A stretch of DNA of 64,000 nucleotides from NCBI GenBank assembly GCA_963971425.1, contig OZ020524.1, positions 4,001,773 through 4,065,772 on the forward strand, written 5' to 3'. Made by a program: the position numbers and the translations under genes. Source of the stretch: Bryoerythrophyllum caledonicum (Eukaryota > Streptophyta > Bryopsida > Pottiales > Pottiaceae). The notes under the pieces are model-generated. The model saw only the letters and a list, made by a program, of their open reading frames with translations. It was not told where the DNA came from and ran no database searches. Shown here piece by piece: positions 1 to 64,000 of the stretch (position 1 is its first letter; every line of letters begins with the position of its first letter).

Positions 1-1180
1 CGCTTGCTCTCGGCAGAAGCGCCCAAAGATAACCACCACCTATATATAACTTAGTATTGTGCTTCAGCCTCCTCTTGTGTCTTGGACTCTTTCCATACCT
101 TGCACATGGGAATGTGTTGACCCTGGGTACTTGAGAGAATGTTATTGTTGGTGCCTTGTTGCAGGCATATAGTTCAATGGAATAAAAATGTCCGTTTTTG
201 ATATTCTATAGGCACGTCCTTACTGCTACTATCATCAAACTGCTAGATGGCGTGCTAGCTAAGAAGCCTTAAATATGAAATTAAACCCAAAAAATTATTC
301 AAAAATATCAACTACCTTAGTTATCATCAAGACACAAAATTTGTTTGCCTCTGTTGTTGCTATGTTCAGATAATCTGAGTCAATTTATCAATTTCATTTT
401 TTGAATTTTTTTTTCCATAAGAGTATACATGTATTTTTAACTCTTTTCAACCTTTTAAGTGGCTCAAAGAAAGCCTTTGGATCCAAAACTCCCCTTTGAG
501 CTAGTGAAAAACTTGGAAATTTTAGAAACATTATTTGATAAACAAAAATGAATATGAAAAGAAATCCAAAAAATTCTTCAAAAATGATATTCATCTTCAC
601 TTTCTTACCTTCAACCATCGAGTAAATTTTCTTTGTAAAATATAAATTATATTTTGGGATTTCCTTTTGTTGCTAGATTGAGATCTTTCAAGTTTTTTGG
701 AATTTTTGAGGGCCTTCAAAATGGGCCTCGGATCCGAGGGCCATATTTGGGGCACTCCAAAACTTTTCAAAAGTTAAAAATCATGCCTTGATTTCCAAAA
801 CATAATTTAAAAAAATAAAAAATAAAAAACACAGAGTTTGTCTTGCTTCTGTTGTTGTTTCTTTTCAAGTAAATTAGTCAACCTCATAATTTGATTCTTG
901 TTTTCATCATCCATAGGGAGGTCCAATTAGGTTAGACCGAGGTCAGGTGGTGTCGGGAGGGAGGGTTGGTGGTCAAGATGAGGGAGGTCAGCTGCACGTC
1001 CGAGTGAATGGTGAGGGAGTGCATGTCATGAACTAGGCTGTTGGTCGGGTGGGGTGATGTTTGTTAAGTGTGTGCTCGTGAATTATGAAGGGGTACTGAG
1101 TGAATGGTGAGGGAGATTTAGTGTCTAGAGATAAATGTGAGATGTGTCTACAGTAGTATATTGTTCTTATGGATTCAGAA
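1..1180. other. AT-rich intergenic stretch, no gene seen
   Basis: I see no convincing coding region here. Two things stand out. A GC-rich palindromic core around 720-745 is centred on GGATCC, with GGCCTC on one side and GAGGGCC on the other. It resembles the hairpin units at 4.6-5.5 kb. A GTGAATGGTGAGGGAG direct repeat occurs near 1002 and again near 1100, just upstream of the ParB-like pseudogene, in a more GC-rich patch that could be its old 5' flank. Confidence 0.5.
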
Positions 1181-1203
1181 AATGGCTTTGGTTTCTAATG
1201 AGT

Positions 1204-3668
1204 TCGTATTGAAGGTTGATTCAATGGAACCTACAAGTACTTCATCCCGCGAAGTCCTTGAGATTATGGAGGACGAGGCAACCATCCCTTAACTTGTTGA
1301 TGAGTTTGGGCTAGCTTCTATACTTCAGTCTTTGCAGAGGTCCATCCGTGGGACCTCTTACGACATCCTACAAAGCAGCATCTGCTTCATCGCTGGTGAT
1401 CTTCCCATTCCTCTTTGTCGTATGGTGCCCATGGCTGAGGTTAGATTACCTCTTTGGAGCAATGTCGAGAAACTGAAGGAGTAGTTTGTGAAGGGGTATC
1501 AGCCTAGATGCGCATGTTTTTATGTGTCAGTGAAGAGTTTCTCCCTTGCGGAGAAGCGGGTGCTACCAGCAGACCGGTCAACGTGGTCCGAGCTATGGCT
1601 AGAAGAAGACAGGAAGTTCAAGGAGTTGTTGAAGACTCGTCCGGAGTACTCAGCGTTTTCAAAGAAGTTTTTCTTCGTATGGGATGGCAATCATCGCCAT
1701 ATGGCTTGGACAGAGGCCATTTCCCAGCTACACCCATCCGATGTCACCTTCGACGTGCCCGTTAGAGCTGTGGTTATCGAGCCCACTATCGAGAACCGAC
1801 ACATTTTGCTCAACCTGATGACCGACTTGAATAGGTAAGTAGGATCAGTATTACTCCAAATTTTGTTTGTTTAAGTTGCTTCAACTATTGTACTTCATTT
1901 AACCTATATGAAATTTTTGTTTGTCGCAGGCAAAAAGAATCTGATCACGTTGTGCAACACCTCACACATGACATAAAGCGTGTTCAACATTTCGGCCTCT
2001 TAGAGTTTGAGCAGTTGAAGGGGCTCATCAGCGATGAAGATTACGAAGTCAGTGTCCTTGAGTGGGCAAAGAAGGGACAACGAAAGTAGTATCATAGGAC
2101 TCTCAAAGCATTCGTTAAGCTCACGTATGAGGTACGTAATGATCTAAAAAGACCAGATAGCTCTTGCCATTCAGCTCCTTTGGATATTTGAGTTCAAAGT
2201 TTTAAAAATGTTCACGACCTCATGTTGTCCAGTGTCCACAGCGGGACCTGATTGTTGTTCAAGAGGAGCAGATCCAAAAGTTCAAGGATCACTTGGTCAC
2301 GGGTGTTAGTGAAGATCGGCGTGGAAGTGCTGCAGATTTGGTGAGCTGTTGCACTGAAGCTGTGCAAAAGAAGAAGACGACTTGCTAGACCATACTCACT
2401 TGAATGTTGGCAATTGCCAACCCGGCAAACGGGGAGGGTTTCTTCAAAGAGGTAGGATAATTGTTATTTATTTTATCATTTTTCATAATGATTTCCTAAC
2501 TTATGGCCTTCTAAACACTACTCTAATGATTGATATTGTGATTTAGGCGGATCGCCACTTTGATGTTTAGCAAGTGCGGCTCGAGATGACTCCCAAGAAA
2601 CTCCAGCTCATCGCCACGGCTAGGGTAGCTGCAAAGTTCAAGTCGCGCTAGTGTAGGTGGTGGAACATGAGCAAGGGCAGCATGATGGAGTATAACTTCC
2701 CCGCGTCGCCAGCATCGGATAAGGTTTTTTGTGGCTGGATTGACAAGGCATCATTCTAGGCTGGGGTAAGGTCCAATCTTTCTTGACATTCACATATTTT
2801 TTGTATGATTGTTCTGTGATCATTTCCTAACTATGTGGATTTCGTTTTACAGCTAGAAGAAGAGTCTGAGAAGCTCAACGCATAGATTCTCCTTGAGGAC
2901 AACATTGTCCTTAAGACTGAAGGGCTTCCGAATCCCATCGTCTCCATTGGAAAATGGATTGAGGCAAAGAGCATGACGTTGTGGACTAAGGTGTTTTCTA
3001 CTCACATCGGAAAGGGGGGCTCCTACACGAAGAACGAGGAGTTTATGGCGCATGACAATTGCGAGAAGGTCGTGAAGCGAGCAATGATGCGATATTCTAG
3101 GAGAGTGCTCGTGGCCCATGGAGCCTTGTTAGCCGGAAATCTACCCATCCGTTTCACAAAGTGGATAGATACTTCTGCTCCCGAGTGTATCTTCACAGAT
3201 ACTCAGAGGCGTCGGTTTTTTGTGCACCACCTCCTCCAATGCCTGTGGTACTTGGAGATGCGGGAGGTGGATCCCACTCCTAGAGACGAGGTTCAGCTAC
3301 GAGTGGCCTGCGAATCCATTGCGGTTCATCCTGTTTCCAACAGCGTACTTCCCTTCTTTGCGGCTCCGTCGGTAGCATCTGAAGAGCAATCCGAGAAGGC
3401 CAAAGCCAAGGCTGCTGAGAAAGCGGCTAAGGTAGTAATTAAGGAACATGAGAGGGAGGCTGCTAGGCTGGAGAAGGAGAGTTCAAAGAAGGAGAAGAAA
3501 GAGACGAAGGAGAGGTACAAGGAGTTCACGGCGTTGGTGGTGAAGGAGGGGCCTCAAAAGTTGTTTACTCAACTAGGGGGATTTGGAGGATTCGTAGTCC
3601 CTCCAGCAGTGACACTGACGATGGGCGTTTCACCCTCAGCTAGCATCCGACCTTCTACCTGTCCCATC
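1204..3668 (+). pseudogene. Multi-exon pseudogene with a ParB/sulfiredoxin-like DGNHR domain
   Basis: Five exon-like blocks lie in one direction with good splice signals: about 1204-1834, 1930-2131, 2233-2452, 2548-2765 and 2853-3668 (donors such as AG|GTAAGT and GAG|GTACGT, acceptors such as TCGCAG and TTTACAG). The first block reads VPMAEVRLPLW, then a stretch ending FFVWDGNHRHMAW. This resembles the N-terminal fold of ParB/sulfiredoxin-type proteins, where D-G-N-H-R is the nucleotide-binding loop. The last block ends in a Lys/Glu/Ala-rich coiled-coil-like tail (codons for about 3380-3530). Nine in-frame stops occur, near 1290, 1483, 2089, 2385, 2400, 2568, 2650, 2757 and 2885. All can be explained by one C-to-T change, seven of them CAG to TAG. 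It is therefore almost certainly dead unless these codons are read through. I do not recognise the family beyond the motif. It could be a plant orphan family or a gene carried by a transposon. Confidence 0.55.
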
Positions 3669-3784
3669 GTGAGTCATCTTCATTCATGTCAAAATCCCAT
3701 TCTTTTCACGTATGTCTATCAAAAAACATCGTATATCATGCTGCGTGATGAGAAGATTTTGTTCTATCTACGATTTAATATATG

Positions 3785-4600
3785 ATTAATTATAAATATC
3801 CTTTGTAACCAAGCCGCATGTCCTCTGAGTTTACATGCTTTGTATCTTAGGCATTGCTTTTTTTTAAAAAACCGTAGTCAAAGAATTGGAATGTTTCAAT
3901 TTAGAGTGGTTCGTACACAACGGGTATCTCCATGGTATCTAATTTTTATCCCCTAGGTATTACATGAATATCATCAAGGTATTATAAGGGTATGAACTAG
4001 GTATCACATGGATACCGCCTGCCACCCTAAACCATATAATACCTTTCAGTTTTTTCCATTGTATTTCCTAGTCTATTACCTTGTCGAAGTACCCTGAACT
4101 CTAAATCCTCACCCGTAAGTGTCCCTTCCAATTTCAATTGAATTGTTGCAATCAATCCTAAACTACTCATACTTCCATATGTCCAAGTCCATTGTCGTCG
4201 TAAATTTCTGTTTATTTTTCATATGTCAACACAGTTTAAATAGAACCCACGGCCATAGGCCACCCTTTCCAAATTCATCAAAAAACACTACAAAAAAAAC
4301 TTCAAAAATTCAGTGCTCTACGCTCGCCGCTCGCCGCTCACAAGATAACAATCTTGCTTGCAATGTTGAGGCCAAGCCAAGCTCGTCGACAAGGTTTGTG
4401 ACGCTAGCCTCTGTGCCCTCATCCACTAGCCCCATGCCTTCCTCCGTAGAAGGGGGTTCTGGCTCAATAGCCTTCATCTATAACAAGGGAAAGTAGTCAG
4501 CATATCCCACCACCTTCGAAAGTTGCACAACTATCAACACCCTAATCTAAAACCATGATTGTCTGATAAGCAGCAAAAACACGATGGTGATGCAATTTGA
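3785..4600. other. Intergenic, GGTATTACATGG-type degenerate repeats
   Basis: No gene is supported. From about 3885 to 4040 the sequence is built of degenerate GGTAT/ACATGG words. The reverse complement of a related block lies at about 9960-10135, including the shared words ATTTAGAG and ACAACGGGTAT. A GCTCGCCGCTCACAAGATA string at about 4325-4345 has a related direct copy near 10487-10527. These may mark the outer parts of a larger mobile element. Confidence 0.4.
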
Positions 4601-4617
4601 GATTTTAAAAAAAATCA

Positions 4618-4665
4618 TGACCCCTACAAACGAGTTTCGGATCCGAAACTCGTTTGTAGGGGTCA
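4618..4665. repeat. Perfect 48-bp palindrome centred on GGATCC
   Basis: Positions 4618-4641 are the exact reverse complement of 4642-4665, running from TGACCCC to GGGGTCA through a GGATCC centre at 4639-4644, with no loop. It can form a cruciform in DNA or a near-perfect hairpin in RNA. A related, less perfect unit lies at about 4845-4905, and a tandem array follows at 5160-5505, so this looks like one member of a hairpin-unit repeat family. Confidence 0.9.
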
Positions 4666-4839
4666 CAGTTTTATAAAAAAATTCAAATTTCACCACCATG
4701 CAACCGCACTTGAATTTAGGCATGATATCCCAGCTTGTGACCTTCCATGACCCCAAGTCGTACATCATTTCCCCTCTCACAGCTCATCCCTACCCAACCA
4801 CCAAACTACATGTAGTCTGGTGATTTTATAATTTTTTTG

Positions 4840-4910
4840 TAAAACCGTATCCTTTGAAAATGGGTTTCAGATCCGAAACCCATTTCCAGGGGTCACGGTT
4901 TTGTAAATGA
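4840..4910. repeat. Hairpin unit related to the 4618 palindrome
   Basis: An inner inverted repeat, TGGGTTTCAGATCCGAAACCCA, has only one mismatched pair. It is wrapped by outer arms AAAACCGT and ACGGTTTT. The layout (outer arm, TTTCxGATCCGAAA core, GGGGTCA, outer arm) matches the other units in this zone. Confidence 0.75.
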
Positions 4911-5159
4911 TGACTAGAACACATTGCACCATCTCTAACATTGACACCCATCAAAACCATAACTTTGAAGTTTAAGAACACACCATGTTGAGGCTTGTTC
5001 CTATTGTGTGCTCGTCCCAATTGCTCCCTCCCTCACCAAGTCCACCGAAATGTATGATCTCCGTACCTACTAACACATGCACACACGGTTGATAGACATT
5101 AGATATCATTCATGATTTAACGACTTGAACCAAACTTTCAGCTGCATAGGGTTGCATTT

Positions 5160-5505
5160 TTTTTGAAAAATCCGTCATCCTCAGAATAGGTTTCGGATCC
5201 GAAACCCATTTCGGCGGTCACGGATTTTTCAAAATTTGTAATCTTTGAAACAAGTTTTGGACCCAAAACGCATTTCAAGGGTCAAACATTTTTCAAAATC
5301 TCTGACCTCCAAAACAAGTTCTGGATTCGAAACCCATTTCGAGGGTCAATTTTTTTTCAAAATTTGTGACCTTTAAAACGAGTTTCGGATATGAAACCTA
5401 TTTCGAGGGTCAAATTTTTTTCAAAATCTGTGACCTTCGAAACGAGTTTTGGATCCGAAATCCATTTCGAGGGTCAGAAATTTTTCATAAAATCTGTGAC
5501 TTGCT
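5160..5505. repeat. Tandem array of about five 64-65-bp palindrome-bearing units
   Basis: Each unit has the order TTTCAAAATxTGTGACC, then AAAACGAGTTT, then a core like GGATCCGAAA, then CCATTTCGAGGGTCA. The period is 64-65 bp. The first unit keeps the best palindrome (TTTCGGATCCGAAA near 5196) and later ones are diverged. Single units also occur at 4618 and 4840. No protein reading of this array is credible, since its reading frame is only open because the period is low in stops. It may be a minisatellite or the inner repeats of a non-autonomous element. Confidence 0.8.
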
Positions 5506-5785
5506 CATACTACAGCCCATATCTTCACTTTTATGAAAGAGTACAAGATTACGTTGACAAGTCTCACAAGACCCGAGTATGGAAGAAAAGAATACCTTCT
5601 TGGTTGTATTCTCCATCCTCTTCGTACGAAGCTCCATTTGCCCCACAAACTGTATTGAAGTTGTGATACGCTTTACCTCAATCTAGAATAACAAACAATC
5701 CTATTTCACTTATATTTGTTCGTCACATCGCAATACCCCAATGATGAATGAGTTCGGTCGACGTTGAAGCGACGGGCATAAATAT

Positions 5786-5978
5786 GCGATTGCAAAATTC
5801 GGCCCGACCGTAGCCTGGTTGTTGCCTGGTTCTAACGACCAGCCCTAAGGCAGCCGGTCATCAAGCGTCTAGGGCGGCGACCGCGTATCCACCGAGCATC
5901 AACCGGGCCAGTCGTAGGACAACCACGCACCGACCAGGCAACAACCGGGCCCCACCCCGGCCGAAATTTTGCAATCGC
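5786..5978. mobile_element. 193-bp inverted-repeat element (MITE-like), GC-rich
   Basis: Both ends carry GCGATTGCAAAATT(T)CGGCC in inverted orientation. The similarity runs on inward to the words TGGTTGTTGCCTGGT, so the terminal inverted repeats are about 50 bp long. The interior is strikingly GC-rich against AT-rich flanks. I could not find a clear target-site duplication, so the superfamily is open. Confidence 0.7.
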
Positions 5979-6128
5979 CTACTTACCCCAATCCGAACTT
6001 TCTCCCATCTGGTGCCTTGGATTTGGAATTTAGGATAAGTTCCTCGTTTCGGTTAAACGCGATGAAAAAGATGAACACATATTGACAGAGTCACAGACGT
6101 ACACATGACCTGAAAGCAACCATGATCA

Positions 6129-6893
6129 TTATCTACAAAGAGCAGTCGTCAATATACACTTGCACATTATGGCATTTATTGAATTTTTATGAACGAGAGC
6201 TACTATGACGCCATAATGTTGACAGAGATAAGAAAAATAGAAGCACTGACTGAAACGTACATGTTTCAGTGGGCACCCCGCCATCTTAGCTTGTACAATC
6301 AAAAGGTCCTCCGCACTTCCATGATGATTCTTTGCTTTAGTGGTGGGTGTCTTAGAGAATTGATGTATTTTTATCCTCGACGACTCTAATGGATTACTTA
6401 GTATTCCTTGTGCCTCACTTCCATCGCTACTTAGGCATTCCAACTCATCAATTTTGTCTTCAGCATCCTCATTTCCATGCAATGAGCTCTCCGAGGAACT
6501 GGACCTAGCATACTCATTTGACATGTTGACTTGTATCGACTCTTCTTGGTCTCTACTCTCATGAGAATGCACGAAACTAGGGGTGATCTGAATAACAAAT
6601 AGAGAGATAGAAGTGAAAGTCCAAAATTGATATGTGTAATTCAAACCTCAATAAAATGGCCAAAACAAGTCATGCAAAACAAAACATACCTCAACCCTTG
6701 ATTGGATAGGATGTGGTCCTCCGTGAATACTTGACAAATCTCTAAATCGCTCAACCCATTCCGATGTCCCGACTTCTCTATTCTTGACAGCCAACAATGT
6801 CTGTTGTTGTTGTCGATATTTTTGCACCCGCGTCTGCTTCGGATTAGAGAAATTAGTTGTTTGTCTCATACGTCCGCCTCTCTTAGTCATCAT
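6129..6893 (-). CDS. Unrecognised two-exon reading frame
   Basis: On the minus strand the first exon is 6893-6690 (68 codons, MTKRGG start, Gln-rich stretch RQQQQ). A consensus donor GAG|GTATG at 6689 and acceptor TTATTCAG at 6588 remove a 102-bp intron without shifting frame (phase 0). The second exon begins ITPSFVHSHES at 6587 and is rich in Ser, Glu and Asp. It may end near 6240 at a possible donor (AAACAT|GTACG) or run to the stop at 6129. The product would be acidic and low-complexity with no domain I recognise. It is divergent from the Mutator-like relic at 7.4-9.7 kb, with about 490 bp between their starts, so it may be an accessory gene of the same element. It could equally be a host orphan or chance. 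Confidence 0.35.
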
Positions 6894-7382
6894 CCGTACA
6901 AGTACCTATCTGCTCTCCACCTCTCTCACTCAACATCCCAGACTTGCTAACACGCTAAAGAACTATGGCCAGCGCTCCCTACACTCAGTTTTTGTATCAT
7001 CAATCTATTTCTATTAATTTCAATTCTCAACACAACAGTAAGTACTATATCAATGATTGTTGTCAGACTTTATTTTGAATCTTGAACGTGGACTCGTATA
7101 ATGACATACTTATTCTATTTATTGTTCGCGCCGATGCAAACTTTGGATTTTTGAACTTAAATATGGTATTGCATGAACAACGACAATAAACAAGGCTCAA
7201 AAATAGTACATGACTTTTAACCTTCAAAGGAAATTCTATAAATATTTTCTACTGTAATGTATGGCATTGCTATAAAAAGTTTACTTTCTTTTTGAATTTA
7301 TCATATTTGACTCTGACGAGGCCAAAAGGCTACGGGATGATCATTTATTCTAAAAATATATGATTTCTCTGTATCCAAAATT

Positions 7383-9707
7383 ATGACAACTACCTTATTT
7401 CAACGAAGGCAAACTATTTCTTCCTCTCTTTTATTAAACAATAGTCGTCACTTAGTAATCGCTCTCGCATCGATTTTGAAATCAAAATACATGGCGTCTT
7501 TAACTTCCTATCAAGAGGGCATCCCACTTGTCATGTCTGTAGGTGATGATGGCAGTGTCATTGTGCCCAAGTCCTTGCTTTCTATTCATTTTAGTTATCG
7601 GAGTGGTACGATTCATGTTGAGTAGGAGGTCTTTGATAGTGATGGTGTTCACCAACAGTCTATTTATCAAGTGAAAGATCAAGATGCAGACAACTTTGTC
7701 TGGAATTTGGGTCGCGGTTTGTTCAAAGTGTATGGTGTCACCGATGCTCAAATGTCCGGTCATGCGTCAACTGTCGTTATGTCTCCTCCGGACAATTCTG
7801 GTGATACGGTGTTGGTGCCTGGTTTAGGCACCAACTCTATCCCAAGTGTATATTCTTAGCGACACAGAGGATGAGGACCTGTCCGATATAAATATAGGAT
7901 AGTCAAGGAACCCCTTCAAGTCTTAAGAATCGGTTCATCCTGCTCTTTCCTCCCCACTTCCTTTAAGATCCCAAATGTCTCCAGCTATTTCCACATGGAA
8001 ACCTCCAGTCCATCCCAATTCGAGAAACGTCCGTAGCATACTGATGCATGACCGTCAAACATGTAATAGAAGAGGGTCCAAGTCCGAATTGTCAAAAATT
8101 GATATTAATAGTCTGGATTTGAACCACGTGAAGTATCTGCCACCAAAATATGATGGAGACATGATATTTGAACTACCACCGCTCCCAGAGGAAATTCCTG
8201 TACAGTTTGGAGGCGGCCTCCACGGTATGAGTAAACAATTTGACGGTCACATGTGGTGCAGAACAATGACTACAAATATCAAGAATGATTTTGGCCTCAC
8301 GTATCGCAAATCAGTATGTACGGAGCATTTACAATGCCCAAACATCACTTGTGACTATAAATGCAGAAACGAAGGATGTACGAATCAAAGCGGGTGGAGG
8401 GAGTTTGCATTCACCCCATTTCCACTCAACGGAGCACCATCCAACAAATCTACACTGGCATGTAAGCTGTGTCAAAACCCTCCAATTTGTCTTGCTCTTT
8501 GTGATGCACAAATTTATTATGTGACCTCTAGTGATCCTGAGGGCACATGTGCTGCTATCAATTTGGGACATCATCATCATCCAATCTCCAAAGGCGTCGA
8601 TCAAACGGCAATGGACCTCATGCACGACTGCGTTGCGAAGGAAGTTTAGCATACGCCCAAGGCTACTAACTCAGCAATTATCATGGTAGCAAGCAAAAAT
8701 TTCCTATCCGACTACTTGATCCGCCCCATTTCCGCATCGTCGAACCTCGAAGTAGCATCTATGGATGTTGTCCTGGATCAGTTCGAGACTCTCTCGTCTC
8801 CAAACATAAGGAATTTAGTGCCAACGTGCAAGAGGTTCTACAGTGGAAGGAAAGGAGTAATGGACAACATCATGGAGTTGAAGGAGTCGTCAAAGTTTGT
8901 ATTCATCCATGAAAACAAGTTCCCAAGACAATCCAAAGGTAAACTTTTTGTTTTTAAAATGTCCGTGGATCGTCCAGGGAGTGGTGTAGACCTTGTTAAA
9001 CGTATGCAACTCGGGAATGACCTTGAAGATTGCTGGTTGATGTTTGATTATGTCAAACGGGTAAAGGACTGGACTACTAGAAGAAACCGTTTGTGGTGGA
9101 TTGGCCAAGAGTTCCAATGACATGGCCTATAAAGCGTGGCACTCATTTAACAGTGAAGGAGGTACTAGCGTTGGAGAAAGCAGGTTTTCAATTGCAGCAA
9201 CGTGGAGCTCTTTCTCCACGAAGACAATTTCAAGTGTCTATGGACATGCCACTTCCGCGATCAAACTTCCCCACTAAACCAAATCTGAATTCTTACCACA
9301 CCTTTCATTATGGCTATGCAATTCGTAGAACGACGGATGCTCCCTCGATTGAGCAACGCAACAAGTGGTTAAGCGTTGCTCTTATGAATAATTGCTACGT
9401 CTCCAACCTCTTTGCGATACCGTACCCAGGATGGAGATGCATTATCACTCTTGTAACATGGAAGGAGAAGTCCTATTGCGTGAAATTCACGGACCTGCCA
9501 GGGTGTTCGTGCCTTGTTTTTTTGAAGATGCAATTGGAGGCGTTGGAGAAGAAGGGAAAATTGATGTATTGCAAGCATGTGTACTACGTCTTACAATACC
9601 TATGTAAGCTGGACTACCATGAAAACTTATTCATGCATGCTCCAAGCTACAACTTTAATGAAGTCATGCGCATTCTAGAGCTTGCCAACATTGCTGAAGA
9701 AGCGTGA
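7383..9707 (+). mobile_element. Mutator-like (MULE) transposase relic lacking the catalytic core
   Basis: Coding-like blocks run 7383-7859, 7975-8649, 8683-9120 and 9093-9707. The second block has a cysteine-rich segment (CPNITCDYKCRNEGC) followed later by NLGHHHHP, like the WRKY/GCM1-type zinc finger before MULE transposases. The last block has CSC, then a C-x-H pair (MYCKHVYYVLQYL), matching a SWIM zinc finger (CxC...CxH), which lies at the C-terminus of MULE transposases. The DDE domain that should sit between them is missing: the text jumps from VKRVKDWTT near 9065 almost directly to the pre-SWIM region, with a frame change near 9100. In-frame stops at about 7623, 7857 and 8647 are all TAG in places where CAG would fit. 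It is a dead, internally deleted copy. Confidence 0.6.
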
Positions 9708-9709
9708 GA

Positions 9710-10735
9710 AAAGCGAAGAAGTCATAGTTTTTTTGAATATCTACAATTCTAGATTGCTCATAGGTAGCGTCGCGAAGTACATATTAAATTACTATTGGAT
9801 TTCATGACTATAATTAATACTCATTGAAACTCAATTAATATAATTATTGATATTGATATGAGCAGTAAATTGTCATACTCCACATCCACTATCATTTGCA
9901 ATGGTGAATTTTGGGCTCAATTTTTTCAAAATAGACGGTATTATTTTCTTTGGAAAATTTCTAGGGATTTGTCTACGTCATACTATGAATTACCAATGTG
10001 ATTCCCTAGTAATACATGGATGAGACCTATGTAATGTACTCGTAATACCCGTTTCATACCAATGAGATACCCATGTAATACCTATGCAATACCCGTTGTC
10101 TCTAAATCACTACGATTTATAAAAAAAAATTGTACATAGTGTACGAACTTGACCACATTGTACAATATCATAGTATGACGTTGTCATTCACTATGAAAAA
10201 AAACTCTTTTGAATTTTAATATGACTCCATACAAATGTAGAGGTTTCAAATTTTTTGAGTAAAAAACTTAAATTAGAATCCAAGCACGAGAAAAGAAGAA
10301 GGCCTACTTATTAGAAAAAAAAAGTATGGCAGGCGTGACCATGGCTATAGGCTACATTATTAAATTAGTAAATTTTCCAATCTATGTCTCCAAAATATGT
10401 AGTTCCACTGAAATTACCCAAATTTTCACATTTTTCGAGAAAAAATGACGTGGTTTTCCCCGATTTCGGACATTTTTATGCTCACTGCTCGCCGCTCGTT
10501 GCTCCGCTCACAAGATAGCGTCGCTGAACTTTGAGGCAAGAGATTTTCTAGCTCGTGCATGGCTTTGAAGTAAAATTTGTTGGAACATATGTGCCTTTGA
10601 GTCTTATTTCTAAGAACCTAAGGTTTAATATTGGGAAGTTCTTGATGAAGACATTGTGGTGGAATTAATGCAAGTGGATTGTTGTCCATACTTGGAAGGT
10701 GGTGGCTCTTAGTCTTTCCAACTCTTGAGATGTAA
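9710..10735. other. AT-rich flank with GTAATACC-type repeats
   Basis: No gene is visible. About 9960-10135 is an inverted relative of the GGTATTACATGG block near 3885-4040. Poly-A/T runs surround it. A GCTCGCCGCTCG...GCTCACAAGATA string near 10487-10527 matches one near 4325 in the same orientation. Confidence 0.4.
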
Positions 10736-10737
10736 CT

Positions 10738-10870
10738 TGGATGAATCATTTCAATTGGATGAATGTTTGGATGGATGATAAGTTGACTCATGGATGGATG
10801 TTATTGGATGAATATTGAATATATGAAAATGATATGATGGATGAAGAGAGAATTGGATGACAAGTGGATT
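10738..10870. repeat. Degenerate GGATGAAT minisatellite
   Basis: The octamer GGATGAAT and close variants (GGATGGAT, GGATGACA) recur many times across about 130 bp, mixed with TTGGATGAAT phrases. It is a simple degenerate tandem tract with no coding sense. Confidence 0.75.
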
Positions 10871-11077
10871 AAGGAACATTTTGTCCTTACAATGAAATTT
10901 TTTTAAAAAAAAATATTGAAAAATTAATAGAAAAAAAAAAAAAACCAAATAATGTAGTAACAACAATAACAATTACAATCCTAAGAGACACATATTATTC
11001 CAAGTCCCACTCCCAATTGATGTCTTCCATGATAGTACACTTCTTTCATTTACATATTTTTTAATTTGGCATTTTTA

Positions 11078-11553
11078 TTTAACCCTTTAACGACAAACAA
11101 TACTAAATTAGACACAACATGGTATCTGCAACGCAACGATCAAGGCTTGTCCACATTTGCAAGCTGATTGCGCTTTCCCGATTGAATTGTACTTTTAGCA
11201 TATATCAAACTCCCCGTAGAAACCATCATCGAAGTTAAGTTTTAACCCTTGGGCCTTAACCGCCTTGGAAGCCTGAAATGGGACTCCGGAGGTGCTAAAA
11301 CTCAATTTGCATGAATCCATGAGGAATTAGGCTTCAAGATACACGGTTCAAATTTGCGCTCACATTACATGAACACTCTCCAACAATCGGATCATGATTT
11401 GGATTCATAGAACTCTTAGAAAAACTAGGAATACAAAACAACATACATCAAATACAACATATCATTGCATTTCCATCAAATCCGGTTCAAAGAAAAAAAT
11501 CACCAGAAATCTGGGTTTCCCCAGAAACATAACTGGGCGGTAAAGGGTTAAAG
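11078..11553. mobile_element. About 475-bp element with TTTAACCCTTTA terminal inverted repeats
   Basis: The left end TTTAACCCTTTAACGAC and the right end GGCGGTAAAGGGTTAAAG are near-perfect inverted copies. The interior has no coding content. A second element with related ends lies at 21176-21487 (TAGCCCTTTAACGCC...GGCATTAAAAGGTTAA). This marks a MITE family, superfamily unknown. Confidence 0.6.
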
Positions 11554-12573
11554 GATAAATGATTATCTACTTAATTCAGCGTACCTTCTCTGAAATAATC
11601 AAACGCCGAACCTGGCCTCAGGGGCTACGGTAACGACAATCATTTTAACGTGTAACTTCGGCTTCCCAGTAAATAAGTTGCAAAAACTGGCGGGTATTGA
11701 GCAGACGAGTAAATGCAGACCGTTAAAATCCATGGAAAAGTTACCAAAATCTGAGCAGCCTGCGCAAAGGCACACATCCCAAGCTCTGTCAGTTCTCACA
11801 GACCACCAGCTGCTCATGCATTGTGCGACTTCCGAGTGAGTGGAGTAGTGCAGCTCACCAGTTATCTTAATGACGTAGTACGAGACGCCGACGTCTCTCG
11901 CAGTCGAAGAGAAAGTCTTTTGCATCAGGTTTTGTAACTGCAGTTACAGTGGAGAACTTCAAGTACCATGAGCGAGGGAGGGTCAGTTTTGTTTTCCATA
12001 CCTGATCTTCCATTGGTAACTTCTCCTGCCATAGCTTGCTAAAAGCTGGGTCACTTCCAGGAACTTGTCAATGCTGTCTACATCACAGATTGAGATATTC
12101 ATGCAATATACCTTAGACTCGACTCTCAGGGGAAGCAGTCTGAGCTCCTTTGGTGAGTTCTCCTGCCATTGCTTGCGAAAAGGGTCATGTCGAGGACCTT
12201 GTCAATGCTGAGAACTCCCAGCAATGTACCTTAGACTTGATCTCCGGGGGAGCAGTCTGAGCTCCATTGGTAAGTTTTCCTGCCATAGCTTGCAGAAAGG
12301 GTCACTTCCAGGAACTTGTCAATGCTGTCTAGATTACAGATTGAGAACTCCCAGCAATGTACCTTAGACTTGATCTCCGACGAAACTGTCTGAGCTTGAA
12401 TTGTGTGATTGTGGATTACTTGCAGGAATGGAGAAGGGTGATGCTGCATGTGGGAGGTCCATGTTGCGTGCTCCGGCCTGGTTAGTTTGCTATCCACTTG
12501 TGAGTTGGTGAAGATGCGACTGATATCGTGGTTGAGGTTTGGGGCAGATTTTTGGAGGGTTTAGGGTGAGATT
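11554..12573. promoter_or_regulatory. Upstream region of the STICHEL-like gene
   Basis: This holds the 5' flank and probable leader of the gene starting at 12574. Small minus-strand open stretches here look like chance. The main structure is the three-unit tandem repeat listed separately at 12010-12396. No TATA box can be assigned with confidence. Confidence 0.35.
12010..12396. repeat. Three tandem 117-137-bp units upstream of the STICHEL-like gene
   Basis: Units at 12010-12146, 12147-12263 and 12264-12396 each begin near a TTGGT(A/G)A word and share CTCCTGCCAT(A)GCTTGC, GGAACTTGTCAATGCTG, CCTTAGACT and TCTGAGCT. The middle unit is shortened. Each start resembles a 5' splice site (GGTAAC, GGTGAG, GGTAAG). 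The array lies about 180-560 bp before the ATG, in the presumed promoter or leader. Confidence 0.85.
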
Positions 12574-15500
12574 ATGAGCAGGAGGTCGGGCAAGGCTGAA
12601 GAGCTCTCTACACACCTTGCGCGGCACCTGCACCTGGCTCAGAACGTCCACATGCACAGAAAGGATCACACTCGGATGCTGGACCCTCGGGAGCTCCCCC
12701 TTCGGAGGGAGCTGAGCGCCGTGAAGAAGGTGAAGTCGCTCCAGGACCCGTCCACAAGCAGCTCCTACTTGTTCAGCCCTGCCTCAGCCCGAGCAAGCAA
12801 CGGCCATGGCGAGTTGGAGAGGGCACAGCGACAGAGCAGACGTAGAGAGGGAGTTGGCCATAGGGAGAATCTCAGAGGGGGAGAGAGGGAAGAGTACTTA
12901 CCGAGGAGCGAGCTGTTCTCCAGAGGTGAGAGATGGCAGGGAGACGCAGCAGAGATTGCGAGGAGGCTGATTGCGGAGCAGAGGAGGGGAATCTCCTCAC
13001 CTGGTGGACCTCGCGGGCTCTCGGTTCTAGACGATATTACGACCTCCGACAGCTTCCTGGAGAGCGAAGACGGGGAAGTGGGGTTGATCATGGCGTCGGA
13101 GCATCTCTCAAACTCGGCCGGGTCGCCGCTGATCCTCCGAGGGCACAGAAACAACCGACGAAGGTGGAAGGATACCAGCGGCACCTCAGCTCGAGCTGGT
13201 CGAAGGGCAGTGAAGGAATCAGCTGAAGAGCTCGAAATCAACTGTGGCATGCCGTGGTACAAGCCTACCTCAAGCGCCAACAAGTACAAGAGCAAGAGCC
13301 TCCTCAGCTACGCATGCGCAATCCCGGAACCTACGAAGAGTGCCACTGATGTATCTCAACGACATGGAGAGCTTCAACCCCCAGCTCGTGAAGTGAAGCT
13401 GAGCGAATGTGAAGGTGACGGTCCTCCGCAAGTTAAGAACTCCAGCATGAGCTACAAGTACCGGCCGAGGTCGTTCAAGGACATGGTGGGGCAAACCTTG
13501 GTGGTGAGATCTCTGGCGACCGCCATCACCAAAGGGAGACTCTCCCAAGTGTACTTGTTCGCTGGTCCTCGCGGCACAGGGAAGACGACTCTTGCACGCG
13601 TTTTCGCAGCAGCGTTGGTGTGCCTGAACGTGGAGCCGCACCGTCGACCGTGTGGGCTGTGTCGCGAATGCGCAACGCTGACTCTGAACCGGAGCAGAGA
13701 CGTGAAGGAAATCTCAGACGTTGCGGGAATCCCAGACGCGCTGCTGAATCTGTCTCACGCTCGCCAGCAAGTCTTCATCGTCAAGGGATGCGAGTCGCTC
13801 GGGATGGAGCTTTGGACGAAGCTCTTTGATGAGCTGCCGATGAATGTCGTCGTCATCCTTATCGCCACTGATCTCGAACGCCTGCCATTGTCCGCCACTT
13901 CAAGGTAAATCCTCTCTGACGAACTCTCTGATCAATGGAATTCTCATTAATGGTTGTGTTCTGCAGATGCCAGAAGTACAATTTCGGGAAACTGAAAGAG
14001 GCAGAGATCTTACCTCGGTTGCGTTTCCTGGTGGAGAAAGAGAAGCTCAACGTTGAAGAGGCGGCGCTCGCCCTGATTGCTTCACGAGCAGATGGGTCAC
14101 TCCGAGACGCAGAATCAATGCTGGATCAGCTCAGCCTCTTGGATCAGACTATTTCTCTGTCCATGGTCCAGGAACTTGTACGTCACAAAGCAATCTTATT
14201 CTTCTCATTCTCATGTCAATCGTTTCCCTACAACTGATCAATGTCATCTTTTGGGTTCAGTCAGGGTTGATCCCAGATGAGAAGCTGGTGGAGCTTCTGG
14301 ACACGGCTCTGGCAGCCGACACGGTGAACACCGTGAAGACAATGCGCGCGCTTCTGGACGCGGGAGTGGACGCGTTGTCTCTCGTGACGCAGCTCGCGTC
14401 TCTCATCACCAACATCCTCGCTGGAACATTCGAGCTTCCCCGGGAGAAGCTGGGCGGCTTCTTTCATCGAAACTTACGTAAGTTGCTCGTACCTTCCTTG
14501 CACACATTGTCTTCAGGATTCTCTCTCATCTGCTTCTGGAACTCTCAGCGCGGAGGGAGGAGCAGCAACGGTTGCGGCAAGCCTTGAAGGTGCTGGCGGA
14601 GAGCGAGAAGCAGCTGCGAGTCTCCAAAGACAGGCCGACGTGGTTAACCGCCGCGCTCCTGCAGTTTGCTCCTGATAAATCCTACCTTCCGTCGTCTGTG
14701 GACACCAGTCCCATCGCCTTCGACACGCTCGAGAGGCTCGATGATCAGCCGTGCACTCCGCGGCTCCCACCTCCGCAACCCTCTGCCAGGAAACATTCAC
14801 AGAAGAGCTCATCAAGCACTGATCAAGGCCAGAAAGTCGAAGAGAAGGTTTCATCTCCAGTTGGAGCCAAACTGGTGCAAGCAGATGACAGATTCGGCCC
14901 AGCTTCCCGGGGTGGCAACCGTGACTTCAAGGTGCTGTCTCTTCGTGACATGGAGCACATCTGGGACAAGGTGCTGGAAGGGTGCCGCTCCAACGTGCTG
15001 CGGCAGCTGCTGTCCTCGCACGGAATCTTGACTGCCCTCTCCATGACCACTGGTAAGTACGTGACAGAACTCTCAAAACTCTGTGCGAGCCTCTCTTCTT
15101 CCTGATCCAGAAACTTTTATAGCTTGTGCAGACGACACATTCGCGGTTGCGCATGTGGAGTTTCGGACGTCGGAGCACAAGGCGCGTGCGGAGCGTCTGC
15201 GGAGCAGCACTTGCCATGCGTTTCAGATGGCGCTCGGCTGCCCCGTGGACCTCAAGCTCAGCCTCCCAAATGGCGCGCCCAGCTCGTCCCAGGCTCCTCC
15301 CAACGCTTCATCTGAGTCCCCCAACTTGCACAACAACACGCGAACCAGAGCAAGCAGTAGACACGAGATGCTCACCGGCTTGGCGGCTCGGTCGCGTCGA
15401 TTGGCGGATGCTGCTGCACCAGGGCCGCGCGTGAGCTCTGACAAGTACTGCTTCCCCGCGGCTCATGGGTCGTCTTGCAGGTACAGATCGGGCAGGTGGC

Positions 15501-15613
15501 CGCCGCTCACCCGAGCCAATAGTCTTGACGCACCTGTGGTCAAAGTCAGGTGGAAGCACCCCAAATTCAAGGGCACCACAAGGAAAACCAGGTTCCGAAT
15601 CATACGTACTTGA
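12574..15613 (+). CDS. STICHEL-like protein (DnaX/clamp-loader-related AAA+ protein)
   Basis: Five exons, 12574-13904, 13967-14177, 14261-14477, 14549-15052 and 15132-15613, join in phase to about 914 residues. The N-terminus carries the STICHEL family motif (LDPRELPLRRELSAVKK, about residues 36-52) and a basic, Ser-rich stretch. The DnaX-like domain starts near residue 292 (MSYKYRPRSFKDMVGQ). It has a Walker A loop GPRGTGKTT at about 331-339 and a zinc-binding cluster CLNVEPHRRPCGLCREC starting at residue 350. Exon 2 holds ADGSLRDAESMLDQLS, the conserved clamp-loader lid segment. The C-terminus (YAVAHVEF-like, here FAVAHVEFRTSEHK) also matches the family. Arabidopsis STICHEL and its paralogues act in trichome branching and are plant-specific relatives of bacterial DNA polymerase III gamma. 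What this one does in a non-seed plant cannot be told from sequence. The family name is sure. Orthology to STI itself is not. Confidence 0.9.
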
Positions 15614-16216
15614 TATCTTGCATGTTCCTCGCAATGTAAAAACCAAACTTTGAAGATCTCTTGACATTGTATGGGCACCTTTCCAGGAATCTGAAGCCGC
15701 GGCGCAAACGAACTGGGGTCGCAGCGTTGTGTTGGCAATCGCCTCTCTCCGAACTAGTGAGCTCCTGCACCAAATCCTATTTGAGCAAGATAAGGATAAC
15801 TGACAAGTCGGACTGTTGTTGTGTGAAAACCAGGAGCAGCCCGAAAACAGCCGGAACGTGAGGATTTTCCTTCGCTGGGTTCCCTGTGGAAGGTCAACGA
15901 AAACAATTGGGTCACCCAACGCACCATAAACCTACGGTCCAGTGCATACAGTATTAACCACTGAAATCTGTTAGTCAACCGTTTTGCAAATAGAAAGTAG
16001 ACTGGTAAGTGGATTGTGCTCCATCGGCTGGTGCGTCGGTTTATTGCGGTTAAGACATAAACTGTCATTGCTCCGCTACCTCCTCTCCGCTTGTGCCATT
16101 CAGCCTCAGATCGGTTAGTTTGTTCCTCCAGGGCTTTGTTAGTAGCCCATGAAAAAACGTCACTGCTAGGTCGACAACCTGTAACTCAGTTGTGGTAACC
16201 AAACCGTTGCAGCACC
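15614..16216. promoter_or_regulatory. Gap between the STICHEL-like gene and beta-tubulin (3' UTR, promoter, 5' UTR)
   Basis: Only about 600 bp separate the two stop/start codons, so this must hold the 3' end of one transcript and the promoter plus leader of the next. No specific element is certain. The sequence just before the ATG (CAGCACCATGAGAG) is a fair plant start context. Confidence 0.45.
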
Positions 16217-18016
<1,800 letters not shown>

Positions 18017-18581
18017 TCATATTATTGTAGAATTCTTCCACAGGTGGTTAGGACCTCAGGTAATAGATTAAGGGCGCTCATCAACTTGATGAGCACCCAA
18101 TTCATGTACTTCTCTTGCTTAGTTTTTGAGCAGATCCTGCAAACGTACACAATCTGCTCACAGTTAAGTCTCAGATGTAACTTTCACTGGATCGACTCGC
18201 AAGAGATCAACTGTGAGGGAACATGGTTATGGTGTCAGTTTCATCTCTCTACACGTAAACGCATCGTTCCACACAAAGCAGGAGATCATTTGGGTACTAT
18301 CAAACTCGCAAGTTACAGATACGTTTCAAGCAGTAGCTAGATTGTATGTACAAGATGAGAGATACACCGACAGAGCTCTTCAGCTGTTTGCAGTAGTCTC
18401 ATTGAACTCTAGTAGCAACTTCACCCTAATCTGACGACATGATTTTAGAAGCTGCAGATTGTGTGAGGAATTCTGATCGCATGGTACAAAATTTTCGTCG
18501 TCAACATGGTGACGTGAGAGATGGTCGCAATTCAAGACCCAATTTGATGTAGACTACCTTCCCTGAAATTTTAGGGTTAAG
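18017..18581. promoter_or_regulatory. Gap between beta-tubulin and the ThrE-like gene
   Basis: This 565-bp stretch must contain the tubulin 3' UTR and the promoter and leader of the transporter gene. No motif is secure. Small open frames here look like chance. Confidence 0.4.
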
Positions 18582-20977
18582 ATGTCGAAGCGGAAGTCGG
18601 TGACGCGGAGGCGCGAATACTCCAACGTGAAGGCAGGGAAGCACGACCACGACAGCTCTGATCAGGACGAGAACGAGGGCGAGCACGAGCTGGACGCGGC
18701 CGAAATATGTAACCTTAATATATGAAAATGAATCACTCTCTCATTCCGCTTCCAGAAATTGATCTCTGGTTCTCTCTCTCATTCTGCTTCCAGAAATTCA
18801 TCTCTGGTTTGCATGACAGTGCGGCATTGGGACGGGCAAGACTCATGGCAACCCAACGTGCCGGTGCGTCGGCGCTTCATCCTGCAGCTTGCGGTGGCGC
18901 TCCACTCGTACGGCAGCACCGCGTCGCGCACGGAGTTCCTCATCGACAAGGCGGCGCATCGGCTCGACATCGATACCTGTATCGCTGTGTTTCCGTCGCT
19001 GATTCTGCTGTCGTTTCCGGGGACGGCGGAGTCCGAATTGAGCAGGAATATCAAAGATCATTCCAGTAGTCGGAAGAAGCATTCGAGGTCCAAGTCGTTG
19101 CATCGAAATAGCCATATCAGTTATGTTAGCAGGTGAATGTTCATGTTGGACGATTTGTTGTCTGTCAACTTTTCATGAGGTTTTTCCACAAATTGATGAT
19201 GTGAATTCGTAGGAAAGAGATGCACATGTTGACAGTGGAGAGTGACTTGGACGTGGACAAGCTGGGCCATGTGGACGAGCTCACGAACAGCGTGGGCAAG
19301 GCTGGAACGCCGTTCTACTTCGCTTACTGGCGCCTCAAAACCATTCTGAACTCGCCTCCGATTTTCGACAGGTGGGTCCGTCTCTTCGGATTCGCTATCT
19401 CCGGAGCTACATCAGCGCCTCTCTTCTTTGATGGTAAGATCGTTTCTAACCCTATTCTCACATTCGGGTCATGAGAGGATGCTCACTTTCAACGGTTGCT
19501 GCTGCAGGTGGTTTGTGGGATGCAGCTTTCTGCTTCGTTTTGGCGACGGTGGTGGGCATCCTTGACATAATTGCGTCTGACAATGCGAGGTTTGCCAGCA
19601 TTTTGGAGTTCTGCGCTGCGGCGTTGATCGCCTTCCTTGCACGGTGTTGTTTGGTGCGCTTCGAGAGCCTTCGTCTCTGCTACATCGCATTAACAATGGG
19701 AGCTCTTACCCAACTACTTCCAGGTACCTATCCATCCGGCTCTACTACTTTCATGAGGATGGTTCACGCTCATGTTGCCTTGTGTGCTCAGGGATGTCCC
19801 TCACATTGGGAGCAAGTGAGATGATTTCCAAGTCTCGTGTGACTGGAACGGCAGACATCGTGCGTGGGCTTTACTCGTCTATGCAGCTGGGATTCGGGCT
19901 TGCCTTTGGTGAGAATCTAGTGTGGTGGGCTGGAGAGCCGCCTAAAAGTGACCCCTGCGGCGATTCAAACCTTCCCCTCTGGTGGAAACTCGTCTGGTAC
20001 GTGTTCAAAATCCCAAAGTTTCACCCCCTCTTTTAACACCTCATTCTTCACCTGAGTTTCAGCGTCTAAGTAATGATGGTGAGGTGATCACTGTAGGTAT
20101 CCAACTGGTCAGCCCTCTTGTTTCATGACCAACGTACCACCTAAATGTGGGAGACAGGTTCTTAGGTTACGCGGTTGGGTCCAATATTCTCATGATGGCT
20201 CGATTTGAGCAGTGGCCAGGCATGACGATCACCGCGTTCGCTGGATACTTGGTGTCTTCCATCACAGGCGACCGCCTCGCTTCCACCACCTCTTCCGCCA
20301 TCTCGGCCTTCGCTGTGGGCATCACAGGTCTGTCAATCCACTTCCACACTGCTCTAGCTACTCGTCCAGTTTTCCTGTCTCATTCGTAAAGTCACCCAAA
20401 CTTTCAAGTTCAAGGCACCCCTTCTTTCAACCACTATTTCCTCACTCTCAATAGTTCTCACATCAACAGAAGAGCTTGGTGGTCTGAGGTCTCTAAAATC
20501 TCTTTGAGAGCGAAGAAAGAGTATCTATCAGTGAACTCTTCAACCTCGTTTTCCAGTGTTTTTAGTCCTCAAGTTTGTTTGATTGTTGCATTGACTCATG
20601 TTTGGAATGCTGCATGCGGGGCAGGCAACACGTACTCGTACGTCACAGGGACGCTGCCGCTGGCGATGATCATCTCGGGGGTGAACTTGCTGGTGCCGGG
20701 GGGCATCGGGGTGCAGGGCGTGGCGTCGATGGTGAAGAACAACGGCGCGAGCGCGGGCGTGGGGTTCGTGTTCGAGATGATCGTGGTGGCGCTGTCGCTG
20801 ACCATTGGGCTGCTGCTGGCGAAGCTGGCGATGCCGGCGGCCATCCAGGTGAGCCGCCCCATCAAGTTCCACAAGACCAACCTGCCGTCGCTCATGGTGG
20901 ACGCGGAGCAGGTGGTGGTGCAGTCCAGCTCCAGTTCGTCGTCTGATTCCCGCGACACCGGCGACATGGCCCTCTAG
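18582..20977 (+). CDS. ThrE/Prm10-type membrane protein (threonine/serine exporter-like)
   Basis: Eight exons fit in phase: 18582-18708, 18820-19132, 19213-19433, 19508-19723, 19792-19996, a proposed 11-bp micro-exon 20097-20107, 20166-20327 and 20625-20977, for about 535 residues. The N-terminus is short, basic then acidic. The first half resembles the ThrE N-terminal domain (RRRFILQLAVALHSYGS..., then FPSLILLSF). The second half is a series of hydrophobic segments (for example LWDAAFCFVLATVVGILDII, LPLAMIISGVNLLVPGGIGV). Family members include bacterial threonine/serine exporters and the fungal pheromone-regulated membrane protein Prm10. The substrate here is unknown. The 3' splice site of intron 1 lies just after a duplicated 35-bp stretch. 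The micro-exon is inferred from phase only and is the weakest part. The C-terminus is a Ser-rich tail. Confidence 0.8.
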
Positions 20978-21175
20978 CAGCAACAACGATGTAGGATGCC
21001 ATCTGCTTATATGTTGATCAAAATTTTTTAGGTGTTGGTTATGGGTTTTTGTTGATTTCTATAGTGCTTGACTTAGAATTTTAAATGAAATTGTTGTAGT
21101 AATGAGTATTAAAAAAATCGTGTTATTTTGGACCCCTTTTTGTTGCAAAATTGATTTGAATATGCTAAACACCTT

Positions 21176-21487
21176 TAGCCCTTTAACGCCTAATTGGACC
21201 TCCAGGCCCTCGAGGGGCTAAGTGGACCTTGAGGGCCTAAGTGAATATGCCTGGAATTCACAAGTGTCATAGGTTATTTAAACAATGGATACCTTTCATC
21301 GCAACCCAAATCACGGAAATCACTATAGTTTGCCAATGCATGCATTGATTGGAGATCAAAGAAATCAATTGGAAAGATAACAACTTGCTCAAAGTGCATT
21401 TTGAAGATCACAACGACAACGGTTAATTGTTGAAATGCGAAGAGCACCAAAATCGACTCTCAGGGCCTCATTGGCATTAAAAGGTTA
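21176..21487. mobile_element. 312-bp MITE-like element related to the one at 11078
   Basis: The left end TAGCCCTTTAACGCCTAATTGG and the right end, read in reverse (TAACCTTTTAATGCCAATGAGG), agree at most positions. The interior includes a GGCCCTCGAGGGGC hairpin near 21205. The ends resemble those of the 475-bp element at 11078-11553. Confidence 0.5.
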
Positions 21488-21816
21488 ACTTATCTAATTA
21501 TCTTTGGACAAGTACCTTATACCATATTATTGATTGTTGATGGTAAAGAATTGCAACTTTGCATACCTTGTAGAATCACGGTGCCAAAAGACCATTTAAC
21601 CTATCTTATATGCTATAATCTTTCAATCCGTGTAGTCAAATATCTTATAATAAGGTATTCTAGTAGTACATAATGAAATGAGATCATTATTTGTAAATTT
21701 ATCATGTTGGCACTATGAATAGTAGTTTTGAAGGTCTTTCATGGAAGCCATAGTTGTGGTCCTTTAGAGGTTGAGCCAACTCGAAAAGAAACTTATCACT
21801 ATTAGGAGTCACTCAA

Positions 21817-21916
21817 GAGTGATTGCAACAATTGAAACTAAAGAGTAATTCCAACAATTGAAAATTATGAGTGATTACAACAATTGAAAAGCAAGAGTGA
21901 TTCCAACAATTGAAGA
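21817..21916. repeat. Four-copy 26-bp tandem repeat
   Basis: The unit GAGTGATTxCAACAATTGAAA plus a few bases recurs four times with small differences (first base triplets GAGTGATTG, GAGTAATTC, GAGTGATTA, GAGTGATTC). Confidence 0.8.
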
Positions 21917-23623
21917 GGCCCTTTAACATTGGATATAGAAAGTCACTGTAGACATTTGGGGCAATAAAATGACAAGTGGCTGACGGTAAAATATCCCTAT
22001 AAAATATCTGACATGGACATGTTCACAAAAGGTTCATATATTACTTTCTGTGGACATACTAGAGTTTGTAATTAACCCCTAAACATCATAAGGTGTCACT
22101 GGTGGCCACAATATTCTACATGTATGGCATTGTATTTGAACATGATAAGGTTCAAATATTGAAATTATCTCCAAATGAAAGATGTAAGTTGAAGAATCTT
22201 CAATTTAAAGGTGTAAGTCATGCTAAACTTTAGTACACTTATTAAATTCTACAGAGTAAAATACGTGCGTGTATATATGGATCTCGACTAATGTTTAAGG
22301 GTTTACATAGAAATTGGTGTGTATACATAAAATTCATTAGCTGGATAAATATTCTCTTTTGCAATGGTGGCAAATTTGGAGCATGATCAAGTTATTTTTT
22401 AGATTTAGTTTTTACTGTAGATCATCTTCAACTAAAATTGAACATTAGTAATAGGAGCCATTTGATGGATTCCATAGGTTATTCTTTGGTAGGACCCTTA
22501 TCCTTTTTCTCTCCTTTTTAACCCTAGAACGATGGATCCTATGATCGTGGCACCAATCCCAATTTCCATTCTACTATGTGCTCTAATTTTTTATAAAATA
22601 TAAGTGGGAATTATTTTTCCTTCTTTTAGAAACATTCTAAAAAAATCCATCTTTTGGCACTATAATGTACAATATAATGCCAAACCTTGTGGTGTAAATG
22701 AAGCTTCCGTATTCAGCAAAAACTTAAAAATTGGTCAACCATGGTTAATTCAAAATTGGCCCAAAGTTCAAATTGCAATAACTTATTCGTTTTAATGTAT
22801 TTTGGAGTGTAGTAAAAATTACTGGGTAAAATTCAATTTAGGTTTAGAGTGGTTATTTTGGATGAAATTTGGTTCCATAACAATTTCCATCCATAACATA
22901 TCCAATATGCACCTCCAAGGACCTGGACACATGGCTACACGTACTCCTCAAATGCCAAAACCATCACACACACTCCCTTTCCGTCAAAAGGCACAATATT
23001 GAATAAAGCGGTATAGGAAATCCAAAAACTAATTATATCCTCGAACAAATCCCGGTGCTTTATACTTATGAACACCAAAACCTTCAACAACAACCCACAA
23101 GAAAACACCATCCCTCCATGGCTACTTCCATCCATATGTGGAACTCAAAAACGTCATTCTAATGCCAAATTTAAACTAGACATACTATGCGTCAAAGGAC
23201 TACCATATAAAGACCCCCTACCGGACCACATAAATTCAAACCTTACTATGCAATTTCATTAGAAAACTTTTGGGCTCAACGAGAGCCTGGCCCTTTAAGG
23301 GACTTTTGGGCATGGTGCTTTTGGGAATACTTGAGCTTGGGCAGCTGGAATTTAGGGTGGGCATGCTTGTGGCCCTCACCATTGTCCCATTGAACAAAGG
23401 ACCGGCCATGTGAGCAAAAGTAAATCATGAATTGAAAACAATATGTGATGTGGCATGCTGCATGTTGATGTGGCACGTTTAAATAATGGTAGACGACCAA
23501 GTACATGATGATGGCATGGTCTCGTTGGCAAATTTTTGATACAGGAGTCGTCCTTTTATTCTAAGGAGAAACAATTCAATATAACATGTACCATGTAATG
23601 AAATTAGTAAAATATGGAGACTA

Positions 23624-23753
23624 GGCGTTAGCGTACCAACTAACTAATACTATAAAATGCCAAGAAGGCACGGGTATACTAAGTAAGTATTAGTATAATA
23701 TGCCAACAAGGCGTTAGTGTACTAAGTAATTTACATTAAAATATGCCAACAAA
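23624..23753. repeat. Three-copy 43-bp tandem repeat
   Basis: Each unit starts GGCGTTAG(C/T)GTAC or GGCACGGGTATAC and ends ATGCCAA(C/G)AA, with an AT-rich middle. A truncated fourth start (AACGTTTG) follows. Confidence 0.75.
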
Positions 23754-23932
23754 ACGTTTGTAGGGCGGAAATGAGCAAAATAAAATGGCGGGAAGACTTG
23801 TGAGATATGGCATGTGGCATGTTTTGGCATGCTCTAAGTCTTTCTCAATTGTCTCCCTGAATTTTGGTGCAGCATTGTCTCTTTGCAAAAACATGTGATT
23901 TTACGTGGTATTACGTGTCCTAGGTTCACTCT

Positions 23933-24829
23933 CTATTGAAACTTTCCTGTGAGCACCCATGTAGTGCCCTCTTTTTTGTAGCGCAAATATAAAAAATTGA
24001 GGTATAAAATCTGACGCGCTAAATGATAGCGGAAGACCATGCTGGCCTTGCTGATGATGGATTTCAAAACATCTTGCCCTGCTTGAAACTTCTCATCCCA
24101 TTGAGCGTCCATCAGATTGTTCAAAATTGCAATTGAGGGAGCATTGAAGATGTACACTGTGGCAGTGAAGCGTATGTTCTGTTCTACCGCAAACGAATCC
24201 ACCATGACATGCACGAGCATGAACCACTTCATGTGGGCCGCTTTACTCCTTGTTCCACCGTTCATTGCTTCTACAAAATCTACTGCAAGCTTTGCTTTAA
24301 AAGCCTTTGATGTATGCATGTCCGGGAGGAGCCAATGAGGGTCGTCAAGAGCGGGCAGTGGCAACTCTTCAAGACTCCCGTACAAGCCAGAGCGAGAGTG
24401 GGGAACATACACAGCTTTCAAGAAAAAAGTGCCATTCTCTAGCAAATGCTTGTGACTACGGCCATTATGTGCGGCGTCTCCAACCTCATGGTGTAACACA
24501 AGAATGACGTCGAGCACAATTGATGGAGCAATCCAATCATCCCAATAGGAAAGATAAAGCAAGTTACATGCGTGTGGCTTCTTCGCACCGGCCATTGGGT
24601 CAAGCTGCAATTGTTGGCTCTGATATGCATGTCGCACCTTAATAGCATAAAAGTGAAGCACCTCTTTACCCCGCCGTGCCATCACTTTGAAACAAAACTC
24701 TAAAATTTGGGCTTTCCGTGCACCAGCAAAGGAGTCTACACCATGAATCCTAGCATCCCAAGACCATGGACCTCTCTCCGCCGCTCTCAATGTGACCACG
24801 ATCCAATCTCCATCCGCTAGGGGATCCAC
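23933..24829 (-). CDS. 298-codon open stretch of unknown identity
   Basis: This is the longest uninterrupted frame in the repeat-rich part of the window. The stated start is GTG directly after an in-frame TGA region. The first ATG is about 49 codons in (MARRGKEVLHF). It may instead be an internal exon. The translation is not low-complexity and has features such as WSWDARIHGVDSFAGARK and NLLYLSYWDDWIAPSIVL, but I recognise no domain. Its long openness in AT-rich DNA argues for recent coding selection or a young mobile gene. No convincing neighbour suggests a role. Confidence 0.4.
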   Translation of the reverse strand: MDPLADGDWIVVTLRAAERGPWSWDARIHGVDSFAGARKAQILEFCFKVMARRGKEVLHFYAIKVRHAYQSQQLQLDPMAGAKKPHACNLLYLSYWDDWIAPSIVLDVILVLHHEVGDAAHNGRSHKHLLENGTFFLKAVYVPHSRSGLYGSLEELPLPALDDPHWLLPDMHTSKAFKAKLAVDFVEAMNGGTRSKAAHMKWFMLVHVMVDSFAVEQNIRFTATVYIFNAPSIAILNNLMDAQWDEKFQAGQDVLKSIISKASMVFRYHLARQILYLNFLYLRYKKEGTTWVLTGKFQ

Positions 24830-27240
24830 TTTCCACCGGCATCTACATCATTGTAAAGCACAACACTATGCACCTACTCTAGTGGTTTAGACATCCTTAC
24901 TACAGCAACGGAAGATGTCTCCTACTAGCTACAAAAATTAGCAAGATGTCTTTCTATTGACTAGAGCAAGCAAGACGTTAATAAAACGGTTAGATTGTGT
25001 CACTTGATGCTTGTCATCAATTTTTCTGCCATAGCAATATTCTTTGTTATATCGGTTTGGATAGGACAAGTTATAGTATTTTATTCAAGATAAGGTACGT
25101 CGGATGTCACTATAATATTCAAAGTACTCTCAATCAAGTATGCCAAATCACCGAGTACATGGTACATAAGCAGTTGACTAGTTCATGTGTGATTGGCGAA
25201 TTTTGAGCATGATGGGGTACAGGATGCAATGTGGCACATTGCTTGCCAACACATTTTGCTTATGTGTCATGTACAATCCTTGGTACAACAGCTGCCCGGG
25301 AAGAGACTCCAAAAGGGCCTCTTGTTGAGCCCAAAAGTTTTCCAATGATTGAATTCAAATACTGTAATGACAAATTTTCCCCAAAAACAATCGATTTTTT
25401 TCATAGTAAATACCAACCACTTATTAATGACATTGCAACTCTTGGATGGAAAGTTGACCCCTTATTCATTATCGTTAGAGCTAGAGCTACTACCTTTATC
25501 TCCTCTATGCAAAGTCTCAAAAAACATTCAATATCTACATTGATCCAATTGAAAAGACATTCACAAAAATTAATACCATTGCTATCCAACATGCAATGTC
25601 CATACTTCTATTGTTCCACATAAACAAAAACTTGAAAATAACCAATCCCTTCCAAAATTATGTGATATCTCTTGAAACCTCCCCAAGACATACATTTAAC
25701 CTTAACAAATCATTTCTTGGAACTGAGCCCTGTGGCTTTGATTCATCCCTGGTTCCTAGTTTTTTGTTGCATAGTGTCTACCCTCGTGAGGGGGGAGTAG
25801 TTCCATACTACTAAGCCTATGTCCAATAGACATGGATTTAGTGGTGGAACAAATATACACTTTATTTACTCCGGCTCCTTAAGGGACCAAAGTTTTTTCA
25901 CTTCATCTTCTTGATTTTCCTGCTTTGGATCTGTAACATGTAAAGATTTTACTGTGGTTATGTGCATGGGGGTACATAAACGTGACAATGACTACAAAAC
26001 TTAAGTGGTAATTTTACATATTTTGAGAATCCCAATGGTTCAAACTTGATATATTCTTTTCACTAATTTAGAAAAGAAATGGATGAAAATAATAAAATCT
26101 CTATTTTACTTCATTTATTTAACTATTCAAGCAATATTTGACAAGGTAGTGCTTGAAAATGGGATTTCTTCATTAAAGTTGGGCCACTCCATTTCATCAT
26201 TAAAGGCCATATGAACTTCAAAGATTTGTTCACACGATAATTTCATTTAAAATGAAGTATCAATTTGAGCGCAAACAATTGGTACATGTGCATAGTGGAG
26301 CCTACAATGAAGCCTACAATAGGGCCCATTACACCTACATGGCGGTTCCTTTGGCAAATCCATCAGCGGGACTTGATCCTCCATCGCGCCCAGGTCCACC
26401 CGCCATGCGACCAATTGGTGGGGTCTTACTAGCCAACATCGAGTCTCCACCAACCACCTAATTGATCCTAGACCCTAGTCTTTACCATTTTTTAAAAAAA
26501 AATGGACTTCACATCAGGGGAAATCTTCCTTGCGTCCTCCTTCCACCTATGATTTAAATCGCCCCCTTCTTTCTCCACCCTTTGTGGCTCTCCTTACTAC
26601 CAAGCTTTCCTCATAATTGTTGTCCATTGGTTTGAAGTGCTACCCTGCTATCCAACATCCCAATTTTGACTTTGAAGACTTATAACTTTTAAACCATTAG
26701 GCCAAATATATATATATATCTCTCTATCTCTGCAAAACTATTTTCATGGACAATCTAGTAAAACAATTCAATATTTTTATTTGATTTAAAAATCGTAGGA
26801 ACTTGTTTAAAATGGAAAGTGTCTCCAAAGAAGGAAAATGATCTTGTAGGGGTTAATTGCTCCCCGCACATGCACCCAGAAAGCAGGTTTCAGGGACCTG
26901 ACCCCTGCTTTTCGGAGCACTTTCTAGAAATTTGTCCCCTGCATGCTGACCATACCGTCATGTAAGTTTGGGATGAACCAAATTCTGAACCAAATTCTGA
27001 ACCAAACTCTGAATCATGTGTGTCAACCAAATGTTATGTGCACTAAACCACCATTCACGGAATATTTGACCTTTGAATGTATCTCAAACTCCAAAATGAG
27101 CCTGAAATATTTACAGTATGTTTAACCACTAAAGGACCAAGTGTCGTTCAAGGGACTAAAATTTTCACTTTGACTGCAGTTTTCTTTCAATCCCTACGGT
27201 CAAAATTCACAAAATATTTACCACATCGTCTTATATGAGT
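24830..27240. other. Repeat-rich intergenic stretch
   Basis: Apart from the possible LINE remnant (listed separately) no gene is visible. It has a 13-bp triple repeat AACCAAATTCTG(A) near 26978-27015, an AT/CT microsatellite near 26707-26730, and near 27121 the start of the CTAAAGGACCAAGTG repeat family also seen at 35068 and 54341. Confidence 0.4.
25231..25860 (+). mobile_element. Possible non-LTR retrotransposon (LINE) 3' remnant
   Basis: The frame at about 25340-25590 reads EFKYCNDKFSP, then KYQPLINDIATLGWKVDPL and IIVRARATTF. This resembles, from memory, the segment that follows the reverse transcriptase domain in some plant LINE proteins. Downstream the words around 25770-25880 look like the tail of the same element. 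There is no RT motif in view, so the call is weak. Confidence 0.3.
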
Positions 27241-27271
27241 TCAGAAGAAGATCCCACGGTTACACTCTCCA

Positions 27272-27575
27272 TGGCAACCCTCACTGGTTCTAGAAAGGCC
27301 GCTTGCCATGACTTCGAAGGAAAAGCGTGATGAAGGTGAAGAGCTGGTCATAATTTCTGTGAGCAGGCTGGATTATGAAACGAGGGGAGGAGTTAATGAA
27401 CTCGCACTCAGAAAAAGCCGGTTGGAAAACATCACGGATGGCAACCGTGACTAGTTCTCGCCATGATTTCGAAGGAAAAAGCAGAGCGCTGGATTGATGA
27501 AGGTGAAGCTGGTCATAATTTCTGTGAGCAGGCTTGATTATGGAACGAAAGGAGGAGTTCGTGAGCTCGCAGTAC
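27272..27575. repeat. Two-copy tandem duplication beside the dCTP pyrophosphatase stop codon
   Basis: Copy one is about 27272-27414 and copy two about 27438-27575. They share CTTCGAAGGAAAA / TTTCGAAGGAAAA, GATGAAGGTGAAG, a 29-bp identical block around GGTCATAATTTCTGTGAGCA, and GGAGGAGTT. The copies lie immediately 3' of the gene on the minus strand, so one or both are probably in its 3' UTR. Confidence 0.85.
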
Positions 27576-27577
27576 TA

Positions 27578-28272
27578 CTAGATTCTTTCATGAAAGACGA
27601 TGTTATCGGTGAGGTTTCGTGATCTGGTCTTGTTGGCGATCTCGCGATGCTTGAGCGCGTTGCCCTTGCAAAGCTCCACGGGGTACTTGGCGGCGTTCTT
27701 CTGGAGCTTCCGCAACGCCGACTCGCCCAGGTCCACGTCGCACACGTCGGCCAGGCGCACCAGGTACAGCAGCACGTCCGACAGCTCCTCGCCCAGGTGC
27801 TCCTTCTCCGCGTCCGCCCAGTCGCACAGCCCGCGCGGTACCTCGCCCTTCCACTGGAAAATCTCCGACAGCTCGCCCACCTCCCCAACCTGGGAAAAAT
27901 TCCGGCATCACCTCATCAACTCGTCGTCTGGAAGTGGCAACAAAAGTACTCACGAACCAGAAGAATATATCATAACTTCAATCAGGAATCCAGGAGAGGA
28001 AACCTGACGTCTGGAGGTCGTAGATTACGAGAGCGGGGACAGTTTGAACAACTAAAAAGCATTAGAGGGGATCTTAAGTTGCTAGGTCTGGGATCGATTA
28101 CCAGGGCGAGGAGGAGGTTGCGAGGGCTGTGGAATTGGTCCCACTCGCGATCGGCGGCGAATTCGGCCGTTTTGCGGCTCAGGTCCTTCAACGTCACCTC
28201 CGTATTCAGAGGACTTCCCAGCTTCTTCGCCTCCATCGCGGCCTGTCTCTCATCCTCTCTGGACCCCGTCAT
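27578..28272 (-). CDS. DCTPP1: dCTP pyrophosphatase 1-like (all-alpha NTP pyrophosphatase, MazG/RS21-C6 type)
   Basis: Two exons on the minus strand, 28272-28102 and 27889-27578, join at CTG|GTAATC...CCCAG|GTTGGG in phase 0 to give 160 residues, close to the human enzyme (170). It should hydrolyse dCTP and related bases to the monophosphate plus pyrophosphate, cleaning the nucleotide pool. The metal-binding helix motifs are present: E63 and E66 in GEVGELSEIFQWKGE, and E92 and D95 in GEELSDVLLYLVRLAD. The aromatic pocket residues FHSPRNL and EIFQWKG are also in place. The start ATG (MTGSREDERQ) gives a short N-terminus. Just after the stop lies a tandem duplication, and a long (GA)n tract lies about 0.8 kb upstream. 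Confidence 0.93.
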
Positions 28273-35060
<6,788 letters not shown>

Positions 35061-35067
35061 TTTAGAG

Positions 35068-35250
35068 GTTAATCTCTAAAGCACCAAGTGTACGTGCGGG
35101 AAACAAAGTTTTTCACTTCAATTGCAATAATTTTCTAATCTGTGCGGTAAAATTCACAAAAAATTTAGGGCATCATCTCATATAAGTATAGAAGATCCTA
35201 TGGTTAAATTCTCAAGAAGTTCATCTAGCAATTTTAACCCCTAAGAGCCC
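35068..35250. repeat. Copy of the CTAAAGGACCAAGTG dispersed repeat
   Basis: It starts TTAATCTCTAAAGCACCAAGTG and continues with the phrase AATCTGTGCGGTAAAATTCACAAA, then a part reading TATGGTTAAATTCTC. Related copies begin at about 27121 (same strand) and at 54550 (opposite strand). Confidence 0.6.
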
Positions 35251-36177
35251 ATGTAACCTTGGGGGGACGTTTTTCATTTCGGGCAAGAACCTACATTTTG
35301 AAAAAAATCCTTTTATTTATGAAATTATTATAATAGATTGTCTTTGAATGTGGAAATATATATTAAAATATATATTTATAGATATATATATATTTAGATT
35401 CATAATATGAAATTATTAGCCTTAAAAGTCAAAATGAGGACTCCGGGCAGCTCCAAAATTCTTGCTAGAAGTCTCTATTGACATTGAGATTATTCATACA
35501 CGTAAAGAATATTACCTTCTTTGAAAATGTGAAAAAAAATCCTTGTCTTTAGTTATAAAAAACATTTTAACCCAAGCCAACCATTTTCACACATTGTCGG
35601 GCAAGGTACCAAAAAACTTCTTCTTTTCTACATAAAACCTAGAAATCTTCATATTTTTCACTTCTTATTTTTTTGACAACAACATGAGGTGAAAACTTTC
35701 TTTCTGAATGTTTGGATTATCATTCTTAAACATATTTAGTTCACAATAAAACAAAGCCTAAATTGGCAATTTTTGAACCTCCACTTCTTGCACACTTGTT
35801 TTGATTGTGCTACACCCCCTTTTTACCTCTAAATATTGGTGTATAGGGAATTGACATCATGCTTAACACAATGGTAAAAGATTTAGATCTTGTGTAGTGC
35901 AAAAATTTGACACCAAGTTAAGTCAAAGTTTGCTGATCCACTCAACGCAGGGAAGAAAATGAATCATTTGCTTGACTTCAAACACTATAATCTTTCAATC
36001 CGTGCGGTCAAAGTTGATTGAATTTCGTAGGATGTTACTCTGTAGGTCTTAATTAAGATCCTACAATCAAAACTACATATATAAGTTTTTGTTTCCCCCC
36101 TTACTCATTGCACCAGAATCGACAATTTTGAAGTGTTTTTGGTGTGAAATTGTCACAGGTCTTTAGGGGTTAACATA
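35238..36177. mobile_element. About 940-bp non-coding element with TTAACCCCTAA ends
   Basis: The left end TTAACCCCTAAGAGCCC and the right end TCTTTAGGGGTTAA are inverted copies. A second member lies at 60337-61905 and shares many phrases, such as TTTTTCATTTCGGGCAAG, CTTCTTCTTTTC(T/C)ACATAAA and AACACTATAATCTTTCAAT. It has no coding content and is probably a non-autonomous DNA transposon. Confidence 0.65.
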
Positions 36178-36490
36178 GTGGTAAAGGATTTAGACCTTGT
36201 ATAGTGCAAAACTTTGACACGAGGTGAAGTCAAAGTCTACTGATCCACTCAAGACATGGAAGAAAAGAAGCATTTTCTTGACTTCAAACGCTATAATTTT
36301 CATATCTATGTGGTGGATTGTAGCCAAAACGACATGGTAAGTTCACATAAAATTCTTATTTAAGATCTTATGGTTGAATGTCCACAATTATACTTCAAAA
36401 TTAGATTTCTTGCCACTTGTTGATACTGGCAGTTTTGGAGTGTTTCAACTTTCTTGAGGGAAAATGCCTTGCGCTCTTACGGGTTAATCA
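36175..36490. repeat. Partial copy abutting the 35238 element
   Basis: From GGGGTTAACATAGTGGTAAAGGATTTAGACCTTG onward this repeats the right-hand third of the neighbouring element (35862-36177), including GTCAAAGTCTACTGATCCACTCAA. It ends near CTCTTACGGGTTAA. The two make a direct tandem of about 315 bp. Confidence 0.65.
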
Positions 36491-36795
36491 ATGTGGTAGG
36501 GATTCCTCTAAAATGCTTTGGTCCTTTACGGGTTAAGAGTAAGTTGACTTTGAAGGTTCCAATGAAAAGGAGATTTGGGTGGTGTGCCTGGAATATTGAT
36601 GTAATTTTTTTCTTGAAAGCTATGACACAGAGGTCCAGCATGTGCACATGTTTTTTTTACTGGGATGTTGCAATTTGGAATTGGACTGGATTGAGCGCGC
36701 ACAATATTATCAACCTTAGTGCACATTTTCATGATGACCAAAATCATTGTTCAAAGTGTACAGGAACTTGTGTCGGAGTCATGCAAAGTGTTCTG

Positions 36796-37569
36796 CTTAG
36801 GGGCTTTCACACACAGACCGTGGACTGAACTATGTCGAGGACCGAACTATGTCGAGAGGCCAAGTTTTGGAATTAAAAAAATATTAAAATTTGTGATTTG
36901 CAGAGTTTGGGTCCTTGTAGTGTGAAAGCCTGAGGGACTAAGTTGAGAGACCGAGACCCATACCATTTGGCAAATTCCCAAGTCAAATTCTACTTCTTAA
37001 GGGTCTTACTTTTATGAAATTTTCCTCACATTCTCTAGCCATGGAGTCTACAAGGGAACATGTATTGGGTGAAAAAAAATCAAGAAAATGATCAAAACAC
37101 TCATTAAACTAAAAATTATAGCATAAGCACCGGCACAGAAAAATTCAAGTAAAAGCATTTAGGTGAAGATTCTAATAAAAAATTCAGGTAAAAAAATTTG
37201 AATAAACAATCTAGATAAAGAATTTGGGTTAAATATTTCAGGGTAAAATAAGTTATTGTTTTAATCTAACGGTTGAGATCTTGTCAAATCTTAATATTTT
37301 AATAGAAAAAATGTTCTGCACCTCAGCAAGAGTTTGCTCCAAATGAGAATAGAAACCCAAACTTCTCTCAAGGGACCGACCTCTTGGCGCCAAAACCTCC
37401 AAAAAGTGTTGCCATGTAGGCATTTTAGACGCCCTTGGCCTCTAGACCCTTGGTCCGTGTGTGAAAGCCAAGAGGCCGACCAAGGCCAATTTTGAGGCTC
37501 TAGACCAATCAAATTTCAAGTAGCACTTTGCCTCTCGACCCTTGGTCCGCATGAGAAACCCCCCTTAGT
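36796..37569. mobile_element. About 770-bp inverted-repeat element
   Basis: The left end reads CTTAGGGGCTTTCACACACAGACC. The right end read in reverse is CTAAGGGGGGTTTCTCATGCGGACC. Both continue into (C/A)GTCGAG(A/G)GGC words. The interior again repeats GGTCCGTGTGTGAAAGCC near 37450, so a second copy may be nested inside. No coding content. A hAT-like origin is possible but there is no clear 8-bp target duplication. Confidence 0.55.
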
Positions 37570-39165
37570 TACTAATATGCCTCACACTGTCAAAGGTAAG
37601 TAGAAAACTTATTCCTTCAAGCCACGTTAAATTGTCGGCACATTAAACATTTGGTAAATAGGAGGATAAACATGGTCCTTTTTTATGGTGGCAAATATGA
37701 GGCATAATTGAGTTGTTCCAAAGATTCAACTTCTTTTGTAGTAGGTCGTTGGCAGCTACATTTAACCACCCATGGAGTTCATAGTTTATAGTCTTTACAT
37801 GGTTGAGTCCTTGCCTTTCTTCTCCTTTTCTACTTTGTTCCCTCAATATTCCATTCTGAGGTGAGGAACAAGTGGTATTTGACCCTCTAAGAACAAAAGG
37901 CCCATAGGTGATTCTTTTTGGAGTAACTTGCAAAAGTTGGTGGACCAATACTTCATCTTTGTTTGACCCACGGCCTAAGTTAAGTTCTAAGGATCCGTGC
38001 GCTTCCAATGAATGCAGTGAAAGTGTGTGTCAAAGTCTGACGGACCAACTATAATGATTTTTTAGAGTGGGGTCGCAATGAAATATACCCATTGTGTAGA
38101 TTATATTCTACATAATCTATTACACCGGTGGATTCTCCTAGGCATGTTCACCCTCGTATGTTTTAAAGGGTTAAACCAATACCAACCTTTATATCCTTGC
38201 TCCTACTCCGCTTGGAATCACTTATGGAAGAATCCAATTCCACTTGTAACACTAATTTCTAAACACTAATTTGTTTGTTGGTTCCCTCTATGTTGGCTTT
38301 AGAGCTTTTTTTTGGTGGCTTGTGGCCTAAAAGCAAAAAAAAATGACGTGGCGAATGGGCTTTTGTTAAAAAAGAGGAATTTTTGAAATACTAGCCAAAT
38401 GCTTGGTATGGGACAGGTGACGGGTGCCTGATGACGATGCATGGGTTTCGCGTTGGGCCAACTTGAAGTGATTGGCAGCGCTGTAGCATCATTGGTCGTC
38501 GCCCCTTCGCGGTCTTTTTGAGGAAGTCTGCAACTAGGTGCACCAAAGAGCGTCATTCAGCATCTGACAATCGCCCACTTGTCCTCTTTTTAATATGGGG
38601 ATTTGCCACCTCTTGTGCCAGATCTTGGTTTAGTAATTGCTTGACGTTGCTACCATTGTCCTGGCGATGGAACCAGAGTGTAATGTCCTCTTCTCTCTTG
38701 TCGCCTGACCTCTCTCTCAACACCTTGCAAAGTTCGGTGAACTTCTTTTGCCTAGGGTTTCTCTCTTTGATGCCTGCTTTCTGCTTTCAGAGTTTGCCAC
38801 CTTCATGAGCCACCGGACACTCTGCTGATAGCTTTCAATCTAGAATCCATTGCATGTTTTGCTTGTGAAAATCTTGAGTGTAAGGTTTAGTTTTGGTGGA
38901 TATGGGGTACTTTAGAAGAGACATCCTGGCAACGTGGGATCCTGAAGGAGCGGCCACTTGCAGACGGCGCTTCAAGAGGTTCTTCAGAATTCATACTCCA
39001 CTCTCTAGATTTGTGCAGTATAGGTCCTACAACATTGCTTTTGATGTGTCTCAATCTCCGCGTTTGTTTTAGGTTGCTTTAGTTCTGTCAGGATTTATAC
39101 GACACTCTCTAGATGTGTGCCGTATAGGTCCTTGGACGTTGCTTTGATGCATTTGTATTAGGTTT
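37570..39165. other. Intergenic stretch, nothing secure
   Basis: A 121-codon minus-strand frame at 37643-38008 and shorter ones exist but show no recognisable domain or splice context. Two near-identical phrases, ACTCTCTAGAT(T/G)TGTGC(A/C)GTATAGGTCC, occur at about 38999 and 39102, showing a local duplication just before the coding-like stretch at 39.2 kb. Confidence 0.4.
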
Positions 39166-39168
39166 CTT

Positions 39169-40380
39169 TTGCGTAGACTGTGTAGAATTGTGCTTGCAAT
39201 TACGTTGTGCACGGTCGTGATCTTCCTTTCTATGAGTCACTCATTCATATTTCTGTCGGGCTGGACCTCGCACTCATCCACATGCGTGATAGGGGGCTAC
39301 TCGAACATGGAGCCTGCTATGTTTCCCGAACTCGTTCACGCTAGGAGAGACGACTCAATTCGGAGACAACCACCACGGAAGGACGATTTGCATCAGGAAT
39401 CAACAAAGAAAATGGACGTTGAAGATCGACGGCCGGAAAAGTGTGGAGGTGTCTATCGAAGATGCTCACTTGAAGAACATGAAGGTGATCCACGTGAGGC
39501 GCTAGAAGACGCACTACAAGAAAACAGGGTGTTTAGCAACGTTTTGAAAAAATCCTAAGCAACGCCTAGAGGCTTGCTTTGTACATAAAACCACGCTATA
39601 GCTATTGCTTCTTTAAATAGCAAGCCCCTAGACATTGCTTAGAAATTTTTCAAAACTTTGCTAAACATTCTGTCTTCTTGTAGTGGCGGCGACGGTCAAG
39701 CAATGCGAGTTGTAGAAGTCAACGACGCTCTTTTAGACATGGATGTGGACAAATCTGCACCGGGCAGGTTGTGATTGCTGGTGGTGCATAGCAAAGAGGA
39801 CCGTTGATTACCCCCGATGGTTTCAGCTGCGGAGTTGATGGAAGGAGAGTCTTGGACGTTGCGGATGTCTCGAGCAATGTAGCTGTTGGCGATGGAGACG
39901 TAGGCGCTGCTTATGTCGTGAGTGACGGTGATGAAGTTGAGGGAGGAGGACGCAAAGGCGGCGTTGATGTTGCGACCATTATCCGGTCCAATGCAAAGCA
40001 CGAAAACGTTCTCGGTAGGGAGCAACGTCAAATCTACAAACGGTTGTTGAAGAAGGGCACTAACAAGAGAAGGTCGATGTGATTTCCTGATCAGGCAGCA
40101 AGGACGGCGGCCAAAGCCAGTTTCATGCTCAACATGTACTTCCAGCTGTCAAAAAACACATTAAGTAGCCAACGAGCTTCTTAGACGGGCATGGACAGGG
40201 CCATGGAACTAGACGGATCGACGTGGAACAATCATGCGCTGCGACTTGTGCAAGACCACTTGAGCGGAAAGGGGAAGCGGCCCCTACTTCTTGTGCCTGC
40301 AATGGTGAAGAAGAAGAAGGTGGCAGCTTCATCAGGAGGCTCCACGTCCGTGGTACAGCCTCCGATTGAGGTATGTTCAC
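39169..40380 (+). pseudogene. Unrecognised coding-like stretch interrupted by a CACTA MITE
   Basis: GC content rises here and the frame 39169-39511 reads as a charged protein (RDDSIRRQPPRKDD, then EKCGGVYRRCSLEEHEGDP). It is broken by the 174-bp MITE at 39512, after which coding-like but frame-shifting text goes on to about 40380. No domain is recognised. It could be a dead host gene or part of an old mobile element. Confidence 0.3.
39512..39685. mobile_element. 174-bp CACTA-type (En/Spm) MITE
   Basis: The left end CACTACAAGAAAACAGGGTG and the right end CATTCTGTCTTCTTGTAGTG are inverted copies with the classic CACTA terminus. The inner parts continue the inverted symmetry (GTTTAGCAA, CCTAAGCAA, GCTTGCT) so that most of the element can fold on itself. 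Flanking triplets ACG and GCG agree at two of three bases, as expected for the 3-bp CACTA target duplication after one change. It has no coding capacity. Confidence 0.9.
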
Positions 40381-41435
40381 GCTTACACTTGTGCATGCAT
40401 GTACGTCAAAAGAGAATTTTGATGGTGTTGTCTGCCACCATGACAATGGTAAATAACCTATTTTATTGTACCATGTTGCCCACATTAAGTGCACTCAGGC
40501 ACCATATTTGTTGAGGCTGGTGAGCGGTCAACATATCTAGACAAAGTCCACCCCAGAATCCACCTCAATTAGATGTCCCTTCCTCCGCCATAATAGCACA
40601 TAGTATCAGGGTTGTTGCCCTATACAACGTACTACTTCAAGTGTGGGATCCGACAACCAACCTTTTTAGTGAGGAGCAACCCTTTCAAACTCTAAACATG
40701 CCTCTTATCCCGCGCGCATTGCCCTTATGGGAGACCTGGGGCTGACACCCAACTCCAACACCACGCTCGACCATATTGTGCACAATGACCCTGCTTTGTT
40801 GGTGGTAGCGGGGTACATGTGCTATGCCTGACCATCGGTAAACGCGCACCGTGCTATGCTTCTGCCTCCCCCAACTCGCCTACAAGGGAGTCATTCCAAC
40901 CTCATTTTCAAATGTGAAATTTTCAAATGTGAAGTTTTCAATGTGAATGATTAGTTTTTTGCCTAATTTTCTTAGAAGATTAAATTAAGATTAGAATGAC
41001 GGCGTGAATTATGCCACCACTTGTGTAGATCTTTTTTTGTGAGAGGTTCACCTAGGAGAGAATTGGAATCAACTCTTGATTAGCATAGGAGCGAGTGGAA
41101 TCAACTCTTTCTTGGTCCAGGTTGGTGTTGATTTCAAGGGTTTGGGTTTTAGTGGATTATGTTTTGTAGTTTCTTATGCAACTCCATTGTAATTTTCAGA
41201 TTGCCAAACCATAGTATGTGTTGTTATGGTGTTGGGCAGTAGCTATAGGCGCAAGACTATTGTTAAGTGTTGGGCATGATGCTCGAGTTTAGAGTGAAGA
41301 TGGAATTAACTTTCTCTATTGTGTTTTATTACGGGTTATTTTTGAGGACCACGGCAGCAAGTCTATTAACAGTGACTTTGAATGTGTTCTTTTAGTGGTC
41401 AGGCGGCACATGCTATAGTACGACAAAAGCCGCCA
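40381..41435. other. Intergenic stretch between two coding-like blocks
   Basis: Nothing here can be named. A few GC-richer patches near 40620-40870 may be eroded coding sequence. Confidence 0.35.
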
Positions 41436-41439
41436 TTAC

Positions 41440-42000
41440 CATTGTGAATGGTTGGTGCGGTTTGCGTGGGCAAAGGGGATTGTTGAGGGAGATGTACATT
41501 TTGTGAGGTGCATAATTTGCTCACAATCAACGGACGGCCAAAGCTACTAGCACCAAAGATGGACATCGTCTTCAAGCATGCAACGCACTGCAAGGTAAGT
41601 TGCTATATTGTTCTATTTTTCCATTTCCTTTGGAGGAAGTCAACTCTATTTTCTCATATTCTCGGTGTCCTGCACAGGCTCAAAAGGATGATTTGTCTAA
41701 GGGGGTGAAGAAGGGTGACACCTTTCTTGCAAAAGATTGTCGGCATCAAAAGAATTCTATATTTTTTGCAAAACGCCAGCCAGAGACAACTCTACAACAG
41801 GTGAATTACATGAATGGAGCCATGCGTCAAAAGAAGAAAGTGCAATTTGCGATCATCTTTCAAGTTCTGCAAAATGGGAGGCCAATGCTAGAGTATGAGC
41901 AATGTAAAGCTTTGTATAATAATTTGGACTTTCCTAACATCCCGAGTATGCATTAGAGTGACTCCTTGGATTGGTGCATGGCGGCGTCTATGTATGACGT
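41440..42000 (+). mobile_element. hAT-type transposase, N-terminal zinc-finger part (relic)
   Basis: Text at 41440-41593 reads RFAWAKGIVEGD, then a C-x2-C pair and INGRPKLLAPKMD, VFKHATHCK. This fits the N-terminal zinc finger of a plant hAT-like family. A GT-AG intron (41594-41677) leads to AQKDDLSKGVKKGD and later VQFAIIFQVLQNGRPMLEYE and NLDFPNIPSMH, another typical segment. One frame change lies in the first part and one stop near 41954. A matching C-terminal part lies about 10 kb downstream on the same strand. Confidence 0.5.
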
Positions 42001-42580
42001 GGTGTGTTTGCCACATCCCTCTTTATAATGTTGTGTTATATACTTTCTTCCAACTTGGATTTGTGAACTTCACATGTTGGTTCAAGTCTCTTTGAGTTCA
42101 GGTCCCTTTGAGTTCATGTGTGTCGATATGAATGCCAAGTTTGTAAGTGTTTGCCATGTTGGTGGTGTTTTTTGCTTGCTAGGCTATGTAGAGGCTTGGA
42201 TTGTGGCTTTGTGGGGGTCTTGGAATTTCCGGGATGAAGTGGGGCTATTAGAAGATGAACTACGGGTGCTTGTAGATGATTGTAGGTCAAGTCTATTGTA
42301 CAATACTTTTGGATGTGTAATACGGCTGAGGTTATTGTCCTCAATGCACATCATGTTTCTGACTTTCCTCATATTGTGCAAATGATTTGTAGTTGAAAGA
42401 CCACATGAAGTTGAAGGTAAAGTTGTCTAGCTTAGCAGCCCTAACTGCAATGAAGTTGCAGCCATAGACACAACCTCCTCAATCTCAATCCATGCTTATT
42501 TTATGCAAAATAAGAACGCATTCCATTGTTGTTGAAGGTCTACAAAGTTGTAGATGGAACAAAGACCGATGACCTCCTTG

Positions 42581-42675
42581 CCGTGTTGGTTGGGGTCTTG
42601 AAGTGTACCAGTCAAAGGAGTTTCTTCAAGACCCCAACCAACACGGTAACAAAAGTGTACCAGTCAAAGGAGTTT
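42581..42675. repeat. Perfect 23-bp inverted repeat with a duplicated loop
   Basis: Arm one is 42581-42603 and arm two 42624-42646, exact reverse complements. The 20-base loop (TGTACCAGTCAAAGGAGTTT) recurs right after arm two at about 42656-42675. So the order is arm, loop, inverted arm, loop copy. Confidence 0.95.
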
Positions 42676-44179
42676 AAGGTAGCTGCACAAGTGCCCCTAT
42701 TGTGTTCCCTTTTTCTTTTCTTTTTTGAATATAGTCTTTAGAGTGTTGTAACTGCATGGGCGGAATAGTGCCTTCGTGCCTTTTTTGTTTTCTTTTAAAT
42801 TTTAATCTTTATGCAATGTTCTGTGGAGTACTACATGGGCTGAAGTGTGACTTGATGCCTTTATTGTGATTGTTTTTTTACAAAACTTTATGCATTGTCT
42901 TTAAAGAGTATTACATGGGTTGAATGGTGGTGTCTTGCTCTACTGATTTAGCTTCTGGCTTTCACTTGTACTTTGTCGGCTTGCTTTGTGAATATGGTTG
43001 ACTCGAGCATCCTCTTGGTGATGGTTGCCATGATCCCAATGATTGAAACAATTGATGTTTTGATCTTGTTTGCTCAAAAATAGAACGTATACATTCTCGA
43101 CTTTGTTGCGGCGCTAGGTGCTTGTGAGGCCCAACTCTTCACGTATTACATCGACACAACTACAACATTTTTCATGGACGAGTTCTCAAACTTTTGGGCG
43201 TTGATGAACTGGCGCACTTCAACATCTTTCTTTTGACAAGACGTTGACCTAACCAATCTGAGTGTTTAAAGTAGAAATTAGATCATATAGTCATTGTCGT
43301 GCACAACGGTATTGTGCAAAGATAACATCGTGTTAATCAGGTGAGAGCGCATAGTTAGAGACAAATCCGGAGTATTGAAGACAAAACCACCAACATTACC
43401 TCCGTTAAACAATAAAACAAAACACACTTACACACTATCAACAATCTAGACTTAGGAAAAAGAAATTAGTGACTAATAACCCCATACACTAAGAAGTAGT
43501 AAGCGGTCTACAAGTACCCCTTTACTCACCCCTTTGCCTGTACTGAAGCCCCTTTTACACCGGTGTTGTGTAGAGATGGGAGCGCCTTGAGAATTCACAG
43601 GGAATCTGGCTGCGATTGGAGATTGTTTGCTCGGGAATCCAATCGTATCTTCAAATCTTCAGGTCTTCAGTCTTCAGTCTTCAGTCTTCAAACTCCTCCC
43701 CGTTGGCCTATCCTGCGGTGGTTCAAAAGGGTTAAGGGTAAAGGTGGGTGATAAGAAACCACGGCCTCGGACGGGTAAAACGGGACGGCCAGACCACAAG
43801 CTGAAACCGTCCGAAAGATTGGCTCCTAAAATTCAAACCCACGGTGACCAGCAAACGTGCCTCACCGGTGGGAACGACATAAACACGACCGTGTGGGCAA
43901 TTAACCCCACTTCGCCGCAACAGAGTTTACAAGAACAGAAATGAAATACAACTAGCCTCCAAAGCTGGCTTGGAATCACAAAAAAAGAAATCGGACCACA
44001 AACCACAACACACTTGTCTCCATCTTCTCTTCTCTTCAAGCCTCAAGTCTTCAATTCCTCCATCCTTCAACTCCAAAGTCTTCAAGTGTTCAAAAACACT
44101 AAGAAACTCGAAAGAAGTGTTCAAAAACACAATGGAAAAGTTTCACCAAGGCTGTAACCTTCAAATAAGTGACACAAAT

Positions 44180-44810
44180 GACTCAAAACTTCAAATACTA
44201 AGTATAATAGCTCTCTGGAAATCTAATTTAGACAACTAACACTCCTCCAAATTTCAAGTCAATCTAAACTACTGTCCGAAAGATATACAAGTTCAAAGTT
44301 CTGTCCCTCCAGATATTCAATCGCTCATAACTTCTTCTTCAAAACTTCAAATCTCAATTGTAATAACTTTTTGAAGAGCTATGACTATGGTTAACGCACC
44401 TTCCAATTCTCAAACAATTCCAAACTACTGTCCAAAAGTTATGGACAATCAAAGTTCTGCCTACCCCTATTCATTCAGATCTCTATAAATTCTTGCTTAC
44501 AACTCCAAATCTCAATTGTAATATCTTTCTAAAAAGCTAAGATAGAGATGCACAGTCCCTCAAAATCTCAGATAAAATTGAGAACTACAGAAAAAGTTGT
44601 GGCTCCTCGAAACCTCTGCCCCTCAATGGATGGCCTCGGGTTTTCACAGAATTTAAACCTCAATAACTTTTTCTCTACAACTCCGAATTCAAAATTTAAA
44701 ACGAGTATGGAAAGCTCTTGAAACAAGAAACAAGATCACAAATTTTCAATTCCATAGCATTCAAGCTCAACGAGTTATACACAGTCAAAGTTCTGCTCCA
44801 AACCCTCGCT
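44180..44810. repeat. Degenerate long-period tandem repeat
   Basis: Units of roughly 160-180 bp recur three to four times. Each holds phrases like CTTCAAATCTCAATTGTAATA, ACTTTTT(G/C), AACTACTGTCC(G/A)AAAG and CAAAGTTCTGCC. The units are strongly diverged. Confidence 0.6.
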
Positions 44811-45669
44811 CTCTCATCCGCACACACACACACACACACTCACTCACTAAGGAATCTCTTTTCCAACTTTTCGACCTCAAGTGGACGTGGGCACTCCAGC
44901 CCATGTCACCCTACCCAAAGTACCCCACAAGGTACTTCATTACTTTCTTATCCTTTCCACTTTCAACCACAAAAAATCCCCTAGTCTTTTATTTATTGGA
45001 AGACTAAAAACTTAGACCTTCCAACCAACAAGATAAGTAAAATAAAAAAATAACTAAATAAAAATAAAAATAAAACTTATCGTAAGATAGTTGATGGTAC
45101 GGACGTATAAAGGTGTTGATTCGCACAATCTGATCGCCAAGTCGTGGACTTGGTTGGCTGGAAAAGTCGTGGTCAGTGGCTGCCGCCGGTCCGGGTTCAA
45201 ACTTGATCGAGCCCGTCGAGTGGTTCGGCGGTCCACGGCTTGGCTCACTAGTGAGGCAGAAAAAATACCAGTCAACCCGCTACCTACCCCCCTGAGCAGT
45301 GACAAAAGCGGTGCAGCACCTAAATGCTAACATTTGCCCAAATCCTCAAACCGTGGTTCTTACCACGACCAACCCCTTTTATCCCAATTCCTTACTTATT
45401 AAAATCCACACATATAAAGACTAATACTTGTATGTACATGATGGAAGAATTTCCATCAAGACACCGGCAAACCACACAGTTATATCAATCTGAATGATAA
45501 CCGCAAATGAAAACCTCTCAAGACCATAGGAATCAGTGTAATCCACATGAAAAGATACTAAAAGACTCTATAAACAAAGGATAGGTCAGGTGCAAGTAGA
45601 GCCCCATTGTTAATCACCTCTAACACATTTTTAATGCTAGACTTTGTCTATTTAGACCCTTAATGTACT

Positions 45670-48600
45670 TAACACTCTAGACAAGACCATTGACCCATTG
45701 ATACCTCCAACAAAGGTGAAGTTAAGCATTTTAAATGCCACCCCATAGAACATAAGTCATAAATAACCATTGTGGATGCTCGGTTTGCATTACCACATGA
45801 CCGACAACGCAATCCAACAGAGATGTGAGAGAGGCCAGGGTGTACAGTCCTATCAATGTGTGGCAAGTGGCAAGGCGCGCAATTGCGCGTGTGATCCTTC
45901 TACATCTTACTATCAAAACCAGGGCTTTTTTTGTTTCACGGTTATAGCCAAAATGGCGACACAAATTTTTTGGAGACCACATATGTAATGACACAAAGTT
46001 TCTCCTGAAACTATATAAAATTAGATTTTCTCCATAAATATCTTTTTTGGAGAATCCATCCCTATTAATATAGATTTTGTACATCATTTTTGGCGACAGG
46101 ATGAAGTCTTTGCTATTCACTAGTATGGAAATGGCCATCAATGTAATTTTGGGAATTTAAAATCATAATTTTCCAATTTTTTAGGAGAAAAAATTCGCCA
46201 TTTGGCTCCAAATTGCCAAAATAAAAACCCTAATCTCAACTCTCCAACACTAACACACATGAGTTCGTCACCTCACAAACTCGCGAAATTACTCTCCCGG
46301 CTGTCACATCCTAGGTGGTGGGCATTGCTTGTTACAAATACACATAGTCTCCAAGCGTGAAACGCCGCACTTGCGGTGGGTAACCTCCTCTCCATATTGT
46401 AGCATAGCGCAACGTATCTTAATGTTGAGAAATAGAGACGTTCTCCAATGCCATAGGCATCATCTGCTTAAACAAATTTGTACATTGCTCACACACTTGA
46501 GCCCACGTGTTCGGATTGTCCATGTTAGCCAACACCATGTCATCATTTGCTTAAATGGCCTTCGGTAAAACTAGGTGCGTTTGAAGCAATAGATAGTAAG
46601 GTAAAAAAAAATGCCAAGGATGCTTGTTTGCTGAACCGATAGCCCGTTGCTATCCACAGTAAGTGCAAATCCCAATCCTGATGATGTCCCTTCTTCAAGC
46701 TGTACTTCCATAGCCCCCTCTTGACGGTTTGTACCATGCGCTCCGTCAATCCATCTACTTCGCGATGATCCCTCGAAGTAGTGCAATGATCAATCATTGC
46801 TTGCTCACACAACGTCTAAAACTCATCCAAGAATTCTCTCCCTTAGTCTGTGAGTACCTACGTTGGAGCTCCAAAGCGGCTCAAAAACACTATCAAAAAA
46901 AGAATAAGCGGCCCCTTCACTGAACTGATTAGGCAAGGCTACCAACTTTATCCATTTTGAGAAATGTTTGATGATCACCAACACATAGTTGTTGTATTCA
47001 GGTGTCATTGGCAATGAACCTAGAAAATCCAAGTTCCAAGTGTATCCTAAGCCCATAATTGGAAAAATTGCAATTGTGGCATCAGAGCGTTAAAAGACGC
47101 TTGCACGTAATCACGCGCCATACATCGGGCAACCAATGCTTGGACTTGTGGCTGCATTCCTCGCCACCAATAGTGAATCTGTAGCAAACTATAGATCCTC
47201 CGCTTCCCAAAGTGTCTAAGATCCACACATGTATGCTTTATCAGCTTCACCCTCTCCGTTGGAACGGGCACCACCTTCTTAGCACCATCCGGCCACACCG
47301 ATCTGACTAGGTGAATTTATTTATCCTCCTATAATCACTACACATCATTTTTTCAGTCCAATTACCATTGATATCTTTCTTAGATGGCATAACCATCGTC
47401 GATGCATACTCTCAATCAGATAAAGCCAACTCCACTGCCCTGCAACCACCAATTCTTCTATATGAGAGCAAATCATCTTTCGTTCAACATTACTATACTT
47501 GTATGGCTTCCAATAAATTGGTGCTTCATTTCTCAAGATAATACGTACCTCCTGCTCCTTCAACACTCCTTAATTGTTCAAACTAAACCAAAAATAATCC
47601 ATACACTCCTTGAAGGACTCATATTCCTCTGCCTCTACTACTCCATTTGCAAGGCCAACTATTGGTTTCTAAGTTTCCTTAGTTACCGCCTCCTTCGGTT
47701 TCTTTGGAGCAGGCTTCTTTTCCTTTGGTTGGTATTGAATGCCAACTGGAGGAGGCTCATCTTCCCCCACATTCATCATGCTTTCAAGTCCCTCCAATTG
47801 GCTAAGTTTGTCAATTTCCAAATTCCTCCTTTTGAGAGGTCGTGTCCACAAACATCTTCTCCACGACCTCCTCCAAATCCATCCTTTTGTGAGCCAATTT
47901 CATTCCTTGACTTAGATGCTCCACCCCTTGGTGAAGATCCTTTGCCTTGGACATTGCAAATATATTTGCAGTAACCCATATGTTCCATGGATGAAGTGCC
48001 AAGGCCCTCTTGCTCCCAACCACTTTGTTTGTGACCTTGACAGAGGCAAGTGGTTCATTGGCCGCTCGCAACTCAAAATACCCTATGTATCTAGTCAAGC
48101 TAGAAGCTAAACGCTTATAGTCGGCAACCACCAACAATACAATCCAAGTCAGAAAATTTAAATCCATTGCCTAACCAAGTAAAAACCGTCGTTGTTTCTC
48201 CAAAATCCCAGGCACATTGGTGGTGCTGGTAGGAAAGCCCATGGCTCTCACTTCCTCATCAGCATTAGGCTCTACCATCTCTTGTGACAATGAATCCCAC
48301 ACAAACCTAGGTCCATTATTTTTAAAAGCATAAAATCGGACAAAATCAACCAACGTAGGCAAGGCCCTACGTGGTTCCCCCTTGCGGTTCATTACCACCA
48401 GTGGTGTTTGGTCATCATGGTACACGCGCCATCGAGTCATGTGAGGATCCAAAATACCACTCACATACACATCCAATTGTTTAACATGACTCATTGTAAA
48501 TTGTAGCAACCTTGTCGGTGCCAGGTTTGTCAAGCAGGTCAATGTGCTCGTGACACCATTGTAGCCGCATCAATCAAGACTAGCAAATTCAAAGTCTGAT

Positions 48601-50300
48601 GAATGCGGTGCATACTCTTCAATGTCTTCGACCTTGAACTGCTCACCACCGGGACGTTCTCCATAATATAACTCAACGGTTGCTTTTGAGAAGTTTGAAG
48701 CAACCGTAGGAGTTGAATCATGGCAAAGAATGTGGAAGATTGGGAGTCCTTCAATCCCTTTTGGTTGCCTAGTACCATAGACATGTCTTGGTAAGGCCAT
48801 CCTGCAATGACAAGGTTAACCTGACCCAAAGAGTGAATGTCATTGTCTTATAACAAAGAAATATTAGTCACAACTATAGAGAAGGAAATTTTGATGGCAT
48901 TAGTGGCCAACAATTTTGGAAATTGTGTCTTCACTCTCCGTGAATGACGTTTGGCCACATGCCCTGCTGCTTCATCCACATCCACGTAAATATAGTGCTT
49001 GACCTTGATCCTTGCATAAGAAATAGCTGCCAATCTTGTACCAATTTCTCAAAAGAGCTCCAACAACACAATCCCATCCATTGTGCCTTTCAATGGATGA
49101 TAGACGTATCCAAAAGAAGGCTTAAGTCTTTCTTAATTCCGAGATCATCTTCCATATGTGGTAGCATAGAATGTTGCCACGCATTGTCCATTGCCAACTC
49201 CGCGTCCTGCAACAACTGGATGGTGTTGCTTCACGCCGCCTCGATCTCAGGTTGATATCCTTTTACCTCTCCACCACTCGTATTACCAATATGGACATCC
49301 ACTACCTTTGAATTGTGGTTATCAATAGAGGAATCTTCAATACCTGCCTGAAACCATGAAGGTTTCACATTCATACATCCAGAGAAGGCAAACACGTCAG
49401 CAAAGTGACTAGTGAGAACTCAAACAAATTGAGCTGATAGCTGAGCCTTCCGTCCATCTCCTACTCGCCATCATGGTCTATAACTTGTTGACTCCTCCTA
49501 GAATCTAAAGTGAATTCCATTGGGTACAGCTCCGTGCAAGGGCGTAGGCCTTTCGTGTGCCATCCTTGATGGCAAGTGCCATGCCACTCAACACAAAGTC
49601 CCCAAATTCATCATCCACAGAACTAAATTCATCATCTCTACAACTGTATCTTCCACAATGTTTGTGCCTTCTTCCTTCTTCCCCTTGGACAAGAGTGGTC
49701 ACTGGTGGTGTCACCCTTGGTGCTCCACCAAACACGTCCACATAATTTGGAGCATAGAAATCTCTCCAGGCTATAATTTTTGGAAGGTGAGCCTTCTCAA
49801 ATTCTCCATTATTCGCTAGTAGAGCTCCTTCCAGACACCCAAACAATGCCTTCCAAACCATGTACGGATTGAAGTCTAGACTTCACACCACATGGTGAAC
49901 TCTCTCTTGAAGTCATCAACTTCAATGGTGCCCATGGCACTCAAAAATCTCCGTACCCCTTGTTCTCCACCTTCATATGGTGAAGCCATGTCTTCCCAAT
50001 CAAAATATAATTGATGTTCCTCGAGGTTGAGAATTGAGTGGTTCACTCAAAAGAGCTCCATGCTTCATGGGTGCCCCATGCCTACCTCCTACTGTCATGT
50101 GGTGTGGAACAAAAAGCCCTCACTCTCAAACTCGGTCAAGATAAGAAAGAATGGGGGTAGCTTGATACCTCGGGAGAAATCTTCTATCTTCACAATGTAC
50201 CTTGATCCAAAATTCCTCAACACAAGTGCCCTTCCAGCAATCACCAAGTCCTAAGTTTCCCCACAAAACAAATCAGCTCCGCGGGGTGATAGTCGACTAA
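45670..50300 (-). mobile_element. Ty3/gypsy retrotransposon fossil carrying a C5-DNA methyltransferase and a PHD finger
   Basis: Read on the minus strand the parts lie in this order: an unassigned gag-side region (about 50.3-49.2 kb), cytosine-C5 methyltransferase pieces (about 49.1-48.17 kb), a charged linker (about 48.17-47.67 kb), the start of reverse transcriptase (about 47.57-47.35 kb), the integrase H2C2 zinc-binding region (47.30-47.05 kb), integrase core pieces (47.06-46.54 kb), an integrase C-terminal region (about 46.5-46.3 kb) and a PHD-type zinc finger (45.87-45.67 kb). Methyltransferase signs are YVDVDEAAGHVAK, LVIAGWP, a MENVPV phrase typical of motif VI, and a final NADEEVRAMGFP...LGQAMDLN. 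Integrase signs are HFGKRRIYSLL and YWWRGM. The PHD sign is DLCSMGWHLKCL...WSCLEC. Most of the RT/RNase H region is absent. No LTRs could be identified. It is broken, with well over ten breaks, and looks old. Cytosine methyltransferase capture by retrotransposons is known from charophytes and dinoflagellates. Confidence 0.75.
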
Positions 50301-52220
50301 GGTGGTACAAAATTCTGTCACAAAGGGTATAGGAACAAGTCACGAGCCTTCTTTTGCTACCTAGTGTCAATGTGGGTTTGATTTTGGAATTCTTCTGATG
50401 GAATGTAATTGCTTACCTCAATAGCAATATGAGAATCCTAAACAAATAGAGTTCCAGCTCATGGTTTAGCCAATAGAAGTATATCTTTCATTAGTACATA
50501 CTTGTCACAAGTTTCTCAAATTTAACAAATATACTTCTTTTTAGAATTTCAGGAGGTAAAATACTTCAAAAAATTTGGAAGACATTTGTACCATAATTAC
50601 ATACTTGACTAAGGTGGTACATTATAATTGAAAATTTTAGATCCAAAACTTAATTTAACTTTTATTGGTAAAAAATAACTATTTTTTCAAGAGGCCTACA
50701 TAAAAAATAAATGTTGATTTTTGCTCCAAACTCTTATCCAACCTTCTTTAGCATACAAAAATCTATCTTAATATATAAAGTGTTTTATAATTTTATTTTA
50801 TTTTCCATCATTTTCTTCAAAACCTAGTTTTTGGTGCCTTGATTTAACATATATATTGCGTAGTTATTTTAGTATATTTTCAGTCTCTGTAGTATGCAAT
50901 ATACTCATCTCGGGAAAGGGTTGGGCCACTTATAGAACAACATGTGTTATCACAACACAAAGTCCAAAAAACCAGCACTTTGTTCAAGATATTTTGTGTT
51001 CACCTAACATTTTATTGGCCATGATTTCTTCACACCTAATCAATGGACGGTTGGCATTCAACAACAATTTAACAAAGGGCTTCAAAACAAATATATTATG
51101 CAGTATATGGTTTTTGCCCAAAAGTGAGCCCCCTTAGTCGACTTCTACCCCGCAGCTCCTCTTCTCATCTTTCACTTCTAGCTTTGATAATTCTACCAAC
51201 AGCAGCAAGGAATCCATGAACGAGTGCATGCGCCATGCTCACAGTGTGCGTTGATTATGAGATCACGAGGACGAGTGAGCCGAAACTTTGTAAACTCCAG
51301 GAACAAGTGCATGCGCTTGTGAAACATGAAGGTGTGCTCGTGAGTCAAGAATCTGTGGATGCCAGAAACGTTGACGAGAACGAGTGCACGCCACGTGCGC
51401 CTGATGCAGCTTGGCACCCCTCGCTTACGATGCTCACCAACACTCTGCCCTGCCACAACCTTCGTGCTACAACAAACCCTTCCCCGCACTCGCAGAAAGT
51501 CTAGGCTCGCAGCGCAATTCACAGGCCATGAAGCATCATGCAAAAGAGCTCAAAGGTCAATGTCCACCTTCCTCCTCAGTCCACAGACTCTCAAGGAAGT
51601 AAATTTGGATGAAGACTCCTACTTTCTGTGGATGAGATAAGAGCCAACGAAATATCATCAACTCTATCTATGTTGTTTTTCTCTCCACCACCTCTTCTAA
51701 CCATATCTCTGACTTTCATCCATTCCCTTCTAAGCAAGCTTCAGTTCTTGCAACAAAATCAGCATTCAAACATAGCTCTAAAAACACCCTACACACAAAA
51801 TTTTGAGGGTTTTAAGTATTAAAAATCCACTAAGACTACACTCATGTCAAAGTGGTGATCTTTCTCAAGTAAGAAACAAGTGAAATTCACTCGTAAACAT
51901 ACAACAAAAGTCAAGTCAATGTCATTCTTAAAGAATAATTGCATAATAACAATGAAGCTAATGGAGTGCACGCATGCACGCACTTCGTAACTCCTTCATG
52001 TGGAAGACTCAACTTGAGAAAGATGAGTCTTCTCCAACTATAAGTGGAGGTCATTTGAAATCCAAGTCCCAAATGAGGTGTCAAAAGACACCACCAATGC
52101 CCTAAAAGTCAAAGACTCTAATACTAGCCCTAATTATCAACTAGAGCTAGAATCTAGGTCTTCACTTGGCCGCTTAACCTCCTAGTTGATTTATAACAAA
52201 TTAACCAACCTCCACAAACC
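50301..52220. other. AT-rich stretch with no secure gene
   Basis: The words GTCGACTAAGGTGGTAC near 50292 and GACTAAGGTGGTAC near 50610 form a short direct repeat. A more GC-rich patch at about 51190-51650 has open frames on both strands but no recognisable domain. It could be an eroded gene or element piece. Confidence 0.35.
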
Positions 52221-52229
52221 CTCCAACGC

Positions 52230-53050
52230 ACCGAGCCTAACAAGGTTTATGCATTATACAATGGCAAGACCATTGACAGAGCAACTTTTTTAGCTATGGG
52301 GGCCTCCATTAAAGCTGATTGCAAAGGTATTTATTCTTATTGCTTACAGTTTTAAGTTTCCTTGTAGCTATTGTTGATTAATTTTCGACTCAAATGGTTC
52401 TCCGTTGTGTTGTGTGTAGGGCAGCAACACACCTGAGAAGCGAGTTGCGACGCCGCTTTCCTAGTGTGGATACACTGAATGCCTTGGGCATTGTGTGTCC
52501 ACAATATTTGGCTGCGGATGACTGCCTTGACACTTTCTCCATGCATACTGAAGTCATCAAATGATTCTTTTGTGAGAGTAAAGAACTTAAAGGTGAAGGG
52601 GTAGCCTTAAAGGTCATTGTATCCACTCTGTTGAATAGATTTGACCTTGATGCGGAGCAAAGCCTCTTCAAGCTCTCCATGAGAAATAACATTTGCCCCG
52701 CCTTTGAGCATCCATTTGATTTGAACCGCTCACAAAGATACAGCGGATCGCCCAAGCCAACAGGCCTCTAGCAGGCCGTTTTCCACCTATGTGAAGTTGG
52801 GAAAAATTGTTGTAGTCATGGTGTTGGAGTTGGTGGAAGATGAGTGTGTCTTCAGCTCCCTCATGTTTTTGAAGACTAGAGTGCGGAGTTCCCTAGATAG
52901 AAACCTCGGCATCGTGGTGGGAATGTATTCGCAAAAATTGTATGACATACAAAACTTCCCGTACAACGCAGTGTTTGACCAGAGGTACCAAACCCCAGAT
53001 AGGAGCCGTTATGGTTGTGAGGATGAGGTTTTTATGGTGCAAGCTTGATT
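52230..53050 (+). mobile_element. hAT-type transposase, C-terminal part (relic)
   Basis: Text near 52440-52730 reads ELRRRFPSVDTLNALGIVCPQ, then FDLDAEQSLFKLSMRNN. Near 52780-53000 it reads FSTYVKLGKIV, ELVEDECVFSSLMFLKTRVRSSL and VVGMYSQKLYDIQNFPY. This is the hAT C-terminal dimerisation region (E-x4-FS...K...R..L). One TGA near 52561 and one frame change near 52735 break it. It sits on the same strand as the N-terminal hAT part at 41.4-42.0 kb, so the two could be halves of one old copy pushed apart. Confidence 0.6.
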
Positions 53051-53695
53051 TTGTTGAAGGTTTGTTGCCTTTACTCTTATGTTATGCAACTTATGTGCCT
53101 TCAATATTGACTTTGAAATTGGGGGCATTCTTTGAATTCTTATGTGCTTTGATTTGTAGATGATTTGTGGTTTACTATTTTTGCTGCAAGTGATGGTAGG
53201 CACTAGATAGTGGTTGATCCGGCATGGTACAATTTGGCTCAAGGTCTTTTCCCCTCTTTATTTACTGTCAATTTATGGATTACTAAGTTGTTTGCAGAGT
53301 GGGCTTTTCGCAAGTTGTAGGTGCATTTGTAAGATGTTATAACTTGGTTGATGTTATGCTTTCATTTAATCAAGTGTTTGCTCTTTGAAAGGGTTGTTTT
53401 GCATGTTATGGGGTGTTGATTCCGAGGGAATTTTGAATCTGTCGGATTGTTATAGGTGCAGGCGACACTAGTTAGTTTCGTAGCCAATTTGAGGCCTCAT
53501 TTTCTTCTTTGTTGCGTGATCTAATATCTCAAACTAGCAGATGAAAGTTGTTTGTTTTGGAATTGACGGATGTTCCAGATAGATTTTTTTGTTATAGATA
53601 TAGAAATATCAAATTTAGATATATAGAACAAGCTTTGGTATCTGTCGTTCCGACCGGGGAAGGATCTTTATTAGTGCTCCTCAGAATAAAATTTG
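53051..53695. other. Intergenic stretch
   Basis: No coding or structural feature is visible. It may be the 3' flank of the hAT relic. Confidence 0.4.
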
Positions 53696-53699
53696 TTTG

Positions 53700-54035
53700 A
53701 CGTATTATATTTTAGATTGCAATTTGCATCCCTCCGAACGTCGTGCGTTGATCCGCGAAACGTTGTCATTCCGTGCGGCAAGGATGGCACAACCGCTGAA
53801 GTACTCATGCGCATTTGCTTCGACGTTAGCAATTCTTCCATAGACGGCATTGATCAAGCCGTTCAAGGTGTGATTGCCAACAATCATCGCCCGTGGACAC
53901 CTAATCATGTCATCCTTCACCTTCTTCAGCCATGTTATCCTAAACCTCCCCCAGCGCCAAGAGCCACTCTGAAAATGTACGGTTGCCCAAATTCACACGG
54001 CGTTCATCAACAACAACGCGCATGTTCCGGCGAAG
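53700..54035 (-). mobile_element. Helitron RepHel (PIF1-type helicase) fragment
   Basis: On the minus strand, from about 54030 down, the text reads RNMRV, GNRTFSEWLLALGE, then INAVYGRIANVEANAHEYF and CAILAARNDNVSRINARR. These match the part of Helitron PIF1-like helicases with the pattern F-x2-WLL-x-(I/L)GEG ... (R/C)AIL-x-x-(R/K)N-x2-V-x2-IN. Only this short piece is present, and one frame has a stop after LALGEV. The Rep domain and Helitron ends are not seen. Confidence 0.55.
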
Positions 54036-54039
54036 TCTT

Positions 54040-54135
54040 AGGTTTAGGGTTTAGGGTAGGATTAGAATTTAGGTTTAGATTTAGGTTCAGGTTTAGGTTT
54101 AGGGTTTAGAATTAGGGTTAGGGTTAGGGTTAGGG
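54040..54135. repeat. Interstitial telomere-like repeat (TTTAGGG/TTAGGG)
   Basis: About 95 bp of degenerate telomeric words in one direction: TTTAGGG, TTTAGGT, TTCAGG, then several clean TTAGGG units. The plant heptamer and the six-base form both occur. It abuts the Helitron helicase fragment and is followed by GC-rich non-telomeric DNA. Confidence 0.85.
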
Positions 54136-54340
54136 AGCGGCGGATAGACAGAGACGCCTTTTATATAGGTAGATATGTCACTGGAGCCAAATCGCACCGC
54201 GTTTCTACACTTCAGTTGCCAACATGGTGTTCCACCAAAAAAAATAATTGCCATTGAATTTTTTTACATTTCCCCTATGGAGCCAACTTGCTTCTTGTCC
54301 TTCGCAATGGAGGCCAACCACTTATGAACATAAGTAACCG

Positions 54341-54550
54341 TTAAAGGACCAAGGCATTCTAGAGGAATCTTTATTCCATTGATTAAAGATTGCCAAGATT
54401 AAATTTTTGAGAATATAACCGTTGGATCTTCTTCCAAACTTACACAAGATGATGTAGTAAACATTTTGTGAATTTTGACAAGATGCATATAATTGCAAGT
54501 CAAGGTGAAAAAAATTGTCCCCCAAACAGACACTTGGTCCTCTAGGGGCT
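54341..54550. mobile_element. 210-bp MITE-like element with AAAGGACCAAG ends
   Basis: The left end TTAAAGGACCAAGG and the right end CACTTGGTCCTCTAGGGGCT are inverted copies. Inner text (AACCGTTGGATCTTCTT, ATTTTGTGAATTTTGAC) is the reverse complement of the family copies at 27121 and 35068. This is the most complete member in the window. Confidence 0.65.
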
Positions 54551-54952
54551 AGGAACGACGCCTAAATAGGAAACTAGGGTTTGGGCATGAGTTAGACATC
54601 ACTTTGCACAAGGAAATTTTGTATGAAATTGACAAACATAAATTACACATTGCAAATATTTGCAATCCTCATGATAACAAGGTTATATTCTGCATCATTC
54701 AATAAAAATAAACCAAAATAGACCAAAATGATTAAGTTGGTGGTTTGAGGCTATGACTCTAATTTTGAGTAACATGGCATGTTATCCTGGATAACCTGTG
54801 CTTTCAATTGTTTGAGAAGTAAGCATGGGTGGTGATGGCAAGAGTATGGGAATTTTTTTTTAAATTGAGAATTTGCATTCATGAATCTACAAATAATCAC
54901 ATGTGTGATAGGCCAATAGAGAATGGACAAGAGAATTGAGTAGGTGGACATC
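54551..54952. promoter_or_regulatory. Upstream region of the TPR gene
   Basis: AT-rich sequence ahead of the first usable ATG at 54953. An upstream exon cannot be excluded, because TTGAGTAG at about 54935-54943 could also be a splice acceptor. Confidence 0.3.
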
Positions 54953-57900
54953 ATGGAGGGAAAAAAGAAGGACTTTGCGGATATTGAGTTGGAGAATGAA
55001 ATGGGATGCTTCAAGGAACCCACTTTGCGTCTCAAAAATGCGGAGATGGAGGTGGTCAAGTGCATAGAGGAAGGTGATATGGAGAAGGCACTTTACCTCG
55101 CCATGCAAGCAAGTGATTTTTTCAACAATTTTATAAAATTTATTTAGAGAATATATAGTATAATCTTTCATACATAATGTAAAAATAACCTTGATAAATA
55201 TAGATTATAATAAAAATAAGAGGATCTACCTTTGAGGTGTACCTTCACTACTCTTACTTTGTTAATTTGTATTGTTGAAGCTAAAAATTAGTTAATATGT
55301 GGTTAATAAACATTTGAAATAATTTATGCTTAAGAAAATTTTGAAGAGAAAGTTGGGATTGGACAGCAATTGGCACTTGCAAAGCTATGCAATGAAGATG
55401 CGGCCAAAGGTGATAAGGATCCAATGTTGACAAAAGCACACCTTCGTCTTAGCAATATCTATCATGAAATGGTATATTGAACCTTGTAGGCTTCTATCAA
55501 TCTTATAGTTTCAGAATTTGTTGAAATTTGTTATGCAATAAATACAAATGAAAGAAATCTCTTGGAATTAACATTCATTCAAAAAATTCAAATCTTGACT
55601 TGTATGTTATATGTGTCTAGTTAGATTCACTAATACTATAATAAAAATGATTGTATAAATTTCTACTTCATGTTTTTATTTTACAAATTTTGATAAACAC
55701 ATTGTTATAAAATCTAGAAAATCATTTAATATTGATTGAAAGATTTACCCTAAATACAAGTCTTGGTGAAAGTTTACCAGGAATGGTTTTAAGATTGGAC
55801 ACTTTGAATTTGAAGTTATTAAGTAAATTTGAATTAAATTGTCTTGAAAGCATTTATAATAAAGTAATAAAAAGTGCAAATATTCATCATACTCAAACTA
55901 CTAAGTGTAGATAGACTTTAAAAGTGAAAAATTTGTTTTTCAAATCAATAATGACTTACTCAAATAAAATGCTTGTCAGTAATTTAATAGGGACTTGGAG
56001 ACCAAGCTTATTTTCATGGTCAAAAGGTATTTTATTGAATTTTTCATGGTCAAAATATTTATTAAGCTTATTTAAAAAGAAATCAATTCAATACTTTGGT
56101 TTGAGTAAATTCACGTTAGATAGTGTTGTAGAACATATCTCAATTGTATATAAATTCAAATTGGAGTAGAACCTTTACAAGTTTCATTTCAATGTTTGTT
56201 GAAGGCAATAGAAGGAGTTGATCCACGGACAATACGGGAAGGCAACAATGACATGACTGTGACAATCATAATGGCTATTGCAAAGGCCATGATTCAACGT
56301 ATGTTTGAAATATTTAGCAAAACCATTTAAATATATTGCAACCACATCTATACTAAGATGGAGTCTTCAATATATGGAATATTGCATAATAATAAAATAG
56401 TAAACTTCAAACTTTGTTACTACACTAAATTGGATAATTTTTTACTTGTTTTAGGTGGTGATCCAAAGTGTGTAAATTATCTCCAAAGAGCTCTTGTAAT
56501 CAACCATAGACTTCATGGGCCTAATGTATAATTTCTTAGACAATTCATTTTGAACTCAAACAATTCCTTTGAAAATATATAAACACTAACATATACCCTA
56601 TTTAATGTAGATAGTGACTCTTGTGTATTCTTTTTAATTACCATATTAAGGTTTTTGATGATGATACAATAATTTATTTTTTCTTTGTTGAGATTTTAGA
56701 AGTACTTAAAGCCTTTATAAAAATTAGACACAAGCATTGAAAATTTCATTCTTAGTACATAAGTCATTTAGAAAGTACCTAAAATTGTTAAATGTTGCAA
56801 AGATTCAATAGCATAATTAAATATTTTATGGATTAAAGAAGAAATCTATGTTCAACTTTAGTTTCACAATATAGGAAATTTGAAATAGAAGATAATTCAT
56901 TGTATTTATTTTTCAATGATGAACATGAATTTTAGATGATTTAGTTATCTAATTGCATCTCAAATAAATGTGTGAAATGTTGTAGTCATAAAAAACTGAC
57001 TTTATATCATTAAATTTTATATGATAAATTAAACAAGCTAATATATGATATATTTGAGCATTTCCAAAATAGATGTTCAATATTTTGTGATTTAACTTTT
57101 GATATATAATGAATTTATCTAGTATTGCTAAATATAATTTTTGACCACCATGTACAATAGCATGACTCAAACTTTCCCATTCATGAGGGATTTGGAGACT
57201 TCTATGTGAATCTTGGAGATAGTCGTGCAATTTACAAGGAAACACAAACATTGAAGTCAAAAGATTCTTCAATTGATGTGAATAAGATTAAAACTGAAAG
57301 GGAATTTGATGACTATCAAAAAGCAATGGAAGAGTATGCAACGGTGAAACATGCATATCTTGAAATATTTTCCAACATTTTGTATTGATTTCAAGTCACA
57401 AAGATAATAATAGATGTAAGATAACCCCTCTGGTAACCTACCAAAATCCATAACCGACACTTATAAAATTGGAGTATATCCAACCCACTTTCATCCCATT
57501 ACCACCCATTAAGTTTATGATGAAGTTTTCTTATTGTCAAGACCCCTTACTTGTGGTTGGCGCTTCTAGGGGGTACCTTTTTGGGGGCCATTGGCTAAAC
57601 ATGGCAGCACACTTTGAGAATTCATAACTATTTCACAATTTATTGGAAAAATATGACACTACTTGGGTTGGAATTGCAATTTAATAAGGTATCGCTGAAA
57701 AATAAATGTGTTATTAATTTTTCTCTACATATATGCACATTGCTTAACTTGTCCGTTATTGGGGGATTTACCTTATTTTGCACTTGATAATCCTTTTATG
57801 TTTTTATTGGGAGAAGGCATATGAGAAGATAGCAGGAAGTGGACAAAAGACCAATGCATTTCAAAGAGGTGGCCTAACAGACTCTAGAATGGGTAACATG

Positions 57901-59460
57901 TTTGGCAAGGCTGCAAAGGTTTACCTAATTTTACCTTGTAACATGTTCTAAAATTTGATTCTTAATATGCACTTGCAAAAAAATCTATTTCAAGTTATAA
58001 GCTCGATTTCTATTTCATCATAATAAACCAAAACTATGGATAATATTTAGTTACTAGTGAAAATATGTGTTCTTTGAACACAATATGTAGAATGATGATT
58101 TTAGAATTGAATGTGTAGCAATTATATTTCTATGGAACAGAAACAACATAGAAATCAATTCTATTATATATAAACATAACTTGTTATCATTTTATGTTTT
58201 ATGGAGCTCAAATCCCGCTTTGGGTTAAAAGTGATTTATGTTTAATAGAGCAGGTCCAAAGTAGACAAGGTAATGACAATGAAGCAACAATCATTTATGA
58301 AAAGGCTATTAAGTGCCTTGAATCCACTTCCAAATCAAATAAAGCTAAATTGGCACGATTGTATTATGAACTTGGTGTAACCTATCACAAAACTAAGGTT
58401 CCTTTTATAAACAAAACATCTTTTAGTTTCTTATCATTGCAAATCAATGTATAGTTGGCTTCCTTTACAACATCTATTACAACAATCATTTCTCAAGCCT
58501 TTTCATTATAACAGCCAGCTTGGACTGTTGTAGAGGAAGCTTACTCTTATTATGTAATCAAAAGAACTATTGTAGAGGGAGCTAATTGTTATAATGAAAT
58601 GACCTTTATAACAAACACGGTTGTTGTAGAGGGAGGTGACTATAATTTTTTAGTAGACATTTAATACAATAAAAGGGCCTGAAATAAGCTGCAAAATGAT
58701 GTTCAAATTACAGCAATATTCCAATTCAATCAATGCTTGCAAAAGTGCAATTACATACCTAGATGGAGAAGAAAGAAGTGGTGAAAATGATGGCCAAGAG
58801 CCACTTCTATTATTGATTAAGCAGCAACAAGCAATTTCATCATGTGATGGAAATGAGGTAGAAAATGCAAAGACAATTTTGGAAGAGCTCATGGCACTTC
58901 AAAAAAAGGAATATGGTGGCAGCAGCATCAGAATAGCAGAGGTAAAAATATCACTTTTTCATTTATTGTGAAGAATACGACTCACTTAAATATTGTTTGA
59001 ATTGGGCATATGAGGTGTTTTTTGACTTTAACAAAAAATGTATATAGCAGAAAACACCTAATATTTTAATTTGGACAAAATTCAAGTGAGTTGTAGCCAT
59101 TTGAAGTAGCAGAGAAGTAGCGGCTAAATGCTGAAATGAATTCTAAGTTTTAGTTTTTCTAAAATTGTCCAAAAAATTAACATTTTTTTGGATTTTGTGA
59201 AATATCTGTTATATATTTTGACTATGTATTTTTTATGATTAAAATACATCAAAGGAAAAATGAAATGAAGAAATTTAGTGGGTTATTAATTGCAGACTTT
59301 GAAGTATTTAGGTGATGTGTATGTTGTACTCAAGAATAAGCCACAAGCTGAAAAATACTACAATCATGCACTACACATTTTAAAGAACAGACTTGGTTCT
59401 CAAGACCAAACAGTGAAACAACTTGAACAATACATCGCGCAATTCAACCTCAAAGATTAG
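54953..59460 (+). CDS. Tetratricopeptide-repeat (TPR) protein, kinesin light chain-like architecture
   Basis: Nine exons fit in phase with no stop: 54953-55112, 55335-55471, 56205-56298, 56455-56525, 57161-57343, 57817-57918, 58254-58397, 58714-58941 and 59296-59460, giving 427 residues. Several TPR-like helix pairs are readable: LALAKLCNEDAAKGDKDPM...HLRLSNIYHEM, CVNYLQRALVINHRLHGPN, ATIIYEKAIKCLES...LARLYYELGVTYHKTK, and finally LKYLGDVYVVLKNKPQAEKYY followed by HALHILKNRLGSQD. The 'xA(L/I)xIxxxxLGxx' pattern at helix B recalls kinesin light chain/NPHP3-type TPRs. The role is probably protein binding; partners are unknown. Unlike the GC-rich island genes, this gene is AT-rich with introns of about 90-730 bp. 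The start is uncertain, since 5' exons may be missing. An AT-rich but intact gene among repeats suggests a lineage-specific or weakly expressed gene. Confidence 0.7.
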
Positions 59461-60336
59461 AATGACTTGAAACAAATATTAATCCTAATGACTTTAATAT
59501 AGTCCTTTTGAATATTATAAATAGTTTAGAAATGCTGGAGGGTTTTGAAAGTAGCATGTGTCATTAGATTATGTTTTTGAACACCTATAAATAAGAAATA
59601 ATGAATAAAGAAGCACTTTAAAAATAATTTGTCAAAATTGCCATGTACTTATTCCATACGTAACCTTATATTAGTGGTTTACATACCTCCATAAAAGGCC
59701 ATTACTTATCAAATATCATAAAGTCACTAATCATCAAATATTATAGATAATCATAAAGTCTATCTAAAGGAGGAAGAGAGGTCAAAACTAGGTTTTAATG
59801 CTCAAAGGTAGCAAAAAACATCCAAAACTTATATTCTCTTTTTCAAGTCTTGAAAAGAAGGCATAAAAAAACATTAATCTTGTGGTTACCATATGTAGCA
59901 TAAATACCAGTAATCAATCCATTGTATAAAAGTGCCCCTATATCTTGTTGTTTGACATTTTTAGCTGACGAACATTCAACTAAAAGGATATTAGGGACAC
60001 ATTTACATAGTGTACTAATTGTGGAAATTTTTACAATATTCTTCACTGATGCTGAATCTCCACATGTTCTTCCGTTTATTAATTTGTCCTTCCCTGATTC
60101 CATGGCTACTACAAATAACTTCATTGTATCAATAATTCACATAAGGTGATAGAGTACTTACTCATTTAATATAATACCTTGTAACAATAGGATTATCTCA
60201 AAGTTCTTACACAAAAAGGAAAGACAAAGTGAACTCAAAATGAGATATGATTATGGAAAAAATCATATGTAAACAAATATAAAAATCATAATTCATTTTT
60301 TTGCACCAAGGAAATGCATGCATAATAATGGAAATT
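59461..60336. other. Intergenic stretch downstream of the TPR gene
   Basis: A 93-codon minus-strand frame at 59843-60124 (MKLFVVAMESGKDKLINGRT...) and an overlapping plus-strand frame are open but not recognised. The minus frame might be an exon of something. There is too little to call a gene. Confidence 0.35.
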
Positions 60337-61905
60337 AACTCCTAAAGGCCCATTTCACCACAACGGGACATTTTTCATTTCGGGCAAGTTTATATGATTT
60401 GGAGAAACATTCAATTTTTTGAAACTATTATACTAGATTGTCCTTAATGAAATGTTTGTGGAGATGTTTTACAAAATGTTTATTGACTCATGGTTGGGAA
60501 GTCATTAGCCTTCAAAGTTCAAATGAGGACTCTACGCAACTCCAAAGTTTCTATTGGCATTAAGATGTTTGTGCAGTATATACAGATAATATCATTTTCT
60601 TGGATATCCCCCAAAAAAGTTAGTGTAAAAAACTATCTTAACCCAAGTCAAACATTTTCACACATTTGAGTTATTTGTAAAGGGAACCGGTCTTTTGTCC
60701 TCCTTTTTTCATGCAAAAGGGAATCTAACCTGTATTTGAGTGTAGCCGCAAAGTAATCCTGTGAAAAAAATTCAGGGTTTGAGGGTTTTGAGGAGGTGTT
60801 ATTTATGGCACAAGTGGCACAAATCTCCCAAAAAAAAAACAAGAACAATCATGAACGTCATGACACTCTGGCATGTATCCTACATCCTAGAGTTGTGCAT
60901 GATGTGAAGGGTCAATGATTGCTTAAAATAAAAGCCAGGCACAAACTCGAGTTTGGGAATTCTAAGGCTCAAAAACTAGTCTATCCAGTGTTCTATTCTA
61001 GGTCTACAGTGAAACCCTGCCAGTGGACTCGGCGACCCTGGCTTTTCCATTTTACAGGTTAGAAACTGAGGATTTGGGGTACTTTGCGGATAACTCTGTT
61101 GTCAAGCAAGGTATCAAATAAACTTCTTCTTTTCCACATAAAAATTAGAGATCTTGATTGTTTTTACTTTTTAGTTTTCCTACTACAAGATGTGGTGTAA
61201 ATCTTCTTATTGATTGTTTGGAGTCTTGTTCTAATGCATATTTGGCTTACCAAAAAAATATATAAAAATTGTAATGGCAAGTTTTGTACCTCCACTCCAT
61301 GCACAATTTTTTTGAATTTGCTACGCTGTTGTTCTACTTTTAAAATTGGTGTCCATGGTACTAATATCATGTTCCACGTGATGGTATAAATCTTAGACCT
61401 TGTGTAGTGGAAAAATCTAACACCAAGTGAAGTCAAAGTCTCCTAATCCTCTCAACACAGGGAAGAAAATGAAGTTTTTTCTCTATTTCAAACACTATAA
61501 TCTTTCAATATGTATGGTCAAATTTTATCAAAGTTTGTGAGCATGTTTTTAAGAATTCTATATTTAGATATTATTGTTCAAATCTATTCTATATTATAAA
61601 AGAGCAAGGCAATATCCGGTGGTTGAAACCTCCAATATCCGGTGGTTGAAACCTCCAAATTGCTCTAGGTGATACCCTCTTTTCTAGGAAGTTGACAAGT
61701 GGCATTTACTTTAATACTTTTACTTTATATACCTAAGCAACCTAGGTATCTAAAGTAAATAATGGAGATACGGTTACTTTATTTCAATTGTCCTTGGCCC
61801 GTTGGGAACAATGTTTTGAATTTCTTTTACACACTTTACAACAAAACCAACAAATTTGAATTGATTTTGGTGTGAGATTGTCTAGGAACTTTAGAAGTTA
61901 ATATT
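60337..61905. mobile_element. Second copy of the TTAACCCCTAA-ended element, with two inserts
   Basis: It is colinear with the 35238-36177 copy. The ends are TTAACTCCTAAAGGCCC and ACTTTAGAAGTTAA. Two segments are absent from the other copy: about 60664-61100 (listed separately) and about 61590-61810. The second insert contains the phrase CAATATCCGGTGGTTGAAAC twice in tandem. The sequence is non-coding. Confidence 0.65.
60664..61104. mobile_element. About 440-bp insert nested in the element at 60337
   Basis: The uninterrupted copy at 35.6 kb reads CACACATTGTCGGGCAAGG. Here the same text is split after CACACATT and resumes at GTCAAGCAAGG. The insert begins TGAGTTATTTGTAAAG and ends CTTTGCGGATAACTCTGTT, which are imperfect inverted copies of about 16 bp. 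It holds a GC-richer patch (AAACCCTGCCAGTGGACTCG) near 61012. Superfamily unknown. Confidence 0.6.
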
Positions 61906-62919
61906 CTTGAGCTAATATTAACCCCTAAAGTTCCTTTAAATATGAATATTAATGAGCTAATAATAACCACTAAAGTTCCCCTTAAGGCTAAAGCTCCCCA
62001 TAAGTAATTTAAGTTCTCAAATAATTCCCCCACAGTCCTTCCAACCAAATCAACCTCTCTATGTGGTCCCACTTCTTATCCTAAGATCATAAAGTACAAG
62101 GTGATAAACAAGGTCACCCTCTATTACTTTCAGCATGGATCCATTGGCTTTCATGTCTATACAAAAGTAGAAAACACTATTCCCATCAATTTAAGCCATA
62201 CACTATACTTATAATAATGATCTCCACAAAACAAAAATACCTACACTTGAAACTCTAAGTGAAAAGCTTAAATCTCTAAGTGAAACACTTAAATCTATGA
62301 AAAATGACATACTATGATTCTCTTATGAACTACAGAAGTAGTAGATCCTTACAGATCCCTATAATTGTGAAGAGTACTCCATCCTTGTACTCATAAAATC
62401 CACCAATCACTTGCCACCATTTTGGTAACATTTCAATCTAAAATCAAGTACAAGGTAACTAAATCAAAAGTTAAGACCCACTTCACAAGGGTTCCATAAA
62501 GAAAAGCGCAAAACAATCCTCAACAGAATAGCTGATAATACCGTAAAGCACACGTCAAAGTACAGATTATTAAATTAACATAATGTCAGTTCGCATCGCT
62601 GAGTAACTCCAACCATAAAGAAAAGAATATCCTCACTAAGTTCACAGAGTAACTTGTGAAAAGTGTGTAAAAGCTCCATATGAAAACCTCAAGGTCCAAC
62701 AGAACTCCCACACAAAGCCCATCTAAAATGCCGCATTGTCTGTAGCTCAGTACCCTTCTCTACTGCTACGCATACACAACTTTACTACTAATGGGGAACA
62801 ATTTTTAGCAATCACAAAATTTGAGACCTCAAAGCGATGCAGTTGGCCACGCTCGCTGCTGCTTGTTCCATGTGAAAACCATCTTACATGTAGGCGGATC
62901 ACTACTGAAACAGGACGTC
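61906..62919. other. Intergenic stretch and probable 3' UTR of the hnRNP-like gene
   Basis: The first part repeats ACCCCTAAAGTTCC-type words (61920-61990), leftovers of the element family just to the left. The last few hundred bases before 62919 are the likely 3' UTR of the minus-strand gene. No separate gene is seen. Confidence 0.4.
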
Positions 62920-64000
62920 TCAATAAGGACGGTAACGACGACCTCCCCCAGCTCCAGATGCAGCACCGCCGCCGCCGCCGCCACCACCACCACCACCACT
63001 GCTGCCGCCCTGTCTGTATGGCAGTAACCCATGGCCGCCCCTACCACCACGATAGGGAGCAGGCCCTCCCTGTAGTCCTCCACCAGATTGTTGCCTGCAC
63101 CAACCCATGTTGGGATTAGCATTTTAACCAAGAGAAGAGGAAACTCAAGAATGAAGAGAAAGATGGAACACTCACAGGACATAGCCAACACGGCCGTCTG
63201 GTAGCATCATTGGTACCATAGTCATTCCTGCGGGTGCTGGACCACGCCCGTAGATTACCGGCTGCACAAGCCAATACAGACCAGGTTGTAGATTATAACC
63301 GCAGAGCTTCAGAAGGTATTAAACCCATTTAAGTTTGTGATTTCATACCTGATTGTAACCCCTGGCTTGGCCGTAACCACCACCAACATTGTTGTATACG
63401 TCACCGCCATAGCCATAGCCACCTCTATTTTGATACTGAGGCAGCAAACCAGCTCGCTGTTGAGGATAAGCAGGCTCCGAGCCCAGAGGTCTCTTCTCGG
63501 CTGGAGGCTTTGCTAGAGATGTCTCCAGTGTGCGGCCTGATTTGAAACAAAAAGATATCGTCCATGAAGAAACACTTCGATTCAAAAAAGTCGCGACTAC
63601 TTGCAGGTACCAGTCTAAGCAGAACTACCAAAGGCTGGAGCATATGGGTCGAGACACAGAGCGGGTGGACTGTAGACATAAATACCTTCCAACTCATAGA
63701 CTTGCTCTTTCTCAATAGCCTTGAGAGCCTGTGCTCGATCGGAGAAATGAACAAACCCAAAGTCGCGCTTGGCTTGCCCAGGTTTGGTTGCAGGTAAGAC
63801 CACCTTAGTGACCTCACCATGGCGCTCAAACAACTTCTGCAACTGCTCTTCAGTCACACTGTCTGGTAAATTTCGCACATACACAACTTTGACCTGGAAT
63901 AAAACAACTTACAACTTCAGTTTCGGCAAGCTACAAACGGAGAAGATACTATCCACTTCAGAGGCACTTCAATAGACCTTACGAACGGGCATGCAAGTTT
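62920..64000 (-). CDS. hnRNP Q/R-like RNA-binding protein (LIF2 type), 3' part
   Basis: The gene runs off the right edge. Minus-strand exons are 64000-63983 (partial), 63893-63629, 63536-63349, 63261-63176 and 63094-62920, with phases that agree and GT-AG borders. The large exon holds an RRM: RNP2 VYVRNL and RNP1 RDFGFVHF, with SVTEEQLQKLFERHGEV between. After it come a Tyr/Gly-rich stretch (RGGYGYGGDVYNNVGGGYGQ), the family phrase MVPMMLPDGRVGYVLQQ, and an RGG and poly-Gly tail ending RRYRPY. In Arabidopsis the relative LIF2 binds RNA and works with the Polycomb-linked protein LHP1. Related proteins also act in splicing and mRNA stability. It is probably nuclear. The poly-Gly run is coded by a GCC/CCA trinucleotide repeat that may vary in length. 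Confidence 0.88.

Follow-up and report, generated by a model that had tools for sequence, protein, structure and literature searches.

A retrotransposon family of Ty3/gypsy type in a moss-like land plant, encoding a DNMT3-like methyltransferase and a PHD finger

The 64-kb stretch of DNA analysed here (the window) contains pieces of a C5 DNA methyltransferase, a reverse transcriptase, an integrase and a PHD finger, which raises the question of whether these belong to a single retrotransposon and, if so, what such an element might do with them. The original prediction placed the methyltransferase upstream of the reverse transcriptase and the PHD finger downstream of the integrase, on one strand, at 45670..50300. 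This order was borne out, with all pieces on the minus strand. An element does lie at these coordinates, but its true extent is larger: by blastn against a young copy from the same genome (L014), the decayed Ty3/gypsy-type element, including later insertions and deletions, runs from 43295 to 52242 with 80.4% identity in aligned blocks. In Pfam searches, PF00145 scored 31.7 bits on the methyltransferase piece at 48542-48847 (cut-off 22, E = 1.4e-7) and PF00628 scored 27.6 bits on the PHD piece at 45672-45899 (cut-off 24, E = 3e-6), so that both domains stand above noise, and PF17921 scored 34.5 bits on the integrase zinc domain at 47050-47316 (cut-off 25.5). The integrase core reached 15.1 bits, below its cut-off of 32.6, and the start of the reverse transcriptase and the methyltransferase motif IX/X piece had no relevant Pfam match (nor, for motif IX/X, one in the PDB); these three weak pieces could be placed by DNA alignment to the young copies.

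Read along the minus strand, the window copy begins TGTTAGG... in a 5' repeat A (51870..52242; 82.7% identity to L014's 3' repeat A, element positions 9399-9769). There follow a piece of a short upstream frame, ORF0 (50086..50250; 70.9%, L014 1413-1577), a gag piece (49664..50013; 77.9%, L014 1928-2286) and a linker piece between two deletions (49530..49627; 85.7%, L014 3089-3186). These deletions, element positions 2287-3088 and 3187-3998 in the blastn comparison with L014, have removed the zinc knuckle and left little of the protease. The DNMT3-like methyltransferase survives as frameshifted pieces with the motif I side and motifs IV, VI, VIII and X (48080..49081, the lower end judged from the reading frame); it is matched by PF00145, has DNMT3A as its best PDB match and a 73% protein match to L014, and lies inside a DNA block (47299-49534) that aligns to L014 3999-6240. 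Where young copies have a TAG between their two long frames, the window copy has TAC (47732..47734, in CAA TAC CAACCA), a site placed by its context and read from the sequence. Only the N-terminal part of the reverse transcriptase is left, up to DYRRIN (47299..47569), collinear with L014 to element position 6240 and resuming at 7616; the core and RNase H are deleted at 47298/47299.

The integrase follows with its zinc domain, core and C-terminal region (46233..47298; PF17921; 83.2%, L014 7616-8680). At its junction with the PHD finger lies a later insertion of about 317 bp, possibly a MITE (45916..46232, no strand assigned), with element positions 8677-8680 on either side as a 4-bp duplication and an imperfect terminal inverted repeat whose ends begin AGGG; the alignment score of these ends (40.5, against a shuffle mean of 26.1 and maximum of 43.5, n = 500) is within chance range by score alone. 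The PHD finger is the final polyprotein domain (45672..45806; PF00628; 85.3% DNA identity to L014 over 45461-45915). The 3' untranslated part is interrupted by a later insertion of 1,897 bp (43564..45460, no strand assigned), with CCGGTGT at each flank, and a single 3' repeat B (43295..43563; 83.4%, L014 9126-9396) closes the element with ...GCACGACA. The comparison with L014 found no 3' repeat A and only one repeat B, and the flanking 4-mers, ACCT and ATGA, are mismatched, without a target duplication. A search of the window for simple LTRs found none, because the repeats are split and insertions intervene; the rest of the 64 kb held no second copy, and neither Rfam models nor a tRNA scan matched anything in the window.

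Do the same domains recur together elsewhere? The 437-Mb host genome, whose plastid PsaB is closest to that of a moss among proteins of solved structure, holds well over a hundred scored relatives, some with both long frames open, and many further unscored candidates. Young copies run gag, zinc knuckle, protease, DNMT3-like methyltransferase, a single in-frame TAG, reverse transcriptase, RNase H, integrase and PHD finger; the order of gag, protease, reverse transcriptase, RNase H and integrase matches Ty3/gypsy, the protease and gag scoring below their Pfam cut-offs. For example, in a young copy of subfamily A, PF00145 scored 52.5 bits and the PHD finger 37.5, with zf-CCHC, RVT_1, RNase H, H2C2 and rve all over cut-off, and in a young B copy PF00145 and the PHD finger scored 46.3 and 40.9 bits (Pfam). 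Methyltransferase motifs I, IV (PCQ), VI, VIII and X are present in 18/18 ORF1s, reverse transcriptase YxDD in 10/10 ORF2s and integrase ADGLAER in 9/10. The C4HC3 ligands assigned to the PHD finger from the window are complete in all ten ORF2s but not in the window copy itself, where Tyr replaces the third zinc-binding Cys and likewise the catalytic Cys of methyltransferase motif IV.

When 20 methyltransferase loci (L014-L033) were fetched, chosen among matches with long open frames and so biased to young copies, 19 had the PHD finger; the exceptions to the domain order were L022, without integrase and PHD, and L021, without reverse transcriptase and RNase H. Across the genome, at least 74 of the 126 scored methyltransferase matches, all scored ones counted, are followed on their own strand by a PHD match at a distance of 2.5-6.5 kb. 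Conversely, at least 83 of 150 PHD matches are linked to a methyltransferase, a figure that rests partly on 37 hand-picked methyltransferase places, some chosen as already near a PHD finger, added to the 126. With strands flipped the linked number fell to 0/150, and with positions shifted it averaged 0.125 with a maximum of 2/150. These genome profile searches scored the best candidates only (123 of 1055, 150 of 1526 and 144 of 440, and for the methyltransferase 126 of 2178), and copy numbers are lower bounds. That fragments of host methyltransferase and PHD genes merely adjoin a gypsy relic is thus scarcely credible, and we rejected it: chromatin proteins of the host do contain such domains and the window copy alone shows frameshifts between its pieces, but against this stand the PHD finger in nearly all fetched loci, a linkage far beyond its controls, open frames in young copies in which the methyltransferase is continuous with gag and the PHD finger with the integrase, and a metagenome contig (L049) with the same element, its ORF2 97.4% identical. 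In IMG/VR, searches with window-copy peptides or degenerate patterns found no relatives (five loci were listed once, all without similarity), and a profile search found a single distant enzyme (L048, 27%).

The ends of the A copies consist of split repeats in a DIRS-like arrangement, A - coding - B - A - B, rather than identical simple LTRs at both ends; three B copies gave, at coarse resolution, a repeat pair of 350-367 bp. Both ends were found in three of five copies tried, and in all three the 5' and 3' A repeats are 99.7-100% identical and flanked by 4-bp target duplications; L018 and L031 gave no 5'-to-3' repeat match within 2-kb flanks. Thus, the original description of a broken and old copy holds for the window copy but not for the family. 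The A copies end TGTC...GACA, in line with the TG...CA ends and short target duplication of a DDE integrase. In the frames scanned, no tyrosine recombinase (PF00589) was found at E 0.1 or better and the integrase is rve, so we rejected a DIRS identity; nor was a chromodomain found in those frames at E 0.1 or better, and the element does not classify as a chromovirus by a chromodomain in its integrase. Neither the split repeats nor the leaky stop described below figured in the original prediction.

The methyltransferase profile is closest to DNMT3A/B/C (up to 67.7 bits, against 38.2 for HhaI and 33.8-36.2 for DRM). DNMT3 enzymes typically carry accessory PWWP and ADD domains; Pfam listed neither in the frames scanned in young copies, and motif IV is PCQG in 18/18 methyltransferases, as opposed to the PCN of DNMT3. 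For both reasons we call the enzyme DNMT3-like, not DNMT3. A DRM was rejected, since the motifs run I, IV, VI, VIII, X, whereas DRM has a rearranged motif order (PMC5890265). The methyltransferases of subfamilies A and B are only about half identical.

Between the two long frames, the TAG stands in a UAG-CARYYA context in 24 of 27 loci and also in L049; one of the 27 has CAG for TAG, and two lack a match of the context. CARYYA has been described as essential for readthrough in tobacco mosaic virus (PMC2754532), and the moss stop has the hallmarks of this type of leaky context. ORF2 could instead be translated after reinitiation or be encoded by an RNA of its own, as might be argued from the three exceptional loci and from readthrough being itself deduced from context. 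We consider this improbable, because the frames on both sides of the TAG are in the same frame with a single-codon gap, and CARYYA is kept in A and B despite the divergence of their methyltransferases.

When the two A subfamilies were compared (four pairs), dN/dS was low for each of the eight stretches examined, including 0.07 in each pair for the methyltransferase, 0.05-0.08 for the PHD finger and 0.02-0.03 for the reverse transcriptase; dS was 0.57-2.0, partly saturated, and the ratios cover A against A. Within subfamilies there are few changes and the values are uneven: 0 and 0.51 for the PHD finger, up to 0.60 for the protease region and 0.09-0.19 for the methyltransferase. These codon patterns show purifying selection on methyltransferase and PHD finger between subfamilies, which marks the methyltransferase as useful without revealing its target.

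How, then, might the element use both domains? We propose that the majority of ribosomes would halt at the UAG, yielding Gag-protease-methyltransferase, while the remaining minority would continue past it, extending the product by reverse transcriptase, RNase H, integrase and PHD finger. Because it lies on the Gag side of the leaky stop, the methyltransferase could be packed into the particle in Gag amounts, beside the element's own cDNA, and it would most likely methylate this cDNA, or the new copy just after its integration. At the position of the chromoviral chromodomain, the PHD finger would most likely tether the integration complex to the tails of histone H3. For the family taken as a whole, Ty3/gypsy-type and with these most likely roles for its two added domains, this is the account we modestly favor. 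More tentatively, and as a possibility we rate as less likely than not, this could be a living land-plant retrotransposon with its own epigenetic kit, in which a Gag-dosed writer marks the cDNA around the time of integration, either beforehand or immediately afterwards, and an integrase-borne reader picks the chromatin for the pre-marked copy; such self-marking and chromatin-steered integration are here inferred. An element that encodes a methyltransferase for its own DNA could also just speed its silencing.

Two other uses of the enzyme have to be weighed. First, new copies may be methylated in order to stay quiet, a form of copy-number control by which the host survives. The many copies and the uniformly low dN/dS between A subfamilies would suit this, as would the C-to-T excess of the window copy (63/220 CG, 62/247 CHG and 144/1204 CHH sites, against 58/1631 A/T transitions). 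This excess fits methylation; yet host silencing explains the same decay equally well, and the benefit would fall at group level, so that we regard self-silencing as unlikely. CpG depletion of the element (0.51 against 0.67 in the window) was dropped as a special sign, since other stretches are lower. Second, the methyltransferase may act on DNA other than the element's, such as DNA viruses or rival elements, or alter host silencing. Selection that names no target leaves room for this, and an anti-DNA-virus role has been proposed for retrotransposon methylases (PMC6338049), but an enzyme encoded on the Gag side should be carried in the particle, with the element's own cDNA as the closest DNA, and we give this use, too, only a minor chance. 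Our preferred account remains an enzyme directed at the element's own cDNA or new copy.

The nearest known system is KnitGypsy-Dnmt3 of Klebsormidium nitens (PMC5890265), with which the moss element has in common a gypsy polyprotein with a non-rearranged Dnmt3-like methyltransferase, intronless and under purifying selection, and a DIRS-like repeat arrangement combined with gypsy domains. The host of KnitGypsy-Dnmt3 is a charophyte alga; that of the present element, being moss-like, is a land plant, in agreement with the lineage first proposed. The words PHD and chromodomain do not occur in the main text of that paper (KnitGypsy-Dnmt3 may nevertheless have a PHD finger), and the portion covered describes no stop-codon readthrough. 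Among the papers listed from the open-access literature, none reports a land-plant or PHD-bearing gypsy-methyltransferase element, and as far as this search reaches, the land-plant host, the PHD finger and the leaky stop are new relative to KnitGypsy-Dnmt3. The algal methyltransferase produced no methylation in a yeast test, reported there as inconclusive (PMC5890265). Why a transposon carries an enzyme of the transposon-silencing type is now testable in a plant group with laboratory models, because one moss-like genome holds so many scored copies, some open-framed and with near-identical repeats; the conserved leaky stop predicts the enzyme's dose, and methyltransferase and PHD finger together could let the element mark or steer its own copies.

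SymbioDIRS-Dnmt3, which has DIRS repeats, and SymbioLINE-Dnmt are retrotransposons that have likewise captured a methyltransferase, but they use a tyrosine recombinase or LINE machinery and live in dinoflagellates (PMC5890265). CR1/L2 LINEs likewise carry a PHD finger, suggested to aid targeting, but are non-LTR elements with the finger mostly in ORF1 and, in the text covered, no methyltransferase (PMC4120745). Chromoviruses such as RLG1 of Physcomitrium have a chromatin-reader domain in the integrase, as the moss element does (PMC7466625, whose main text contains neither 'PHD' nor 'methyltransferase'). In the moss element the reader is a PHD finger instead of a chromodomain and the methyltransferase is extra; with a PHD finger at the chromodomain position, the idea that a reader guides integration can be tested independently a second time.

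The original prediction placed fragments of a cytosine methyltransferase, a reverse transcriptase, an integrase and a PHD finger, all of the same orientation, at positions 45670 to 50300 of the window, and Pfam profile searches of the separate pieces confirmed the key ones: the methyltransferase (PF00145, 31.7 bits), the PHD finger (PF00628, 27.6 bits) and the integrase zinc domain (PF17921, 34.5 bits) all exceed their curated cut-offs. Other pieces gave less when searched alone: the integrase core fell below cut-off, and the start of the reverse transcriptase and motif IX/X had no relevant Pfam match, nor did a gag piece. In searches of solved structures, the best match of the methyltransferase piece is DNMT3A (E 0.0021), with HhaI a close second (E 0.005), and the PHD piece matches PHF12, ATXR5, KDM5A and others. 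The fossil copy as a whole ends at 52242 and 43295, with differing 4-mers flanking the two ends. In DNA alignments it is 80.4% identical within aligned blocks to a copy of subfamily Aa and about 76% identical to copies of Ab; relative to the Aa copy, it lacks the zinc knuckle, the reverse transcriptase core, RNase H and all but a small part of the protease. Integrase and PHD finger are split apart by 317 bp of inserted DNA, accompanied by a 4-bp duplication, and were thus continuous before that insertion. Downstream, a 1,897-bp insertion (43564-45460) is flanked by 7-bp repeats; it contains internal repeated units spaced about 156 bp apart.

Elsewhere in the window, a STICHEL-like gene (PF23007; 12565-15105) and a beta-tubulin gene (16363-17793) lie close together. 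Long open frames at 7927-9707 look transposase-like with a zinc-binding end by eye, with no Pfam match at E 0.01. An AT-rich region at 54001-62000 has a CpG observed/expected ratio of 0.2-0.4, well under most of the window, and 30001-36000 resembles it.

The genome carrying the window (at C12:4001773-4065772), a 437-Mb assembly, also contains young copies. A PF00145 search gave 1055 first-look candidates; the best 123 were scored, all above cut-off, and many of these sit inside open frames of 1353-1371 codons. From the matches with long frames we selected 20, each with 10 kb of surrounding sequence, a choice biased to young copies, and in 9 of the 20 both frames are open (ORF1 of at least 1353 codons, ORF2 of 1041 or 1047). 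By Pfam, ORF1 of the scanned copies contains gag, a zinc knuckle, an aspartyl protease and the methyltransferase, with gag and protease below cut-off and the zinc knuckle above it in subfamily A and below it in B; ORF2 contains reverse transcriptase, RNase H, the integrase zinc domain, the integrase core and the PHD finger. When single domains were used in tblastn, the same order was found across the 20 loci, with gaps in L022 (without integrase and PHD) and L021 (without reverse transcriptase and RNase H). We regard the identity of the element as very nearly certain. Its copies fall into three subfamilies: Aa, exemplified by L014; Ab, exemplified by L019; and B (L024, L025, L029). The methyltransferases of B and Aa are 48-51% identical. 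A more diverged methyltransferase (L056, G000:C1:54439214), 44% identical to A and 54% to B, is perhaps a third lineage. L014 also has a short 216-codon upstream frame (1062-1709) overlapping ORF1, whose translation may begin through a frameshift, splicing or an internal ATG. Another locus (L006, G000:C14:16016358-16017317) has one unbroken frame of 370 codons encoding a complete C5 methyltransferase (218 bits, profile 3-322), which sets it apart from the element copies.

Both the methyltransferase and the PHD finger belong to the element and are under selection. Genome searches gave 2178 first-look candidates with a subfamily-B methyltransferase as query (best 126 scored) and 1526 for PF00628 (best 150 scored). 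For 74 of the 126 methyltransferase matches, a scored PHD match of the same orientation follows 2.5-6.5 kb downstream. Conversely, a methyltransferase match lies upstream of 83 of the 150 PHD matches (median distance 3,888 bp), a count that takes in 37 further, hand-picked methyltransferase places beyond the 126. With strands flipped, 0 of the 150 PHD matches paired, and 200 position shifts gave a mean of 0.125 and a maximum of 2 of 150. For four Aa-Ab pairs (dS 0.57-2.0; A versus B is saturated), the methyltransferase has a dN/dS of 0.07, against 0.05-0.08 in PHD, 0.02-0.03 in reverse transcriptase and 0.07-0.08 in gag. Within subfamilies, with few changes, the values scatter, over 0.09-0.19 in the methyltransferase, 0.08-0.37 in gag and 0.20-0.60 in the protease region, with 0 and 0.51 in PHD. 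The catalytic cysteine is present in 18/18 ORF1s, the eight PHD ligands are intact in 10/10 ORF2s and the integrase motif ADGLAER is present in 9/10.

When fossil changes were polarised with Ab, C-to-T and its complement made up 269 of 433, affecting 63/220 CG, 62/247 CHG and 144/1204 CHH sites; A/T transitions affected 58 of 1631 sites, and 106 transversions were found among 3302. Both Cys-to-Tyr changes, at the catalytic cysteine and a PHD zinc ligand, are single-base changes of the C-to-T/complement kind. This pattern fits long cytosine methylation in all contexts, whichever enzyme was its source.

A profile built from ten element methyltransferases and run on solved structures scores highest against DNMT3A, 3B and 3C (up to 67.7 bits), followed by HhaI (38.2), DRM (33.8-36.2) and DNMT2 (21.7 bits); the 56 chains listed at E 0.01 include none named DNMT1 or CMT. 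The alignment with DNMT3A is collinear across motifs I, IV to VIII and X, an unrearranged order that rules out the DRM type. All 18 ORF1s compared have PCQG as motif IV, whereas DNMT3 has PCN. Judged by sequence, the putative enzyme is DNMT3-like.

ORF1 and ORF2 share one frame, separated by a single TAG. Its context is CAA-TAG-CAACCA in Aa and Ab (CAG precedes TAG in one) and AAG-TAG-CAATCA in B, both agreeing with UAG-CARYYA. Among 27 loci surveyed, 24 have TAG and one CAG, with no match to the context in two; the fossil has TAC. The six bases after UAG are described as essential for tobacco mosaic virus readthrough, and rice gypsy elements are reported to include readthrough candidates (PMC2754532). 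We infer that the stop may be read through, in which case the methyltransferase would be particle-bound in Gag amounts. Its target could be the element's own DNA, and the PHD finger may guide integration. We put the chances of this whole chain at about even.

The assembly contains two moss-like plastomes (contigs C894 and C821) with PsaB 97.6% and PsaA 97.4% identical, and this PsaB difference of 2.4% suggests that the sample may mix two bryophytes. Among solved structures, both PsaBs are nearest to 7ksq, 6l35 and 8htu (1666.3 and 1658.8 bits); 9lut comes next (1633 and 1627), then further chains (about 1599 or less); the source of 6l35 is given as the moss Physcomitrium patens (PMC7884438). 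Listed element matches fall on 13 of contigs C1 to C15, with none listed on C5 or C13, and the window's contig is 23.5 Mb, which places the element in a moss-like bryophyte even if the assembly is mixed. The sole relative found in the bacterial-archaeal collection, a 9,285-bp contig (CADCWO010000201.1) filed under an uncultured Synechococcales cyanobacterium metagenome genome, encodes the B element with TAG and PHD kept; compared with L025, identity is 97.4% across 1047 residues of ORF2 and 89.4% across 1162 of ORF1. To us it looks like eukaryotic contamination of a cyanobacterial bin. Its end repeats its own start, like a collapsed or circular repeat assembly.

Five A-type copies were tested with 2-kb flanks. 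Three begin with repeat A (367-374 bp) at the 5' end and finish with B-A-B, where B is 231-239 bp and GC separates the first B from the following A. Their A repeats are 100, 99.7 and 100% identical, their outer ends are TGTC and GACA, and 4-bp duplications (CCTC, TAGT, AGGA) flank them. In L018 repeated B was seen at the 3' end only, and L031 gave no repeat match within these flanks. In one alga, gypsy elements with DIRS-like repeats are reported to have captured a methyltransferase (PMC5890265). The land-plant host, the joint PHD finger and the predicted leaky stop appear new among the matches listed in the open-access literature searched, with the algal element compared through the text of that paper. 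PMC5890265 reports the A-coding-B-A-B plan in DIRS elements, and one of its figure legends ascribes it to KnitGypsy-Dnmt3 of Klebsormidium nitens; the three A-type copies share this plan, here with a DDE integrase.
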